Source of the DNA: Bradyrhizobium lablabi
GTDB taxonomy: Bacteria; Pseudomonadota; Alphaproteobacteria; Rhizobiales; Xanthobacteraceae
DNA length: 64,000 nt
Assembly: GCF_018129385.1 (NCBI RefSeq)
Contig: NZ_JAFCLN010000008.1
Location: 1-64,000, forward strand
Reading direction: 5' to 3'
Made by a program: the position numbers and the translations under genes. This document shows positions 1 to 64,000 of the stretch, piece after piece (the first letter of the stretch is position 1; every line of letters begins with the position of its first letter). The notes below the pieces were generated by a model. The model was not told where the DNA came from. It worked only from the letters and a program-made list of their open reading frames with translations, and made no database searches.

Positions 1-65
1 CGCCTCAAATGCCTCGGCTACCAAGCTCCCATCCAGGCTCTTGCCAATCCCACGGGACCGAACAC

Positions 66-173
66 GTTCGCAGGGACCCATAACCACAGTTCTTGGTTTG
101 GTTCTCGCTGGAGCTCCAGTCCCTCAAACAACAGACATCGGTGGTTATGGGCCCCTGCGTTCGCAGGGGCGAC
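66..173. repeat. Family A palindromic intergenic repeat, copy 1
   Basis: Inverted arms at 71-87 and 141-157 match over 17 bases with one mismatch (core GGACCCATAACCAC and its complement), flanked by GTTCGCAGG-type ends. The same GGACCCATA/TATGGGTCC arms recur at 2593, 38975 and 50687. It lies between the window edge and the SDR gene. Short REP/MITE-like elements of this type are common between genes in Bradyrhizobium. Confidence 0.7.
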
Positions 174-180
174 GAGAGAG

Positions 181-942
181 TTAATCCCTGCTCGCCGGCG
201 TTTGAATAAAGCCGCGGTTGTGGGTGGGGCTGATCAGGATTTCGTTGATGCAGACGCGCGACGGCATGCCGGCGACGAAGGCGATGGTGCGGCCGCAATC
301 TTCCGGCTGGAGCATTTTGGCCTGCTCTTCCGCTGACGGCACGACGGGGCGCAGTTTCAGGATTGGCGTCGCCACTTCGCCGGGCGAGAAGCAGCAGGCG
401 CGCAGGCCGTTGACGCATTCGTCCATGTTGAAGGAATGGGTCAGCGCCAGCACTGCATGTTTCGTCGTGGTGTAGGCCGGGCCCGGCATCTTCGAGACGT
501 GGCGTCCGGCCCAGGAGGCGACGTTGATGATGGTGCCGTCCTTTTGTTTCCGCATGGTCGGCAGCACCGCGCGCATGCAATAGAGCACGCCGTTAAGGTT
601 GATCTCGACCAGCTTGTCCCAGCCTTCCAGCTCCATGTCGGCCCAGCTTCGCTTCGGCACGTTAATGCCGGCGCTGTTGACGAGGCAATCGATCCGGCCA
701 TGTTTGGCGACGATCGCTTCGGCCGCCTTGTTGACGCTATCCTTGTCGCTGACGTCGAGCTGGATCGCCTCGGCCTTGCCGCCGTTTTTGGCGATATTCG
801 CCACCACCCGGTCGAGCTCCTGCTTGCGGCGGCCCGAAACCACCACGGTCCAGCCGTCGGCCGCCAGGTGCTCCGCCGCGGACTCGCCGATCCCGGTGCC
901 GCCGCCCGTCACCCAGGCCACGCGTTTCCCATCATTTGACAT
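181..942 (-). CDS. SDR family NAD(P)-dependent oxidoreductase
   Basis: A 253-residue classical short-chain dehydrogenase. The cofactor-binding TGGGTGIG is at residues 12-19, NSAG at 89-92, and the catalytic triad is Ser143, Tyr157 and Lys161 (YTTTK). The open frame runs on upstream without a stop, but the Met at 942 has a GGAGA ribosome site about ten bases before it and starts exactly where the family fold begins. The gene is divergent from matB. The substrate cannot be read from the sequence; the fold fits a 3-oxoacyl-type or alcohol oxidoreductase of the cytoplasm. Confidence 0.9.
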   Translation of the reverse strand: MSNDGKRVAWVTGGGTGIGESAAEHLAADGWTVVVSGRRKQELDRVVANIAKNGGKAEAIQLDVSDKDSVNKAAEAIVAKHGRIDCLVNSAGINVPKRSWADMELEGWDKLVEINLNGVLYCMRAVLPTMRKQKDGTIINVASWAGRHVSKMPGPAYTTTKHAVLALTHSFNMDECVNGLRACCFSPGEVATPILKLRPVVPSAEEQAKMLQPEDCGRTIAFVAGMPSRVCINEILISPTHNRGFIQTPASRD

Positions 943-1035
943 GCAAACTGTCTCCGTTGCTTTTTGAAGGGCGTTTTTGCTAATCCAGCCAGCGGAATTT
1001 CCCCAGCCAGCGCCCGCCCCTTCAGGGAATGTTGC

Positions 1036-2562
1036 ATGAACACGACCGCTAATGCCAATCTGTTTTCTCGCCTGTTCGACAACCTCGATGATCCCTCGCG
1101 GCTTGCGATCGAACAGCTCGACGGCACGCGTATCTCCTATGCCGACCTGATCGCGCTGGCCGGAAAGACCGCGAACGTGCTGGTCGCGCGCGGCGTCAAG
1201 CCGGGCGACCGCGTCGCGGCGCAGACGGAAAAATCGGTGCCGGCGCTGGTGCTTTATCTCGCGACCGTGCGCGCCGGCGCGGTGTATCTGCCGCTCAACA
1301 CCGCCTACACGCTCAACGAGCTCGACTATTTCATCGGCGATGCCGAGCCGTCGCTGGTGGTGTGCGATCCCTCCAAGGCCGAGGGCATCCACGCCATCGC
1401 GGCCAAGGTCGGCGCGAAGGTCGAGACGCTGGACGCCAACGGCAAGGGCTCGCTGACGGATGCGGCGGCCAAGGCGCCTGCGGAATTCACCACCGTTCCG
1501 CGCAAGAACGACGATCTCGCGGCGATCCTCTACACCTCCGGCACCACCGGCCGCTCCAAGGGCGCGATGCTGACGCAGGATAATCTCGCGTCCAACTCGC
1601 TGTCGCTGGTCGACTATTGGCGCTTCAGCAAAGACGACGTGCTGATCCACGCGCTGCCGATCTACCACACCCACGGCCTGTTCGTGGCGAGCAACGTCAC
1701 GCTGTTCGCGCGCGCCGCGATGATCTTTTTGCCGAAACTCGACACCGACCTGATCATCAAGCTGATGGCGCGCGCCACCGTGCTGATGGGCGTGCCGACT
1801 TTTTACACCCGCCTGTTGCAGAACCCGGCCCTGTCGAAGGAATCGACAAAACACATGCGCCTGTTCGTGTCCGGTTCGGCGCCGCTGCTCGCCGACACCC
1901 ATCGCGAATGGTCTGCGCGCACCGGACACGCCGTGCTCGAGCGCTACGGCATGACCGAGACCAACATGAACACGTCGAACCCCTATGACGGCGAGCGCGT
2001 GCCCGGCGCGGTCGGCTTTCCGCTGCCCGGCGTCTCGCTGCGCGTCACCGATCCCGAGACCGGCAAGGAGCTCGCGCGCAACGAGATCGGCATGATCGAG
2101 GTCAAGGGCCCGAACGTATTCAAGGGCTATTGGCGGATGCCGGAGAAGACCAAGGCCGAATTCCGCGACGACGGTTTCTTCATCACCGGCGATCTCGGCA
2201 AGGTCGACGACAAGGGCTATGCCCACATCGTCGGCCGCGGCAAGGATCTCGTCATCTCCGGCGGCTTCAACGTCTATCCGAAGGAAATCGAGAGCGAGAT
2301 CGACGCCATGCCGGGCGTGGTGGAGTCCGCCGTGATCGGCGTGCCGCATGCCGATTTCGGCGAGGGCGTCACCGCGGTCGTAGTCTGCAACAAGGGCGCC
2401 GATGTCAGCGAGGCTTCCGTGCTGAATGCGCTCGACGGGCGGCTGGCCAAGTTCAAGATGCCCAAGCGGGTGTTCATCGTCGATGAACTGCCGCGCAACG
2501 CGATGGGCAAGGTGCAAAAGAATATCTTGCGCGATACTTACGGGAAGATCTACGCGAAGTGA
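1036..2562 (+). CDS. matB: Malonyl-CoA synthetase (AMP-forming acyl-CoA ligase)
   Basis: A 508-residue ANL-superfamily ligase expected to convert malonate, CoA and ATP to malonyl-CoA, AMP and PPi in the cytoplasm. The P-loop YTSGTTGRSKG is at 166-176, the motif RYGMTETNM follows near 300, the hinge GRGKD begins at 400, and the C-terminal catalytic lysine is Lys492 in MGKVQK. Length and the N-terminus (NLFSRLFD) match rhizobial MatB. The ATG at 1036 is preferred over an upstream in-frame codon at 964 because AGGGA precedes it. No malonyl-CoA decarboxylase or malonate transporter lies next to it here, so substrate specificity rests on overall resemblance. Confidence 0.88.
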   Translation: MNTTANANLFSRLFDNLDDPSRLAIEQLDGTRISYADLIALAGKTANVLVARGVKPGDRVAAQTEKSVPALVLYLATVRAGAVYLPLNTAYTLNELDYFIGDAEPSLVVCDPSKAEGIHAIAAKVGAKVETLDANGKGSLTDAAAKAPAEFTTVPRKNDDLAAILYTSGTTGRSKGAMLTQDNLASNSLSLVDYWRFSKDDVLIHALPIYHTHGLFVASNVTLFARAAMIFLPKLDTDLIIKLMARATVLMGVPTFYTRLLQNPALSKESTKHMRLFVSGSAPLLADTHREWSARTGHAVLERYGMTETNMNTSNPYDGERVPGAVGFPLPGVSLRVTDPETGKELARNEIGMIEVKGPNVFKGYWRMPEKTKAEFRDDGFFITGDLGKVDDKGYAHIVGRGKDLVISGGFNVYPKEIESEIDAMPGVVESAVIGVPHADFGEGVTAVVVCNKGADVSEASVLNALDGRLAKFKMPKRVFIVDELPRNAMGKVQKNILRDTYGKIYAK

Positions 2563-2592
2563 GGTGGGCGACGCTACCGCGGCAATTTCGGT

Positions 2593-2770
2593 GTCGTCCC
2601 GGCGAAAGCCGGGATCCATAACCACAGGCGATCGTTGTAGAAGCAAAGCCGTCGACCACCGTTTCCAAATAATTTCCGCCGCGGCGTATGGGTCCCGGAT
2701 CAGCGCTCGCGGAGCCTGTCATCGGGCGGCGCTTCGCGCCGACCCGTTGGCTCGTTTGTCCGGGACGACG
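2593..2770. repeat. Family A palindromic repeat, copy 2, with a nested segment
   Basis: The left end (GTCGTCCCGGCGAAAGCCGGG, then ATCCATAACCAC) pairs with TATGGGTCCCGG near 2687-2698 and with the terminal CCGGGACGACG at 2760-2770. Between the last two lies about 50 bases (2706-2755) that resemble the family C repeat at 21280-21325 (shared GCGGAGCCTGTCATCGGGC). One repeat therefore appears to sit inside another. Confidence 0.65.
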
Positions 2771-3319
2771 TGGGGAGAGAGCGTGCGCTCGCGATCTCGC
2801 GGCATGGTTTCGCCCGAGCTTTTCAAAATTCGTCGCGCCTCTTCAAACCAGAGGGCGCAGGGAATGCCGGGTGCGCGCTGCACCCGCGGTCTCGTGTGCG
2901 CTGCTTGCGCAACAAAAAGGTGCACACGAGCATACAGGTGAAGCGGTGAACACGCCGACATCCCCTGCGCAATGGCTTTACGGCTTATAACGTGATCTCC
3001 CCGGTGAGAGCGCTTTGTTGTCACCGTCGGCTCGTGGATTGCTCCGCAAGACTTAACGCCTGCATAGCGGCGCCAGGACCACACGACTTCGCCGTACGCT
3101 CTGGGCGTTTTCGTCTGGTGAAGATTCACCACGCCAAAGCGTCCACCGCATCTCATCCCAACGCTTGGTGACGATGGCCAACGCCCCTCCTCGGGGATGA
3201 GACGGCGAAGCTTATAATTCTGATTTTCAGAATCGGCAAGCGAAATATTTTTGCGCAGCGGTCTGGACAGGTTTTTGCTGATTTGCCCGTCGTGTTGAAT
3301 AGGTCACATATTAGCGGCC
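2771..3319. repeat. Gene-free stretch, probably a long Bradyrhizobium-type dispersed repeat
   Basis: About 550 bases with no convincing gene. Short ORFs exist on both strands but lack ribosome sites and recognisable protein sequence. The text (for example AGGGCGCAGGGAATGCCGGG, GCAATGGCTTTACGGCTTA and GACGATGGCCAACGC) resembles, from memory, a long sequence that recurs many times in Bradyrhizobium genomes. It occurs once in this window, so its repeat status is inferred. Confidence 0.4.
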
Positions 3320-3320
3320 G

Positions 3321-3414
3321 TCGTAGGATGGGTAGAGCGCAGCGAAACCCATCAACCGCTGTTGCAACGCTCCCGGAAGATGATGGGTTTCGCTTCGCTC
3401 TACCCATCCTACGA
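3321..3414. repeat. Family D inverted repeat, copy 1
   Basis: 33-base arms at 3321-3353 and 3382-3414 are inverted copies with one mismatch (TCGTAGGATGGGTAGAGCG and its complement), separated by a 28-base loop. A related element is at 40959. It ends ten bases beyond the stop codon of the next minus-strand gene, where it could also act as a transcript-end hairpin. Confidence 0.75.
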
Positions 3415-3424
3415 GCTGTGGCTC

Positions 3425-4408
3425 CTATTCGATCACCCGGTCGGCAATCACGATGTATCGCTCCGGCACCTCGATGCCGAGCGTCTTCGCCGTCTTGAGA
3501 TTGATGAACAGGTTGAACTTGGTCGGCTGCTCGAACGGCAGCTCGGCGGGCGCGGCGCCTTCGAGCACGCGTTTCAAGAGCCGCGCGACGCCCTGATAGG
3601 CTTCCTTCGAATCGCGCGAATAGGCGAACAGACCGCCGGCTTGCGCGAACGGTTCGGTGAAATTGCTGAAGGCGGGTACGCGCGCCGCCAGGGCGCGGGC
3701 GATGATCGGCTCCGACAATCCGAACAGGCTGTTGTCGGAGAGCACGAACACCGCCTTGGCCGGCTGCTGCGACAACTCGGCGAACACGGTCTCCAGATCG
3801 GCCGGCGCGGTGACGTTCACGGAATCGATGACGAGCCCGCCTTTATCGGCCTGCGCCGTCAACGCCGCGAGCATCGCGGGGTGCGCGGGATTGGCGAGGT
3901 TGACGATCGCCAGCACCCGCCGCGCTTCCGGCAGCGTCTCGCGCAGCATCTCCAGCAGCTTGAGCTGCGTATCCTCCGCCATGGTCGAGACGCCGGTGAC
4001 GTTGCCGCCGGGACGGGACAGGCTCGCGACAAGGCCGACAGCCACCGGCGTGTTCAGCCCGGTGCCGACGATCGGCACGGTGCGCGACAATTTCTGAACG
4101 GCAAAGGCCGCGGTGTTGGTCGAGACCACGACGGCGCGCGGATGCTTCGCAAGCAACTCCGCCGCGAGCGAGGGAAACTGCGCCACGTCGCTGTCGGCCC
4201 AGCGGAACTCGAACGCATAGTCGCGGCCCTCGACGAGACCGGCCTCGCGCATGCCCGCTTCGAGTTGCATCATTTGTAGCTTGCTGGAGGCCGCCTCCGG
4301 CGTGCCGCTGCCGAGGATGGCGATTACGGGCACGCCCTTCTGCGCGCGCGCCGCTGACGGCACGGCCGCAGCCGCTCCCAACAGCGTGATGAATTCGCGC
4401 CGCCGCAT
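3425..4408 (-). CDS. ABC transporter substrate-binding protein (ABC_sub_bind family)
   Basis: A 327-residue periplasmic binding protein of the TrpX-like ABC_sub_bind family. It begins with a twin-arginine-like signal (MRRREFITLLGAAAA ending in ARAQ) and then VPVIAILGSGTPEA, the usual start of the mature domain. Family hallmarks include the GGNVTGVS segment and a C-terminal LGIEVPERYI-like ending. An ATG 17 codons upstream is possible, but the RR signal starts at 4408. No permease or ATPase gene is adjacent, only a second paralogue upstream, so it is an orphan component. The ligand is unknown; the family includes proteins that bind aromatic amino acids. Confidence 0.85.
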   Translation of the reverse strand: MRRREFITLLGAAAAVPSAARAQKGVPVIAILGSGTPEAASSKLQMMQLEAGMREAGLVEGRDYAFEFRWADSDVAQFPSLAAELLAKHPRAVVVSTNTAAFAVQKLSRTVPIVGTGLNTPVAVGLVASLSRPGGNVTGVSTMAEDTQLKLLEMLRETLPEARRVLAIVNLANPAHPAMLAALTAQADKGGLVIDSVNVTAPADLETVFAELSQQPAKAVFVLSDNSLFGLSEPIIARALAARVPAFSNFTEPFAQAGGLFAYSRDSKEAYQGVARLLKRVLEGAAPAELPFEQPTKFNLFINLKTAKTLGIEVPERYIVIADRVIE

Positions 4409-4505
4409 GCCGGAATCTTCCCAGGCCCGCTTTTCTGTAGGCAGCCCCATCGACTGCACGGCCGGCTTACCACAACGCGGCGGTTCGCGGTATCGCCCCG
4501 GCCCG

Positions 4506-5516
4506 TCACTCCATCACCTCGTCCGCGGTGGCGAGCAGCATCCGCGGCAGATCGATCCCGAGCGCTCTGGCCGCTTTCAGGTTGACGATGAATTCGAACT
4601 TGTCCGGCTCCTGCACCGGAAGTTCGGCCGGATTGGCGCCCTTGAGAACCCGATCGATGTACGCAGCCGAGCGCCTGAAGATGTCGGCGGTATCAGGCCC
4701 GTAGGCCATCAGGCCGCCTTCCGCGGGGAACGGGCGATAGACCGATATCGCCGGCAAGCGGGCCTGCTGCACCAGCCGGGTGATCTCCTTGATATGGACA
4801 ATGGTGAAGGGATCGGGACCGATCAAAAGGCCGCCGCCGGCGGTTTTCGCAAAGTCATTGATCGCCGGCGCGAGTTCGGCGGCCGAGGCAATCGGCATCG
4901 GCACCAGCGAGGGCGCGCCGGGCTGGCGCGCTGCTTCGATCTCGGGCATGAAATTCCGGTAGAAGGGCGCGGTGGCGGGATTGAACAACAGCGCCGTGCG
5001 GCTCACGCCGGACTGCAACTCACTGAGCAGCCCCATCCATTTTCCGACCAGGGCGGGATTGATGTAGGTAAAGCCCGTGATGTTGCCGCCCGGCCGCGAC
5101 AGCGACTTTACAAATCCAAGACCGACCGGATCGTTCGTCAGGGCAAAGACGATAGGAATCGACGTCGTGAGCTTCTGCAAGGCAGCGACGACCGGCGTGC
5201 TGTTGGCAAGGATCACATCCGGCGCCAGCGCCACCAGCTCTTCCGCGTATTTCCGGATCAGATCGATCTTGCCCGCCGCCCAGCGATATTCGATGCGGAC
5301 GTTCTGTCCATCCTTCCAGCCGAGGTCGGCAAAGCCCTGGCGGAACGCGCCGATACGCTTCTGGCTGTCGGCATCGCTTTCGGCGACCGTCATCAGCACG
5401 CCGACGGTGCGCGGCTTTCCGCCCTGCTGGGCCCTCGCCGGGAGCGCCGCCATCGGCAGCACAAGCGGAGATGCCGCTGCGCCGCCGAGCAGCGTGATGA
5501 ACGCGCGCCGTTTCAT
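4506..5516 (-). CDS. ABC transporter substrate-binding protein, paralogue of the neighbour
   Basis: A 336-residue secreted binding protein of the same ABC_sub_bind family as 3425-4408. It has a Tat-like signal (MKRRAFITLLGGAAA ... PARAQ), then RTVGVLM, an RIEYRWAAG segment, GGNITGFTYI, and the C-terminal LGIDLPRMLL. The two genes lie about 100 bases apart on the same strand and probably arose by tandem duplication followed by strong divergence. No transporter membrane subunits are linked, so the ligand and partner are unknown. Confidence 0.85.
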   Translation of the reverse strand: MKRRAFITLLGGAAASPLVLPMAALPARAQQGGKPRTVGVLMTVAESDADSQKRIGAFRQGFADLGWKDGQNVRIEYRWAAGKIDLIRKYAEELVALAPDVILANSTPVVAALQKLTTSIPIVFALTNDPVGLGFVKSLSRPGGNITGFTYINPALVGKWMGLLSELQSGVSRTALLFNPATAPFYRNFMPEIEAARQPGAPSLVPMPIASAAELAPAINDFAKTAGGGLLIGPDPFTIVHIKEITRLVQQARLPAISVYRPFPAEGGLMAYGPDTADIFRRSAAYIDRVLKGANPAELPVQEPDKFEFIVNLKAARALGIDLPRMLLATADEVME

Positions 5517-5580
5517 GAACGTGTCCCCAGACCCGCGCCGGGTTTGATGCCCGGTCCCGCTTTCAATTTCTAGTTGGCAA

Positions 5581-6444
5581 TTATGACCCGCTCAACAAGC
5601 TTATCACGAACCGGCCGCCGACGATGAAGAGATAGCAACCGAAGGCGAGTTCCAGCGTGCGCTTGGACATCGCATGCGCGACCCGCACGCCAAGCGGGGC
5701 GACCAGGAGGGCGGTCGGCATCACCAGCAGCGCGCCGATCAGTGAGACATAGCCGAGAGCGAACGGAAGCTGGAGCGCGGCGACTTCGGGGAACTTCGAC
5801 GCGGCGGGCCAGCCGGCATAGACATAGCCGAGCGCGCCGGGGATCGAGATCAGCACGGCCAGCGCCGATGAGGTCGCGACCGCCTGATGGATCGGGCGGC
5901 CGTAGAACGTCATCAGCAGATTGGCGAACAGGCCGCCGCCGACGCCCATCAGGGTCGAGAGCAGGCCGATGAAGAAGCCGTAGACGCGCATCAGCAAACC
6001 GGTCGGCATGACGTCGCCAAGCTTCCAGTTGTCGCGCGCCAGGATCAGCCGCGCCGCGGCCGACCACGCCACGCCAACGAACACGATCTTGAACAGCCGC
6101 TCCGGCGCGTAGCGCGCCGTGACGCTGCCGGCGACGACACCGATCACCACCGGCAGCCACCAGGACTTCAATATCTCCATATCGACCGCGCCGCGCTTAT
6201 AGTGGGCGCGGAACGAACTGATCGAGGTCGGGATGATGATCGCGAGCGAGGTGCCGATGCAAAGCGGCATCCGCACTTCCAGCGGAACGCCCGCCAGCCG
6301 AAAGCATTCGTAGAAAACCGGCACCAGGATCGCGCCGCCGCCGATGCCGAAAATGCCGGCGAAGAAGCCGGACAGCGCGCCGACCACAACCAGCATCAAC
6401 GCGAGTTCGACGACCTCGGTGACGCTGAGGCCAGCGACTGTCAT
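5581..6444 (-). CDS. TauE/SafE family sulfite/organic anion exporter
   Basis: A 287-residue inner-membrane protein with about eight hydrophobic helices. The glycine-rich duplicated motif of the family is visible as GFFAGIFGIGGGAILVP near residues 26-42 and GLLSTLMGVGGGLFANL in the second half. Family members move sulfite, sulfonates or other organic anions; the substrate here is not evident. A GGAAACC ribosome site precedes the ATG. The gene is divergent from sdhC and only 64 bases from the binding-protein gene downstream, so it might be co-transcribed with that pair. Confidence 0.87.
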   Translation of the reverse strand: MTVAGLSVTEVVELALMLVVVGALSGFFAGIFGIGGGAILVPVFYECFRLAGVPLEVRMPLCIGTSLAIIIPTSISSFRAHYKRGAVDMEILKSWWLPVVIGVVAGSVTARYAPERLFKIVFVGVAWSAAARLILARDNWKLGDVMPTGLLMRVYGFFIGLLSTLMGVGGGLFANLLMTFYGRPIHQAVATSSALAVLISIPGALGYVYAGWPAASKFPEVAALQLPFALGYVSLIGALLVMPTALLVAPLGVRVAHAMSKRTLELAFGCYLFIVGGRFVISLLSGS

Positions 6445-6654
6445 CTGACGGTTTCCTCATGGCGAACGCTGCCATCGCAAACGTTCATGAATCGTGCTTC
6501 AGGTATACCAGCAATCGGCGGTGCGCCGGATGATGTCAACGCCTGCAAATGCAGGGCTCATGCGTAGGTATGAACCATCATTCGCAAGGGATGGTTTTCG
6601 TCATTGCGCTGGCTGTTTCGACTCAATAAATAGAATTCCTCTACACGATCCATC

Positions 6655-6673
6655 GGGGCCGGCATTCGGCCCC
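6655..6673 (+). promoter_or_regulatory. Stem-loop in the sdhC leader
   Basis: GGGGCCG at 6655-6661 pairs perfectly with CGGCCCC at 6667-6673 around a five-base loop, ending 21 bases before the sdhC start. There is no following T-run, so it is not a standard terminator. The sdhC ribosome site itself is weak. The hairpin may affect translation or message stability. Confidence 0.4.
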
Positions 6674-6694
6674 TGAAAACTCTTAAAAGCCGAC

Positions 6695-7093
6695 ATGACC
6701 GCCAGGATCGATCGACCGCTTTCGCCCCATTTGCAGACCTATCGCTGGACGCTGACGATGGCGCTTTCCATTGTCCATCGCGGAACCGGCCTTGCGCTGT
6801 ATTTCGGCACGCTGCTGCTGGCTTGGTGGTTGATCGCGACCGCCTCCGGCCCGGGCGCCTATGGCAATGTGCAGGCGTTCACCTCGAGCTGGTTCGGCAA
6901 GCTGGTCCTGTTCGGCTACACATGGGCGCTGCTGCATCATCTGGTGTCGGGCCTTCGCCATTTCGTCTGGGATCTCGGCTACGGCTTCAAAGCCAATGAG
7001 CGCGAGGCGTTGACCTGGGGCGCGCTGATCGCCGGCATCGCGCTGACGATACTGGTCTGGATCATCGCCTATGCCATTGGAGGCGCCCGATGA
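6695..7093 (+). CDS. sdhC: Succinate dehydrogenase, cytochrome b556 subunit
   Basis: A 132-residue membrane anchor of complex II with three hydrophobic helices. The family motifs are RPLSPHLQTYRW at the N-terminus, SIVHRGTGLAL at the quinone site, and HHLVSGLRHFVWD, which contains the heme b ligand histidine. It is first in sdhCDAB and overlaps sdhD by four bases (ATGA). It acts in the inner membrane, binding heme b and ubiquinone together with SdhD. Confidence 0.96.
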   Translation: MTARIDRPLSPHLQTYRWTLTMALSIVHRGTGLALYFGTLLLAWWLIATASGPGAYGNVQAFTSSWFGKLVLFGYTWALLHHLVSGLRHFVWDLGYGFKANEREALTWGALIAGIALTILVWIIAYAIGGAR

Positions 7094-7482
7094 GCGACCG
7101 CTCCTCCATGCGCACGCCGCTCGGCCGCGTCCGCAATCTCGGCTCTTCGCATTCCGGCACCAAGGATTTCTGGCGCCAGCGCCTGACCGCGGTGGCGATG
7201 ACGCTGCTGATCGTTCCCGTGATCGTCATCATGCTGATGCTGGTCGGACGCAACCAGGCTGGCGCGTCGCAGATCCTCGGCTCGCTGCCGATCGCGATCA
7301 TCCTGCTGCTCTTCATCGTCGCCAGTACCTGGCACATGAAGATCGGCATGCAGGTGGTGATCGAGGACTATGTCCATAACGAGAAGCTGAAACTCGCCAG
7401 CGTCATGGCTAACAACTTCTTCTGTATTGCGGTGGCATTGGCGTCGATCTACGCCATCCTTAAATTGTCATCGGGAGTCTGA
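7090..7482 (+). CDS. sdhD: Succinate dehydrogenase, hydrophobic membrane anchor subunit
   Basis: A 130-residue anchor protein with three membrane helices. It shows the SdhD-type start RTPLGRVRNLGSSHSGTKDFW, and the WHMKIGMQVVIEDYVH segment carries the heme-coordinating histidine. Start and stop are coupled to neighbours: its ATG overlaps the sdhC stop and sdhA begins three bases after its stop. It completes the cytochrome b and quinone site of complex II. Confidence 0.95.
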   Translation: MSDRSSMRTPLGRVRNLGSSHSGTKDFWRQRLTAVAMTLLIVPVIVIMLMLVGRNQAGASQILGSLPIAIILLLFIVASTWHMKIGMQVVIEDYVHNEKLKLASVMANNFFCIAVALASIYAILKLSSGV

Positions 7483-7485
7483 ACT

Positions 7486-9327
7486 ATGGCTTCTGAAGCT
7501 AACGGCAAGGCCGCGAACGGCGCGGGACCTGCCACCAACGGAAAAGCCTATCCGATCGAGGATCACACCTACGATGTCGTCGTGGTAGGCGCCGGCGGCG
7601 CGGGCCTTCGCGCGGTTGTCGGCTGTAGCGAAGCGGGCCTGCGCACCGCCTGCATCACAAAGGTGTTCCCCACTCGCTCGCACACCGTGGCGGCGCAGGG
7701 CGGCATTTCCGCTTCGCTGGGCAACATGCACCAGGACGACTGGCGCTGGCACATGTACGACACCGTCAAGGGGTCGGACTGGCTGGGCGATCAGGACGCG
7801 ATCGAATACATGGTGCGTCACGCGCCGGAAGCCGTCTACGAGCTCGAACATTGGGGCGTGCCGTTCTCACGTACCGAGGACGGCAAGATCTATCAGCGGC
7901 CGTTCGGCGGCATGACCATCGACTACGGCAAGGGCCAGGCGCAGCGCACCTGCGCCGCCGCCGACCGCACCGGCCACGCCATGCTGCACACGATGTACGG
8001 CCAGGCACTGCGGCATTCCGCCGAATTCTACATCGAGTTCTTCGCCATCGACCTGATCATGGACGACCAGGGCGTCTGCCGCGGCGTGATCGCGCTCAAG
8101 CTGGATGACGGCACGCTGCACCGCTTCCGGGCGCAGACGACGATCCTCGCGACCGGCGGCTATGGCCGCGCCTATGCCTCCTGCACCTCGGCGCACACCT
8201 GCACCGGCGACGGCGGCGGCATGGTGCTGCGCGCCGGACTGCCGATGCAGGACATGGAATTCGTCCAGTTCCACCCGACCGGCATCTACGGTTCCGGCTG
8301 TCTCGTCACCGAAGGCGCGCGCGGCGAAGGCGGCTATCTCGTCAATTCCGAAGGCGAGCGTTTCATGGAGCGCTATGCGCCGTCGGCGAAGGATCTCGCC
8401 TCGCGCGACGTGGTCTCGCGCGCGATGACGATCGAGATCCGCGAAGGCCGCGGCGTCGGCAAGAAGAAGGATCACATCTACCTGCACCTCGATCATCTCG
8501 ATCCAAAGGTGTTGCAGGAGCGGCTGCCGGGCATTTCCGAATCGGCCAAGATCTTTGCCAATGTCGACGTCACCCGCGAGCCGATCCCGATCCTGCCGAC
8601 CGTGCACTACAACATGGGCGGCATCGCCACGAATTATCACGCCGAAGTGCTGACCAAGAAGAACGGCGACGACAATGCGGTGGTGCCGGGCCTGATGGCG
8701 ATCGGCGAAGCCGCGTGCGTCTCGGTGCACGGCGCCAATCGCCTCGGCTCCAACTCGCTGATCGACCTCGTGGTGTTCGGCCGCGCCGCCGCGCTGCGCT
8801 GCGCCGAAAAACTCACCGCCAACGGCAAGCAGCCGGAGCTGCCGGCGGATTCCGCCGAGCTCGCGCTCGGCCGGCTCGATCATTACCGCTACGCCGCCGG
8901 CGGCACGCCGACCGCAAAGCTGCGCGATTCCATGCAGCATGTGATGCAGAACAATTGCGCGGTGTTCCGCACCGGCGATCTGCTTCAGGAAGGCAAGAAC
9001 CTGATCCACAAGGTGCATGGCGGCATCGGCGATATCGCGACGTCGGACCGCTCGCTGGTGTGGAATTCCGATCTGGTCGAGACGCTGGAATTCGACAATC
9101 TGATCGTGCAGGCGGTGGTGACGATGGATTCGGCCGCCAACCGCACCGAAAGCCGCGGCGCCCATGCCCGCGAGGATTTTCCGGACCGCGACGACAAGAA
9201 CTGGATGAAGCACACGCTGGCGTGGATCGACCATGGCGGCAAGACCGCGATCGACTACCGCCCGGTGCACGACTACACGATGACCAACGACGTGCAGTAC
9301 ATCCCGCCGAAGGCGCGGGTGTACTGA
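7486..9327 (+). CDS. sdhA: Succinate dehydrogenase flavoprotein subunit
   Basis: A 613-residue FAD subunit that oxidises succinate to fumarate on the cytoplasmic face of the membrane. The dinucleotide-binding [13 protein letters not shown] starts near residue 31. His66 in [10 protein letters not shown] is the expected covalent FAD site. [21 protein letters not shown] and the [11 protein letters not shown] motif follow. The C-terminus ends in PPKARVY, as usual for the family. The start has GGGAG eight bases upstream. Confidence 0.98.
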
Positions 9328-9341
9328 GCATAACAACGACC

Positions 9342-9424
9342 CGTCATTCCGGGATGGTGCGCCAGCACCAGACCCGGAATCTCGAGATTCCGGGTTCGAT
9401 GCTTCGCATCGCCCCGGAATGACG
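9342..9424. repeat. Family E palindromic repeat inside the sdh operon
   Basis: Outer arms CGTCATTCCGGG (9342-9353) and CCCGGAATGACG (9413-9424) are exact inverted copies. Inside lies a perfect 22-base palindrome at 9373-9394 centred on CTCGAG. The element fills almost the entire gap between the sdhA stop (9327) and the sdhB start (9438), so it is transcribed in the sdhCDAB message. Confidence 0.75.
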
Positions 9425-9437
9425 AAAGGCAAGGCAA

Positions 9438-10223
9438 ATGGCTGATTTCGTGCTTCCGAAGAATTCCAGGATCACCGGCGGCAAGACGTGGCCGAAGCCG
9501 GCGGGCGCGACCGAGACGCGCGAGTTCCGGGTCTATCGCTGGAATCCGGACGACGGCAAGAATCCGAGCGTCGACACCTATCATGTCGACATCAACGATT
9601 GCGGCCCGATGGTGCTGGACGGGCTGATCTGGATCAAGAACCACATCGATCCGACCCTGACCTTCCGCCGCTCCTGCCGCGAGGGCGTCTGCGGCTCCTG
9701 CGCCATGAACATCGACGGGCAGAACACGCTGGCCTGCACCAAGTCGATGCATGACGTCGGCGCGGGCGGCGCGGTGAAGGTCAACCCGCTGCCGCACCAG
9801 CCGGTCGTGAAGGACCTCGTTCCCGACCTGACCAACTTCTACGCGCAGTATGCGTCGATCGAGCCGTGGCTGAAGACCACGACCCCGACGCCGCAGAAGG
9901 AATGGAAGCAGAGCCACGAGGACCGCGAAAAGCTCGATGGCCTCTACGAGTGCATTTTGTGCGCCTGCTGCTCGACCTCCTGCCCGAGCTATTGGTGGAA
10001 CAGCGACCGCTTCCTCGGGCCCGCCGCCCTGCTACAGGCGACGCGGTGGGTCACCGACTCGCGCGACGAGGCCACCGGCGAGCGGCTCGACAACCTCGAG
10101 GACCCGTTCCGGCTCTATCGCTGCCACACCATCATGAACTGCGCCAAGGCGTGCCCGAAGGGTCTTAACCCCTCGCAAGCGATCGCCGAGCTCAAGCTGA
10201 AGATGGTCGAGCGGCAGATCTAG
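9438..10223 (+). CDS. sdhB: Succinate dehydrogenase iron-sulfur subunit
   Basis: A 261-residue electron-transfer subunit of complex II. Three cysteine clusters are in order: [15 protein letters not shown] with a later C for the 2Fe-2S centre, [12 protein letters not shown] for the 4Fe-4S centre, and [17 protein letters not shown] for the 3Fe-4S centre. It passes electrons from SdhA-bound FAD to ubiquinone. The gene is separated from sdhA by a palindromic repeat but is on the same strand, with a terminator-like hairpin after it. Confidence 0.98.
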
Positions 10224-10285
10224 GTCCAGCGGAAGACGTCGGGCGTCGGCGCACGGCCACAGGAATCGCACGACAAATTCTCCTG

Positions 10286-10318
10286 CTTGGAATCGCTCTA
10301 AGAGCTATTCCAAGTTTT
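10286..10318 (+). terminator. Probable rho-independent terminator of sdhCDAB
   Basis: CTTGGAAT (10286-10293) pairs with ATTCCAAG (10307-10314), with an inner CTCT/AGAG pairing, followed directly by TTTT. It lies about 60 bases after the sdhB stop. Confidence 0.65.
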
Positions 10319-10388
10319 CCCGACGATCACTGATGCTATGGCATCGCGGCGCGACGCGGTGTCGCACGTGTTTTGTCAGGAGAATTTC

Positions 10389-10670
10389 ATGAAGGCGCTC
10401 ATCAGGGGTTGTGCGGTTGCCATGGCGTTCGGCGTATTCGCCGCAGCGCCGGCATTGGCCGACGGCTACAAGGACTGCACCAAGATCGACAAGGCTTCCT
10501 GGAAGCCGGCGAGCGAGGCGGAAGCCAAGGCCAAGGAAGCCGGCTACGAGGTTCGGCGCTCCAAGGTCGAAGGCTCCTGTTACGAGGTCTATGGCGTGAA
10601 GGGCGGAAAACTGTTCGAGCTGTTCTACAGCCCCGAAGACCTCAGCCTGAAGCACACCATCGCCAAGTAA
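10389..10670 (+). CDS. Small secreted PepSY-domain protein
   Basis: A 93-residue protein with a cleavable signal (MKALIRGCAVAMAFG ... APALA) and a single PepSY-like domain in which a helix (EAEAKAKEAGYEVRRSKVEG) is followed by a CYEVYGVKGGKLFELFY strand pair. The start has AGGAGA upstream. It is ten bases before a cytochrome b561-like gene, a common pairing in proteobacteria. That pairing suggests a periplasmic role next to a membrane redox protein, but the function is not established. Confidence 0.85.
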   Translation: MKALIRGCAVAMAFGVFAAAPALADGYKDCTKIDKASWKPASEAEAKAKEAGYEVRRSKVEGSCYEVYGVKGGKLFELFYSPEDLSLKHTIAK

Positions 10671-10680
10671 GCCGGCCCGC

Positions 10681-11283
10681 TTGCAGCAGCCCGTCCAAGC
10701 GTCAGTCGACGCGGCCTCACCAATGCCGGCGCGCCCGCGCGCGCCGGACATGGTGCGGGTGTGGGATCTTCCGCTGCGCGCCACGCACTGGGCGCTGGCC
10801 ATCTTCGTGCTGGTCGCCTGGTTCACGCCCAGCACCTACGACCGCTTGCACCGGTTCGCCGGCTACACCGTGCTCGGCCTGCTGGTGTTCCGGCTCGCCT
10901 GGGGGGTTTTCGGCACGCGCTATTCGCAATTCCGTACGCTGCGGCGCCGGCTGCGCGCCACGCCGCAATTCCTCTGGAACCTGCGGCGCGGCAAGACCGG
11001 GCGTTATCTCGGGCTCAACCCGGCGGGCGCGGCGATGCTGGTGGCGATGCTACTGCTGCTTGCGATCTCGACCATCACCGGGTGGATGTCGACCACGGTG
11101 ACGTTCTTCGGGGTGCCCTGGGTGGAGGACACCCACAGCTACGTCTCCGACGCCGTCATGATCCTGGCCGTGCTGCACGTGCTCGGCGTCCTCGCGATGT
11201 GTGCGTTGCAGAGAGAAAACCTGGTGCGGTCGATGTTGTCAGGCTGGAAGCGGCGTCACGCCTTTCCGCACAAGCGGGACTGA
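10681..11283 (+). CDS. Cytochrome b561-like membrane protein
   Basis: About 200 residues with four membrane helices of the bacterial cytochrome b (b561, hydrogenase-type) family. It opens the domain with VRVWDLPLRATHWALA, where the histidine is a heme b ligand. Further histidines are in LHRFAGYTVLG, EDTHSYVSD and LAVLHVLGVLAM. The start is uncertain: TTG at 10681 or ATG at 10723, neither with a good ribosome site. It is probably co-transcribed with the PepSY gene just upstream and carries electrons across or within the inner membrane. The partner is unknown. Confidence 0.85.
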   Translation: MQQPVQASVDAASPMPARPRAPDMVRVWDLPLRATHWALAIFVLVAWFTPSTYDRLHRFAGYTVLGLLVFRLAWGVFGTRYSQFRTLRRRLRATPQFLWNLRRGKTGRYLGLNPAGAAMLVAMLLLLAISTITGWMSTTVTFFGVPWVEDTHSYVSDAVMILAVLHVLGVLAMCALQRENLVRSMLSGWKRRHAFPHKRD

Positions 11284-11380
11284 ACGGCCCTCCGGGGAGC
11301 CATGCGGTTCCATCGCACCGCCCTGCTTTGTTCTCACGACAGTTTGACGTAAGGTTGCAGCGGCCGAATTCGGAGCGCCC

Positions 11381-13525
11381 GTGCACCCCGCACAACGCAA
11401 TTCGTTAAAATTGCTGCAATGGATGATGGCGGCCTCGCTGGCCCTCCCGCTGGCGCTGTTCATTTTTGCCTCCACGGTTTCCTGGATTTCGATCAAGGAG
11501 GCCGCCGACCGGGAAATCGGCCGCACGCTCGATGTCGCGCATGAGCACGCGCTGAAAGTGTTCGAGACCATCGACCGCGCCAATTCGGAAATCGCGGAAG
11601 TTATCCGCGGCATTCCGGACGAGGGCATCCGCTCGCGCGAGGAAGCGCTGCATCAGCGGCTGAAGGAAATGGTCGCTTCGCTGCCGCAGGTGAAGTCGAC
11701 CTGGATTTTCGACGCCAGCGGCCATGCGCTGGTCAACAGCCTGGTGTCGCCGCCGCCCGAGATCGACTTTTCCGACCGCGACTATTTCAAGGCGCATGTC
11801 GCCGCCGATATCGGCACCTTCATCGGCGCCGCGCTGACCCCGCGTCCGCCCTATCAGGGCGCGCCGTTCTTCGGCGTCAGCCGCCGCCGGCCGAGCGAGA
11901 GCGGCAGCTTTACCGGCGTGATCCAGGCCTCCGTCTATCCGGAATATTTCGAGAATTTCTACGCGCGGATCGGGCGCGAGCCCGGCAGCTTTTTCGCATT
12001 GGGCCGAACCGACGGCATGGTGCTGGCCCGCTTTCCGACGCTCGATCGCGGCGTCCAGCTCGACCGTGACGGGCCCGTCGGCAGGAAGATGGCCGCCAAT
12101 CCCGAAGGCGGCCTGATCACGGTGACGTCGCCGACCGACCAGATCGAGCGCCGGATCGGGTACAGGCGGCTCGCCGGCTATCCGATCTATGTTAGCGCGG
12201 GTCTCGAGACTTCGGCGATCCGCGCGCGCTGGCTTTCCACCGTGAGCCAGCATCTGGTGTTCGGCCTGCCGGCCACCGCGCTGCTGTTCGTATTCCTCGC
12301 GTTGGCGCTGCGGCGGACGCAGAATTTCTATGCCGAAACCGCCAAGCGGCAGGAGGCGGAGGAAGCATTGAAGCACGGCCAGCGCCTGGAGGCGCTGGGC
12401 CAGCTCACCGGCGGCGTCGCGCACGACTTCAACAATCTGCTGACCGTGATCCGCGCTTCGGCCGACATGTTGCGGCGGCCGCATCTTTCCGACGAGCGGC
12501 GGCAGCGTTATGTCGAGGCGATTTCCGACACCGTCAACCGCGCCGCGAAGCTGACCGCGCAACTGCTGGCGTTTGCGCGGCGGCAAACGCTCAAGCCGGA
12601 ACTGTTCGACGTCGGCGAAAGCGTGCAGATGCTGAGCGAGATCATCCGCACCCTGACCGGCGCGCGCATCGAGATCGTCACCCGCGTCCCGGGCGGGCCC
12701 TGCCTGATCAATGCCGATGCCGGCCAGTTCGAGACGGCGATGATCAACATGGCGGTCAACGCGCGCGACGCCATGGGCGGCGAAGGCCGGCTGACCATCG
12801 CGGTTCGCACCGTGGCCGAACTCCCCGGCCCCGCGCCGCATGCAACACGCGCCGAGGGCTATGTGGCCGTCACCGTCGAGGATACCGGCAGCGGCATTCC
12901 GCCGGATCAGCTCGGACGGATTTTTGAGCCGTTCTTCACTACCAAGGAAGTCGGCCACGGCACCGGGCTCGGGCTGTCGCAGGTGTTCGGCTTTGCCAAG
13001 CAATCGGGCGGCGAGGTGACCGTCGACAGCGAGCTCGGCAAGGGCAGCGCCTTCACGCTGTATCTGCCGCGCGTCATCGGGGCAGAGCGTCCGCTACAGG
13101 CCACGCCGGCGGAATCGTCGGCAGCCGACGGCCACGGCATCTCGGTGCTCGTGGTCGAGGACAATGCCGAGGTCGGACGATTCGCGAGCGATGCGCTCAC
13201 TGAGCTCGGCTACGACACCACCATGGTCGGCAGCGCCGTCCACGCGCTGGAAGAGCTGTTCAACGATTCCAGCCGCTTCGACGTGGTGTTCTCCGACGTA
13301 GTGATGCCGGGCATGACCGGCATCGAGCTGGCGCAGGAAATCCGTCGGCGCGGCTATGACGTGCCGATCGTGTTGACCAGCGGCTACAGCCATGTGCTGT
13401 CCGAACAGGGCACGCTCGGCTTCGAGCTGCTGCAAAAGCCCTATTCGGTCGAGCAGCTTTCGCGCGCCCTGCACAAGGTGGCGCGGCGGCGCACCGCGCG
13501 CGATGCGGCGCCGGCGGCATCCTGA
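11381..13525 (+). CDS. Hybrid sensor histidine kinase/response regulator with periplasmic sensor
   Basis: A 714-residue protein starting at GTG. A membrane helix (residues 12-36) is followed by a Cache-type periplasmic domain (about 40-280, with FSDRDYFKAH and FFGVSRR). A second helix near 285-307 leads into a HisKA/HATPase core with phospho-acceptor His348 in GGVAHDFNNLL, an N box, DTGSGIP and GTGLGLSQV. The C-terminal receiver (about 585-705) has LVVEDN and phospho-acceptor Asp639. The DFNNLL-type H box marks the NtrB-like group. No separate output regulator is adjacent, so the downstream target is unknown. Cache domains usually bind small organic acids or amino acids. Confidence 0.92.
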   Translation: MHPAQRNSLKLLQWMMAASLALPLALFIFASTVSWISIKEAADREIGRTLDVAHEHALKVFETIDRANSEIAEVIRGIPDEGIRSREEALHQRLKEMVASLPQVKSTWIFDASGHALVNSLVSPPPEIDFSDRDYFKAHVAADIGTFIGAALTPRPPYQGAPFFGVSRRRPSESGSFTGVIQASVYPEYFENFYARIGREPGSFFALGRTDGMVLARFPTLDRGVQLDRDGPVGRKMAANPEGGLITVTSPTDQIERRIGYRRLAGYPIYVSAGLETSAIRARWLSTVSQHLVFGLPATALLFVFLALALRRTQNFYAETAKRQEAEEALKHGQRLEALGQLTGGVAHDFNNLLTVIRASADMLRRPHLSDERRQRYVEAISDTVNRAAKLTAQLLAFARRQTLKPELFDVGESVQMLSEIIRTLTGARIEIVTRVPGGPCLINADAGQFETAMINMAVNARDAMGGEGRLTIAVRTVAELPGPAPHATRAEGYVAVTVEDTGSGIPPDQLGRIFEPFFTTKEVGHGTGLGLSQVFGFAKQSGGEVTVDSELGKGSAFTLYLPRVIGAERPLQATPAESSAADGHGISVLVVEDNAEVGRFASDALTELGYDTTMVGSAVHALEELFNDSSRFDVVFSDVVMPGMTGIELAQEIRRRGYDVPIVLTSGYSHVLSEQGTLGFELLQKPYSVEQLSRALHKVARRRTARDAAPAAS

Positions 13526-13539
13526 GCCCGTATTCCCCG

Positions 13540-13606
13540 TCATTGCGAGCCACCCGGTCGGCGCAAAGCGCCGCCGGATGACAGGCTCCGCGAAGCAATC
13601 CATCTG
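13540..13606. repeat. Family C (GTCATTGCGAG) intergenic repeat, copy 1
   Basis: Starts with GTCATTGCGAGCCA and ends GCGAAGCAATCCATC, with a central GCGCAAAGCGCC hairpin. Related elements are at 21247-21336 and 43932-44007. It lies between convergent genes. Confidence 0.6.
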
Positions 13607-13697
13607 TCGCTTTGCCGAGCTATGGATGCCGACGGCTTCCAGTCCGGTGGCATGCCCTCGCCGCAGCCGAAGCGGCGATACTTCTCTGCCGTCTAAA

Positions 13698-14597
13698 TTA
13701 GCGCTCACGGCTCCACGGGAAGAGCGAGGCAGGGAAGTCCGCCGCATACCGGTGTCCTATCGGCAGTCGGGACTCTTCTGGCGGAGGATTCGGATCTGGC
13801 TCCACGACCTTCCGATAAAGATGCCAACTGGCATGGCCGAGCACAGGCAGAACGACGCAGAGGCCGACGAAGGCCGGCAGTGAACCGATCGCGAGCAGCG
13901 CCGCAACGATCACCCCCCACGCGGCCATGGGAATTGGATTCATCCGCACCGCCTGCAGCGACGTCCGGATTGCGTCTATCGCAGTCGCATGCCGGTCGAG
14001 CATCAGTGGAAACGACACGACGCTGATGCACAGGGCAGCCACGGCGAAAAAGAAGCCAACGCCGCAGCCGACGATGATGAGCGTCCAGCCTTCCGGCGTC
14101 GTCAACACGCGCGTTGCGAAATCAGGGATGCTCGCAGCCGCAGCATAGCCAAAGGTTGCAACATAGATGGCGTCCGCGACGGCGATCCAGACCCCGAACA
14201 GGACAAGGAGTATCGCGCCGAGTCCGAGGATGGCGCCGAAAGACGGTGCCCGCAGCACGTGCATTGCGTCCATCGCAGAAGGTTCCTCGCCGCGCTCGCG
14301 GCGGCGGCTGAGTTCGTAGAGACCGAGCCCGGCAAAGGGACCTATCAGCGTAAAGCCGGCAGCCAGCGGAAAGAGCAGCGGCAGCAACGAAGCGCCGAGG
14401 ACCATTCTGAAGATAACGAGACCGAGAACGGGATAGATCAGGCAAAGCACGACTGCGTGAGTTGGTATGGCTTTGAAGTCTTCCCAGCCCAGCCGCAACG
14501 CGTCGGTCAAGTCGGAAAGGCCGATTTTCCGAACGACATATTCGGTGGTGACGCCGAACAATTGCAGTTTCGGTCTTGCGAAAATCGTTATGGCCAT
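13698..14597 (-). CDS. DUF2189 family integral membrane protein
   Basis: A 299-residue protein with about six hydrophobic helices. It has the DUF2189 pattern of an N-terminal cytoplasmic segment (RKIGLSDLTDALRLGWEDF), paired helices, the GPFAGLGLYELSRRRERGE loop and a C-terminal ASWHLYRKVVE. AGGAGG lies six bases before the ATG. The biochemical function of the family is unknown. Some members occur near cytochrome oxidase genes, and here the gene is divergent from an alternative oxidase operon. Confidence 0.82.
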   Translation of the reverse strand: MAITIFARPKLQLFGVTTEYVVRKIGLSDLTDALRLGWEDFKAIPTHAVVLCLIYPVLGLVIFRMVLGASLLPLLFPLAAGFTLIGPFAGLGLYELSRRRERGEEPSAMDAMHVLRAPSFGAILGLGAILLVLFGVWIAVADAIYVATFGYAAAASIPDFATRVLTTPEGWTLIIVGCGVGFFFAVAALCISVVSFPLMLDRHATAIDAIRTSLQAVRMNPIPMAAWGVIVAALLAIGSLPAFVGLCVVLPVLGHASWHLYRKVVEPDPNPPPEESRLPIGHRYAADFPASLFPWSRER

Positions 14598-15056
14598 GGT
14601 CCCGCCTCCTTGCTCGTGATCGCATGGACAACCACGCTCCCTGGAGACGCGCGTACCGCCTCATGCGCGAAAATCGCGATCGAGCCCGGCAAACCAATCG
14701 CTGAATGGACGTTGCCGGACGGAACGTGTCGCGACCGGTCGAGTGAACTTTAGCTCGGCAGACGAATGACAGCGCTCACGGTTGGGTGAACTGTGCATTT
14801 GCGACGATCTGCACGATTCATGACATAGCGCAGCCGATGGCACGCTAAGCACGATCTTGAGCACGCCATATTGACGTCGGGCCATATCAAGATCATGCTG
14901 AGTCCCACACGCCCACTTCCGATGAGGTTGCGGTCTAGCGACCGTTGAACGGGCGAAGCAAAGCCACCACGGTGGCGAATCTGAACCGTCACCGCAGCAG
15001 ACCTATGCTCCGCCCTGATCGTATCCGCAGCCTTCAACGGCAAGGATGCAAGAGGG
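14598..15056. promoter_or_regulatory. Divergent intergenic region before the alternative oxidase operon
   Basis: 459 bases without a supported gene. It must hold promoters for the DUF2189 gene and for the oxidase operon. I looked for FNR/FixK-type boxes (TTGA, six bases, TCAA) and found none with correct spacing; the nearest candidate, TTGAC...ATCAA at about 14870-14890, has a 12-base spacer. Confidence 0.5.
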
Positions 15057-15887
15057 ATGGCTGTAGCAATCATATTGCTCCTGGTAGCGGTCGCCTCGGT
15101 GCTGTTTCACATCTACAGCCCGTGGTGGTGGACGCCGATCGCTTCCAACTGGCGCTACATTGACGACACGATCAACATAACATTCTGGATCACCGGGGCG
15201 GTTTTCTTCGCAGTCATCGCGTTCATGGCGTATTGCGTCTTCCGATTCCATCACAAGGAAGGAAGACGAGCAGCCTACAATCCGGAAAACAAGAAGCTCG
15301 AATGGTGGCTCAGCATAGGGACGGGAATCGGGGTCGCAGCCATGTTGGCCCCTGGGCTGATCGTCTGGCACCAGTTCGTCACAGTTCCGGCCGATGCGAC
15401 CGAGGTCGAGGTCATGGGACAGCAGTGGCAATGGAGCTACCGGCTGCCCGGAAAGGACGGCCGGCTCGGAACCTCCGACGCCCGTCATGTCAGTTCCGAA
15501 AATCCCATGGGGCTAAATCTCGACGATCCCTACGGAAAGGACGACGTTGTCATTCAAGACGACTTGCACCTCCCGGTCGGGAAACCGGTGAAGGTTTTGC
15601 TGCGCTCAATTGATGTCTTGCATGATTTCTACGTGCCCGAGTTCCGGGCGAAGATGGATATGATACCGGGCGCGGTCACATATTTCTGGTTCACACCAAC
15701 CCGTACCGGAACCTTTGAGGTTCTCTGTGCAGAACTGTGCGGCGTTGCGCATGCGCAGATGCGGAGCAAGGTCATCGTTCAGGAAGAGAGAGAATATCAC
15801 GCGTGGCTGGAGAAGCAGCGGACGTTCGCCGAACTGTCCGAGCAGCGCGGCGTCGCGAAGGCAGCTTACAAGGCAGACAGCGAATGA
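15057..15887 (+). CDS. coxM: Alternative cytochrome c oxidase subunit II
   Basis: A 276-residue CuA subunit. Two N-terminal membrane helices (about 2-18 and 45-65, plus a hydrophobic segment near 85-105) precede a periplasmic cupredoxin domain. MGQQWQWSYRLPG is the aromatic electron-entry patch, and CAELCGVAHAQM holds the CuA cysteines, histidine and methionine, with the partner histidine in VLHDFYVPEFR. It is first in an operon with subunits I, III, III' and IV. The symbol follows the B. japonicum coxMNOP arrangement as I remember it. There is no fused cytochrome c domain. Confidence 0.88.
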   Translation: MAVAIILLLVAVASVLFHIYSPWWWTPIASNWRYIDDTINITFWITGAVFFAVIAFMAYCVFRFHHKEGRRAAYNPENKKLEWWLSIGTGIGVAAMLAPGLIVWHQFVTVPADATEVEVMGQQWQWSYRLPGKDGRLGTSDARHVSSENPMGLNLDDPYGKDDVVIQDDLHLPVGKPVKVLLRSIDVLHDFYVPEFRAKMDMIPGAVTYFWFTPTRTGTFEVLCAELCGVAHAQMRSKVIVQEEREYHAWLEKQRTFAELSEQRGVAKAAYKADSE

Positions 15888-15954
15888 AGATAGCGAGGAG
15901 CGCCGCGTAGCGAGAGGCGACTCGCAGCAGGGGGAGACCAGGGAGGACAGTTCG

Positions 15955-17730
15955 ATGGTCGATATCCCGTATCAGGAAGTCACAGGCATCCCGCCGGCAG
16001 AAGTAGCTGACGTCGAGCTTTATCATCCAAGAAGCTGGTGGACGCGATACGTATTTTCGCAAGACGCCAAGGTCATTGCCGTCCAGTATTCGATCACGGC
16101 AATGGCCATCGGCATGGTTGCGCTGGTGCTGTCATGGCTGATGCGGCTGCAACTCGGATTCCCCGGCACGTTCTCGTTCATCGATCCGAGCCAGTACCTT
16201 CAGTTCATCACCATGCACGGCATGATCATGGTGATCTATCTCCTCACCGCGCTGTTTCTGGGAGGTTTTGGAAACTACCTCATTCCGCTGATGGTGGGCG
16301 CGCGCGACATGGTTTTCCCCTACGTGAACATGCTGAGCTACTGGGTCTACCTGCTCGCAGTCATTGTGCTGGCCGCGACCTTCTTCGTGCCCGGCGGGCC
16401 CACTGGCGCCGGCTGGACGCTGTACCCGCCCCAAGCGATCCTCTCCGGCACCCCCGGGCAGGATTGGGGCATCGTTCTCATGCTGGCCTCCCTGATCCTG
16501 TTCATTATCGGCTTCACCATGGGTGGCCTGAATTATGTGGTGACGGTGCTGCAGGCGCGCACACGCGGCATGACGTTGATGCGTTTGCCCCTGACGGTAT
16601 GGGGTATTTTCACCGCCACCGTCATGGCGCTGCTGGCCTTCCCGGCGCTGTTCGTCGCCTCGGTGATGTTGCTGCTCGACCGCCTCCTGGGAACCAGCTT
16701 CTTCATGCCCACGCTGGTCGAGATGGGCCAGCAACTGAAGTATGGCGGTGGCAGCCCGATCCTGTTCCAGCACCTGTTCTGGTTCTTCGGACATCCTGAA
16801 GTCTACATCGTCGCCTTGCCGGCCTTCGGCATTATTTCCGATCTCATCAGCGTTCACGCGCGCAAGAATATCTTCGGCTATCGCATGATGGTTTGGGCCA
16901 TCGTGGCAATCGGCGCGCTGAGCTTCGTCGTATGGGCGCACCATATGTATGTAAGCGGCATGCACCCGTATTTCGGGTTCTTCTTCGCCACGACGACACT
17001 CATCATCGCGATCCCGACCGCCATCAAGGTCTACAACTGGGTGCTCACCCTTTGGCGCGGCGACATTCACCTCACCGTGCCGATGCTGTATGCCCTCGCG
17101 TTCATCATCACGTTCGTAAACGGCGGCTTGACCGGCCTGTTTCTCGGCAACGTGGTCGTGGATGTTCCGTTGTCCGACACGATGTTCGTCGTGGCCCACT
17201 TCCACATGGTGATGGGCATTGCGCCTATCATGGCCGTGTTTGGCGGGATCTATCATTGGTATCCGAAAGTCACCGGACGAATGCTCAATGAGGCGCTCGG
17301 AAAATTCCACTTCTGGGTTACGTTCCTCGGCGCCTATGCGATTTTCTTCCCCATGCATTATCTGGGTCTGCTGGGCGTGCCCCGCCGCTATCACGACATC
17401 GGGGAAACGGCCTTCATCCCGGCATCCGCCCACGACCTCAATGCGTTCATGAGCGTGGCGGCCTTGATTGTCGGCTTCGCGCAGCTTGTGTTCGTGTTCA
17501 ATATGATCTGGAGCCTGATGAAAGGAAAAGAGGCTGGCGGCAATCCCTGGGGGGCCACCTCGCTGGAATGGCAAACACCTGAGACCCCGCCGGGGCACGG
17601 CAACTGGGGCAAAGAGCTCCCCGTCGTCTATCGCTGGGCCTACGACTACAGCGTGCCCGGCGCCACCAGGGACTTCGTGCCGCAAAATGAACCGCCAGCC
17701 GGATTGATGGCGCAGGGAGTCCATCCGTGA
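15955..17730 (+). CDS. coxN: Alternative cytochrome c oxidase subunit I
   Basis: A 591-residue heme-copper oxidase catalytic subunit with about twelve membrane helices. Expected ligands are all present: His88 (TMHGMIMV) for heme a, His280 and Tyr284 in GHPEVY (CuB and the cross-linked tyrosine), His329-His330 for CuB, and His415 (heme a3) and His417 (heme a) in AHFHMVMG. It reduces oxygen to water and pumps protons. The frame is open further upstream, but the ATG at 15955 follows AGGGAGG and begins where subunit I homology begins. The last four bases overlap the next gene. Confidence 0.93.
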   Translation: MVDIPYQEVTGIPPAEVADVELYHPRSWWTRYVFSQDAKVIAVQYSITAMAIGMVALVLSWLMRLQLGFPGTFSFIDPSQYLQFITMHGMIMVIYLLTALFLGGFGNYLIPLMVGARDMVFPYVNMLSYWVYLLAVIVLAATFFVPGGPTGAGWTLYPPQAILSGTPGQDWGIVLMLASLILFIIGFTMGGLNYVVTVLQARTRGMTLMRLPLTVWGIFTATVMALLAFPALFVASVMLLLDRLLGTSFFMPTLVEMGQQLKYGGGSPILFQHLFWFFGHPEVYIVALPAFGIISDLISVHARKNIFGYRMMVWAIVAIGALSFVVWAHHMYVSGMHPYFGFFFATTTLIIAIPTAIKVYNWVLTLWRGDIHLTVPMLYALAFIITFVNGGLTGLFLGNVVVDVPLSDTMFVVAHFHMVMGIAPIMAVFGGIYHWYPKVTGRMLNEALGKFHFWVTFLGAYAIFFPMHYLGLLGVPRRYHDIGETAFIPASAHDLNAFMSVAALIVGFAQLVFVFNMIWSLMKGKEAGGNPWGATSLEWQTPETPPGHGNWGKELPVVYRWAYDYSVPGATRDFVPQNEPPAGLMAQGVHP

Positions 17731-18422
17731 GCGCCATCATACTGTACATGGCTGGACTAGCGGCCATTGCGGGATGGTGGCTCTCGCAGCAGCGACTGGC
17801 AGCCAAACCCTGGCTGGAGGAAGGCGTCATTGCCGATTCTCGCGGCGAGGCCCTGCCGTCGGCCAAAGTTGGACTGGGCGTATTTCTCGCGGTCGCCGGC
17901 TCGTTGTTCGCGCTCCTCATCAGCGCCTACTCCATGCGCATCAACATGGCGGACTGGCGGACGCTGCCGGTGCCGAGGTTGCTGTGGTTCAACACGGGCG
18001 TCCTGGTGGTGAGCAGTGTCGCGCTGCAATGGGCGTACATGGCAGCGCGCCGGAACGACCTCGAGGACGTGATCGTCGGCTTGCTCGCAGGGGGAGCATC
18101 CGCCGTTACATTCCTGATTGGGCAGCTCCTGATATGGCAACAGTTGAACGTCACGGGGTATTTCCTGGCGTCCAATCCGGCCAATGCCTTCTTCTACCTG
18201 ATCACCGCTGCGCACGGGCTGCATCTGATCGGTGGTCTTGTGGCCCTCGGCAGAACCACCGCCAAAGTGTGGCGCGGCGTCGAGATGATCCGGCTGCGCC
18301 TGAGCGTAGAACTCTGCGCTATCTATTGGCATTTCCTGCTGTTGGTCTGGCTGGTCTTGCTTGGCCTGCTGACAGGCTGGACAGACGACTTCGTCGATAT
18401 TTGTCGCCGGTTGCTCACCTAG
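17727..18422 (+). CDS. coxO: Alternative oxidase subunit III-type protein, first copy
   Basis: A 231-residue membrane protein starting at GTG and overlapping coxN by four bases. It has subunit III features: FLAVAGSLFALLISAYSMR in the first helix pair, GYFLASNPANAFFYLITAAHGLHLIGG and a C-terminal LCAIYWHFLLLVWLVLLGLL. It is more divergent than the following paralogue and carries extra N-terminal residues. Two subunit III-like proteins in a row are characteristic of coxMNOP-type alternative oxidases. Confidence 0.82.
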   Translation: MSAIILYMAGLAAIAGWWLSQQRLAAKPWLEEGVIADSRGEALPSAKVGLGVFLAVAGSLFALLISAYSMRINMADWRTLPVPRLLWFNTGVLVVSSVALQWAYMAARRNDLEDVIVGLLAGGASAVTFLIGQLLIWQQLNVTGYFLASNPANAFFYLITAAHGLHLIGGLVALGRTTAKVWRGVEMIRLRLSVELCAIYWHFLLLVWLVLLGLLTGWTDDFVDICRRLLT

Positions 18423-18438
18423 GAAGGGCCAGGACCCG

Positions 18439-19161
18439 ATGGCAGAGACTACGCTCGCAACTCCTGAACAATCACGTCCGCTGATCGCAGGTTGGCGTGG
18501 CATCGCTGATGACTGGTCGTCGGATCAGCGCGCTTTCAAGAATGTCTCCTGGGGGAAGGCCATGATGTGGATCTTCCTCCTGAGCGACACCTTTATCTTC
18601 AGCTGTTTCCTGCTGTCGTACATGACGGCGCGGATGTCGACGACCGTGCCTTGGCCCAACCCCAGCGAGGTCTTCGCCCTCAACATCGCAGGACACCACA
18701 TCCCGCTCATCCTGATCGCCATCATGACGTTCGTCCTGATCAGCAGCAGCGGGACGATGGCGATGGCCGTCAATTTTGGCTACCGCCGCGATCGCGTCAG
18801 AACCGCAGCGTTGATGCTGGTCACCGCGGCACTTGGCGCAACGTTCGTCGGAATGCAGGCCTTCGAATGGACCAAGCTGATCATGGAGGGCGTCCGGCCC
18901 TGGGAAAACCCGTGGGGCGCGGCGCAGTTTGGATCAAGCTTCTTCATGATCACCGGCTTCCACGGCACTCACGTGACGTTCGGCGTGATCTTCCTGATCG
19001 CCATCGCGCGAAAGGTCTGGCGCGGAGACTTCGATGTCGAACGGCGGGGCTTTTTCACGAGCAGGAAGGGCAATTACGAGATCGTCGAGATCATGGGCCT
19101 GTACTGGCACTTCGTCGATCTGGTGTGGGTGTTCATCTTTGCCTTTTTCTATCTTTGGTGA
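18439..19161 (+). CDS. coxP: Alternative oxidase subunit III, second copy
   Basis: A 240-residue subunit III with six to seven membrane helices. Clear motifs are WIFLLSDTFIFSCFLLSYM, GMQAFEWTKLI, FFMITGFHGTHVTFGVIFL and VEIMGLYWHFVDLVWVFIF. It binds next to subunit I and helps keep the catalytic centre stable. It begins 16 bases after coxO and is followed nine bases later by the subunit IV gene. It retains the classic family motifs better than the first copy. Confidence 0.88.
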   Translation: MAETTLATPEQSRPLIAGWRGIADDWSSDQRAFKNVSWGKAMMWIFLLSDTFIFSCFLLSYMTARMSTTVPWPNPSEVFALNIAGHHIPLILIAIMTFVLISSSGTMAMAVNFGYRRDRVRTAALMLVTAALGATFVGMQAFEWTKLIMEGVRPWENPWGAAQFGSSFFMITGFHGTHVTFGVIFLIAIARKVWRGDFDVERRGFFTSRKGNYEIVEIMGLYWHFVDLVWVFIFAFFYLW

Positions 19162-19170
19162 GGTCGGCGC

Positions 19171-19572
19171 ATGACAAACGTAGCGGTACAGATCGAAGCA
19201 CGACAACCTGCATTACACATTCATGCGCCAGACGCAGTCGTTTCTGGCGCCACGCACGCAAAGGGGCAGCAGCACCCGATCAGACTTTATCTCGTGGTCT
19301 GGGGATGGCTGTTCGTTCTCAGCACCGGCTCCTATCTCGTCGACTACTTCGGCTTGCAAGGCTATCTCAGATGGTCGCTGATCCTGCTGTTCATGGTGTT
19401 GAAGGCCGGCTTGATCGTCGCCGTCTTCATGCACATGGCCTGGGAGCGGCTGGCCTTGGCCTATGCCATCCTGCTGCCGCCGGTGCTGGTGTTGGTGTTC
19501 GTGGCCATCATGGTGTTCGAGTCCGACTACACGCATCTCCTCCGGGTCGTGTTTTTCGCGGCAGCGACGTAG
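19171..19572 (+). CDS. Cytochrome c oxidase subunit IV family protein
   Basis: A 133-residue protein with a soluble N-terminal 30 residues and three helices (about 36-55, 65-88 and 95-118). It contains the LKAGLIVAVFMHMAWERLALAY segment typical of prokaryotic COX4/CyoD-like subunits. It is a small accessory subunit of the oxidase encoded upstream, within the same tightly spaced operon. Confidence 0.83.
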   Translation: MTNVAVQIEARQPALHIHAPDAVVSGATHAKGQQHPIRLYLVVWGWLFVLSTGSYLVDYFGLQGYLRWSLILLFMVLKAGLIVAVFMHMAWERLALAYAILLPPVLVLVFVAIMVFESDYTHLLRVVFFAAAT

Positions 19573-19590
19573 GAACCAGGAGACAGTCGG

Positions 19591-20103
19591 ATGCGCCGTC
19601 TCGCTCTCGTGCTGGGATTCGGAATCTTCGCGATTGCCCCTGGATATGCGCAGGACGTGGCTTCGGGCGAGAAGATTTTCGTCCAATGCAAGGCGTGTCA
19701 CCAGATTGGCGAGAACGCAAAGAATGCCGTTGGTCCGGTGCTCAACGGGCTGTTCGGGCGAAAGTCCGGGACGATTGAGGGCTACAGCTATTCCCCCGCG
19801 AACAAGAATTCCGGAATCACCTGGGATGAAGCCACTTTCCGCGAATACATCAAGGATCCGAAGGCCAAGATACCCGGCACCAAAATGGTTTTTCCGGGCT
19901 TGAAAGATCCGAAGCAAATTGACGATATCGTCGCCTTTCTCAAACAGTTCGATTCTGCGGGAAAGAAGGCGGGATTGTCCCTGCCGGAAGAAAGCTCGCG
20001 AAGATTCAGTAGCGGCGCAGTCGACGAAACTGGGTCTGCCGCCTTTCGGAGACTGCCTGACAGGAGTGTTCTACAACCGATGGCTTTTTTGAGTATCGAC
20101 TGA
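19591..20103 (+). CDS. Class I cytochrome c with an unusual C-terminal tail
   Basis: A 170-residue secreted c-type cytochrome. The signal peptide is [20 protein letters not shown], the heme-attachment site is CKACH at residues 33-37, and the axial methionine is in PGTKMVFPG. The fold ends near [10 protein letters not shown], where c2/c550-type cytochromes normally stop. About 45 further residues rich in Ser, Arg and Glu follow with no recognised domain, and could be a read-on extension. Its place after the oxidase subunits suggests it is the electron donor. Confidence 0.9.
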
Positions 20104-20114
20104 AAGACGTCGCC

Positions 20115-21053
20115 ATGTCGCTTGCAAGACGAGGCATTAATCTCATGCAAATCAATCGTTCAATTCTCCTTCGCGGGCGCTATGCCAGCATCGGGGACTA
20201 TGTCGCGCTGACGAAACCGCGCGTTATGTCGCTGGTCGTCTTTACCGCACTAGTCGGTTTCATGGTCGCACCGGGCGGCATCGATCCCTTTGCCGGTGTC
20301 GCTGCGCTTCTTTGCATAGCTGCCGGAGCTGGCGCCGCAGGTGCGCTCAATATGTGGTACGACGCCGACATCGATGCGGTGATGGCGCGTACCGCCACGC
20401 GTCCAATTCCTGGCGGCCGTGTATCCCGCTCGGAAGCGTTAGTTTTCGGACTGATGCTTGGCATGTGCGCCATTGTGGCCCTCGGCATGCTGAACATGGC
20501 CGCGGCTGCACTGCTTGCTTTCACAATTTTCTTCTATGTCGTCGTCTACACGATGTGGCTCAAACGCCGAACACCGCAAAATATCGTCATTGGCGGTGCG
20601 GCTGGCGCACTCCCTCCGGTGATCGGCTGGGTTGCGGCCGCCGGACATGTTGGGCTCGAACCGCTCATCCTGTTCCTGATCATCTTCCTTTGGACGCCAC
20701 CCCACTTCTGGGCGCTGTCGCTCAATCTTGCCGGAGAATATGCCCGCGCCGGTGTGCCGATGTTGCCGGTCGTAGCCGGCACGGCCGAAACAAAGCGCCA
20801 GATTCTTCTCTATAGCGTTCTTCTGGTTCCGACCTCACTGATACCCTGGGCACTGGGGTTCGCGGGGGCTATCTATGGCGCGACTGCGGCGATGCTTGGA
20901 GCGATCATGATTTTTCTCTCCTGGCAAGTACGTCGGAGCAATGACAAGGAAAGGCGGCACGCTCGTCGCCTGTTCGCGTTTTCGATGCTCTATCTGGTCC
21001 TTCTTTTTGGTGTGCTGCTGATGGATGCTGCACCCTACGCTCAGTCCCACTAA
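20115..21053 (+). CDS. ctaB: Heme O synthase (protoheme IX farnesyltransferase)
   Basis: A 312-residue UbiA-family prenyltransferase with about nine membrane helices. It adds a farnesyl group to protoheme, the first step of heme A synthesis for aa3 oxidases. Both prenyl-diphosphate motifs are visible: [20 protein letters not shown] near residues 78-97 and the second-half [13 protein letters not shown] with [10 protein letters not shown]. It is last in the oxidase operon. A second Met (20145, MQINRS) is an alternative start. Heme A synthase (ctaA) is not in the window. Confidence 0.93.
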
Positions 21054-21114
21054 CTAGACACATTTGAAGGGCCGATTCTAACGGTGAAATCGCGGAAGGC
21101 AAATCGGCTTGGCC

Positions 21115-21213
21115 TAGAGCGGGATGACTTTCTTCGAATCGTCATCCCGCTCTATCTTTTGTTTGAGCATGATCTTTTCGGAAAACCGGTACCCACTTTT
21201 CCGGATCATGCTC
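21115..21213. repeat. Family B composite repeat, copy 1
   Basis: A perfect 14-base inverted repeat (TAGAGCGGGATGAC at 21115-21128, complement at 21141-21154) is followed by the family B core, with arms GAGCATGATC at 21165-21174 and GATCATGCTC at 21204-21213 around GGAAAACCGGTACCCACTTT. Related cores are at 43370, 45331 and 63499. Confidence 0.75.
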
Positions 21214-21246
21214 TAGCGCAAGCCTCAATAGCAATTAGCAAGCGTG

Positions 21247-21336
21247 ACGGGTCATCCTGGCTAGGATTGCTTCGTCGCGGAGCCTGTCATCGGGCGCGCA
21301 TTCGCGCGACCCGTTGGCTTCTCGCAATGACGGAAG
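21247..21336. repeat. Family C intergenic repeat, copy 2
   Basis: Contains GCGGAGCCTGTCATCGGGCGCGC and GACCCGTTGGCTTCTCGCAATGACGG. The first part matches the segment nested in family A copy 2 near 2710-2750. With the family B element it fills the gap after ctaB; the remaining bases (21054-21114) show nothing else. Confidence 0.6.
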
Positions 21337-21357
21337 CGCCCCCGACCTGTTCCTGCT

Positions 21358-22890
21358 TCATCCGTCCCAACCAGCGTTCACATGCGGGACCGACCATTGG
21401 GAGACGGCCATCGGCTTGAGCACGGGTGATCCGAGGAACGGCGCCGACAAACAATACAGGCCCGCATGCGTCGATATCCAGATCAGGTTGCGATCCCACT
21501 CGATGAAGACCGCTTCGGTCGTACCGCGGCGCCAGCTCAGATAGTTTTCCATCTCGCCGTCGCGCGGCGGAACGAAGTACGCAACTTCCTTCGGCTCGGT
21601 CGGGTCGGCAATGTCGAACAGGCGCAGGCCGGCATTGAGATAGGACAGCGCGACAACATCCGGACGCGCCTTGCCGGGCGCAATCCAGTGCTGCATGACG
21701 CGCGAGCTGAAGCGCCCGCGCGCCATCGCAAAGTCCTTGTAGGGCGCATCCGGATGCGGCATCGGACGCGGGAACAGACCGATGATGCGCGGGTTCGCCG
21801 GATCCTTGACGTCGACCACGTAGCTGGTGTGGAACGGCTCGCGGCAGTCGGCCTCGAGCGACTCCGGTACCGCGATGACGATGTTTTGCAGCTTGGGAAA
21901 GCGCGCCGGATCAGCCTGCACCGGCACCACGTGGTGATACGGAATGGCGCCGATGGCCTCGAGCGGATGCGTGACCTTGCCGAAGACTTTGGGATTGCGG
22001 ATGTCGGTGAGGTCGTGGACATACATGCCGAAATGGCCCCAGCCGCCATAGCCGACCTTGCCGCCGTCCTCGACCCTGACCGGCACGATGCAGGGCGTGC
22101 GGTTGCCGGTCCATGAACACTGGTCGCCGGCGAACGGATAGGTCGTGCGATAGAGTTCTTCCTCGTCGAGCCGTTGGCCCGGAACCCACCAGCGCGACAC
22201 TTCCTTCACCTTGGACGGATCGGTCATGTCGACGATCATCAGGCCGTTGCTGTAGACGCGCTCTGTGCTCTCCATGCGCAACTGGTCGTCCCAGCCCGCC
22301 GCCAGATAAGCGTATTTGCCGCCGTCATAGAACGGCAGGTGCACGCCAAAACCGGTCTTGCCGGTCTCGAATTCGTTCAGCAGTACGGTCTTTTCCGGAT
22401 TTGTCACATCATAGGTTCTGATGCCGCGAAAGCCGGGATCGTCGATCGACTTCTTGGCATATTCCGGGTGATATTTGCCGCGCGGATATTCCGGAATGCC
22501 TGGCGTCAGCGGCATCGAATGCGAGATGACGCGGATCCACTTTTTCAGATCCTTGTTGTACACGGTGCTTTGAAACACACCGAGATTGGGCTCGCCGATC
22601 ACCGTCGCCTTGGTGGGCTCCGTGATATCGATCCAGCCGTCCTTGTAAGCGATGAGCCGGCGGTTTCCCTTTGCCCACATGCAGGAATGCTCGTCGCCGA
22701 AGATCGTGATCTTGATCGACGGGTAATAGGCGACGACCTCCATGTTGGAGATGTACTGGTTGCGGTCGAGATAGTTCAGGGCGCCGGCGGGCATCCGGAA
22801 TGGCACCACGCCGCCGCCGGCCATCACGCTGTAATTTCTGTCGGCAGCAGCGGCGGGTTGGAAGTTGGTTATTTGACCGTCATTTGCCAT
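21358..22890 (-). CDS. LVIVD-repeat beta-propeller protein
   Basis: A 510-residue protein with several LVIVD-type repeats, each a strand set ending in motifs such as GLMIVDMTDPSKVKEVS, SYVVDVKDPANPRIIG and GLRLFDIADPTEPKEVA, which implies a beta-propeller. There is no signal peptide, so it is probably cytoplasmic. AAGGAG precedes the ATG. It ends a four-gene minus-strand cluster with an MFS transporter, a PuuE-like deacetylase and a Tct binding protein, which suggests an enzymatic or accessory role in breaking down an imported compound. The family has no assigned activity I can apply with confidence. Confidence 0.82.
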   Translation of the reverse strand: MANDGQITNFQPAAAADRNYSVMAGGGVVPFRMPAGALNYLDRNQYISNMEVVAYYPSIKITIFGDEHSCMWAKGNRRLIAYKDGWIDITEPTKATVIGEPNLGVFQSTVYNKDLKKWIRVISHSMPLTPGIPEYPRGKYHPEYAKKSIDDPGFRGIRTYDVTNPEKTVLLNEFETGKTGFGVHLPFYDGGKYAYLAAGWDDQLRMESTERVYSNGLMIVDMTDPSKVKEVSRWWVPGQRLDEEELYRTTYPFAGDQCSWTGNRTPCIVPVRVEDGGKVGYGGWGHFGMYVHDLTDIRNPKVFGKVTHPLEAIGAIPYHHVVPVQADPARFPKLQNIVIAVPESLEADCREPFHTSYVVDVKDPANPRIIGLFPRPMPHPDAPYKDFAMARGRFSSRVMQHWIAPGKARPDVVALSYLNAGLRLFDIADPTEPKEVAYFVPPRDGEMENYLSWRRGTTEAVFIEWDRNLIWISTHAGLYCLSAPFLGSPVLKPMAVSQWSVPHVNAGWDG

Positions 22891-22938
22891 TTGCTGATCT
22901 CCTTAGGTGCCAGTTGTTCACTTTTCTTGCCGATGCGA

Positions 22939-24162
22939 TTAGGTCCTGACCGGCGTCATGGCCGATCGGCGCGTCGCGCCCGCGACGGCGATCAGGATCA
23001 TGGCGATGAGGGCGAAGCCCGATGTCTGGAGAATGCCGGCCGTCGTCCAGTTCAAGGCTTCCTTCAACTGCGCCAGCAGAAAGCCTGCAAAGGCGGCCGG
23101 GATGTAATAACTCGCGATGAACAGCCCGGACGTTTGCGCCGTCTTGGCGGGCCCCATCGAGCTGATGATGATCGCTGATAGATTCGAGTAGAGCAGGCTG
23201 AGCACGGCGATGCCGAAAGTGCCGGCGACCATCGCGTGCAGGATCAGCGACCGCTCCAGTTCGGTGAAGGCGAGCCCTCCCGACAGCGCCGTGAGCGGAA
23301 GCGCCACCATCAGTATCTTGTGGTAGCCGATGCGATCGCCGAGCCATCCGCCGAGCGGCGCCAGGAAGCCGCCGGCACCCATCGCGCCCATCACCAGCGC
23401 GGCCTGCTGCGGCGTAAATCCGAGGGCGCTGCGCAGATAGGTCGGATAAAGACCGCCGAACCCAAACACGGCGAGGCCGGAACAGACCGATGCCAGCCCC
23501 AGCGCGATCGTGGTCGCATTCCAGATCGTCTCGTTCGCATCTGACCCTGCGAGATTGCCGCGATCATTACTTGCCTGCTGTTCGTTGGCCCTGCTCTCGC
23601 TGAACCATGATTTGACGCATATCGCGACGACAGCCATCAGAACGAAGCCGACGAGACCGAACACGATGAACGGCATTTTCCAGTCAAACGCCTTCAACAG
23701 CGCGGCCGTCATGCCGGGACCGACGAACGCCCCGACGCCATAGGCGAACGACACCGCGCCCGTCATCAACGCGCGGCGCTCGTGAAAATAGCTGGCGCCG
23801 ATTGCGATGATTGCCGTCACCTGCATGGCTTCGCCAAGACCCGACACGAAGCGATAGGCCAGAAGATCCGGCAGCCCCTTCGCGTAAGCCGTCAACAAGG
23901 TGGCCACCGAGAAAATGAACAAGCCCAGCAGCACAACCGCCTTGCGCGACATGAAGCTGAGCAGATAGCCGGTCGGAATGCCGGCGAGCCCCATGCCGAG
24001 CGTAAAGACCGTCGAGGCGAGGCCGACCTGCGGCAACGACAGGCTCATGGCTTCGCGCACCTCGATCACCAGCACCGCAAAGAGCTGACGATCGATCGAG
24101 TTCAACACGTAGGACACAAGCAGGACGAAGAACATCGCCATCGCGGCGTGGTGTTTCTGCAA
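22939..24162 (-). CDS. MFS transporter
   Basis: A 407-residue inner-membrane protein with twelve hydrophobic helices. It starts at TTG after a GGAGG ribosome site. Family marks include the DRQLFAVLVIEVREAMSLS helix 1-2 loop, GLAGIPTGYLLSFMSRK and, after a central hydrophilic loop (about 193-213), GAMGAGGFLAPLGGWLGDRIG. It resembles the anion:cation symporter/sialate-hexuronate group. It probably imports the substrate of the surrounding catabolic cluster. Confidence 0.88.
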   Translation of the reverse strand: MQKHHAAMAMFFVLLVSYVLNSIDRQLFAVLVIEVREAMSLSLPQVGLASTVFTLGMGLAGIPTGYLLSFMSRKAVVLLGLFIFSVATLLTAYAKGLPDLLAYRFVSGLGEAMQVTAIIAIGASYFHERRALMTGAVSFAYGVGAFVGPGMTAALLKAFDWKMPFIVFGLVGFVLMAVVAICVKSWFSESRANEQQASNDRGNLAGSDANETIWNATTIALGLASVCSGLAVFGFGGLYPTYLRSALGFTPQQAALVMGAMGAGGFLAPLGGWLGDRIGYHKILMVALPLTALSGGLAFTELERSLILHAMVAGTFGIAVLSLLYSNLSAIIISSMGPAKTAQTSGLFIASYYIPAAFAGFLLAQLKEALNWTTAGILQTSGFALIAMILIAVAGATRRSAMTPVRT

Positions 24163-24235
24163 GATCGCCTCCGTTTATTGGTTTTGGTTGTTTGGTTGGC
24201 TTTCAGGTCTTGCGATCGTCAGCGGGCGCGAACAT

Positions 24236-25153
24236 TCATTTGGCGTTGGCGGTGGTCCGCTGCTGCGTGGCGCGCGTCTGGTCCAAATACCAGTCGAGAA
24301 TTTCCGCACCCGTCCACATCACCACCTCCTGGTGCGACAGGATGTGGTCGTAGAGCATCTCCAGATACTTGATGCGATGCGGCACACCCGTGAGATAGGG
24401 GTGAATGGCGATCGCCATGATCCGCGGCGCCCTGGCGCCATCGAGGTACAGGCGGTCGAAATGGTCGCGGCCCCGCCGATAGATTTCGTCGGACGCCTGC
24501 TGCTGAACGGCGCTGATGACGACGTCGTTGATCTCGACCGTATACGGAACGGAGACGATGCTTCCGTTCCGCGTCTTCAGCGACAGCGGCTGCTCGTCCA
24601 GCACCCAGTCCGCCACGTATTCGATGCCGGCCTCGGCGAGCAGATCGAGTGTTTCGTCGGTCTCGGTCAGCCCCGGGCTTTCCCATCCGCGCGGCGGCGC
24701 GCCGGTGATTTTCTTGATCGCCTGGATCGTACCCGATATCGCCGCGGCCTGGTCGCTGGTAACGTGCATCGGCTGCTGCACGTAGCCGTGCCCCATGAAT
24801 TCCCATCCGCTGCGATGCGCCGCCAGGCACGCTTCCTCATACTGCGTACACGCTGTGCCGTTGACGGCAAAGGTCGCCTTCAAATTGCGGGCGCCGAGAA
24901 CGTCGAGAAAACGCGAGAAGCCGACGCGCATCCCGTATTCGTGCCACGCCCAGTTCGGAATGTCGGGCAACAACGGCTGCCCCATCGGCGGCGGCAGGAC
25001 CGCGCGCGGCATTGCCTTGAGCGGGCTCCAGCTTTCGACATTCACGATCGTCCAGACGGCGACACGCGCCTTCCCTGGAAGCGTGAGCGGCGGACGAGAA
25101 TCGATGAGGCTATAGGGGATGCGATTGAGGACGCTGTTGCCGACGTTTTGCAT
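24236..25153 (-). CDS. PuuE-like polysaccharide deacetylase family hydrolase
   Basis: A 305-residue NodB-fold protein. The usual TFDDG metal motif is replaced by an IVNVESW-type sequence, like the NYEEG region of PuuE allantoinases and cyclic imidases. FAVNGTACTQYEEACLA, WEFMGHGYVQQPMH and RGWESPGLTET follow in the expected order. Such enzymes open cyclic amides or imides rather than deacetylate sugars. The Met at 25153 has GGAG nine bases upstream; a Met five codons earlier does not. Probably cytoplasmic; the substrate is unknown. Confidence 0.82.
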   Translation of the reverse strand: MQNVGNSVLNRIPYSLIDSRPPLTLPGKARVAVWTIVNVESWSPLKAMPRAVLPPPMGQPLLPDIPNWAWHEYGMRVGFSRFLDVLGARNLKATFAVNGTACTQYEEACLAAHRSGWEFMGHGYVQQPMHVTSDQAAAISGTIQAIKKITGAPPRGWESPGLTETDETLDLLAEAGIEYVADWVLDEQPLSLKTRNGSIVSVPYTVEINDVVISAVQQQASDEIYRRGRDHFDRLYLDGARAPRIMAIAIHPYLTGVPHRIKYLEMLYDHILSHQEVVMWTGAEILDWYLDQTRATQQRTTANAK

Positions 25154-25177
25154 CGCGTCGATCTCCATTATCGTTTC

Positions 25178-26152
25178 TTATTGTTGCGCGATGCCGAGCT
25201 CGCGGATCAGGCTGGACAACCGGTCGTAGTCGTCTTTCCAGAGCCGCGCGAAGTCGGCCGGCGTACCCGGAGCCGCATCGATGTAGAGGTTCTTGGCCTG
25301 CTTTTCCGTTTCGGGATTGGCCATCGCGCGGTTCACCGCCGCGTTGATCCGATTGATCATCGCAGGCGGCGTGCCTTTCGGAGCAAAGAAGCCAAACCAG
25401 CCGAGCATCTCAAGACCAGGCACGGTTTCCGAGATGGTCGGCAAGTCCGGGGCCGCCGGATTGCGCGCGCGTCCGCTCATCGCAAGGCCGCGCAGGCGCC
25501 CATCGCTGATGTAGGACAGTCCGTTCGAAAAGCTGAGCGAGCCCGCTTCAATGCGTCCGGTCACCAGGTCGGGCGCGATCTGGACGCCGCCACGGTAGGG
25601 GATGTGCGTGTAGTCGAACCCGGCCTGCTTGCGCAACATTTCGAACATGAGATGCGGGAAGCTGCCGGTGCCGACCGTAGCCACCCGTATGGCTCCGGGA
25701 TTAGCTTTCGAATAGGCGATAAGCTCTTGCAGCGAATTCACCTTGAAGTTCGGCGCCGCGAGGATCATCACGTAATTGGTGTAGGTGAGCGCCACCGGCT
25801 CCAGGGTCGTCCTGACGTCGAGCGGCCACTTGTTCATGACCGGCGTGATCGCCATGTTGCCGAGCTGGCCCATCGCGAGCGTATGACCGTCCGGCTCGGC
25901 GCTCGCCACTGCCTGCAAGCCGATCAGGCCGGAAGCGCCGGGGCGGTTGTCGATGACGATGGGCTGCCCGAGATCCTTGGCCATGTCATCGGCGAGTAGC
26001 CGCGCGATGATGTCCACGAGATCGCCGGCGGGAAACGGGATAATGACCTTGATGGGCCCCTTGTGCTGGGCTTGTGCGAACGCGCTGCTACCGGGCGCCC
26101 CCGCCAACACGAAGAGCGCGAGGCAAAGAAATCTCATTCCACGATGCAGCAT
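25178..26152 (-). CDS. Tripartite tricarboxylate transporter substrate-binding protein (Bug family)
   Basis: A 324-residue periplasmic binding protein with a signal peptide (MLHRGMRFLCLALFVLAG ... SAFAQ). The Bug-family core shows IKVIIPFPAGDLVDIIARLLA, IVIDNRPGASGLIGLQAVA and THIPYRGGVQIAPDLVTGRI. GAGGAG lies just before the ATG. The TctA/TctB membrane subunits are absent, which is common for this family. It is the first gene of the minus-strand cluster facing the IclR regulator and may deliver the carboxylate or imide substrate to the periplasm-facing carrier or act as a sensor. Confidence 0.88.
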   Translation of the reverse strand: MLHRGMRFLCLALFVLAGAPGSSAFAQAQHKGPIKVIIPFPAGDLVDIIARLLADDMAKDLGQPIVIDNRPGASGLIGLQAVASAEPDGHTLAMGQLGNMAITPVMNKWPLDVRTTLEPVALTYTNYVMILAAPNFKVNSLQELIAYSKANPGAIRVATVGTGSFPHLMFEMLRKQAGFDYTHIPYRGGVQIAPDLVTGRIEAGSLSFSNGLSYISDGRLRGLAMSGRARNPAAPDLPTISETVPGLEMLGWFGFFAPKGTPPAMINRINAAVNRAMANPETEKQAKNLYIDAAPGTPADFARLWKDDYDRLSSLIRELGIAQQ

Positions 26153-26230
26153 CGTTGCTCCTCATCGCCCTTGGCTGATCACAAGTTTCGATGCGGTCCG
26201 GTGGGAAGTCAAAACAATCCGGTTTTAGAT

Positions 26231-26247
26231 TTTTCAATATGTGAAAT
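26231..26247. promoter_or_regulatory. Operator-like site 1 upstream of the Tct/PuuE/MFS cluster
   Basis: TTTCAATATGTGAAA at 26232-26246 is a dyad with five-base arms (TTTCA/TGAAA). The 13-mer CAATATGTGAAAT at 26235-26247 recurs exactly at 26387-26399, both in the divergent gap between the IclR gene and the cluster it faces. Half-sites ending in GAAA are typical of IclR-family operators. Confidence 0.5.
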
Positions 26248-26386
26248 ACGTGCATTGATTGCATCGGCGCGCTCTTGCGCGCGGAGCAGGCCTGATTTTT
26301 CTACAGACCGCTGAAAAGTGGGTCACGACAGGCAGGGCAATCCAGGCCGGCTGGATGTGTATCGCCAGTTCCGGCACCAGCTTTCC

Positions 26387-26399
26387 CAATATGTGAAAT
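26387..26399. promoter_or_regulatory. Operator-like site 2 upstream of the IclR gene
   Basis: Exact second copy of CAATATGTGAAAT, ending 42 bases before the IclR start at 26442 and 152 bases from the first copy. Its position fits autoregulation of the repressor. Confidence 0.5.
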
Positions 26400-26441
26400 T
26401 TGTGCCAACATCGCGCCAGTGGTTTGCGGGAGCGCCGGGCA

Positions 26442-27206
26442 ATGAGCAATGCAGCAACATCAGCACAGACGGTGCAGCGCGCGATCAGCCTTCTGCGATT
26501 GATCGCATCGAGCAATACGCGCGATTTGCGGCTGATCGATCTGGCGGAAGGAAGCGGATTGAACAAATCGACGGCCCATCGTCTCCTGCAATGCCTGCTG
26601 GAGGAACGCATGCTGACGCGCAACCGGAACAGCCGCGGCTACCGGCTTGGGCCGCTGCTCTACGAATTCGGGCTGGCCGCCCTGCCCGGCAAGAGCATCA
26701 AGGAGATCGCGCATCCGCACCTGTGCACCGTCGCCGAGATGACCGGCGACATGACCTTTCTGGTGGCGCGCAGCGGATATGAAACAGTTTGCCTCGATGC
26801 CATCGCCGGCCACTTTCACGTGCAGACGATGACCTCGGGAGTCGGCGATCGGCATCCGCTAGGTATCGGTGCCGGAGGCCAGGCGATCCTGGCCGCGCTC
26901 GGCGATTCCGAGATCGAACTGGTGTTCGAGGCCACACGGCATCAGCTAAGCAACTATAATCAATTCTCCCGGCAGTCGCTCCTGAACGATGTCGCGCGCT
27001 GTAGAAGGCGCGGCTATTCGCTGGATGAGAACATGGCCGCGGACGGCATCACCGCGATGGGAAAGGTCATCTGCCTTCCCGGCAATATTCCCTTCGCTGC
27101 TGTCTTCATCGCGACGCTTTCTTCGAGGATGCACCAGACGCGACGGTCCAAGCTGGCACGCCATTTGGAAACATGCGCGACGGCCATCGAACGCCACATG
27201 GTTTGA
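26442..27206 (+). CDS. IclR family transcriptional regulator
   Basis: A 254-residue regulator. The N-terminal winged helix (about 10-72) shows VQRAISLLRLIAS, LIDLAEGSGLNKSTAHRLL and RGYRLGPLLYEFG. The C-terminal effector domain (about 80-250) has GDRHPLGIGAGGQAILAAL and the RRRGYSLDENMAADGITAMG region. The Met at 26442 follows GGGAG and replaces a longer frame opening at 26400. It faces the Tct/PuuE/MFS/LVIVD cluster, so it is the likely local regulator, probably responding to the imported compound. Confidence 0.9.
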   Translation: MSNAATSAQTVQRAISLLRLIASSNTRDLRLIDLAEGSGLNKSTAHRLLQCLLEERMLTRNRNSRGYRLGPLLYEFGLAALPGKSIKEIAHPHLCTVAEMTGDMTFLVARSGYETVCLDAIAGHFHVQTMTSGVGDRHPLGIGAGGQAILAALGDSEIELVFEATRHQLSNYNQFSRQSLLNDVARCRRRGYSLDENMAADGITAMGKVICLPGNIPFAAVFIATLSSRMHQTRRSKLARHLETCATAIERHMV

Positions 27207-27262
27207 CGGCTCAAATCGGGAACCGCGCGGGAACCTTTTGATTTCCCTGCCGTTGTGGCGGC

Positions 27263-29245
27263 ATGGCCAGTTCCGCAGCAAAGCCGAAGCGATCAGCAAA
27301 GGACGCGAAAGCTTCGTCCGGCAAAAGCCCGCCCATTGTCGAGATCGACGCGGAAGGCGGCGATCCGATCGAGCCGCCACCGCCCGAACTGGTCGAGCCG
27401 AAACAGGAGATGACGCCGGAAGAAGCGGAAGAAGCGCGCCGGAGCTATCTGCTCTCCCGGTTCTGGACCAGTGCCCGCGGCTACTGGAGCAGAAGCGGCG
27501 ATCGCCTGGCGTGGCCTTTCACGATCGGACTGTTGCTGCTGATCGTCGTCCATGTCGGTTTTCAATACGGCATCAATGTCTGGAATCGCGCGATTTTCGA
27601 TGCCATCGAGAAGCGCGACTCGGCAACGGTGTTCTATCTCAGCGCCGTGTTCTTTCCGCTGGCGATCGGCAGCGTGGTGATCGGCGTCGCGCAGGTGTTC
27701 GCGCGGATGGGCATCCAGCGCCGCTGGCGCGCCTGGCTGACCAGCGCAGTGCTGACGCGCTGGCTCGCCAACGGCCGCTACTACCAGCTCAACCTCGTCG
27801 GCGGCGACCACAAGAATCCGGAATATCGCATCGCCGAGGATCTGCGCATCTCTACGGACTCGCCGGTGGACTTTGTCGCCGGCGTCACCTCGGCGCTGCT
27901 CTCGGCCGCCACCTTCATCGTGGTGCTCTGGACCATCGGCGGCGCGCTGACGGTGACGCTGGGCGGATCGACCGTCACCATTCCGGGCTTCCTCGTTATC
28001 GCCGCCATCCTTTATGCCGCGATCGCCTCCGGCGCGATCACGGTGATCGGACGGCGGTTCGTGCAGATATCGGAGGAGAAGAACCAGGCCGAGGCCGAAT
28101 TCCGCTACACGCTGACACGCGTGCGCGAGAACGGCGAGAGCATCGCGCTGCTCGGCGGCGAACAGGAAGAGCGCGACGGCATCGACAGGAATTTCTCCAA
28201 CGTGCTGCGGCAATGGGCGCGGCTGGCCGGCCAGCACATGCGCACCACGCTGGTGTCGCAGGGATCAAACCTGATCGCGCCGGTGGTGCCGCTCCTGCTG
28301 TGCGCGCCGAAATTCCTCGCTGGCGAAATGACGCTGGGCCAGGTGATGCAGGCGGCCTCCGCCTTTACCATCGTGCAGACCGCGTTCGGCTGGCTCGTCG
28401 ACAATTATCCGCGCCTTGCCGACTGGAACGCCTGCGCGCGCCGCATCGCCTCGCTGATGATGTCGCTCGACGGGCTCGAGCGCGCAGAAAAAGGCGACGG
28501 CATCGGCCGCATCCAGCGCGGCGAGACCGAGGGCGAAGCCATGCTGGAGCTGAAGGATCTTTCGGTGACGCTCGACGACGGCACCGCCGTGGTCGGCGAG
28601 ACCGAAGTTGTAATCGAACCTGGCGAGCGGCTGCTGGTGGCCGGCGAATCCGGCACCGGCAAGAGCACGCTGGTGCGCGCCCTCGCCGGCCTCTGGCCGT
28701 GGGGCGGCGGCGACGTCAACTTCCACCCCGACCGCCGCCTGTTCATGCTGCCGCAAAAGCCCTACGTGCCCTCCGGCACGCTGCGCCGCGCCGTCGCCTA
28801 TCCCGGCGCCGCCGAGGATTGGACCATCGAAAGCATGGGCGAGGCTCTGCACAAGGTGGGCCTCGATCATCTCAAGGAGAAGCTCGAGGAAGACGCGCCG
28901 TGGGACCAGACGCTGTCCGGCGGCGAGAAGCAGCGGCTGGCCTTTGCGCGCCTTCTGCTGCACAACCCCGACATCGTCGTGCTGGACGAAGCGACCTCGG
29001 CGCTCGACGAGAAGAGCCAGGACAAGATGATGGACATGGTGACGAAGGAGCTGCCCAACGCCACCATCGTCAGCGTCGCGCATCGTGCGGAGCTGGAGGC
29101 CTTTCACAGCCGCAAGATCGTGCTGGAGCGGCGCAAGGGCGGTGCAAAGCTGGTCAGCGACGTCGACCTCATCCCGCGCAAGGGCAGGCGGCGATTGCTC
29201 GGGCGATTTCTGCGCGGGCGCAGGGCGGAGAAGAAGGCGGCCTAG
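27263..29245 (+). CDS. ABC exporter of the SbmA/YddA (ABC_membrane_2) type, permease fused to ATPase
   Basis: A 660-residue fusion. About 65 N-terminal hydrophilic residues are followed by six helices of the ABC_membrane_2 fold (about 80-400) with the family motif LRISTDSPVDF and ENGESIALLGGEQEE. The ATPase domain has Walker A GESGTGKST at 461-469, signature LSGGEKQR starting at 551, and Walker B DIVVLDEATSALD. Relatives include E. coli YddA and rhizobial BacA-related proteins, which handle peptides, very-long-chain acyl groups or vitamin B12-like solutes. The substrate is not evident. It starts 56 bases after the IclR gene, but functional linkage is doubtful. Confidence 0.9.
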   Translation: MASSAAKPKRSAKDAKASSGKSPPIVEIDAEGGDPIEPPPPELVEPKQEMTPEEAEEARRSYLLSRFWTSARGYWSRSGDRLAWPFTIGLLLLIVVHVGFQYGINVWNRAIFDAIEKRDSATVFYLSAVFFPLAIGSVVIGVAQVFARMGIQRRWRAWLTSAVLTRWLANGRYYQLNLVGGDHKNPEYRIAEDLRISTDSPVDFVAGVTSALLSAATFIVVLWTIGGALTVTLGGSTVTIPGFLVIAAILYAAIASGAITVIGRRFVQISEEKNQAEAEFRYTLTRVRENGESIALLGGEQEERDGIDRNFSNVLRQWARLAGQHMRTTLVSQGSNLIAPVVPLLLCAPKFLAGEMTLGQVMQAASAFTIVQTAFGWLVDNYPRLADWNACARRIASLMMSLDGLERAEKGDGIGRIQRGETEGEAMLELKDLSVTLDDGTAVVGETEVVIEPGERLLVAGESGTGKSTLVRALAGLWPWGGGDVNFHPDRRLFMLPQKPYVPSGTLRRAVAYPGAAEDWTIESMGEALHKVGLDHLKEKLEEDAPWDQTLSGGEKQRLAFARLLLHNPDIVVLDEATSALDEKSQDKMMDMVTKELPNATIVSVAHRAELEAFHSRKIVLERRKGGAKLVSDVDLIPRKGRRRLLGRFLRGRRAEKKAA

Positions 29246-29517
29246 TTCTGCGAACGAGGCTTTTGATGCCTATTGGCCAGCGCCGCGATCGCCCATCCGA
29301 AGATCGCGGCGGCGCCGATCCAGATCAGAAAATCGCTCCAGCGGCCGGCGATGCCGAGGGAGAGACCCGGCAGAAACATCGCTGATACAAGCAACCAGCG
29401 CAGGCCAGGCCGCGCGGGAGCGACGCCGCGCCGTTTCGGATCGGCCGCTGCAAGCAACGCGATGCAGCCGGCGCTGACAAGCGCGCCGCATAAACCGAGC
29501 CAGCCGAGCATTATCAT
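29242..29517 (-). CDS. Small membrane protein, DUF3325-like
   Basis: A 91-residue protein with three hydrophobic helices (about 3-24, 40-57 and 62-82). The real coding part is only the end of a much longer open frame. Its ATG overlaps the stop of the PepSY gene (ATGA), a typical translational coupling. Small DUF3325 proteins are usually the last member of TonB receptor/DUF3649/PepSY operons, matching this position. Family assignment is by size, topology and context. Confidence 0.65.
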   Translation of the reverse strand: MIMLGWLGLCGALVSAGCIALLAAADPKRRGVAPARPGLRWLLVSAMFLPGLSLGIAGRWSDFLIWIGAAAIFGWAIAALANRHQKPRSQN

Positions 29518-31097
29518 TCGGCGGACTGCATGACGGGGCCGGCGGCGAAGGTGGCCGGCTCGCGATGGCGCAATGCCATGGCGGCGGACACCAGGCAGGC
29601 GATGCCGCAGAGTGCGACCAGCACGTCCATCGTCGGCACCGCGTTCTGCCCGGCCGAGAGCGCCGCGCGCCAGGTGGGGCCTCCGACCGCGGCGCGCAGC
29701 AACGGCAGCGCGATCAGCAAGATTCCGGTCGCGCCGAACAGCAGCGAGGGCAGCCGCTCGACCGACCGCATCAACAGTGCCGGGACCAGCGCGAGGGCTG
29801 CGGCGATGAGAAACGCTGCCGGAGTCCAGAACACGGTCGTCAGCGACGGCAGGCTGACGAAATAGGCGACGGCCGCCGCCGCCATCGCGAATGGAAGTCC
29901 GCCGCCGACCCAGGCCGTCATGCGGCCGAGCGCGCGCCAGCCGCGCTGGTCGAACCGCCGACGGATCCAGAGATTCAATCCGCTCCAGGCGACATAAGCG
30001 CTCGCAGCGCCGAGCGCGAACCACACCGCGCGCGACCACCAGCCGGCGAAATTGCCGAAGTGGACCGGACCGATCAGCGCGAGCAGCGACGCGCCCATGG
30101 AGGGCTTCAATCCGACAATCGGCCGCTCGCGGATCAATTCGCCGGTCGAGCCGTTGTAGATCAGGCGCATTGCGGTCAGTTCGCCGCTTCGCGGCGCCGG
30201 AAATACGGTGATGCGCGAATCGGTGCGGCCGCGGTTTTCCCACGCGGCACTCAGGAGCGGCGCACCGGCGCGCTTGCGCGCATCGGACAGCATGGCGTCG
30301 ATATCGGCGATAGCCGCCGGTCGCGCATCGACCGTGTTCAGCCCATTGAGCGTCGTGACCATCGCGCGCACATCGCCCTTGAAGGCGATCTTCGCCAGCA
30401 TCGGGAGCGCCACGGCGATGGCGAAGCTGAGATAGGCGCCGGTGAACGCGAGCACGAAGGCGTGCGGCAGGGTCCACGTTCCGGCAACGGAATGCAGATC
30501 GCGCAGGCCGACCACCCGATCGCGTCCGCGCAGCAGGAAAATGTCCCGGAATAAATGCCGGTGCATCAGGATGCCCGAGACCGCGGCCACCAGCATCGCC
30601 AGACCAAGGATGCCGGTGAGGATCAATCCCCAGGGATTGGGCACATGCAGCCGCACATGCAGGTCGACGTAAAAGCGCCCGAGCGCAGTATAGGGATCGC
30701 TGGCCGAGAGCTCGTTGCCAAAGCCTTCCTGGCGCGAGACGAGGCGGCCGTTCGGCCCGATCGTGTAAAGGATGCCCCGCTCGCGGCGGGCGCCGTTGAC
30801 CATCTCATCCGCATGGAAGAACGCCAGCACATTGCCGGCAGGCGTCGCCCGCAAGGCAAGATCGTCGCGGAACTCCTTTGGCGTTTCCGCCTCGAGCCGC
30901 GCCAGCACGGCGCCGAGCGGCTGGCTCAGCGGATCGTTCATGCCGAGCAAACCGCCCGACCAGGCCTTGATCTCGTTCGAGAACACGGCTGCCGTGCCGG
31001 TGACGATCACCGCATAAAGCAAAAGCCCGAGCACGGCGCCGGCCCAGCCATGGACCGCAACCAGCGTCTTGGTTTCGCGCGCTTTCAGGTTGATCAC
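29514..31097 (-). CDS. PepSY-associated TM helix protein (siderophore reductase-like)
   Basis: A 527-residue inner-membrane protein of the PepSY_TM family. It starts at GTG after GGAG. An N-terminal helix (VAVHGWAGAVLGLLLYAVIVTGTAAVF) is followed by a periplasmic PepSY region, the LHVRLHVPNPWGLILTGILG helix, DLHSVAGTWTLPHAFVLAFTG, a second PepSY part and four or more C-terminal helices. Conserved histidines could bind heme. Relatives such as FoxB/FhuF-like proteins reduce ferric siderophores at the inner membrane. Located between the TonB receptor and the small DUF3325-like gene. Confidence 0.85.
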   Translation of the reverse strand: MINLKARETKTLVAVHGWAGAVLGLLLYAVIVTGTAAVFSNEIKAWSGGLLGMNDPLSQPLGAVLARLEAETPKEFRDDLALRATPAGNVLAFFHADEMVNGARRERGILYTIGPNGRLVSRQEGFGNELSASDPYTALGRFYVDLHVRLHVPNPWGLILTGILGLAMLVAAVSGILMHRHLFRDIFLLRGRDRVVGLRDLHSVAGTWTLPHAFVLAFTGAYLSFAIAVALPMLAKIAFKGDVRAMVTTLNGLNTVDARPAAIADIDAMLSDARKRAGAPLLSAAWENRGRTDSRITVFPAPRSGELTAMRLIYNGSTGELIRERPIVGLKPSMGASLLALIGPVHFGNFAGWWSRAVWFALGAASAYVAWSGLNLWIRRRFDQRGWRALGRMTAWVGGGLPFAMAAAAVAYFVSLPSLTTVFWTPAAFLIAAALALVPALLMRSVERLPSLLFGATGILLIALPLLRAAVGGPTWRAALSAGQNAVPTMDVLVALCGIACLVSAAMALRHREPATFAAGPVMQSAE

Positions 31098-31123
31098 GGC
31101 AACTCCGCGGCTCGAAGATCGTC

Positions 31124-31426
31124 TCAGCCGGCCAAAATACCTCTCAATGCGATCGCGTGAATGACGGCGAGGACCGTCATGACGATCGCGACGCGAGCAA
31201 GGCTCCGGTCCAGCAGGGCATAGAAGAAGATGATGCCCCAGATCGCCGGCATGAAGAACAACGGAAATGCGATGTGGTCAACTCCGCCGGTGCCCTTCGG
31301 CACCCAGAACGGCATGACGGCCATGATGAGCGCGGTGAGCGCGAGCGCGCACGGCCCGGCCAGCAGCGCCCGCAGCCACGGGCGAAGACGGCCGGGTTTT
31401 GTAGCGCTGGAGTTGACAGCCGCCAC
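31124..31426 (-). CDS. Small membrane protein, DUF3649-like
   Basis: A 100-residue protein with three helices; starts at GTG. The segment FPLFFMPAIWGIIFFYALLDRSLARVAIV is like DUF3649 proteins, which accompany TonB-dependent siderophore receptors and PepSY proteins. It lies 12 bases after the receptor gene and 26 bases before the PepSY gene, which supports one operon. No enzymatic residues are evident. Confidence 0.68.
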   Translation of the reverse strand: MAAVNSSATKPGRLRPWLRALLAGPCALALTALIMAVMPFWVPKGTGGVDHIAFPLFFMPAIWGIIFFYALLDRSLARVAIVMTVLAVIHAIALRGILAG

Positions 31427-31438
31427 GTCGCCCGCCCG

Positions 31439-33802
31439 TCAGAAGTTGAACGTCGTCGACACGAGATAGGTGCGTGGCGCGCCGAGCGATACCGCGCTGC
31501 TGACCGTGCGATAGGAGTTGTAGTACGCCTCGTTGAAGACGTTCTCGACGGCGGCGCGGATCACGATCGGCTTGCCGTTCCACGGCGACGGGAAGGTATA
31601 GCGGGCGCCGAGATCGACGCGCGTCCACGCCGGCAACTCCAGCAGATTTGCGTCGTCGGCGTAGCTCTCGCTGGTATAGATAACTCTGCCCGTCAGCGTA
31701 AGACCGTCCACGAATGGCGTATCCCATTCGGCACCGATATTGGCGTTGACCGTCGACACGCCGACCGGCGTTTTGCCGTTGTAGTTGATGACGCCGAACC
31801 CGGGGTAGGTGTACGCTTGCGAAACCACCTCGCCATTGATGAAGGTCACACCGCCGAGCACGCGGAACCAGGGCGCCAGTTCACCGAACGTGTACAGTTC
31901 AATGCCGCGATTGCGCTGCTCGCCGGTAAGCCTTCGGGCGGGCAAGGCCTGCCCCAGCACCGGAACTGCCGTCGCGTTCGGGGCGGTGATATCGAAATAA
32001 CTGCCCGTAAAGGTGATGCGGCCCATATCGATCTTGGCGCCGGCTTCCATTTGCTTGGTCTGAGCAGGCGGAAGGATCTCGCCAACGTTGGAATAGGTCG
32101 TCGTTCCGGCAACGATCTCGGGCAACTTGAGGCCCTCGATGTAGTTCGCGTAAAGCGAGACATTTTCCACGGGCTTGACGATGACCGCATAGCCTGGGCT
32201 CCAGACTGATCGGTCGATGTGCGTGAGGCTATTCGGAACGGTCGCGAAGTTCTGGCTATCCGCCCCCACGGACTGCCGCCTGGCGCCGACGATCAGTTGG
32301 AGCCTGTCGCCGAACATCGACATCGCATCGGCGATGCCGACGCTGCTCATATTCGTCTGGGTGTTCAGGTTCTGGACGATCTGGGTGAAGTTCGGCAGCG
32401 GAATCGGCAGCGGGTTGTACAGGTTGGAACTCACGGTCCCGCCTGACCTTCCGAACGAGATGTAATCGCGATCGAAGGTCGAGTAGTTCACGGTGAAGAG
32501 ATGATGGACGGGACCGGTGTGTCCGGAGACGCGAAAGCCGATATCGCTCGCATAGTTCTCGTAGTTGTCGTATCCCTTCAAAGCCGGATTTGACCAGTTT
32601 CCGACGACCCCGCCAGCATTGGTGATGCGGGGCGACACATACTGGTAACTGACCTCGCTCCTGTGATAGCCGCCCGAGGCGTACATCGTGAGCCAGTCGG
32701 TCATGTCGACTTCGGCGCGGGCCATCACGAATGAGTCCCTTGGCTTCCAATAGGCCCAGTCCGGCATGTAATTGGTGCCGGGGCGCGGCACAGGTGGCAC
32801 CTGGATGGCCTGCGCAGGGGGAAAGGGCGGGCTGGTCGTGAACGTCAGGAACCGCTGCGGCGGGTTGAGGTTTTCGGCCTGATAGCCCATGTCCACGGAG
32901 ACGCGTGCGCGCTCGCCGCGATAGTCCATGTTCAGCACGGCATCGCCGAACTCATCGGTCTGCCGGTCAATCGGGGTTTGCCCGCCGCGTCCTCCGCCGT
33001 TGAAGCGGATGCCGAATTCCTTGTGCTCGCCGTAGCGGCGCGCCACGTCGACAAACGCTCCGAACTGGGACTTGGATATGTAGACACCGGTCAACTGCGT
33101 GATGTCGTAGTCGGGCGCCCGCTTCGTCACCAGATTGATGCTGCCTCCGATGGCACCGGCGGGTGGCATGCCGCCGAGCATGACGCCCGGCCCCTTCAGA
33201 AGCTCGACACGTTCGAGATAGTTCGCCTGCGTCGAATAGGCCGGCGCCATGCCGTAGAGGCCGTTCATGGCGTAGTCGCCGCTGTCGTAATAGAAGCCTC
33301 TGATGTAAAGGCCGTCGACGCCGTTGCCGGAGGGCGTCTTGCTGCGAACCGAGGGATCGTTGGCCAGGACATCCGCGACCGTGCGCGCCTGCTGGTCCTG
33401 CATCAGCTTCGCGGTGTAGCTGACCTGGTTGAACGGCGTGTTCATGACGCCGCGATTGCCGAGAAATCCGAGCTGGGCGCCCGTCGCAACCTGCCCTCCC
33501 GCATAAGGTACCGGCGGCGCGCCGAGCGCACCGGTCGACGGCGCCACATAAGGGACCGGCTCGACCTGACGAAGCGCCGGCGAAGCGACGCGGCGTTGCG
33601 CGGTAGCGCGCTGGGCTCGTTGAGTTGCGGGCCGCGCTCTCGGCGCGGTGGGCTTGGGCGCGTCGACATTGACAGGCGGCAAGGCGCTTTGCGCGAGTAC
33701 CTGGTCAACACGGCCCTGAGGATCCAGCATGAGTGCAAGATAGCTCACCGCTCCCAACGATACCGTACGCAGAAAACTCCTGCCCGAAAACATAAACGCC
33801 AT
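31439..33802 (-). CDS. TonB-dependent siderophore receptor
   Basis: A 787-residue outer-membrane receptor. A signal-like N-terminus and a Pro/Ala/Arg-rich linker (about 45-90) precede the plug domain (TVADVLANDPSVRSK, GLYIRGFYYDSGDYAMNGLYG, VELLKGPGVMLGG, GAIGGSINLVTKR). The 22-strand barrel follows, ending in GAPRTYLVSTTFNF with a terminal Phe as required for outer-membrane insertion. It imports a ferric siderophore with TonB energy. It is first of a four-gene iron-type operon. The ligand is unknown; no siderophore synthesis genes are present. Confidence 0.92.
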   Translation of the reverse strand: MAFMFSGRSFLRTVSLGAVSYLALMLDPQGRVDQVLAQSALPPVNVDAPKPTAPRARPATQRAQRATAQRRVASPALRQVEPVPYVAPSTGALGAPPVPYAGGQVATGAQLGFLGNRGVMNTPFNQVSYTAKLMQDQQARTVADVLANDPSVRSKTPSGNGVDGLYIRGFYYDSGDYAMNGLYGMAPAYSTQANYLERVELLKGPGVMLGGMPPAGAIGGSINLVTKRAPDYDITQLTGVYISKSQFGAFVDVARRYGEHKEFGIRFNGGGRGGQTPIDRQTDEFGDAVLNMDYRGERARVSVDMGYQAENLNPPQRFLTFTTSPPFPPAQAIQVPPVPRPGTNYMPDWAYWKPRDSFVMARAEVDMTDWLTMYASGGYHRSEVSYQYVSPRITNAGGVVGNWSNPALKGYDNYENYASDIGFRVSGHTGPVHHLFTVNYSTFDRDYISFGRSGGTVSSNLYNPLPIPLPNFTQIVQNLNTQTNMSSVGIADAMSMFGDRLQLIVGARRQSVGADSQNFATVPNSLTHIDRSVWSPGYAVIVKPVENVSLYANYIEGLKLPEIVAGTTTYSNVGEILPPAQTKQMEAGAKIDMGRITFTGSYFDITAPNATAVPVLGQALPARRLTGEQRNRGIELYTFGELAPWFRVLGGVTFINGEVVSQAYTYPGFGVINYNGKTPVGVSTVNANIGAEWDTPFVDGLTLTGRVIYTSESYADDANLLELPAWTRVDLGARYTFPSPWNGKPIVIRAAVENVFNEAYYNSYRTVSSAVSLGAPRTYLVSTTFNF

Positions 33803-34121
33803 TTCATCAGCCCTACTTATTTCAGCCAGTCGGGGCTTATCATGGCGATGATCGCGATCATCTCTTCAGCAATTAGAACCACTCGAAACGAACGACTCTC
33901 GAATCATGTGTTGCGCCTCTGCTACTAAATGAAATCAATCGTGCGTCGCAGAGACGTACGACCAACGTTCGACAAGCACTCGGACTCAACGAGCGATCAA
34001 CTGTCGCGAGCAATCTGCAATCAACGAGATGCAGTCTTAGAATTAGAAAGATTAAAAAGAGAGTCGTTGGTGTCCTCGGCAAAACGGGCTATGCCTGTGC
34101 CGCTTTCCAGGGGAACCTTGC
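33803..34121. promoter_or_regulatory. Receptor promoter region with a perfect 16-base palindrome
   Basis: The gap between the TonB receptor and the FkbM gene is richer in A+T than its surroundings. GATGATCGCGATCATC at 33847-33862 is a perfect palindrome 45 bases upstream of the receptor start, a position suited to an operator. A tandem TTAGAATTAGAA at 34037-34048 resembles half of an Irr/ICE box but lacks the inverted half. No gene is seen. Confidence 0.45.
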
Positions 34122-34949
34122 TTGAAGCCTGACAACGATCCTTCGCCGCCGGCATTCGGCGCGTTCGCTCCCAACGCCGCGCAGGCCGCGATCATTTCGC
34201 TGGCCCGGCGCACGGGCTTGAAGCGCGGCGCGTTCCGTCCATGGATGTCGCGGCTGATCGACCTGCTGCGATCAGGCCCACTCGACGTGCAGTATCAGGG
34301 CGCCTCGTTCCGCTTCTATCATCAGGCCAGCGCCACCGAGCGCGGCGCGCTGCTCAATCCCGACTACAACATCGAGGAGCTGGATTTCTTGCGTAAGCAC
34401 ACGCCCGGCGGCGGCGTGTTCGTCGATGTCGGCGCCAATGTCGGCACCTATGCCATGCCGCTGGCGCGCCATGTCGGCGAACGCGGCACCGTGATCGCGA
34501 TCGAGCCGCATCCGGTCACCCATGCGCGGCTGGCGTTCAACAACACCGCCTCGCGCTTTTCGCAAGCGAAGCTGGTGGCGGCGGCGGTCGGCGAGTCCGA
34601 CGGCGAACTGATGATCGAGACCGACGGCGACAATCTCGGCGCCAGCCACATCGTGACCGGCGAAGCTTCCGGCAAGGCGATCAGGGTGCCCTCGCTGCGC
34701 CTCCAGCGCATCCTCGAACAGGCCGGCGTGACGCATGTCGATGCGCTGAAGATCGACATCGAGGGCTATGAGGACCGCGCACTGATTCCCTTCTTCAAGG
34801 AGGCGCCGCAAACACTGTGGCCCCGCGCGGTCGTGATCGAGCATCTGTCGAAGGATGAATGGCTCGCCGACTGCATCGCCGACATGCTGGCGCGGGGCTA
34901 TGCGCAGGCGGGGCGGACCCGCAGCAACACCTTGCTGGTGCGCGGCTAA
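34122..34949 (+). CDS. FkbM family methyltransferase
   Basis: A 275-residue SAM-dependent methyltransferase. It starts at TTG with GGGGA upstream. The SAM-binding motif is VFVDVGANVGTYAMPLA, followed by VIAIEPHPVTHARLAFN and the family segment VDALKIDIEGYEDRALIPFF. FkbM-type enzymes methylate hydroxyls on sugars or polyketides. There are no polysaccharide genes beside it, so the acceptor is unknown. Confidence 0.88.
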   Translation: MKPDNDPSPPAFGAFAPNAAQAAIISLARRTGLKRGAFRPWMSRLIDLLRSGPLDVQYQGASFRFYHQASATERGALLNPDYNIEELDFLRKHTPGGGVFVDVGANVGTYAMPLARHVGERGTVIAIEPHPVTHARLAFNNTASRFSQAKLVAAAVGESDGELMIETDGDNLGASHIVTGEASGKAIRVPSLRLQRILEQAGVTHVDALKIDIEGYEDRALIPFFKEAPQTLWPRAVVIEHLSKDEWLADCIADMLARGYAQAGRTRSNTLLVRG

Positions 34950-35007
34950 AAATCTTCATGTTGGCGGGTTAGGGATGGGCGGCCATCCCGAAGCGCAGGA
35001 GATTTTG

Positions 35008-35394
35008 ATGATCGACCACATCGGTTTCCCGGTTTCCGATTACGAGCGCGCCAAGTCGTTTTACCTGAAGGCGCTGGCGCCGCTCGGCTACAGCCTGATC
35101 ATGGAAGTGAAGCAGGAAGAGAACGACAACGCGCTCGCCTGCGGCTTTGGCGCCGGCGGCAAGCCGGATTTCTGGATCGGCGGCGAAGGCGGATTGAACA
35201 AGCCGCTGCATGTCGCGATCGCGGCCAGCGATCGCGCGGCCGTCGATGCGTTCTATGCGGCGGCGATCGCCGCGGGCGGCCGCGACAATGGCGCGCCCGG
35301 CATCCGCGCGCATTATCACCCGAACTATTACGGCGCCTTCGTGTTCGACCCGGACGGGCACAATGTCGAAGCGGTCTGTCACGCGCCCGGATAA
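35008..35394 (+). CDS. VOC (glyoxalase/bleomycin-resistance) family protein
   Basis: A 128-residue single-domain protein with the paired beta-alpha-beta-beta-beta modules of the VOC fold: MIDHIGFPVSDYERAKSFY at the start, LHVAIAASDRAAVDAFYAAA in the middle, and YYGAFVFDPDGHNVEAVCH at the end with the typical metal-side glutamate. AGGAG lies before the ATG at 35008. Likely a cytoplasmic lyase or dioxygenase-like enzyme; the substrate is unknown. Confidence 0.88.
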   Translation: MIDHIGFPVSDYERAKSFYLKALAPLGYSLIMEVKQEENDNALACGFGAGGKPDFWIGGEGGLNKPLHVAIAASDRAAVDAFYAAAIAAGGRDNGAPGIRAHYHPNYYGAFVFDPDGHNVEAVCHAPG

Positions 35395-35448
35395 TCCGTT
35401 TGCCGTTCTCCGGCAGGGAACTTTGTCGGGGCGGTTTCGTTAAGCGGG

Positions 35449-35778
35449 ATGCCTATCGAGCCGCCGGAAGTTCCACCCGCCACGCCCGGTCAGCCGACCG
35501 AGCCGCCGCCGGGGATCCCGCCCGGCAATCCGAATCCAGAAATTGCTCCACCGGTGCGCGAGCCCGGCGCGCCGCCGCGGCCGGATGAACTGCCCGGCAA
35601 ATTTCCCGACGAGATTCCGGGGCGCGGTCCGGGCCGGCCGCCTGCGCCCAATCCCGCAACGAATGCGCATGAGCGCGCGTCGCCCGCAACGGCACGCCGC
35701 AGGGGACAAGATGGAACCGAAGGGAACTTCGATTTGAAACTGCCGCCTGAATGCGCCATGAACGGGGGGCTCATGTAA
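35449..35778 (+). CDS. Short proline-rich hypothetical protein
   Basis: 109 codons. The first 70 residues are dominated by PP, PPG and PxPE repeats (EPPEVPPATPGQPTEPPPG), and the remaining 40 are of mixed composition. Similar short proline-rich proteins occur in Bradyrhizobium, which supports the first part. The tail could be run-on reading into non-coding sequence. There is no signal peptide, no domain and only a weak ribosome site. Confidence 0.4.
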   Translation: MPIEPPEVPPATPGQPTEPPPGIPPGNPNPEIAPPVREPGAPPRPDELPGKFPDEIPGRGPGRPPAPNPATNAHERASPATARRRGQDGTEGNFDLKLPPECAMNGGLM

Positions 35779-35914
35779 CCCGTTGTGCTGCTAAAATAAA
35801 AAGCCACCTGCGTTTTCCAGACGCCACAATCCGGCCTAACGGCTGACTGTTCATCGTCCGGCCGAGACGTTCGGCAGACAAGAACCTTCCTCGCGAACCT
35901 TCCCGGGATTCATC

Positions 35915-37792
35915 ATGACAAACCTTCGTCTCGTGCTGCTTGCCACGACCGCCCTCACGGCCATGCAATTCACAAGCGTGCCGTCGCGCGCACAGACCGC
36001 GCCGATCGTGCTGGCGCAAGCACAGACAGCGCCGGAGCAAGACAAGTCGAAGCAGCCGCCGGCCAAGGGCGCTCCGCCCGCTGCCGCGCCCGCACGTCCA
36101 GGACCGCCGCCCGCAGCCGCGCCGCCACCGGCAGCAGCTCCACGCCCGCAGGCGCCGCCGCCTGCCGCAGCACCTCCTCCGGCGCGTCCGCAAGCGCCGC
36201 CGCCCGCAGCAGCGCCGCCTCCTCCGGCAAGACCCACCGCGCCTCCGCCGCCACCCGCGGCTGCGCCAAAGGCTCCGCCACCACCGCCCCCGGCGGCTGC
36301 GCCTGCACGCCCGACCACGCCCGCTCCGTCGCCCGCGCCGCGAACGGCACCGGCAACCACGCCGCCTCCGGCAGCCGCTCCGCAAGCGCCAGCCCCCGGC
36401 CGCACGCCGCTTCCGCCGCCTCCGGCGGCGACGCAGACACCTGCCGCGCCGCCGGCGGCAGCACCGCCGGCAGGTCAAAAGGCTCCGCCTCCCGGTGCCG
36501 GTAGGCCGACGCCGGGCGCTGCCCCCGCAACACCCACGCCGGCACCGCAAGCCACGCCGACCACACCGCCGCCTCCGGCGGCAGGCGGCGCAACCACCCC
36601 GCCACCGGGCCGTACGCCGGGCGCACCACCACCGGCACCAGGCGCTGCCACGCCGGGCGCGGCGACACCGGCACCCGGTGTTGCGCCTGCGGCTCCGGCC
36701 GCGACGCCAACTCCGGGCCAGGGTGCCCAGACGGCACCGCCCGGCGCCGCGCCGCAGCTCGTGCGCCGTCCGCCGCCGCAGGTCACTGCCCCGCTACCCG
36801 CCGCTCCGCCACCGGCGGCCGCCGACCTCAGGCCGATCGCGCCGGGCGCGGCTTCGCAGCAGCCGACCAGGATCGATGCCTTCCGCGGCCAGCGCCGCGA
36901 GGAGCAGCAGGGCGGCCGCACCGTCATCACCGAGCCGGGCCGCGTCATCATCCGCGATCCCAGCGGGCAGTCCTTCGTCCGCCACAACGAGGTGGACCGC
37001 TTCCGCTACGGCGCGCGTGATATTCGCACGCAAACGGTGGGCGGCGAGAACCGCACCATCGTGGTCCGTCCCGACGGCACGCAGATCATCACGGTCACCG
37101 GCCGCGACGGCGGATTGCTGCGCCGAATCAGGCGCGACGACCGCGGCCGCGAAGTCATCATCATCGACAACAGCTTCCGCGATCGCCGTTCGATCGGCGG
37201 CTTCTATGTCGACCTGCCGCCGCCGGTCCTGCGGATTCCGCGCGACCGCTACATCGTCGCGGCGGCGACCGCTGCGCCGGCGCTGATCTACGAAACCATG
37301 ATGGCGCCGCCGGTGGAGCGGATCGAGCGGCGCTATTCGCTGGACGAGATCCGCTACAGCGCGAGTGTGCGTCAGCGCATGCCCAGCATCGATCTCGACA
37401 CCATCAACTTCGAAACGGGTTCGTGGGAGATTCCGCCCGATCAGGCGGCCAAGCTCCAGGCGATCGCCGACGGACTCAACCAGGCGATCCAGGCCAATCC
37501 GCGCGCGGTATTCCTGATCGAAGGCCACACCGACGCGACCGGCAACGACGTCGACAATCTGTCGCTGTCGGATCGCCGGGCCGAGTCGGCCGCGACCCTG
37601 CTGACCCAGCAGTTCAACGTGCCGCCGGAGAACCTGACCTCGCAGGGCTATGGCGAACAGTATCTGAAGGAGCAGACGGACGGACCGAGCGAGATCAACC
37701 GGCGCGTCACCATCCGCAACATCACCCCGCTGCTCAACGGCGGCCAGGCCTCGCTGCCGCCCCCACCGCCCGGCACCGCGCCGCCGCGCTGA
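35915..37792 (+). CDS. OmpA-family protein with a long Pro/Ala-rich region
   Basis: A 625-residue protein. A signal peptide (residues 1-27, ending PSRAQ) is followed by about 270 residues almost wholly Pro and Ala with Gly and Thr (45-320). A charged region with strand-like repeats (about 320-450) and a C-terminal OmpA peptidoglycan-binding domain (about 485-605) follow. The OmpA helix motif EGHTDATGNDVDNLSLSDRR is clear. The protein probably anchors the envelope to peptidoglycan through a stiff periplasmic linker. The repeat composition also opens long spurious arginine-rich frames in other readings. A strong terminator follows. Confidence 0.9.
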   Translation: MTNLRLVLLATTALTAMQFTSVPSRAQTAPIVLAQAQTAPEQDKSKQPPAKGAPPAAAPARPGPPPAAAPPPAAAPRPQAPPPAAAPPPARPQAPPPAAAPPPPARPTAPPPPPAAAPKAPPPPPPAAAPARPTTPAPSPAPRTAPATTPPPAAAPQAPAPGRTPLPPPPAATQTPAAPPAAAPPAGQKAPPPGAGRPTPGAAPATPTPAPQATPTTPPPPAAGGATTPPPGRTPGAPPPAPGAATPGAATPAPGVAPAAPAATPTPGQGAQTAPPGAAPQLVRRPPPQVTAPLPAAPPPAAADLRPIAPGAASQQPTRIDAFRGQRREEQQGGRTVITEPGRVIIRDPSGQSFVRHNEVDRFRYGARDIRTQTVGGENRTIVVRPDGTQIITVTGRDGGLLRRIRRDDRGREVIIIDNSFRDRRSIGGFYVDLPPPVLRIPRDRYIVAAATAAPALIYETMMAPPVERIERRYSLDEIRYSASVRQRMPSIDLDTINFETGSWEIPPDQAAKLQAIADGLNQAIQANPRAVFLIEGHTDATGNDVDNLSLSDRRAESAATLLTQQFNVPPENLTSQGYGEQYLKEQTDGPSEINRRVTIRNITPLLNGGQASLPPPPPGTAPPR

Positions 37793-37810
37793 GCGGAACG
37801 ACGAAAATGA

Positions 37811-37842
37811 AAATGGCCGGGAGCGATCCCGGCCATTTTTGT
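37811..37842 (+). terminator. Rho-independent terminator after the OmpA-family gene
   Basis: A perfect 12-base stem (37811-37822 with 37827-37838) with a GCGA tetraloop and T-rich end, 18 bases after the stop codon. Confidence 0.9.
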
Positions 37843-37960
37843 TGGGTTCGGTAACGGTCCCATCGAGTCCGAAACCAAAATTGCGAAAACAACCCCATGC
37901 ACAGTAAAGGCAAAGGTAATTTAGTACCTTGACCGCTGTGCCGGAGAAGGGTTGTGTTTG

Positions 37961-38052
37961 CCGTCATGGCGTGGGCTCGGCCCGGCCATCCACGTCTTCC
38001 TTGCGGCAATACGGTCAAGACGTGGATGCCCGGGACAAGCCCGGGCATGACG
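37961..38052. repeat. Family F palindromic intergenic repeat
   Basis: CCGTCATGGC at the left and GGGCATGACG at the right form imperfect inverted ends, with inner arms CCATCCACGTCTT and AAGACGTGGATG. It resembles the palindromic units between Bradyrhizobium genes. Single copy in this window. Confidence 0.55.
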
Positions 38053-38063
38053 AAAATCAATAG

Positions 38064-38429
38064 TCACCGCCCCATTTGCTTCGGATCGTAGAAGAAGCGT
38101 TCCTCGACCACCTCTTCGCCGCGCCAGGTCTGTAGCGCCATCTCCTCCATCGCCCATTTGCTGCCGTCCTTGCGGGTGAATTCGAACCGCCAGCAGATCG
38201 CCGAATGGTCGCCGTCGAGAAACAATGGCGCCAGCCGCGTGGTCTCGACGCCCGCCATCGACGCCAGCACGCGGCGTTCCTTTTCCGCCAGCGCGTCACG
38301 GCCTGCGAGCGGCGGATTGTTGTTTTCCCGGGTCTGCGCGTCCGGCGCATAGAACTTTTCGATCGCGCCGACATGATCGTTGGATTCGATCGCCGCGGCG
38401 AACGCCTGCAATGTCGCAAGAGAGGGCAT
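38064..38429 (-). CDS. NTF2-like (SnoaL-type) protein
   Basis: A 121-residue cone-fold protein: MPSLATLQAFAAAIESNDHVGAIEKFYAPDA at the start, then RENNNPPLAGRDALAEKERRVL and a strand region with FTRKDGSKWAMEEMALQTWRG. The Met at 38429 has AGGAG before it, so the upstream part of the open frame is excluded. The family includes small-molecule isomerases, binding proteins and many of unknown role. It is divergent from a second NTF2-like gene. Confidence 0.83.
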   Translation of the reverse strand: MPSLATLQAFAAAIESNDHVGAIEKFYAPDAQTRENNNPPLAGRDALAEKERRVLASMAGVETTRLAPLFLDGDHSAICWRFEFTRKDGSKWAMEEMALQTWRGEEVVEERFFYDPKQMGR

Positions 38430-38572
38430 CGCAATCTCCTTTACTCGATATCGATGTTTACCGACCGATCTTCGGAAAGTCACCGCCACGCCGTCCGTCA
38501 TCTGCTTGATGCATTAAGCGTGAAATGAAGCTAAGAGATTGCAGATTGCCGTCGCAATCCGAGGAAAAGCCG

Positions 38573-38974
38573 ATGGCCATTTCGTCCGACGAAGTGCGCA
38601 GCCTGTTCCGGGGGCTCGAGCGCGGCGATGGCGAGGCGTTCTTCGCCCATGTCGCCGACGACGTCGACTGGATCGTGGAAGGCACGCATCCGCTGGCCGG
38701 GCACTACCGCAGCAAGACGGAATTCATCGGACATACGTTTGCGAAGCTGCACAAGGTCTTGCCTGGCGGCGCGCAGCTCCGCGTCACGAACGTGCTCACC
38801 AGCGGCGACTGGGCGGTGGTCGAACTGCAATCGATGGCGACTGGGAAGAACGGCCTGCGCTTCGACAACCGCTATTGCTGGGTGGTTCGGTTTGATGGCG
38901 GCAAGATCGTCGAGGTGCGCGCGTATCTGGATTCCGCGATGGTACAGCGGTTGTTCGATGAGAATCCGATTTAA
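38573..38974 (+). CDS. NTF2-like (SnoaL-type) protein, second gene
   Basis: A 133-residue protein with the same fold: VRSLFRGLERGDGEAFFAHVADDVDWIVEGTHPLAG, then strands with WAVVELQSMATGKNGLRFDNRYCWVVRF and a terminal EVRAYLDSAMVQRLF. The ATG at 38573 follows GAGGAA. It is divergent from 38064-38429 but only weakly alike beyond the fold, so recent duplication is doubtful. Function unknown. Confidence 0.83.
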   Translation: MAISSDEVRSLFRGLERGDGEAFFAHVADDVDWIVEGTHPLAGHYRSKTEFIGHTFAKLHKVLPGGAQLRVTNVLTSGDWAVVELQSMATGKNGLRFDNRYCWVVRFDGGKIVEVRAYLDSAMVQRLFDENPI

Positions 38975-39092
38975 CGTCGTCCCTGCGAAAGCAGGGACCC
39001 ATAACCACCGAAGCCGATGAATAGCAAAGATGGCCAGCCGCGTGCCAAAAGATGGGCCGCGGCGTATGGGTCCCTGCTTTCGCAGGGACGAC
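38975..39092. repeat. Family A palindromic repeat, copy 3 (most intact)
   Basis: 28-base perfect inverted ends at 38976-39003 and 39065-39092, with an internal hairpin in each arm (CCCTGCGAAAGCAGGG). Total length is about 118 bases. It contains the shared CCGCGGCGTATGGGTCC also found in copies 2 and 4. Size and structure are MITE-like. Confidence 0.8.
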
Positions 39093-39098
39093 CACCGC

Positions 39099-40856
39099 TT
39101 ACTGTCCCGCCACCAGCCCGAGCGCGTCCGCCATCACGCGAAACACTTCGGTATTGTCCATCGAGCCCTTGACGCGTTCGCTGCCGGGGCCGGTCGCGGT
39201 GAGGATGACGTCTTCACCGGAATGCACACTGGCGCCCATCATCGCCGGCAGATTGCCGGGCCGCAGCACGGCGCCGGGGACGTCCTTGAATTTCTCGTTC
39301 GGCTTGAACGTTCCGGAATCGTCCGCCTTCACGGTCGGTTCATTCGGATTGTCGAGTTTCGGGCGGAAGGTCTCGTAGTGGTCGGGCAGGCTGGCCGAGA
39401 AAATCGCGATACGGCGGCTGACGTCGACGCGCGAGGGATAGCCCTCGGCATCGGGCGCGGGGTAGTTGGGGAAGCCGGCCTTCTCGTAGACGCCGACACG
39501 CTCGCGCATGGGCACGTTCGGCGTCGTGCTCATGTCGTCGTTGACGGTGCCGACCAGGCCGTTGGGATGGTTGTGGTCGGACACGACGAGGATCAGCGTA
39601 TCGTCGCCGCGCTTGGCCGCCCAGTCGCGGGCAAGGCGCACCGCGTTGTCGAGCATGATGGTGTCGTAGACCGCACGCTCCATGTCGAGGGCATGGGCGT
39701 ATTTGTCGATCAATCCCGATTCCACCATCAGGAAGAAGCCCGCTTCGTTCCTCGACAACACGTTCAAGGCGGCCTGCACCTGTTCGGTCAGGTCAGGCTG
39801 ATCGGGAAATTTCTTGACGCCGCCGCCCTTGAGGAACTTGCGGTCGAGCACGCCATCCATGTTTCCGGTGGCGAACAGGCCGAGCAACTGCCGCGTGCCG
39901 GGTTTTGCCGAAAGCGCATTGAGTTCGCCCGCGGTGGTCGCGACCGGATAGCCGGCCTCGCGGAAGCGGGCGATGTAATCGGTTTCATCCTTGCGCTTCG
40001 ATCCCGGGGCGCCCTTCGGCAGGAAGTTCGCGCTGCCGCCGCCCAGCAACACGTCAGGCCTTGCCGCAAAATACTGCTCGACGATCTCGTCATAGGCGGC
40101 GCGGCGGCGCGTGTGCGCCACCATCGCGGCGGGTGTGGCGTCCTCGATTTCGGTGTTGCTGACGACGCCAATCGCCATGTTGAGTTTGCGCTTTGCAAGG
40201 CTCGTGATGGTCTCGACGCGGGGATCGTCGAACGGGTCTTTGGTGCGGTCGGCATAGACGCCCATCGCGTTGACGGCGCTCTTGTGGCCGGTGGCATAGG
40301 CGCTGGCCGAGTTGGCGGAGTCAGTGATGATCGAATCCGAGCCCGCGGTCGCCACCAGCGCCATATGCGGCATGTCATCCATCGCGAGCTTGCCGCGGCT
40401 CTTGCCCTCCGCGATGCCCTTGGAAAGCAGCCGCGCTGCTACGCGATGGGAGAGCGACATGCCGTCGCCGATGAACAGGATGACGTTCTTCGCCTTGCGC
40501 GGGCCGGTGTCGTAGACGTTCCATGCCACCTTGCGGCTGCGCGTGCCGTCACTGGCCTCGACCACGACCGCCCCCGGCGCGCTCAGCGTGACGTCGCGCA
40601 GCGTCAAGGCCGATTGATCCTTGCCCTCCTCGCGCTCGACAAACGTTCCCGCCCGGCCGAATGCGCTCGCATAGTCCTGGCCATTGACCGTCACCTTCAT
40701 GTTCGCCGGGTCGACCTTCTCGGAAAATTCGACCTTGAAGTCGAACTTTGCGCTCGACAGGATTTCGGCGCGGTCGATCGGGTAGACGGTCTGGGCGAAA
40801 GCGGATGAAGCCGGGAACAGAATTGCGATGGACAGTGCAGCGGCAAGTCGAGTCAT
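39099..40856 (-). CDS. Alkaline phosphatase (PhoA-type fold)
   Basis: A 585-residue secreted phosphomonoesterase. The signal peptide is residues 1-21 (SSAFA). It then has an N-terminal extension of about 90 residues and the catalytic domain: Asp131 in LFIGDGMS binds metal, and Ser180 in TDSANSASAYATG is the expected nucleophile. VVSDHNHPNG and the late metal-binding HSGEDV are also present. It hydrolyses phosphate esters in the periplasm. The family is usually phosphate-starvation controlled; no clear pho box was sought with certainty. Confidence 0.9.
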   Translation of the reverse strand: MTRLAAALSIAILFPASSAFAQTVYPIDRAEILSSAKFDFKVEFSEKVDPANMKVTVNGQDYASAFGRAGTFVEREEGKDQSALTLRDVTLSAPGAVVVEASDGTRSRKVAWNVYDTGPRKAKNVILFIGDGMSLSHRVAARLLSKGIAEGKSRGKLAMDDMPHMALVATAGSDSIITDSANSASAYATGHKSAVNAMGVYADRTKDPFDDPRVETITSLAKRKLNMAIGVVSNTEIEDATPAAMVAHTRRRAAYDEIVEQYFAARPDVLLGGGSANFLPKGAPGSKRKDETDYIARFREAGYPVATTAGELNALSAKPGTRQLLGLFATGNMDGVLDRKFLKGGGVKKFPDQPDLTEQVQAALNVLSRNEAGFFLMVESGLIDKYAHALDMERAVYDTIMLDNAVRLARDWAAKRGDDTLILVVSDHNHPNGLVGTVNDDMSTTPNVPMRERVGVYEKAGFPNYPAPDAEGYPSRVDVSRRIAIFSASLPDHYETFRPKLDNPNEPTVKADDSGTFKPNEKFKDVPGAVLRPGNLPAMMGASVHSGEDVILTATGPGSERVKGSMDNTEVFRVMADALGLVAGQ

Positions 40857-40958
40857 TGATCGGGCTCCGCGTCAGGCAGGCGTGGCGATGGTCGTCGCAA
40901 AATTTGCAGAAAGCAAACCTATCCGCCCCGGATGACGTCCCGGTAACGCGCCCGGAGC

Positions 40959-41042
40959 CGTAGGTGGGTTAGCGAAAGCGTAACCCACCGTTATGGTTGC
41001 CGCGGAGGAATGGTGGGTTACGCTACGCTAACCCACCCTACG
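40959..41042. repeat. Family D inverted repeat, copy 2
   Basis: Arms at 40959-40989 and 41012-41042 (GTAGGTGGGTTAGCG... and complement) are near-perfect inverted copies around 22 bases. It lies between the alkaline phosphatase gene and argG and ends ten bases before the argG stop, so it may serve as its transcript end. Confidence 0.75.
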
Positions 41043-41052
41043 AGCCTTCGGG

Positions 41053-42465
<1,413 letters not shown>

Positions 42466-42506
42466 CTATAGGCGGAAGGGTCGCTCGCGCAAGCCGTCGA
42501 ACGCCT

Positions 42507-43307
42507 TCAGTCGTCCGGATGGTGCCCGATGATCCGGTCCACGAAGGTGGACTTGCGCGAGCTTGCGAAGCGCCGCCGCCACAGATAGCCCGGCCAGGCA
42601 AACCTCGTCAGCGCGGCGTCGATGCCTTCGTCGGACAGCCGGGTGGACGGCCAGCGGTAGATGTAGCCGTAGGCGATCCAGATCACCAGGAACGTCACCA
42701 GCCCGGCGGCTGCAACGTCCGTGAAGAAGTGACCGCCGAACGCCATTCTCAGCCCGCTCGTCAGCACCCCGAACACGGTCGCCGCCGCATAGGCGAGCGG
42801 CCGCCATGGCGGCGGCGCCAGCGCGGCCGGAGCGTAGGTCCAGAACGCGGTGGCGCCCTCGCCGGAGAAGAAGGAGCAGTTGCGTCCGCAGGTGCCGCGC
42901 GGATCCCACCACGGCACAAATGCCTGCTGTCCATTGAACTCCGTCACCACCACCGGGCGCGGCCGGCCCCAATAGCTCTTGAAGCCGAGATTGGTGAGCA
43001 CGCCCGCCGACAGAATCATCGTCACCAGCAGGAAGACGATCGTGCGCCCCTTCACCAGCAGCGGCTTGTTCGGCCAGATCATCTTGACCACGAGGGCGAC
43101 GATCGACGGCAGCACAAATCCCCACGCGATCCACATCGCGGCATCGCGGAAAAAGCCCGCGACCGCGTTGACCTTCAGCGGAAAGGTCTTGTTCGCGGCA
43201 TCGTAAAACAACGCCGCCAGCTTCAGATCGAGTTCGGGCCAGACTCCGAACAGCAGTCCGACGAAAAGCGACAGGCCGAGTGCGATGAAAAGTCCGGTTC
43301 GATTCAT
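42507..43307 (-). CDS. PAP2-family membrane phosphatase
   Basis: A 266-residue inner-membrane protein with about six helices. The three-part PAP2 active site is complete: KSYWGRPRP (Lys110, Arg117, Pro118), a SFFSGEGA motif where SGE replaces the usual SGH, and RMAFGGHFFTD (Arg187, His193, Asp197). The SGE variant is like that of LpxE/LpxF-type lipid A phosphatases, so a lipid A or lipid-phosphate substrate is possible. The Met at 43307 replaces a long upstream read-through frame. Confidence 0.86.
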   Translation of the reverse strand: MNRTGLFIALGLSLFVGLLFGVWPELDLKLAALFYDAANKTFPLKVNAVAGFFRDAAMWIAWGFVLPSIVALVVKMIWPNKPLLVKGRTIVFLLVTMILSAGVLTNLGFKSYWGRPRPVVVTEFNGQQAFVPWWDPRGTCGRNCSFFSGEGATAFWTYAPAALAPPPWRPLAYAAATVFGVLTSGLRMAFGGHFFTDVAAAGLVTFLVIWIAYGYIYRWPSTRLSDEGIDAALTRFAWPGYLWRRRFASSRKSTFVDRIIGHHPDD

Positions 43308-43369
43308 GGCGCGCGGTTTAGCCGAGGGAAGCGGGGATGGAAAGGCTGCGAAATGCCTCGCCTTTGTTT

Positions 43370-43419
43370 GAGCATGACCTTTTCGGAAAACCGGTGCCCA
43401 CTTTTCCGGGTCATGCTCT
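43370..43419. repeat. Family B repeat, copy 2
   Basis: Arms GAGCATGACC (43370-43379) and GGTCATGCTC (43410-43419) around TTTTCGGAAAACCGGTGCCC. Its right end CTCTA contains the TAG stop codon (43418-43420, minus strand) of the next gene. Confidence 0.75.
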
Positions 43420-43909
43420 ACAGCGAGGGCGGCCGCAGGTTCGACGGCACGGGCGGCGGCTTGCGCGGGCGCGGCGGCGTGCGCCATGCGCCGGCGTTGC
43501 GGCCGGCAATTAACCAATAAATCAAACCGGCGACGATGCCCGCCCCGGTCATGATTTCGAGGTGCCGCCGCACGATGCCGTCGAAATGCATGGTCTGCGG
43601 ATCGAACGGGATCAGGCCGAGATAGCAGGCGAGCCCGACGAGGCCGCCGCCGACCGCATAGGCCAGGATGCCCCTGATGTAAAATGCCTCGGTGATCAAC
43701 ACCACGATCAGCGCCGGCAGCAGCGCAAAGCCGGAGATGAAGATGAAGCCGAAGCCGAGCACGACGTTCAGGGCACTGGGATCAATAGGCCCGGTGCCGA
43801 GATCGGTGAACTCCGGGAACAGCACCGCGCCGACCACGATCATGCCTGCGGCAATGCATGCGAACAGGAAGGCGAACAGGATGACGAAGAGGCGGCCGAT
43901 CAGGGCCAT
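43418..43909 (-). CDS. Hypothetical four-helix membrane protein
   Basis: A 163-residue protein with four hydrophobic helices (about 5-27, 47-72, 77-95 and 112-128) and a Pro/Arg-rich cytoplasmic C-terminus (TPPRPRKPPPVPSNLRPP). I do not recognise the family; similar short proteins are common in Bradyrhizobium. The stop codon lies inside a family B repeat. The Met at 43909 replaces a frame that opens in a family C repeat. Confidence 0.72.
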   Translation of the reverse strand: MALIGRLFVILFAFLFACIAAGMIVVGAVLFPEFTDLGTGPIDPSALNVVLGFGFIFISGFALLPALIVVLITEAFYIRGILAYAVGGGLVGLACYLGLIPFDPQTMHFDGIVRRHLEIMTGAGIVAGLIYWLIAGRNAGAWRTPPRPRKPPPVPSNLRPPSL

Positions 43910-43931
43910 GGTGCTGGGCTCGCTTTTGCCA

Positions 43932-44007
43932 TCATTGCGAGCGGAGCGCAGCAATCCACCTCACCGCTCGGGGATGGATGGATTGCTTCGCTTCGCTCGC
44001 AATGACG
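43932..44007. repeat. Family C intergenic repeat, copy 3
   Basis: ATCATTGCGAGCGGAGCGCAGCAATCCA at the left and its near-complement TGGATTGCTTCGCTTCGCTCGCAATGAC at the right form arms around the loop. It lies between the 43418 gene and rlmN. Confidence 0.7.
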
Positions 44008-44036
44008 GTGAGAGTGAGGCACCGCTTCATAAACAC

Positions 44037-45257
44037 TCAATCCGTCATCGCCATCGCGCGCAGCGCCTGCCGCTCGCGGGCCGACAGTTTTTCGGTCTCC
44101 GATTTCAACTGGCCGCAGGCGGCAAGGATGTCGCGGCCGCGCGGGGTGCGCACCGGCGAGGAATAGCCGGCGTTGAAGATGTATTCGGAGAATTTTTCGA
44201 TCTGGTCCCAGTCCGAGCATTCGTACGCCGTGCCCGGCCACGGATTGAACGGAATGAGATTGATCTTTGCCGGAATGCCCTTGAGCAGCTTTATCAGCAG
44301 CTTTGCATCGTCGAGCGAATCGTTGACGCCCTTGAGCATCACGTATTCGAAGGTGATGCGGCGCGCGTTCGACGCGCCGGGATAGTCGCGGCAGGCTTGC
44401 AAGAGTTCGGCGATCGGGTATTTCCGGTTCAGCGGCACCAGCTCGTTGCGCAGCTCGTCGCGCACCGCATGCAGCGAGATCGCCAGCATGACGCCGATCT
44501 CTTCGCCGGTACGCATGATGTTCGGCACCACGCCCGAGGTCGACAGCGTGATGCGGCGGCGGGAGATACCGATGCCTTCATTGTCGGCGACGATCAGGAG
44601 CGCATCGCGCACCGCGTCGAAATTGTAGAGCGGCTCGCCCATGCCCATCATCACGATGTTGGTGACGAGGCGGCTGCCGTTCTCGCGATCGGCCCAATCA
44701 TTCAGACGATCGCGCGCCACCATCACCTGGCCGACGATCTCGCCGGCGGTGAGGTTGCGCACGAGACGCTGGGTGCCGGTGTGGCAGAACGAACAGTTGA
44801 GCGTGCAGCCGACCTGCGAGGAGACGCAGAGCGTGCCGCGGTCGGTCTCGGGAATGTAGACGCACTCGACCTCATGCGCCTTCTGGAACTGGTCGCCGCT
44901 CGGCAGCCGCAACAGCCATTTGCGCGTGCCGTCGTTGGAGATCTGCTCGGCCACCACTTCGGGACGGTCGACGGTGAAATGATTCTCCAGCTCGGCGCGC
45001 ATCTCCTTCGAGACGTTGGTCATCTCGGCAAAGGTCCTGGCACCGCGAAAATACATCCAGTGCCAGAGCTGCTGCGTGCGCATCTTGCGCTGCGCGGGCG
45101 CGACACCGATCTCGCCGAGGCGGTCGGAAATCTCCGCGCGCGACAGCCCGATCAGCGACGGCTTGGCCGGCGGCACGTAGGTCTCGAGCGGCACTTTCTC
45201 CAATGGCGCGCCTGCGCCGGAGGGAGCCTCGGCCGGGGTGGTCGTCATGTCGGTCAT
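44037..45257 (-). CDS. rlmN: 23S rRNA (adenine-2503-C2)-methyltransferase
   Basis: A 406-residue radical-SAM enzyme that methylates A2503 of 23S rRNA and A37 of some tRNAs. The 4Fe-4S motif is [11 protein letters not shown]. The family parts are [12 protein letters not shown] and [18 protein letters not shown] at the start, [40 protein letters not shown], and [11 protein letters not shown] near the end with the second catalytic cysteine. The first three Met codons are close together, so the exact start is uncertain by a few residues. Confidence 0.97.
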
Positions 45258-45330
45258 GGAGCATCAAATAGGCCTTCCAGCCTGCACTGGAAAGGCAAGA
45301 AATGGGTCAGTTTGGGGCTATTTCTTATTT

Positions 45331-45424
45331 GAGCATGATCTCCGCGCAAACGCTCCGCGTTTGTCGCAGGGAAAACCGGTGTCCACTTTGCGCTGACGCG
45401 GCCCTTCGGGTCCGGATCATGCTC
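45331..45424. repeat. Family B repeat, copy 3 (extended)
   Basis: Arms GAGCATGATC (45331-45340) and GATCATGCTC (45415-45424) enclose extra GC-rich hairpins (CGCAAACGCTCCGCGTTTG and GGCCCTTCGGGTCC) not seen in the shorter copies. It ends at the TAG stop codon of the IalB-like gene. Confidence 0.7.
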
Positions 45425-46029
45425 TAGCGCCGGCAGTCCTGCGCCAACCGGTCAAGCGCCTGCGACAGGCCTTTCAGTGAAAACGTATCGGTCGTCTCGG
45501 TGCCCTTGGCGGAGATGCCCTTGACCGTGACATCGGCCGCCTTGCGCATGGCTTCCACCATCCGTTCTTCCTCGGCGGCGTTCTTGATCCAGAGCCCGTC
45601 GCCCTGGGTGTACATCGCATAGGATGCGCCGCCGACCTCGAGGCTGGATTCCGAGCCCGGCTTGAGCGTGTAGCCGATCATGATCGAGACTTCGTTCACG
45701 ACCTTTTCGGACGGCCGGGTCGAGACGAAGGCATAGGCCGGATCGCGCGGCCGGTTCGGCGGATTGGTCTTCGACGAGGACGGCTTGGCCAGCGCAAAGC
45801 ACACCTTCTTGCCGTTCGGCGTCGCCGTGTAGGCGCCCCAGGTGCCGTACTGGCCGATCAGCGTCGGCTCGGCGCCGCCCACCGCGGCCGGAGCCGCAGG
45901 CGCATTCTTGGCCGCACCCTTTGCGTCTTTCGCATCTTTCTTGGCCGCAGGCTGCTGCGCCTGCGCGAGACCCAGAGTCCCGCAGAAAAACGCTCCCGCA
46001 ATCAGAGATGAAAGAATCTGCCGCACCAT
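45424..46029 (-). CDS. Invasion associated locus B (IalB) family protein
   Basis: A 201-residue secreted protein. The signal peptide ends near LGLAQAQ, then a Lys/Ala-rich linker, then the IalB-type domain: LIGQYGTWGAYTATPNGKKVCFALAKPSS, PAYAFVSTRPSEKVVNEVSIMIGYTLKPGS, LWIKNAAEEERMVEAMRKA and TDTFSLKGLSQALDRL. The family was named from a Bartonella factor but is widespread in free-living alphaproteobacteria. A periplasmic role is likely; activity unknown. Its stop codon is supplied by a family B repeat. Confidence 0.83.
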   Translation of the reverse strand: MVRQILSSLIAGAFFCGTLGLAQAQQPAAKKDAKDAKGAAKNAPAAPAAVGGAEPTLIGQYGTWGAYTATPNGKKVCFALAKPSSSKTNPPNRPRDPAYAFVSTRPSEKVVNEVSIMIGYTLKPGSESSLEVGGASYAMYTQGDGLWIKNAAEEERMVEAMRKAADVTVKGISAKGTETTDTFSLKGLSQALDRLAQDCRR

Positions 46030-46185
46030 GATCCGGTTGGTTCCCCCATCATTGTGACTGGAAGATGGCCCCGTTCCCTGTCACGCCAGATGGATAACCG
46101 GGAAACGCTTTTTTGGAAAGGCAGTTAGGATGCCTGCCGCGGTGCCGGCGGCTTGACGTCACAGCGCGGCCTCCGCCTTTGGGTC

Positions 46186-47025
46186 TCAGCTTTTGGCGCG
46201 CGCGGCGCGCTGCTTCTCCCACTGCGCCTCGGTCCATTGCAGGAGGTCCTCGGCGCCGGAACTGCGCAGGTGCGCACCGCCGTCCTGCACCACCATCTCG
46301 CCATTGATATAGCCGGCCTGATCCGAAATCAGGAAGCTCGCGAGATTGGCCAGCTCGCTGTGCTCGCCTACCCGGCCGAGCGGATTGCGGGACGACCAAT
46401 TGTCGTCGCGCCCCGCGGGCCGGAGCTGGCCGGTGGCGCCGGGAGTCGGGAACGCGCCGGGCGCGATCGCGACGGTGCGGATGCCCTTCGGTCCCCACTC
46501 CACCGCCAGACTCCTGGTCATCGCCAGCACCGCCGATTTCGCCATCGCCGAGGGCACGGTGAAGGCGCGGCCGGTGATGGTCGAGGTCGAGAGGATGCTG
46601 AGCACCACGCCCCGGTGCTTGCGCTCGATCCAGCGCTTGCCCGCAGCTAACGTGCAATACATCGTGCCGTGCAGCGTGGGGCTGAGGATCGCATCCGCGG
46701 CGCGGAACGACAGATGCTCGGTCTGCGCGATGAAGGTTGCGGCCGCATTGTTGACCAGCACATCGATCGGCGCGTTACGAAAGATCGCGTCCATCATGGC
46801 ATCGACCGCGGCGCCGTCGCGGATGTCGCATCTGACGGTCGCAACCTTGCCGCCGAGATCGCTGCGCATTTTTTCCGCGGTCACTTCCAACAGTTCGAGC
46901 CGGCGGCCGCAGATGATCAGCTCGGCGCCGAGCTCGACAAAGCGGCGGCCCATTGCCGCGCCAAGCCCGGAGCCGCCGCCGGTGACCAGGATGCGTTTAC
47001 CCGCTAGCAGGCCTTTTTCGAACAT
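46186..47025 (-). CDS. SDR oxidoreductase, 2,4-dienoyl-CoA reductase-like, lacking the catalytic tyrosine
   Basis: A 279-residue short-chain dehydrogenase. TGGGSGLG binds cofactor and NNAAATF follows. In the YxxxK position there is Ser159-Ala-Met-Ala-Lys163, so the usual tyrosine is missing. Peroxisomal-type 2,4-dienoyl-CoA reductases also lack it (HAGxAK type), and the arrangement of the rest fits that group. It probably reduces unsaturated acyl-CoA in fatty acid breakdown. GGGAGG precedes the ATG. It is divergent from a quinone oxidoreductase. Confidence 0.85.
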   Translation of the reverse strand: MFEKGLLAGKRILVTGGGSGLGAAMGRRFVELGAELIICGRRLELLEVTAEKMRSDLGGKVATVRCDIRDGAAVDAMMDAIFRNAPIDVLVNNAAATFIAQTEHLSFRAADAILSPTLHGTMYCTLAAGKRWIERKHRGVVLSILSTSTITGRAFTVPSAMAKSAVLAMTRSLAVEWGPKGIRTVAIAPGAFPTPGATGQLRPAGRDDNWSSRNPLGRVGEHSELANLASFLISDQAGYINGEMVVQDGGAHLRSSGAEDLLQWTEAQWEKQRAARAKS

Positions 47026-47115
47026 TGTCCCATTCCTCCCGGCGTATTGTCGCCCACGCCCAAATCCGGCAAAAGCGTTCGACCCTCTTTCTGCGTCCGA
47101 AAATCAGGTGTGTCC

Positions 47116-48090
47116 ATGAAAGCCATTCTCTGCTCGCAATATTGCCAGCCCGACGATCTCGTGCTGGCCGACATTCCCGATCCGGTCGCGGGTCCCGGCG
47201 AAGCCGTGATCGCAATCAAGGCGGCGGCGCTGAATTTTTTCGACATCCTGATGATCCAGGGCAAGTACCAGATCAAGCCACCGTTCCCGTTCTCGCCGGC
47301 CGCGGAAGTCGCCGGCATCATCGAGAGTGTCGGCGAAGGCGTGACCAACGTGAAGGTCGGCGACCGCGTGGTGGCCTCCTGCGGCCATAACGGCGCGCGC
47401 GAGAAGATCGCGCTGCCGGCGGCTTCCATCGTGAATATCCCCGACAATCTGGATTTCGACCGCGCCGCCGGCATCATCATCATCTACGGCACCGCGCTGC
47501 ATGCGCTGGAAGACCGCGCCAGCCCCAAGCCCGGCGAGACGCTCGCGGTGCTGGGCGCGGCCGGCGGCACCGGCCTCGCTGCCTGCGAGCTCGGCAAGCT
47601 GCTGGGCCTGAAGGTGATCGCCTGCGCCTCATCGGACGAGAAGCTCGAATTCGCCAAGGCGCATGGCGCGGAATTGACGCTGAACTATGCGAAGGAGGAT
47701 TTGAAGGAAGGTCTTCGCAAGCTCACCGGCGGCAAGGGCGTCGACATCATCTTCGATCCTGTCGGCGGCAGCTATGCGGAAGCAGCGCTGCGCGCGATCG
47801 CCTGGGAAGGACGTTTCCTCGTGATCGGATTTGCCGCCGGCGACATTCCAAAGATGCCGCTCAATCTGGCGCTGCTGAAAGGCTGCGACATCAGAGGCGT
47901 GTTCTGGGGCGCATGGACGCGGCTCAACCCGGAGAAGAACAGGGCCAATCTCGAAAAGCTCGTGAAGTGGACGGCCGAAGGCAAGATCTCATCGCATGTC
48001 GATCGTACCTTCCCGCTTGCGCAAACGGCCGACGCACTGAAGGTGCTCGCCGGACGAAAGGCGATGGGCAAGGTGATATTACATCCTTAA
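47116..48090 (+). CDS. NADPH:quinone oxidoreductase family protein
   Basis: A 324-residue medium-chain dehydrogenase/reductase without zinc cysteines. ALNFFDILMIQGKYQ and FSPAAEVAGIIESVGEGV are the usual quinone-reductase start, AAGGTGLAACELGKLLG is the nucleotide site, and FDPVGGSYAEAALRAIAWEGRFLVIGFA follows. The Met at 47116 starts the family alignment. The substrate could be a quinone or an enoyl-CoA/alkenal. Confidence 0.88.
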   Translation: MKAILCSQYCQPDDLVLADIPDPVAGPGEAVIAIKAAALNFFDILMIQGKYQIKPPFPFSPAAEVAGIIESVGEGVTNVKVGDRVVASCGHNGAREKIALPAASIVNIPDNLDFDRAAGIIIIYGTALHALEDRASPKPGETLAVLGAAGGTGLAACELGKLLGLKVIACASSDEKLEFAKAHGAELTLNYAKEDLKEGLRKLTGGKGVDIIFDPVGGSYAEAALRAIAWEGRFLVIGFAAGDIPKMPLNLALLKGCDIRGVFWGAWTRLNPEKNRANLEKLVKWTAEGKISSHVDRTFPLAQTADALKVLAGRKAMGKVILHP

Positions 48091-48395
48091 GGTTAATGCG
48101 CGGCGCGTCATCATTCCGGCGATGTCGGGTGACGCGCACGCGCGTTCCGGCTATTTATTGCAGTGCTTTCATGGCACTTGCCGGCTAACCGACTCATTTC
48201 ACAAATCTTTTAAACAAGCGTCTTTGCCTCAATCAAAACAAAATATCTCCTGATTCGCGCCGAAACGCGTCGTTTTTTCATCCCATTCGCCATGCGATTT
48301 AAGGGCGAGTAAACGGGTTCCTGGCCGTCAGCAAAAAGCAAGAAACACGATGCCGGGGCAGCCCATGTTGCGTTGGGTAATGGGGAAGCATCGTC
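48091..48395. promoter_or_regulatory. Intergenic region before the Sel1-like gene
   Basis: 305 bases with no supported gene. The section 48190-48290 is clearly richer in A+T than the genes around it, as expected of a promoter. No clear operator or terminator was recognised. Confidence 0.4.
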
Positions 48396-49352
48396 ATGGT
48401 GGAGAGCACAAGGCAGGTCCAATCGAGAGATCCGTTCGATCGGTTTAACGAGGCCATCAACGATCCACGGTTGTATGAAACTTACGAGCGAGCCGATCTG
48501 CGGACCAACCTCGCTCCCTATGAACGGAACGAGCACAATCAGCTGGCAACGGTCGAGCAGGAACCGGTGCCGCTCTTTCTCTCCGACTATGACGATCGGC
48601 GCTACGAGGAAGGCCCCGACTATGCCTTCGGCAAGCAAAAGCCGCCGCTGCGCAGCGGCTTGCGCATGTCGCGCATCGTCGCCGGCGTGGTTGCGCTGGC
48701 CGCTGCCGCCGGCGGCGCCGCATTGTTCTCCATGGATTCAGTCAATAACGCCGTCGTCAACACCAAGGCTTCGCTGGCCGGCGTCGCGCCCGTTTCCATT
48801 GCGGTGACGCCGCCCGAAGCCGCGCAGCAGCCGCGCGTGGCCGCGGTCTCGCCGGTGACGCCCGCCGAGCCTGCGGCGGCAGCCGCGGCGCCCGCGCCCG
48901 AAGTGCAGGTAGCGCGCCGCTCGCAGCCCGGCGCGAGCACATCGGCCTCCCCGAGCCGCGAGGAGATCACCGCGGCCTATCAAAGCGCGGTCAAGAACCG
49001 GGTCGTGGCGCTCGAGCCGGCGGTGCGCGAGGCTCCGGCCGCGCCGCCCGCCCCCGCCGTTCCGGCGGCCCGCCGCATCGATGCGGATGAACTTGCCCTG
49101 CTCCTGAAGCGGGCGAAGGGCCTGCTTGCGATCGGCGACATCACCTCCGCCCGCCTGCTGCTCGAGCGTGCCGCCGATGCGCAGGAAGTGGAAGCCGCGA
49201 TGATGCTGGCAGGCACCTACGATCCGCAGGTGCTCGGCACTCAGGACCAACGCAGCATCACGCCCGACCCGGCGATGGCACGCGCCTGGTACCAAAAGGC
49301 GGCGCAACTCGGTTCGGCCGACGCCAAACGACGTCTCAGCCAGCTTCAATAG
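48396..49352 (+). CDS. Membrane-anchored protein with a C-terminal Sel1-like/TPR region
   Basis: 318 residues: about 88 hydrophilic residues, one membrane helix (about 90-110, IVAGVVALAAAAGG), an Ala/Pro-rich periplasmic linker (about 130-235), and a C-terminal helical region (LLLKRAKGLLAIGDITSARLLLERAADAQE, ARAWYQKAAQLGSADAKRRLSQLQ) like one or two Sel1 repeats. No enzymatic motif. It is followed 80 bases later by a TAXI binding protein, with which it is probably co-transcribed. Confidence 0.8.
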   Translation: MVESTRQVQSRDPFDRFNEAINDPRLYETYERADLRTNLAPYERNEHNQLATVEQEPVPLFLSDYDDRRYEEGPDYAFGKQKPPLRSGLRMSRIVAGVVALAAAAGGAALFSMDSVNNAVVNTKASLAGVAPVSIAVTPPEAAQQPRVAAVSPVTPAEPAAAAAAPAPEVQVARRSQPGASTSASPSREEITAAYQSAVKNRVVALEPAVREAPAAPPAPAVPAARRIDADELALLLKRAKGLLAIGDITSARLLLERAADAQEVEAAMMLAGTYDPQVLGTQDQRSITPDPAMARAWYQKAAQLGSADAKRRLSQLQ

Positions 49353-49432
49353 ACCTCACGCAACAACGCATCACAAACGACGCATCACACGTTACGACCA
49401 GACATCACCAAAGAACCAGCGCAGGGGACAAC

Positions 49433-50617
49433 ATGCGACGTCTGATTGGATTGGCAGTTCTTGCCATGGCGATGGCTTGCGGCCTGACGGCCCGCGCCGC
49501 CGATGAAACCGAACTCGATCCGGCCAAGGTGAGCGACAGCCTCAAGGCCATTTTTCAGTTTGGGTCCACTTCCACAAAACAGGCACTGAACGCGAACACG
49601 GTGACGCTGATCTCGGGGACGATCGGCGGCACCTATGTTCAGTTCGGCGCTGACCTCGCTTCCGTGCTCGACGATGGCAACAAGTTGCGCGTACTGCCCA
49701 TCGTCGGGCGCGGTTCCGTCCAGAGCGTGGCCGACATCCTGTTCCTCCAGGGTGTCGACCTCGGCATCGTCCGCGCCGACACGCTCGACTATCTCGAGCG
49801 CAAGGGCTTTGCGAAGGACATCAAGAAGCAGTTCACCTATGTGACCAAGCTCTACAACGAAGAGATGCACGTCATCGCTTCGAAGTCGGTCCGCAGCCTG
49901 CGCGACCTCGACGGCAAGACCGTCAGCGTCGACCTGCCCAATGGCGGCACCTTCGTCACCGCGCTGACCGTGTTCGAGCGGCTCGGCATGAAGCCGAAGG
50001 TCGTCTACATCGAGCAGCGCATCGCCATGGAGAAGATGAAAGCCGGCCAGATCGACGCCGTCATCGTCGCCGGCGGCAAGCCGTACCGCTCCGTCAGCAA
50101 CTTCAAGGACGACCGGTTCCATCTGGTGAACGTTGCCTACGAGAAGCCGCTCCAGAAGGACTATTTGCCCGCAACCCTTTCGTCGAAGGACTATCCGAAC
50201 CTGATTGCGGAAGGCGAGAAGGTCGACACCATCGCGGTGCCGGCGGTGCTCGCGGCCTATAACTGGGCGCCCAACACCGACCGCTATCGCAAGCTGTCGC
50301 AGTTCGTGGATGCGTTCTTCACGAAATTCCCGACGTTCCAGAATCCGCCGTTCCATCCGAAGTGGAAGGAAGTTTCGCTGTCGGCGCCGCTACAGGACTG
50401 GATCCGCCTGCCTGCCGCCGAGCAGTGGCTGAAGAACAACAACATCGAGGCCGTGACGCGCGCCCGGTTCGACGAATTCCTGAAGCAGAGCCCGACCACG
50501 GCTGCCAAGGTGCAGAACGACGGCGACCGCGAAGCCCTGTTCAGGCAATTCCAGGCCTGGGAAGCGGATCGCAACGCGCGGGCGCAGGCGCCGGCACAGC
50601 CCAAGCCGCAGCGCTGA
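49433..50617 (+). CDS. TAXI family TRAP transporter solute-binding protein
   Basis: A 394-residue periplasmic protein. The signal peptide is MRRLIGLAVLAMAMACGLTARA. The TAXI core shows TVTLISGTIGGTYVQFGADLASVLDD, RVLPIVGRGSVQSVADILFLQGVDLGIVRAD and LDGKTVSVDLPNGGTFVTALTVFERLG. TRAP membrane subunits are absent, so this is an orphan, as often in rhizobia. The C-terminus has an Ala/Pro/Gln-rich tail. A strong terminator follows. Confidence 0.88.
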   Translation: MRRLIGLAVLAMAMACGLTARAADETELDPAKVSDSLKAIFQFGSTSTKQALNANTVTLISGTIGGTYVQFGADLASVLDDGNKLRVLPIVGRGSVQSVADILFLQGVDLGIVRADTLDYLERKGFAKDIKKQFTYVTKLYNEEMHVIASKSVRSLRDLDGKTVSVDLPNGGTFVTALTVFERLGMKPKVVYIEQRIAMEKMKAGQIDAVIVAGGKPYRSVSNFKDDRFHLVNVAYEKPLQKDYLPATLSSKDYPNLIAEGEKVDTIAVPAVLAAYNWAPNTDRYRKLSQFVDAFFTKFPTFQNPPFHPKWKEVSLSAPLQDWIRLPAAEQWLKNNNIEAVTRARFDEFLKQSPTTAAKVQNDGDREALFRQFQAWEADRNARAQAPAQPKPQR

Positions 50618-50638
50618 ACCACATCGCCGGCCAAAGCA

Positions 50639-50670
50639 AAAATGTCCGCTTCAACCGAAGCGGACATTTT
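50639..50670 (+). terminator. Rho-independent terminator after the TAXI gene
   Basis: A perfect 14-base stem (50639-50652 with 50657-50670) and AACC loop, ending in a T-run, 22 bases after the stop. Confidence 0.9.
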
Positions 50671-50686
50671 CATTTCTGCCTTTATC

Positions 50687-50810
50687 CGTCGTCCCTGCGA
50701 ACGCAGGGACCCATACCGCGTTGTGCCCTCGGTTGAAGCGAGGGCGCAGACGCCATCGCAAAATAACAAAGGCCGCGGCGTATGGGTCCCGGCTCAAGGC
50801 CGGGACGACG
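50687..50810. repeat. Family A palindromic repeat, copy 4
   Basis: Ends CGTCGTCCCTGCGAACGCAG... and ...CTCAAGGCCGGGACGACG, with shared inner GGACCCATA and TATGGGTCC. It lies between the TAXI terminator and the amiE stop. Its right hairpin differs (CGGCTCAAGGCCGGG) from its left, as if the hairpins are exchangeable. Confidence 0.75.
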
Positions 50811-50836
50811 GCTGTGTTTGAGGCGCGAGCGCTGGC

Positions 50837-51877
50837 CTAATAATTCGTCGACGTCAGTTCGTTCGGGATGCCGTCGATCGGGCATTCGTCGGTGCCGGCC
50901 GTTGAGCGGGTCATGGCTTCAACCATTTCGCGCGTCCCTTCGGGATCGGCGATCCACTTCGAATAGAAATCGTAAGGACAGGCCGCAACGCCCTTCGGGC
51001 TCTCGCCGGAATTGATCTTGCCGGTGTAGCCGCGATGCAGCAGCTTGTAGAGGTGGTTCTGCGACTGGCCATGCTTACGGAAGTCGCGGATCATGTGCTT
51101 TGACAGCGCCGCGTACTGGATGCCGTTCTCCTCCTCGCCGGTCTCGCCCAGCGTGCGGCCGTCGAACCCGATGATGGCGGAATGGCCGAAATAGGAATAG
51201 ACGCCGTCGAAACCGGCGGCATTGGCGACCGCGACATAGACGTTGTTGGCCCAGGCCATCGCCTTGGAGATCAAGACCTGCTGTTCCTTGGCGGGATACA
51301 TGTAGCCCTGGCAGCGCACGATCAGCTCGGCGCCCTTCATGGCGCAGTCGCGCCAGATTTCCGGATAGTTGCCGTCGTCGCAGATAATCAGGCTGATCTT
51401 GAGGCCCTTCGGGCCCTCGGAAACGTACGTGCAATTGCCGGGATACCAGCCTTCGATCGGCACCCATGGCATGATCTTGCGATATTTCTGCACGATCTCG
51501 CCCTTGTCGTTCATCAGGATCAGCGTGTTGTAGGGCGCCTTGTTCGGATGATCCTCGTGGCGTTCGCCGGTCAGCGAGAACACGCCCCAGACCTTTGCCT
51601 TGCGGCAGGCTTCCGCGAAGATCGCCGTCTCTTCGCCCGGAACGACCGAGGCGGTCTCGTACATCTCCTTGGAGTCGTACATGATCCCTTGCGTGGAATA
51701 TTCCGGGAAGATCACGAGATCCATGCCGGGCAAGCCGGCCTTCATCCCGATGATCATCTCCGCGATGTTGCGCGCGTTGGCAAGCACCTCGGCCTTGGTG
51801 TGCAGGCGCGGCATCTTGTAATTGACGACGGCCACGCCGACCGCGTCGTTGCTCGAGGAAATGTCACCGTGAAGCAT
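50837..51877 (-). CDS. amiE: Aliphatic amidase
   Basis: A 346-residue nitrilase-superfamily enzyme, exactly the length of the Pseudomonas AmiE. The catalytic triad is in the known positions: Glu59 (FPEYSTQGI), Lys134 (YRKIMPW) and Cys166 (CDDGNYPE). It splits short aliphatic amides such as acetamide and propionamide to the acid and ammonia in the cytoplasm. AGGAG precedes the ATG. It is the last gene of the urt-fmd operon, so ammonia from imported amides is the likely product. Confidence 0.95.
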
Positions 51878-51905
51878 TGGGTCGTCTCCTGTTGTCTTGG
51901 TTGCC

Positions 51906-52253
51906 TTAGTGGCTGATCATCCAGGGGCGCGCGGTCGGAAAACCTTTCGCGCCGCCTTTTGTCTTCGTCATCAAGCGCGCCGGCTTCCTGGCTGTGCCGG
52001 AGCAGCAGCCGCAGCCCGGGCCGTGCGAGGCCTTGTACTGATCGAGCGTTTTTGGCGCGTGGCTGCTTTGCTCGTTGGTGGCGTGGGCCTTGCGCTTGTC
52101 CGACGGCATGCAGAAGAAATTCGGCGCGGTCAGGATGACGCGCGGCGAGGACTCTTCACATTGCGGACAGTCTTGCGGCAGGTCGCATTCCGCCATCGGC
52201 CGCAGGTCGGTGAACGGACCGCAATCGTTGCAGAGATATTCGTAGACGGGCAT
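51906..52253 (-). CDS. fmdB: FmdB family zinc-ribbon protein
   Basis: A 115-residue protein. The N-terminal zinc ribbon starts [12 protein letters not shown] with Cys8 and Cys11 and pairs with CPQC further on. The C-terminal half contains a second cysteine group (GPGCGCC) and a basic tail. FmdB was described beside formamidase as a putative regulator in Methylophilus; its direct role is not settled. The Met at 52253 replaces a longer frame. It lies between fmdA and amiE. Confidence 0.85.
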
Positions 52254-52334
52254 CGTTTCCTCACGCGAGTGATAGTGAGCAGCGGTGGATGCGGGGCGGC
52301 AGATACGCACCGTCCCGCATCCTTCGCGCAGGGA

Positions 52335-53564
52335 TCACTTGTCCGGCGAGAGCGGCATCTGGATGTCGCCCTTGATATGTTTGATGGGTCCGGCCGCCGA
52401 CGGCATGATGTCGAAGTCAAAGATCTCCGTCGGCAGCCACAGCGTGGCGCAGGCATTGGGCACGTCGACGACACCGGAGATGTGGCCCTGGCACGGCGCA
52501 GTGCCGAGGATCGAATAAGCCTGCGCGCCGGAATAGCCGAACTTCTTGAGATATTCGATCGCGTTCAGGCAGGCCTGGCGGTAGGCAATGTGGACGTCGA
52601 GATAGTGCTGCTTGCCCTCCTCGTCGACCGAGATGCCCTCGAATATCAAATAGTCCTTGTAGTTCGGCGTGATCGGCGACGGCTTGAACACGGGATTCTT
52701 GATGCCGTATTTGGCAACGCCGTCCTTGATGACGTCGACCTTGAGATGCAGCCAGCCCGCCATCTCGATGGCGCCGCAGAAGGTGATCTCGCCGTCGCCC
52801 TGGCTGAAATGCAGGTCGCCCATCGAGAGCCCGCCGCCCGGCACGTAGACCGGGAAGTAGATTTTCGATCCGCGCGACAGATCCTTGATGTCGCAATTGC
52901 CGCCGTGCTCGCGCGGCGGCACGGTGCGCGCACCTTCAGCGCCGATCTTGGCCTTGATATCGCCCTTGGCCTGGCCGGCATGCGCGGTCGGCGCGAAGGG
53001 CGGATTGGCAAGGCCCGGCACGCGCGTCGGGTTGGTCGCAATCAGCGCGGTCTCGCGCTCATTCCATTTGGACAGCAGCTTTGGATCGGGCAGACAGCCG
53101 ATCAGGCCGGGATGGATCAGGCCGGCAAAGCTGACACCGGGCACATGGCGCGAGGACGTGTAGAGGCCGTGAATGTCCCAGATCGACTTTTGCGCCAGCG
53201 GGAAATGATCGGTGAGGAAGCCGCCGCCGTTCTTCTTGGAGAAGAAGCCGTTGAAGCCCCACAGGCTCTCCTTCAGCGGGCCGACGTCGAGCAGATCCAC
53301 CACGAGCAAGTCGCCGGGCTCGGCGCCCTTGACGCCGATCGGGCCGGACAGGAAATGCACGATCGACAGATCGATGTCGCGCACGTCGTCGGCGGAATCG
53401 TTGTTCTTGATGAAGCCGCCGGTCCAGTCATAGGTCTCGATGATGAAGTCATCGCCCGGCTTGACCCAGGCCACGATCGGAACGTCCGGATGCCAGCGGT
53501 TATGGATCATGTCGTTATCATAGGCCGATTTGCTGAGATCGACCTTGATCAGTGTCTCTGGCAT
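52335..53564 (-). CDS. fmdA: Formamidase
   Basis: A 409-residue acetamidase/formamidase-family enzyme that hydrolyses formamide to formate and ammonia. Family marks are RWHPDVPIVAWVKPGDDF near the start, LSIVHFLSGPIGVKGAEPGDLLVVDLLDVG, EHGGNCDIKDLSRGSKIYFPVYVPGG and GDLHFSQGDGEITFCGAIEMAG. GGGGAG precedes the ATG. The gene is 50 bases after urtE and is probably in the same operon as the transporter. Confidence 0.95.
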   Translation of the reverse strand: MPETLIKVDLSKSAYDNDMIHNRWHPDVPIVAWVKPGDDFIIETYDWTGGFIKNNDSADDVRDIDLSIVHFLSGPIGVKGAEPGDLLVVDLLDVGPLKESLWGFNGFFSKKNGGGFLTDHFPLAQKSIWDIHGLYTSSRHVPGVSFAGLIHPGLIGCLPDPKLLSKWNERETALIATNPTRVPGLANPPFAPTAHAGQAKGDIKAKIGAEGARTVPPREHGGNCDIKDLSRGSKIYFPVYVPGGGLSMGDLHFSQGDGEITFCGAIEMAGWLHLKVDVIKDGVAKYGIKNPVFKPSPITPNYKDYLIFEGISVDEEGKQHYLDVHIAYRQACLNAIEYLKKFGYSGAQAYSILGTAPCQGHISGVVDVPNACATLWLPTEIFDFDIMPSAAGPIKHIKGDIQMPLSPDK

Positions 53565-53614
53565 CAGAAGCTCCCCTTTTTACCAGCTACGTTACGTTTC
53601 ACTTCCCCGGACTC

Positions 53615-54304
53615 CTAAACCGACAGGTATTTCGATATCTGTGCGGCATCGACGCCGTCGCGTGGATCGTCGCGAACGATCTCGCCGTTCTCGATCACGA
53701 GCACGCGGTCGGCGACGTCGAGCGCAAAACTCAGCACCTGTTCGGAAACGACGATGGACAGGCCGCGCTCGTCGCGGATGCGCTTGAGCGTGCGCGCCAT
53801 GTCCTTGATGATGGATGGCTGGATGCCTTCGGTCGGCTCATCCAGCAGCAGCACCTTCGGCTTGGTGGCGAGCGCGCGTGCAATCGCGAGCTGCTGTTGC
53901 TGGCCGCCGGAAAGATTGCCGCCGCGGCGATTCTTCATTTCAAGAAGCACCGGGAACAGTTCATAGATGCTGCCGGGTACCTCGGATTCACCGTTCACGA
54001 CCAGCCCGGTCTCGATGTTCTCCTTCACCGTCATGGTGGAGAAGATCATGCGGCCCTGCGGCACGTAAGCGAGCCCTTTGGCGACGCGCTGAAAGCTCTG
54101 CATCGCACTGAGCTCGGCGCCGTCCATTTTCACCGAGCCGCTCTTGGTGGGCAGAATGCCCATCAGCGATTTCATCAGCGTGGTCTTGCCCATGCCGTTG
54201 CGGCCCATGATGGCCACGATCTCGTTGGGTGCGACGGACACGTTGAGGCCGTGCAGCACTTCGCTCTGGCCGTAGGCAACATGAAGATCGGAAATAGCAA
54301 GCAT
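53615..54304 (-). CDS. urtE: Urea/short-chain amide ABC transporter, ATP-binding protein UrtE
   Basis: A 229-residue ATPase. It has Walker A GRNGMGKTT near residues 34-42, the signature NLSGGQQQQLAIARAL, Walker B KVLLLDEPTEGIQPSI and the UrtE-type start ISDLHVAYGQSEVLHGLNV. It powers uptake with UrtD and the permeases UrtB and UrtC. GGGGAG is the ribosome site. The gene follows urtD by 11 bases. Confidence 0.93.
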   Translation of the reverse strand: MLAISDLHVAYGQSEVLHGLNVSVAPNEIVAIMGRNGMGKTTLMKSLMGILPTKSGSVKMDGAELSAMQSFQRVAKGLAYVPQGRMIFSTMTVKENIETGLVVNGESEVPGSIYELFPVLLEMKNRRGGNLSGGQQQQLAIARALATKPKVLLLDEPTEGIQPSIIKDMARTLKRIRDERGLSIVVSEQVLSFALDVADRVLVIENGEIVRDDPRDGVDAAQISKYLSV

Positions 54305-54315
54305 GGTGGCTCCCC

Positions 54316-55071
54316 TCAGTGCCCCAGATAGACTTCGATCACCTTCGGATCGTTTTTCACCTTCTCCATCGTCCCTTCGGAGAGGATCTGGCCCTGGTGC
54401 AGCACGGTGACCTTATGGGCGATGTCCTCGACGAATTTCATGTCGTGCTCGATCACCAGCACCGAGCGGTCCTTGATGATGCGGTTGAGCAGTTCGGCGG
54501 TCTTGGCGCGCTCGCTCACGCTCATGCCCGCGACCGGCTCGTCGAGCATCAGCAGGTCCGGGTCCTGGATCAGCAGCATGCCGATCTCCAGCCATTGCTT
54601 CTGGCCGTGGCTGAGCTGATCGGCATAGGTGTGAAGGCGATCTTTCAGGAAAATCATCTCTGCGACTTCTTCCACCCGCGCCTTCACGGCGGCGTCACGC
54701 TGGAACGTGAGCGAACCGAACACCGTGCGACCGCGCGGAAAGGAGATTTCGAGATTCTCGAACACGGTGAGGTCCTCGAACACCGACGGCGTCTGGAATT
54801 TGCGGCCGACGCCGGTCTGGACGATCTCGTTCTCCTTCAGCTTGGTCAGCTCCTTGCCGCGGAACTGGATCGAGCCTGATGTCGCTTTCGTCTTGCCGCA
54901 GATCAGGTCGAGCACGGTGGTCTTGCCGGCGCCGTTCGGGCCGATAATGACGCGGATCTCGTTCTCCTCGACGTAGAAGGAGAGATTGTTGACTGCCTTG
55001 AAGCCGTCAAAAGACACCGTGAGCGCTTCGACCGCGAGCAGGAATTCCTTGGGCTGGTGTCCGATTAACAT
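54316..55071 (-). CDS. urtD: Urea/short-chain amide ABC transporter, ATP-binding protein UrtD
   Basis: A 251-residue ATPase of the branched-chain amino acid/urea type. The order is EALTVSFDGFKAVNNLSFYVEENE, Walker A GPNGAGKTTVLD, signature LSHGQKQWLEIGMLL (SHGQ in place of SGGQ, normal for UrtD), and Walker B DLLMLDEPVAGMS. AGGAGA precedes the ATG. It partners with UrtE at the cytoplasmic face of the inner membrane. Confidence 0.93.
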   Translation of the reverse strand: MLIGHQPKEFLLAVEALTVSFDGFKAVNNLSFYVEENEIRVIIGPNGAGKTTVLDLICGKTKATSGSIQFRGKELTKLKENEIVQTGVGRKFQTPSVFEDLTVFENLEISFPRGRTVFGSLTFQRDAAVKARVEEVAEMIFLKDRLHTYADQLSHGQKQWLEIGMLLIQDPDLLMLDEPVAGMSVSERAKTAELLNRIIKDRSVLVIEHDMKFVEDIAHKVTVLHQGQILSEGTMEKVKNDPKVIEVYLGH

Positions 55072-55082
55072 GACCTGTCTCC

Positions 55083-56228
55083 TTACTCCGCGGGAGCGCC
55101 GGCGGCGACGGAACTATCCGCCCCATTGCTCATCTTCGATTTGCGCGATGCCAGCAGGCGGTCGATGCGCGGCTGCACATAGTCAGCCCACAGTCCGGAC
55201 AGCCCGTTCGGGAAGGCGAGCACGACAGCGATGAACAGCGCGCCGAGGCCGAACAGCCAGAGCTGCGGGAAGGATTCCGACAGGCTGGTCTTGGCAAAAT
55301 TCACCAGCATCGCCCCCCACACCGCGCCGAAGATCGACATCCGTCCGCCGACCGCGGTGTAGATCACCATCTCGATCGATGGCACGATTCCGACAAAGGA
55401 CGGCGACATGAAACCGACATTGAGCGCGAACATGGCGCCGCCGATCGCGGCGAACACCGCGGCCATGCAGAAGGCAAAGATCTTGAAGTTGGCGACGCTA
55501 TAGCCGGAGAAGCGGACGCGGTCTTCCTGCTCGCGCATCGCCACCAGGATGCGGCCGAGTTTGGTCAGGCGGATGAACTGCGCCAGGAGGATGCAGCCGA
55601 ACAGCAGGAATACTTCAAAGAAGTAGAGAATGACCTTGGCGTGGTCGGGACGGATGTCCCATCCCTTCAGCGTGCGCAGGTCGGTCATGCCGTTGATGCC
55701 GCCGGTATAGCCCTGCTGCCCGACGATCAGGATGGTCAGAATGGCCGCGACGGCTTGCGTGATGATTGCAAAGTAGGTGCCGCCGACGCGCCGCTTGAAC
55801 ATCGCGGTGCCGATGATGAGGGCGAACAGGCCGGGCACCAGGATGATGAGGAGGATGGTCAAGGTGAGACTGTGGAACGGCTGCCAGAAGAACGGCAGCG
55901 CCGTGATCTGATTCCAGTCCATGAAGTCAGGGATGCCCGGCGTCGACTGGATCTTGGTGTTCTCGACACTGGAGGCCTCGAGCTTGAGGAACATCGCCAT
56001 GCAGTAGCCGCCGAGGCCGAAGAACACGCCCTGCCCCAGGCTCAGAATGCCGCCATAGCCCCAACACAGCACGAGGCCGATCGCGACGAAGGCGTAGGTG
56101 AGATATTTTGCGACGAGGTTGAGGCGGAACACATCCAGCGACAGCGGCAGGATCACGAACAGCAGCGCAGCCAGCGCGATGAAGCCAATGAGCTCGGATC
56201 GATTGAAGAAGCGCGAGTTGATGATCAT
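55083..56228 (-). CDS. urtC: Urea/short-chain amide ABC transporter permease UrtC
   Basis: A 381-residue permease of the LivM type with about ten helices. Recognisable parts are YLTYAFVAIGLVLCWGYGGILSLGQGVFFGLGGY, the long periplasmic loop near residues 75-95, RVGGTYFAIITQAVAAIL, GWDIRPDHAKVILYFFEVFLLFG and GVLGAVWG-like MSIFGAVWGAMLVNFAKT. The C-terminus is a hydrophilic tail. It follows urtB by 17 bases. Confidence 0.93.
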   Translation of the reverse strand: MIINSRFFNRSELIGFIALAALLFVILPLSLDVFRLNLVAKYLTYAFVAIGLVLCWGYGGILSLGQGVFFGLGGYCMAMFLKLEASSVENTKIQSTPGIPDFMDWNQITALPFFWQPFHSLTLTILLIILVPGLFALIIGTAMFKRRVGGTYFAIITQAVAAILTILIVGQQGYTGGINGMTDLRTLKGWDIRPDHAKVILYFFEVFLLFGCILLAQFIRLTKLGRILVAMREQEDRVRFSGYSVANFKIFAFCMAAVFAAIGGAMFALNVGFMSPSFVGIVPSIEMVIYTAVGGRMSIFGAVWGAMLVNFAKTSLSESFPQLWLFGLGALFIAVVLAFPNGLSGLWADYVQPRIDRLLASRKSKMSNGADSSVAAGAPAE

Positions 56229-56245
56229 GACTGTGCCTGTTCTTG

Positions 56246-57172
56246 TTATTTGCGGACCTTGAGGGCGAACAGACCCTGCGGACGCAGCATCAGGATTCCG
56301 ACGACCGCAAGCAGCGTCAGCACCTTGGCCATCGAGCCCGACATGAAGAACTCGAGCGTCGACTGGGTCTGCGAGATCGAGAAGGCAGAGGCGATGGTGC
56401 CGAGCAGGCTGGCGGCGCCGCCGAACACGACCACAAGGAAGGTATCGACGATGTAGAGCTGGCCGGAGGTCGGCCCGGTCGAGCCGATCATGGTGAAGGC
56501 GCTACCGGCAACACCGGCGATGCCGCAGCCGAGACCGAAGGTGTAGCGATCGACCTTCTCGGTATTGATGCCGACGGCGCCGGCCATGATGCGGTTCTGC
56601 ACGACGGCGCGGACCTGGCGGCCCCAGCGCGACAGATAGAGGACGTAGGCAACGACGACGGTGATCAGCACCGTCAGGCACATCACGAACACGCCGTTGA
56701 TCGGAACTTCGATAGTGTCGGTGACCTTGAGCGAACCCAGCATCCACTGCGGCAACTCGACGCCGACTTCGCGCGCGCCGAAGATCGAGCGATAGGCCTG
56801 TTGCAGGATAAGGCTGAGGCCCCAGGTTGCAAGCAACGTATCGAGCGGGCGTTTATAGAGGTGGCGGATCAGCCCCCATTCGACCAGCATGCCGAGCGCA
56901 CCGGAAGCGAGGAAGGCGAGCACCATCGCCAGAAAGAAGTAGCCGGGAAACAACGACGGCAGATATTCCTGGAACGCGTTCGACGTCAGCCAGGTGACGT
57001 AGGCGCCGAGGATCATGAACTCGCCATGGGCCATGTTGATGACGCCCATCTGGCCGAAGATGATCGCAAGTCCCAGCGCCATCAGCACGTAGACGGAGAA
57101 CAGGATCAGGCCCGCAAAGCCCTGCATCACGAAGATCGAGCCGAGATCGCCAATCGAATAGTCGCCGAACAT
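56246..57172 (-). CDS. urtB: Urea/short-chain amide ABC transporter permease UrtB (short form)
   Basis: A 308-residue permease of the LivH type with about eight helices. LGLAIIFGQMGVINMAHGEFMILGAYVTWL is the conserved opening, and NRIMAGAVGINTEKVDRYTFGLGCGIAGVAG and VDTFLVVVFGGAASLLGTI follow. It lacks the ~200-residue N-terminal extension found on cyanobacterial-type UrtB. The ATG at 57172 has GGAG nine bases upstream; the frame also opens at a TTG one codon earlier. Confidence 0.92.
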   Translation of the reverse strand: MFGDYSIGDLGSIFVMQGFAGLILFSVYVLMALGLAIIFGQMGVINMAHGEFMILGAYVTWLTSNAFQEYLPSLFPGYFFLAMVLAFLASGALGMLVEWGLIRHLYKRPLDTLLATWGLSLILQQAYRSIFGAREVGVELPQWMLGSLKVTDTIEVPINGVFVMCLTVLITVVVAYVLYLSRWGRQVRAVVQNRIMAGAVGINTEKVDRYTFGLGCGIAGVAGSAFTMIGSTGPTSGQLYIVDTFLVVVFGGAASLLGTIASAFSISQTQSTLEFFMSGSMAKVLTLLAVVGILMLRPQGLFALKVRK

Positions 57173-57299
57173 CAATGTTTCTCCGCCGGGAGGAAATCCC
57201 CGCGTCGCGTGCCGGAACGCGACGCGGGGCCGTCAAGCGTGGATTGACGGTCCACGCCAGGGAGCTGTGTTGTTGGAGAAGACGCGAGAGACGTCGCGC

Positions 57300-58559
57300 T
57301 TACTGGTAGCCCTTCGGGAACGGATCGGGCTGGACCAGATCGGCGGTCTCGAACACCAGCTCGAACTGACCGTCCAGCTTTGCCCTTCCGACGCGCGTCT
57401 TCGACCAGAGGTGATGGTTCTCGTGGATCCGGACGTAACCCTCCGGTGCACCCTTGAACTCGATGCCGGGCGAGGCCGCCGCCACCTTGTCGACGTCGAA
57501 GGAGCCCGCTTTCTCGACGGTCGCCTTCCAAAGCCACGGGCCAAGATAGGCAGCCTGGGTGACGTCACCGATCACGGTCTTGTCGCCCCACATCTTCTTG
57601 AACGCGGCAACGAACTTCTCGTTGTTGTCGTTCTTGAGCGACTGGAAGTACTTCATGCAGGCATAGGCGCCGGCGATGTTCTCGCCGCCGATGCCGTCGA
57701 TCTCGTCTTCGGTGACCGAGATGGTCAGCAGCGCCTGTTTCGACAGGTCGATGCCGGCCGCCTTGAGCTGCTTGTAGAAGGCGACGTTGGAGCCGCCGAC
57801 GACGTCGGTGAAGATCACGTCGGGCTTGGTCAGCTTGATCTTGTTGATCACCGAGTTGAACTGGGTGCTGCCCAGCGGGAAGTATTCCTCGCCGACGACC
57901 TTCAGCTTCAGGAAGTTTTCGATGTGCTTGCGCGCGATCTTGTTGGAGGTACGCGGCCAGATGTAGTCGGAGCCGATGAAGTAGAACGACTTGGCATTCT
58001 TCTCCTTGGTGATCCAGTCGATGCCGGCAAGGATCTGCTGGGTCGCTTCCTGGCCGGTGTAGATCACGTTCTTGGACTGCTCGAGGCCTTCGTAGAAGGT
58101 CGGGTAATAGAGCATGCCGTTGTACTGCTCCATCACTGGCAGCACCGCCTTGCGCGAGGCCGAGGTCCAGCAGCCCATGATCGAGGCCACCTTGTCGTTG
58201 ACGAGGAGTTTCTTGGCCTTCTCGGCAAACGTCGGCCAATCGCTGGCGCCGTCTTCCTGGATCACCTTGATCTTGCGGCCAAGCACGCCGCCCATGGCGT
58301 TGATCTGCTCGATGGCGAGCTTTTCGGCCTGGATCGATCCGGTTTCGGAAATTGCCATGGTGCCGGTCGCCGAGTGCAGGATGCCGACCGTGACTTCAGT
58401 GTCGGTGACGGCAAGGCCCGTCGTATTGACCGCCGATGTCGCCGGTCCGGCGCCAAAGGCCACGCGCGGCAATAGCGCCATCGCAGGTAGAGCGGCCGCT
58501 CCCATGAGCAGCTTACGGCGAAAAGGAGACTGTAAACCCCGTTTGTTCTCGTCTGACAT
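57300..58559 (-). CDS. urtA: Urea/short-chain amide ABC transporter substrate-binding protein UrtA
   Basis: A 419-residue periplasmic binding protein with a Tat-like signal (FRRKLLMGAAALPAMALLPRVAFG). It shows the UrtA/FmdD/AmiC-like fold: EVTVGILHSATGTMAISETG at the ligand pocket, INAMGGVLGRKIKVIQEDGASDWPTFAEKA, SRKAVLPVMEQYNGMLYYPTFYEG and TVEKAGSFDVDKVAAA. The Met at 58559 begins the cytoplasmic lead of the signal. It is the first gene of the operon urtABCDE-fmdA-fmdB-amiE and probably delivers urea or amides. Confidence 0.93.
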   Translation of the reverse strand: MSDENKRGLQSPFRRKLLMGAAALPAMALLPRVAFGAGPATSAVNTTGLAVTDTEVTVGILHSATGTMAISETGSIQAEKLAIEQINAMGGVLGRKIKVIQEDGASDWPTFAEKAKKLLVNDKVASIMGCWTSASRKAVLPVMEQYNGMLYYPTFYEGLEQSKNVIYTGQEATQQILAGIDWITKEKNAKSFYFIGSDYIWPRTSNKIARKHIENFLKLKVVGEEYFPLGSTQFNSVINKIKLTKPDVIFTDVVGGSNVAFYKQLKAAGIDLSKQALLTISVTEDEIDGIGGENIAGAYACMKYFQSLKNDNNEKFVAAFKKMWGDKTVIGDVTQAAYLGPWLWKATVEKAGSFDVDKVAAASPGIEFKGAPEGYVRIHENHHLWSKTRVGRAKLDGQFELVFETADLVQPDPFPKGYQ

Positions 58560-58629
58560 GAGCACCCCATTTTTTGGTTCGTGGACACGCTTGGTCAGGT
58601 GAGGTTGGCCCGGATTGTGCAGCGCACAG

Positions 58630-58647
58630 ATACGCAAGATCGCGTAT
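58630..58647. promoter_or_regulatory. Dyad in the urtA/sensor-kinase divergent promoter
   Basis: ATACGC (58630-58635) and GCGTAT (58642-58647) are exact inverted half-sites with a six-base spacer, in the 152-base gap between urtA and the sensor kinase. The size suits a LuxR-type response regulator such as the one at 62090. No RpoN-type -24/-12 element was seen. Confidence 0.45.
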
Positions 58648-58711
58648 ATTGCACCGCAAAATAGCGACGTAGGTTAGTGGCGTAGTCCGGGTACGGGGGA
58701 GTTCCAGGCAA

Positions 58712-61700
58712 GTGGCAGGGCGACAGCGGATAGACCGCGTCAGGCGCCAATATAATCAATGGGTTGCCAACCAGACGCTGGAAGACTACGCGCTGCGCTT
58801 CACGGCCAAGGCCGCGCGGCGATGGTCCGCCGCCCGCGTCGCCAACACCGCCCTTGGCGCGATCTCGTTCCTGGCGCTGGAAGCCATCGGCGGCACCATC
58901 GCGCTGAACTACGGCTTCACCAACGCCACCGCCGCGATCCTGGTCGTCAGCGTCATCATTTTCGCCTGCGGCCTGCCGATTGCGTACCATGCCGCCAAAT
59001 GCGGCATCGACATCGACCTGCTCACCCGTGGCGCGGGCTTTGGCTATATCGGCTCGACCATCACCTCGCTGATCTACGCGTCCTTCACCTTCATCTTCTT
59101 TGCGATCGAGGCGGTGATCCTGGCGAGCGCGCTCGAAATGTGCTTCGGCATTCCGCGGCCGCTCGGCTACCTCATCAGCGCTGTCGTCATCATCCCGCTG
59201 GTGACGCACGGCATCACGCTGATCAGCCGCTTCCAGCTATGGACGCAGCCGGTGTGGGTCGTGCTGCACATCCTGCCGTTTGCGGCGATCGCCTGGGCCA
59301 GTCCTCATTCGTTCAGTGAATGGCGGAAGTTCGCGGGTGAGCATGGCGATCCCTCGGGCCACCTCGACCTCCTGATGTTCGGGGCCGCCGCCTCTGTGGT
59401 GTTTTCGCTGGTGGCGCAGATCGGCGAACAGGTCGACTTCCTGCGCTTCCTGCCGCGCGATCGCCGCACCTCACGCGCCTCCTGGTGGACCTCGCTGCTG
59501 ATCGCCGGCCCGGGCTGGATCATTTTCGGCGCGCTCAAGCTGCTGCTCGGCTCGTTCCTCGCGTTCTTCGCGTTGAGCCACGGCCTCACCGCCGAGCAGG
59601 CCGCCGAGCCCGCGCACATGTATCTCGAAGCGTTCCGCTATGTGCTGTCGCAGCCGGACATGGCGCTGGCGCTGACCGGCGCCTTCGTCATCCTCTCGCA
59701 GATCAAGATCAACGTCACCAACGCCTATGCCGGCTCGATCGCCTGGTCGAACTTCTTTTCGCGGCTGACGCACAGCCATCCCGGCCGCGTCGTGTGGCTG
59801 GTGTTCAACGTGCTGGTCGCGCTGCTGCTGATGGAGATCGGGGTCTACAAGGCACTGGAGCAGACGCTGGCGCTCTATTCCAATGTCGCGATCGCCTGGG
59901 TCGGGGCGCTGGTCGCCGATCTCGTCATCAACAAGCCGCTCGGCCTGCGGCCGCAGCACATCGAGTTCAAGCGCGCGCATCTCTGCGACATCAACCCGGT
60001 CGGCGTCGGCGCGATGCTGATTGCGACCATCGTGTCGATCTCTGCGTTCTACGGCCTGTTCGGGCCGACGGCTAAGGCGCTGTCGGCTTTCGTCGCGCTC
60101 GCCGTGGCATTCATCACGGCGCCGCTGATCGCATGGGCCACCGACGGCAAATACTACATCGCGCGCAAGCCGAAGCGGAGCTGGCAGAATCTGCAGTCGA
60201 TCCAGTGCTGCATCTGCGAGCATTCGTTCGAACCGGAGGACATGGCCTCCTGCCCCGCCTATGCCGGCCCGATCTGCTCGCTGTGCTGCTCGCTCGATGC
60301 GCGCTGCCACGATCTGTGCAAACCGCATGCGCGGATCGGCGCACAGGTGTCGGAGACGCTCGGCAAGATGCTGCCGCAGCCGATCTTCGCGCGGATCAAT
60401 TCGCAGTTCGGGCATTATCTCGGCGTGTTCGCGATATCGGCCGGTCTGGTGGCGCTGACGCTCGGGCTGATTTATCTGGAGACATCGGCGACCGCGCAGT
60501 CCAACACGCAGCTTCTGTCAGACGTGCTGTGGAAGGTGTTCTTCGCGCTCACCATCATCATCGGCGTGGTGGCATGGCTGTTCGTGCTGGCGCAGCAGAG
60601 CCGGCGCGCGGCGGAAGCCGAGACGCGGCGGCAAACCACGCTGTTGATTCAGGAAATCGACGCGCACAAGCGCACCGACGCCGAATTGCAGCGCGCCAAG
60701 GAAGTCGCCGAATCCGCCAACCTCGCCAAGAGCCGCTATGTAGTCGGACTCAGCCACGAATTGCGCTCGCCGTTGAACGCGATCAGCGGCTACGCGCAAC
60801 TGCTGGAACAGGATGCGAGCCTGCTGGCAAAACCGCGCGACCAGGTGCGCGTCGTCCGCCGCAGCGCCGATCACCTTTCCGGCCTGATCGACGGCATTCT
60901 GGATATTTCCAAGATCGAGGCCGGACGGCTGTATCTGTCGCGCGACCAGGTCCGCTTCAGCGATTTCCTCGACCAGCTCGTCGGCATGTTCCGCCTGCAG
61001 GCCGCGGCCAAGGGAGTTGAGTTCATCTTCAAGCGACCTGCGGTGCTGCCGGTCGTGGTCTATGCCGATGAGAAGCGCCTGCGGCAGATCTTGATCAACC
61101 TGCTGTCCAACGCCATCAAGTTCACGCAAGCCGGCAGCGTGCAGTTCGTGGTGCATTACCGCAGCCCGGTGACGGAATTCGAGGTGATCGACACCGGTCC
61201 CGGCATTCAGCCTGATGATCTCGAGCGCATCTTTGCGCCATTCGAGCGCGGCGCGATCGGCGTGTCGCAGCCGCACACAGGCACCGGTCTCGGGCTGACC
61301 ATCAGCCGCCTGCTGGCGGGCGTGATGGGCGGCGACATCAAGGTGACGTCGACGGTCGGCAAGGGCAGCACGTTCCGGGTAAAAATTCTTCTGTCGGAAG
61401 TGACCAACCCGACGCAATCCGCGCCGGTCGATGCCCCCGTGTTCGGCTATCACGGCCCGCGCAAGACGATCCTGATCACCGACGACGATCCGACCCAGCG
61501 CGATCTGTTGCGCGAGGTGCTGGCGCCGCTCGGCTTCATCCTGCTCAGCGCGCCCGACGGGCCCGGCTGCCTGGCGCTGGCGCAGCACTGCCGGCCCGAT
61601 CTGTTCCTGCTCGACATCTCGATGGCAGGCATGGACGGCTGGACGGTGGCCGAGACATTGCGCGCCAACGGCCATCATCAGGCGCGCATCCTGATGGTGT

Positions 61701-62086
61701 CGGCGAGCGCGCTCGAAGCGCACGGCGCGCCGCTGGCGCAGCCCTATCACGACGGCTACCTGATGAAGCCGATCGACATCCCCCGCCTGCTCGAAACCAT
61801 TCGGCAGTTGCTCAAGCTCGAATGGCAGTATGAAGCCGAGCATGCGGTCGCGGCGCCGCGATGGCGGCCGGACACCGGTTCGCGCCCGCCGGTGAAACAT
61901 GTCGAGGAGCTGATCCGCCTCGGACAGCTCGGCCATATCAGAGCCATCCAGCTCAAGCTCGACGAAATCGGCAAGGAATCTCCCGTACTCGCCGATTTCG
62001 TCTCGGAAATGCGCTCATTGATTGATCGATTCGACCTGGATCAATTCATGGCAGCGCTGAAGACCCTGTACAGCTATGATCACTGA
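58712..62086 (+). CDS. NCS1 permease-histidine kinase-receiver fusion (probable nitrogen-compound sensor)
   Basis: An 1124-residue protein starting at GTG. Residues 1-480 have about twelve helices of the NCS1 purine/cytosine permease type (LGAISFLALEAIGGTIALNYG, GLPIAYHAAKCGIDIDLLTRG, SQIKINVTNAYAGSIAWSNFF). A cysteine-rich segment follows (nine Cys between 499 and 536 with His504, 533 and 539), probably zinc-binding. Two more helices (about 575-640) lead to a coiled coil and a full kinase core: His682 in SHELRSPLN, an N box near 793, DTGPGIQ and GTGLGLTISR. A receiver with Asp968 (LFLLDISMAGMDGW) and a C-terminal helical region end it. It is divergent from the urea/amide operon and coupled to a REC-LuxR regulator. 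It probably senses and may bind or transport a nitrogenous solute. Confidence 0.92.
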   Translation: MAGRQRIDRVRRQYNQWVANQTLEDYALRFTAKAARRWSAARVANTALGAISFLALEAIGGTIALNYGFTNATAAILVVSVIIFACGLPIAYHAAKCGIDIDLLTRGAGFGYIGSTITSLIYASFTFIFFAIEAVILASALEMCFGIPRPLGYLISAVVIIPLVTHGITLISRFQLWTQPVWVVLHILPFAAIAWASPHSFSEWRKFAGEHGDPSGHLDLLMFGAAASVVFSLVAQIGEQVDFLRFLPRDRRTSRASWWTSLLIAGPGWIIFGALKLLLGSFLAFFALSHGLTAEQAAEPAHMYLEAFRYVLSQPDMALALTGAFVILSQIKINVTNAYAGSIAWSNFFSRLTHSHPGRVVWLVFNVLVALLLMEIGVYKALEQTLALYSNVAIAWVGALVADLVINKPLGLRPQHIEFKRAHLCDINPVGVGAMLIATIVSISAFYGLFGPTAKALSAFVALAVAFITAPLIAWATDGKYYIARKPKRSWQNLQSIQCCICEHSFEPEDMASCPAYAGPICSLCCSLDARCHDLCKPHARIGAQVSETLGKMLPQPIFARINSQFGHYLGVFAISAGLVALTLGLIYLETSATAQSNTQLLSDVLWKVFFALTIIIGVVAWLFVLAQQSRRAAEAETRRQTTLLIQEIDAHKRTDAELQRAKEVAESANLAKSRYVVGLSHELRSPLNAISGYAQLLEQDASLLAKPRDQVRVVRRSADHLSGLIDGILDISKIEAGRLYLSRDQVRFSDFLDQLVGMFRLQAAAKGVEFIFKRPAVLPVVVYADEKRLRQILINLLSNAIKFTQAGSVQFVVHYRSPVTEFEVIDTGPGIQPDDLERIFAPFERGAIGVSQPHTGTGLGLTISRLLAGVMGGDIKVTSTVGKGSTFRVKILLSEVTNPTQSAPVDAPVFGYHGPRKTILITDDDPTQRDLLREVLAPLGFILLSAPDGPGCLALAQHCRPDLFLLDISMAGMDGWTVAETLRANGHHQARILMVSASALEAHGAPLAQPYHDGYLMKPIDIPRLLETIRQLLKLEWQYEAEHAVAAPRWRPDTGSRPPVKHVEELIRLGQLGHIRAIQLKLDEIGKESPVLADFVSEMRSLIDRFDLDQFMAALKTLYSYDH

Positions 62087-62102
62087 ACTATGATCACTGA
62101 AC
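62075..62102. repeat. Exact tandem 14-base duplication at a stop/start junction
   Basis: TATGATCACTGAAC occurs twice in immediate succession. The first copy encodes the last codons of the sensor kinase (Tyr-Asp-His-stop), and the second encodes the start of the response regulator (ATG at 62090). The first copy also creates an out-of-frame ATG. Confidence 0.85.
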
Positions 62103-63016
62103 CCAAGAAGCGCGACGTCGCACTGGTCGTCGACGATTCCCCGGAGACGCTGCGGTTATTGACCGACGCGCTCGACGGCGCCGACATGACCGTCATGGTC
62201 GCGCTCGACGGCGCCAGCGCGATGCGGATCGTCGACCAGATCACGCCCGATATCGTGCTGCTGGATGCCGTGATGCCCGGCATGGATGGATTTGAGACCT
62301 GCAAGCGGCTGAAGCGCGACGCCGGCCTTGCCAATGTGCCGATCATCTTCATGACGGGCCTTGCCGAAACCGAGCATATCGTACGGGGTCTGGAGGCCGG
62401 CGGCGTCGACTACGTGACAAAGCCTATCGTGGTTCAGGAGATGCTGGCGCGCATCCGCGTGCATCTCGCCAACGCGCGGATGACGCAGAGCGCGCGGGCC
62501 GCGCTGGATGTTTCCGGCCGCTATCTGCTCGCCGTCAGCGGTCGGGGGAAGATCCTGTGGGCGACCCCGCAGGCACAAAAGCTGCTGTCGGCGACCTTTC
62601 CGGCCAGCGCGAATGACGACTTCGAGCTGCCCGAGCCATTGCCGCAATGGCTGGATCAGGCGCAGGGCGGCAAAGCTCCGTCCAAGGCACCATCGATGTT
62701 GCTGCCGGGCGAGGAGCCGCTGCGGCTGCATTTCATGGGCAAGCTCGCGCCGAACGAATTCCTGTTGCGGCTCGCAAGGGACGCCGGCGTCGACACGCCG
62801 GTGGAGTTCTCCAGCGAACTTGGCCTCACCACGCGCGAGGGCGAAGTGCTGTCATGGCTCGCCAAGGGCAAGACCAACCGCGACATCGCGCAAATCCTGG
62901 GGCTGTCGCCGCGCACGATCGACAAGCATCTCGAGCAGATTTATTCCAAGCTCGGCGTCGAAAACCGCACCGCCGCAGCGGCCATTGCGGTCCACGCGAG
63001 GAACCGGAAAACCTGA
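62090..63016 (+). CDS. REC-LuxR response regulator, partner of the permease-kinase
   Basis: A 308-residue regulator. The receiver (about 7-125) has VVDDSPETLRLL and phospho-acceptor Asp59 in VLLDAVMPGMDG. A middle segment (about 130-230) of unknown type follows. The LuxR HTH near 240-300 shows LTTREGEVLSWLAKGKTNRDIAQILGLSPRTIDKHLEQIYSKLGV. Its ATG lies four bases after the kinase stop, so the two are translationally linked. It is likely to control the divergent urt-fmd-amiE operon. Confidence 0.92.
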   Translation: MITEPKKRDVALVVDDSPETLRLLTDALDGADMTVMVALDGASAMRIVDQITPDIVLLDAVMPGMDGFETCKRLKRDAGLANVPIIFMTGLAETEHIVRGLEAGGVDYVTKPIVVQEMLARIRVHLANARMTQSARAALDVSGRYLLAVSGRGKILWATPQAQKLLSATFPASANDDFELPEPLPQWLDQAQGGKAPSKAPSMLLPGEEPLRLHFMGKLAPNEFLLRLARDAGVDTPVEFSSELGLTTREGEVLSWLAKGKTNRDIAQILGLSPRTIDKHLEQIYSKLGVENRTAAAAIAVHARNRKT

Positions 63017-63019
63017 CGT

Positions 63020-63406
63020 CTATTCGGATGCGTCAGCCGGCTCGACGCCGCGCTTGAGCGCGGCGCGGGCGGCCTCGCGGTGCTCCGGCGTGATGTGGGT
63101 CGTGACCAGGCGGATGGCGGTCGCCAGCACGGCGGCATCGTCGGTGAAGCCGAGGATCGGCAGCACATCCGGCATGAAGTCGAATGGCAGGACGAAATAG
63201 GCGATTGCCCCCAGCAGCGAGGCCTGCACATGCCGCGGTGTCTGGCGGTCGAATGCGCAATAATAGGCGGCGAGCAGGTCCTCGGCGAACGGCAGCTTTG
63301 CCATCACCTGCTTGAACTTGGATTTGAACCGCCGGCGCACGCTCTCGCGGTCCTGCGCCAGCCGGTCGGCGGGCTCAAACCCCACGCTGTGTTCAAACGT
63401 TGCCAT
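63020..63406 (-). CDS. DUF1232 (YkvA-like) small membrane protein
   Basis: A 128-residue protein. A basic N-terminal half (FKSKFKQVMAKLPFAEDLLAAYYCA) precedes the conserved DUF1232 segment LLGAIAYFVLPFDFMPDVLPILGFTDDAAVLATAI, which is hydrophobic and contains the conserved PxDxxPD-type turn. The ATG at 63406 follows GGGGAGAGG. Function unknown. It converges on the LuxR regulator, with three bases between the stops. Confidence 0.85.
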   Translation of the reverse strand: MATFEHSVGFEPADRLAQDRESVRRRFKSKFKQVMAKLPFAEDLLAAYYCAFDRQTPRHVQASLLGAIAYFVLPFDFMPDVLPILGFTDDAAVLATAIRLVTTHITPEHREAARAALKRGVEPADASE

Positions 63407-63498
63407 CAACCTCTCCCCTCAGCCGGCGCGGCGTATCGCCACGCGGCCGGTATTTCAATTGGGGATGACGACCTGTCACTGCAAGCACGCTTTTGTCG

Positions 63499-63548
63499 GC
63501 GCATGATCTTTTCGAAAAACCGGTGCCCACCTTTCGCGGATCATGCGC
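63499..63548. repeat. Family B repeat, copy 4
   Basis: Arms GCGCATGATC (63499-63508) and GATCATGCGC (63539-63548) around TTTTCGAAAAACCGGTGCCC. Its end GCGCTAG contributes the TAG stop codon (63548-63550) of the dehydratase gene. Confidence 0.75.
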
Positions 63549-63853
63549 TAGCTGACGCCGAACTGCCTGGCGATGGAGTTCATTGCCTTGGCAAGCTCGA
63601 TGTCGAGCCGGGTGACGCCGCCGGCGTCATGGGTCGCCAGCACCACTTCCACGGTTTTGTAGACGTTGCGCCATTCCGGGTGATGGTCCTTCTTTTCGGC
63701 GACCAGCGCGGCGCGCGACATGAAGCCGAACGCTTCATTGAAATCCTTGAAGGTGAAGGTTTTGGTGATCGCCTCCCGGCCGGACACCTCGCTCCAGCCG
63801 GACAATTCCAGCAGCGCCGCCGTTCGCGCCTCCGCCGTCAGCCGCTCCAACAT
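63548..63853 (-). CDS. Pterin-4a-carbinolamine dehydratase
   Basis: A 101-residue enzyme that dehydrates 4a-hydroxytetrahydrobiopterin, the cofactor-recycling step for aromatic amino acid hydroxylases. The catalytic EKKDHHPEW motif has His57 and His58. The rest ([45 protein letters not shown]) is standard. The ATG at 63853 follows GGAGG; a GTG four codons upstream is less well supported. No phenylalanine hydroxylase is linked here. Confidence 0.92.
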
Positions 63854-64000
63854 GCTCGCCTCCACCTTTCACGGGAACTTTACCCTAACACCGAACGCCG
63901 GCCATCCGATCCATGCCACAATATGGCAGCAAATCCGGTCCATTGCGGCCCGCTAACCATGAAGCGGCTGAGCCGGCCGAATCGGCAGGGAATTTGCTAG

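Follow-up and report, generated by a model that had tools for sequence, protein, structure and literature searches.

A hybrid histidine kinase of 1124 amino acids, initiated at a GTG codon, is encoded at positions 58712..62086 on the plus strand of the window, the whole stretch of 64,000 nucleotides that was analysed. As delineated by the ORF call, Pfam and a structure model, its domains follow the order NCS1-like permease, eight-cysteine module, helix pair, HisKA, HATPase, receiver and tail. The HisKA domain (residues 673-738, 60728..60925, plus strand), the HATPase_c domain (residues 786-894, 61067..61393, plus) and the receiver (Response_reg, residues 920-1031, 61469..61804, plus) all score above their Pfam cut-offs. 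The preliminary description had called the protein a complete hybrid kinase with His682 and Asp968, and both positions are exact: in an alignment of 53 non-redundant relatives, His682 is conserved in 53/53 and Asp968 in 50/53, the remaining three having gaps. A phospho-accepting histidine in HisKA, an HATPase_c domain and a phospho-accepting aspartate in a receiver, by which hybrid kinases are recognized, are thus all present in one polypeptide.

Only 3 bp downstream of the kinase gene begins the gene of its cognate response regulator (62090..63016, plus). Pfam and a structure model divide this 308-residue protein into a receiver, a middle domain that we read as PAS-like from the strand order in the model, and a LuxR-type (GerE) helix-turn-helix. 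Divergent from the kinase, an operon lies entirely on the minus strand. It comprises urtA, for the substrate-binding protein of a urea/amide ABC transporter (57300..58559, its start reassigned to the ATG at 58559; TIGR03407, 540.8 bits against a cut-off of 492.75), then urtB (56246..57175; TIGR03409), urtC (55083..56228; TIGR03408), urtD (54316..55071; TIGR03411) and urtE (53615..54304; TIGR03410), each above cut-off. These are followed by the formamidase gene fmdA (52335..53564; NF045496, 756 bits against a cut-off of 500, and PF03069), a gene for an fmdB-type zinc ribbon protein (51906..52253; TIGR02605 and NF053663 above cut-off) and amiE, encoding an aliphatic amidase (50837..51877; NF009802, 716 bits against a cut-off of 427).

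An NCS1-like permease joined to a cysteine module

What kind of protein forms the N-terminal half of the kinase? An AlphaFold2 model covering residues 1-640 (mean pLDDT 69.6), on which all fold comparisons rest, was submitted to Foldseek; the five best matches listed were exclusively NCS1 structures, of Mhp1 or CodB. Superposition on CodB gave a Z score of 30.1 across 391 residues with 17% identity, and Mhp1 scored 24.2-26.8, while the remaining LeuT-fold chains reached 22.6 at most. By hhalign, the permease aligned with three PF02133 proteins at E 5.7e-6 and probability 85.5, in a gapped alignment over residues 30-362; a single SSS protein served as control and scored a probability of 0.02, and a single NCS1 sequence on the same footing 24. 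The NCS1-type fold proposed earlier for this region (residues 1-485, 58712..60166, plus) is therefore real. PF02133, the Pfam model of NCS1, does not match the domain even at E<=5, no Pfam or NCBIfam model names a family for it, and its sequence profile found zero matches among PDB chains at E<=1. Among the 39 members of our relative set A3, PF02133 matches one, the distant stand-alone relative L146. Kinship with NCS1 accordingly rests on fold, profile comparison and an intermediate sequence, and because PF02133 fails to match we name the domain NCS1-like rather than filing it as an NCS1 member. Pfam likewise detects neither PF00474 (SLC5/SSF) nor an ammonium transporter (Amt) domain in the protein. 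A derivation of the permease from the genome's own NCS1 carriers was considered and rejected, the genome having no PF02133 match at E<=0.001.

The permease is followed by a module of eight cysteines (C499, C502, C514, C522, C525, C526, C532 and C536; residues 499-536, 60206..60319, plus), all of which occur with identical spacing in 134/134 full-length fusions and in 53/53 non-redundant relatives. Between this module and the kinase the model places a pair of long helices (roughly residues 565-594 and 599-639; 60404..60628, plus), which from their sequence are probably membrane-embedded. The preliminary description had mentioned neither the module nor these two helices, nor the LuxR-type regulator gene and the operator described below. 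In a search for the cysteine module in 398 genomes, scoring at most 16 candidates per genome, 57 matches were confident, and comparison by eye placed them in the same genomes and on the same contigs as the 57 fusions of our survey. Six weak matches (E 1e-4 to 8e-3) were judged to be due to chance.

Conserved neighbours and a predicted operator

We surveyed 398 evenly sampled Pseudomonadota genomes with a neighbourhood radius of 15 kb. Permease-kinase fusions number 57, in 52 of the genomes or about 1 in 8; this count omits eleven places, namely four that are the second part of a split match, a fragment of 51 residues and six distant permeases of 25-30% identity. Canonical fmdA, defined as the 43 rows at E<=7.5e-167 with weaker PF03069 rows omitted, lies within 15 kb of 39/57 fusions, and conversely a fusion is present within that distance of 39/43 canonical fmdA genes (Fisher p 1e-41, a value that ignores relatedness). 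The 18 fusions without a nearby fmdA comprise 16 beside urease and/or a urea-type urtA and two on cut contigs. Homologues of the fusion do not lie mostly next to unrelated genes, and their neighbours are conserved across Pseudomonadota. Five sampled genomes hold two fusions each. Four of these genomes pair a fusion beside fmdA with another beside urease genes (L169/L134, L170/L133, L127/L136 and L123/L145); both fusions of the fifth, G091, are of the amide type. Some sister systems have fmdA and a gene for an AmiS/UreI channel beside the fusion and its partners.

Plasmids carry relatives as well, with 529 plasmid records giving a match, 342 of them from Klebsiella; in the one Klebsiella record examined, the relative lies beside urt/amiF. 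Annotated plasmids mostly label the fusion 'ATP-binding protein' or 'response regulator'. At two of 13 annotated plasmid fusion loci (Tistrella and Azospirillum ramasamyi), urea and amide genes are absent to a distance of 9 kb; the Tistrella locus does carry the palindrome introduced below. At loose thresholds, amide- and urea-linked permease domains (38 versus 13 sequences) differ in only five positions, all of them conservative. This is no clear difference between the classes, so that context cannot tell which ligand is sensed.

The spacer between the ATG of urtA (58559, minus) and the GTG of the kinase gene (58712) spans 58560..58711, and its conservation was assessed in 75 sequences including the window. 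It contains a conserved palindrome, TACGC-N6-GCGTA (58631..58646), which we predict to be an operator; the start of urtA lies 72 bp away on one side and that of the kinase gene 66 bp away on the other. Its consensus is TACGY-N6-RCGTA, or ATACGY-N6-RCGTAT in extended form, and none of the other half-site/spacer combinations, 13,312 in all, occurs as often. A scan of the spacer for sigma-70 promoters and terminators detected nothing. The palindrome stands upstream of 96/114 amide-type kinases; at 85% non-redundancy it precedes 25/38 against 0.12 expected, the strict form missing from the other 13/38 and from 13/13 non-redundant urea-type kinases. These upstream tallies omit proteins of <850 aa, loci with <200 bp upstream, L125 with its mixed context, and unlabelled loci. 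Where fmdA, urtA, amiF or amiE are split off, the palindrome precedes them. Of 14 copies found elsewhere, from loci that are partly redundant, 12 precede fmdA or a urea-type urtA match by 88-160 bp. Held-out loci (27 of 30, leaving out L217, L224 and L229, which had already been inspected) share descent with the others and hence are not independent; 13/27 have the palindrome, always upstream of a target and never away from one, and 14/27 lack it. L216 and L227 show the same spacer twice, and 17 of the 27 loci extend only ~1.5 kb past the match. The window's genome holds five copies, and the four beyond the spacer fall within predicted ORFs.

Predicted control of the divergent urt-fmd-amiE operon by the kinase system, as put forward in the preliminary description, is well supported by comparison, given the synteny, the placement of the operator in the shared promoter and before split-off targets, and the stand-alone permeases found in urease and amidase loci.

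Stand-alone permeases and the origin of the fusion

Stand-alone permeases of the same subfamily share 41-46% identity with the window's permease domain. Some are located in urease operons, others adjoin fmdA or lie close to it, and others again adjoin amiE; annotators label such relatives 'allantoin' or 'cytosine' permease. At three loci a fusion and a stand-alone permease occur together, with the operator between the two or upstream of the pair. Some stand-alone permeases end in the same cysteine tail, with eight cysteines in that of Methylovirgula, encoded at 5941-7590 of L198, five in Streptomyces, four in Acinetobacter, Moraxella and Klebsiella, and one or two in Arthrobacter and Tsukamurella. 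In our tree, eight stand-alone permeases form one clade (support 100/98) nested within the fusions. An alternative tree grouping all fusions is not rejected (AU p 0.454), so that gain and loss of the kinase are both compatible with the data. Tentatively, and at rather less than even odds, we suggest that the subfamily represents a novel NCS1-fold branch for open-chain urea and amides, in which the stand-alone transporters were born from the receptor by loss of the kinase and kept the cysteine tail as a relic. If so, three loci would still pair the ancestral sensor with the transporter derived from it, the sensor's operator lying in the spacer they share or upstream of both.

A putative transceptor for urea and short-chain amides

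We propose, with a probability of about three in four, that the locus encodes a two-component system in which a transporter has turned into a sensor (a 'transceptor') for urea and short-chain amides, the ligand class being suggested by gene context. The NCS1-like domain would bind a small carboxamide such as urea, formamide or acetamide from outside, and may itself carry it. The alternating-access movement could then be relayed through the eight-cysteine module and the helix pair to the kinase dimer. From the domain order, phosphate would pass from His682 to Asp968, to the LuxR-type regulator, or to both. Once phosphorylated, the regulator is predicted to bind the palindrome and switch on urtABCDE-fmdA-fmdB-amiE, and possibly, through the same site, its own operon.

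Does the permease still transport? A domain that has kept ligand binding but lost transport is conceivable, though we lean against it: uptake is apparently already covered by urtABCDE, AmiS/UreI or an adjacent stand-alone permease, but the entire permease is highly conserved, its mean commonest-residue share exceeding that of the kinase (0.70 vs 0.64, 53 non-redundant relatives), the subfamily contains stand-alone permeases that presumably are true transporters, and the SLC5 domain of CbrA is reported to carry histidine (PMC13022988). It is unlikely that the cysteine module is the main sensor, for metal or redox state, with the permease as an anchor and metal-dependent hydrolases under the control of metal supply. 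The invariant spacing of its cysteines and the zinc ribbon encoded by fmdB are in keeping with such a role; yet the permease is about equally conserved, and stand-alone permeases end in the same tail reduced to 5, 4, 2 or 1 cysteines, a shrinkage that better fits a structural or coupling role.

Slightly less probable again is a kinase that responds to the Urt transporter next door, be it to flux or to substrate loading, rather than to a ligand in the kinase's own permease domain. While the majority of fusions adjoin urt genes, a Paracoccus locus and two relatives (L139 and L141) have fmdA and amiS with no urt found, and an A. baumannii locus has a stand-alone permease only, with no urt, fmdA, amidase or urease within about 8-10 kb. 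The usual substrates of NCS1 carriers are nucleobases, hydantoin and allantoin. Few pointers in our data favour these as ligands, with the amide genes as a downstream branch of purine breakdown, and we regard this as the most improbable reading. The fold, the 'allantoin' and 'cytosine' labels of stand-alone relatives and an orphan fusion (L239) adjoined by genes annotated as xanthine dehydrogenase family point that way; against it, the recurrent neighbours in the plasmid loci examined by product name are urease, formamidase, amidase and urt, and among these names no purine gene appeared besides those at L239, the remaining loci having been probed for urea and amide genes only.

The proposed transceptor resembles CbrA/CbrB and CrbS/CrbR, in which a LeuT-fold permease is likewise joined to a kinase. 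CbrA has been termed a transceptor (PMC13022988), CrbS is described as a hybrid kinase, and CrbR is a LuxR-family regulator reported to depend on an inverted repeat in the promoters it acts on (PMC5715377). The window system works like CbrA/CrbS with a different transporter and linker: SLC5 and STAC there, an NCS1-like permease, eight-cysteine module and two helices here, and the inferred urea and amides are another ligand class. Ks-Amt5, an ammonium transporter-histidine kinase fusion (PMC5764959), also couples a transporter for a nitrogen compound to a kinase, but through the Amt fold. Mhp1 and CodB are similar in fold and profile but differ in gene context, the window domain lacking a PF02133 match and continuing into a cysteine module and kinase. 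Transport and hydrolase genes are combined as in the window in a chromosomal cluster of Pseudomonas veronii Yu15, whose authors propose that the Urt transporter may take formamide (PMC13209695), and in the Klebsiella CG307 'UTS' (urtABC/amiF), where it is proposed to take urea (PMC13060141). The terms 'histidine kinase' and 'two-component' have 0 occurrences in the main texts of both papers, and the latter discusses the urt/amiF unit as a urinary-tract trait, leaving the kinase unmentioned there. AmiC/AmiR is a parallel in that an amide sensor governs an amidase operon, but it employs a soluble AmiC and RNA antitermination (PMC13209695). Among the best-matching titles and abstract openings of the open literature we found no NCS1-kinase fusion and no kinase linked to urt or fmdA, which falls short of proving absence.

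The system described here provides formamidase and a large class of urea/amide ABC transporters with a candidate regulator and a defined predicted operator. It would extend the few known bacterial fusions of transporter and kinase by a further transporter fold, and it suggests a path by which receptor and carrier may be interconverted.

Domain order and fold of the fusion

The hybrid kinase gene (58712-62086, + strand) encodes a protein of 1124 residues from a GTG start. HisKA, HATPase_c and receiver domains each score over the Pfam cut-off, while residues 1-659 have no Pfam match. The phospho-residues named in the preliminary description, His682 and Asp968, stand where it placed them; among 53 non-redundant relatives the histidine is kept in 53 and the aspartate in 50, with three gaps. 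A response regulator gene starts 3 bp past the kinase. Its product carries a receiver and a LuxR-type HTH (Pfam), and the middle part of its AlphaFold2 model (mean pLDDT 77.6) is, by our reading, possibly PAS-like. The opposite strand holds urtABCDE-fmdA-fmdB-amiE, every gene assigned by a curated model above cut-off. The longest urtA ORF starts at 58637; the conserved ATG lies at 58559, which makes the divergent spacer 152 bp. Two models match the fmdB-type protein (51906-52253), FmdB zinc ribbon and RPWMISH domain. A long + strand ORF at 63080-64000 is probably spurious, since minus-strand frames of 62950-64000, recognised by eye, resemble a pterin carbinolamine dehydratase and a DUF1232-type protein.

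Does the N-terminal half have an NCS1-type permease fold, as was first proposed? PF02133 (NCS1) does not match the domain at E<=5, and no PDB sequence matches a 39-relative permease profile at E<=1. An AlphaFold2 model of residues 1-640, built with 17 sequences (mean pLDDT 69.6), has Mhp1 and CodB as its top five Foldseek rows (E 2e-7 to 1.2e-6), ahead of other families. In VIA-align 2 the model scores Z 30.1 with CodB (391 aligned, 3.8 A), 24.2-26.8 with Mhp1, and 22.6 and lower with other LeuT-fold chains. Profile-profile alignment of 25 fusions with three PF02133 proteins gives E 5.7e-6 over 301 columns. Against the fusion profile, a same-genome SSS protein, a control of one sequence, reaches probability 0.02, and a single NCS1 sequence, comparable to that control, reaches 24 (E 8e-4). 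A distant stand-alone permease (L146, 27-30% identical) matches PF02133 at 3.6e-9. The structural matches and the PF02133-protein alignment point to NCS1, in support of the proposed fold; as the curated PF02133 model finds no match, we call the domain NCS1-like.

Conserved neighbours in Pseudomonadota

Of 398 evenly drawn Pseudomonadota genomes, 56 had a match at E<=1e-5; once 11 places (fragments, second parts of one match, distant permeases) had been set aside, 57 fusions in 52 genomes remained. Canonical fmdA, defined by PF03069 at E<=7.5e-167, occurs in 43 copies in 40 genomes. The neighbourhood described for the window recurs: a fusion lies <=15 kb from 39 of the 43 fmdA copies, and fmdA <=15 kb from 39 of the 57 fusions (per-genome fusion/fmdA table 39/13/1/345, relatedness ignored). 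Of the other 18 fusions, 16 adjoin urease genes and/or a second, urea-type form of urtA that shares about 40% identity with the amide-type form; the last two are on cut contigs (G111, G224). One locus tallied with fmdA (L125, genome G360) is mixed, its kinase adjoining urease genes with fmdA about 12 kb away. Among the canonical fmdA copies with no sensor within 15 kb are G196:C15:18830-19963 and G114:C16:56797-57930, and G114 has no fusion match anywhere.

A Bradyrhizobium-heavy set of 134 full-length fusions comprises 106 amide-type, 18 urea-type (including L125), eight with amide-type urtA only and two without usable flanks. Five sampled genomes carry two fusions each: in four, one is amide-type and one urea-type (L169/L134, L170/L133, L127/L136, L123/L145), and in the fifth both are amide-type. 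Klebsiella and Thioclava loci combine urt with an AmiF-type formamidase. Two fusions lack the receiver by Pfam (L139, L141), as does that of Paracoccus (L183, 873 aa), judged from length and alignment; all three adjoin fmdA and an AmiS/UreI channel gene, with no urt. At the Paracoccus locus (8920-13381) the fusion precedes two separate genes for response regulators. Shortened fusion frames on metagenome-derived contigs (L069, 579 aa; L087, 522 aa) are perhaps assembly or sequencing errors.

Among plasmid records with a match, 342/529 are from Klebsiella and 307/529 are predicted conjugative; in the one Klebsiella fusion record examined (L179, NZ_CP058760.1) the sensor adjoins urtABCDE and amiF. 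Two of 13 annotated plasmid fusion loci are orphan fusion-regulator pairs whose surroundings, out to 9 kb, contain neither urea nor amide genes: Tistrella mobilis pTM1 (L232, 8965-13511) and an Azospirillum ramasamyi plasmid (L239, 9001-13391).

Cysteine module and stand-alone permeases

Permease and kinase are separated by a module, C-x2-C-x11-C-x7-C-x2-CC-x5-C-x3-C, whose exact spacing is kept in 134/134 full-length fusions of the Bradyrhizobium-rich set and whose every cysteine is kept in 53/53 non-redundant ones. Its profile, scored on at most 16 candidates per genome, gave 57 confident matches in the 398 genomes, on genomes and contigs identical to those of the 57 fusions. The module is not exclusive to kinases, since permeases without a kinase also carry it, whole or reduced: that of Methylovirgula ends in the full 8-Cys module, and five cysteines are left in Streptomyces, four in Acinetobacter, Klebsiella and Moraxella, two in Tsukamurella and one in Arthrobacter.

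These permeases are 41-46% identical to the window's domain (Methylovirgula 54%). They lie inside urease operons in Acinetobacter and Klebsiella, adjoin fmdA in Moraxella and an aliphatic amidase in Arthrobacter, and lie near fmdA in Tsukamurella; for the Streptomyces permease, none of these neighbours lies within 6 kb. The Methylovirgula order is formamidase / fusion - regulator - stand-alone permease / amidase. Eight stand-alone permeases form a single clade within the fusions, and the alternative tree, with all fusions together, was not rejected (p 0.454).

A conserved predicted operator and a proposed mechanism

Seventy-five aligned spacers from the window and near relatives share an ATACGC-N6-GCGTAT block followed by more conserved bases; a search for the 42-bp form with <=3 mismatches allowed gave a single match in the 7.2-Mb genome of the window. 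When 13,312 half-site/spacer combinations were compared over 38 non-redundant amide-type loci, ATACG-N8-CGTAT was commonest (17/38), and TACG-N8-CGTA occurred in 27/38. The predicted operator TACGY-N6-RCGTA (window copy 58631-58646) lies within -500 to +50 of the kinase start in 96/114 amide-type loci (25/38 non-redundant, versus 0.12 expected from density elsewhere) and in 1/17 urea-type loci (0/13 non-redundant). Fourteen copies lie elsewhere in these loci, which are partly redundant: seven 88-116 bp upstream of an fmdA match, five 94-160 bp upstream of a urea-type urtA match, one within a urtA and one about 300 bp upstream of an ORF heading into urease genes. In A. baumannii the sole copy separates the fusion from the stand-alone permease, its divergent neighbour, and genome G697 has such a divergent pair too, with the operator in between; in Methylovirgula one copy precedes the kinase/formamidase pair and another amiE. 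The window's genome has five copies (reversed pattern, 45), the other four within predicted ORFs.

Of 30 further loci, three were dropped as already seen. The operator was present in 13 of the 27 unused in discovery and absent from 14, 17 of the 27 having only about 1.5 kb of flank. All held-out copies (14 listed, 13 distinct) lie upstream of amiF, the kinase or a urea-type urtA; for one of them, the spacer is shared with a stand-alone permease. The strict operator is absent from all three receiver-less loci. The Tistrella orphan has it upstream despite lacking urea/amide neighbours.

To the domain order, fold, conserved neighbours and conserved operator, all established computationally, we add a proposed mechanism. 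The permease domain would bind a small carboxamide, a class suggested because the context recurs with two unrelated formamidase families, aliphatic amidase, urease, urt, AmiS/UreI and stand-alone permeases. Amide- and urea-linked domains differ in no clear residue, which suggests either that urea and short amides share a pocket or that any tuning is too subtle to detect. Permease movement would reach the kinase by way of the Cys module and a helix pair, and transport and hydrolysis genes would be switched on by the LuxR-type regulator. The scheme parallels CbrA, in which a STAC linker packs beneath the permease (PMC13022988), and CrbS/CrbR, whose LuxR-family regulator requires an inverted repeat in target promoters (PMC5715377).

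The main texts of papers on a urt-fmd-ami cluster (PMC13209695) and a Klebsiella urt/amiF unit (PMC13060141) contain neither 'histidine kinase' nor 'two-component', and among the open-access matches listed we recognised no description of this fusion. The fusion is a real, widespread and unnamed sensor family whose predicted ligand class, operator and regulon are well supported, and it joins the transporter-kinase fusions as another variant.
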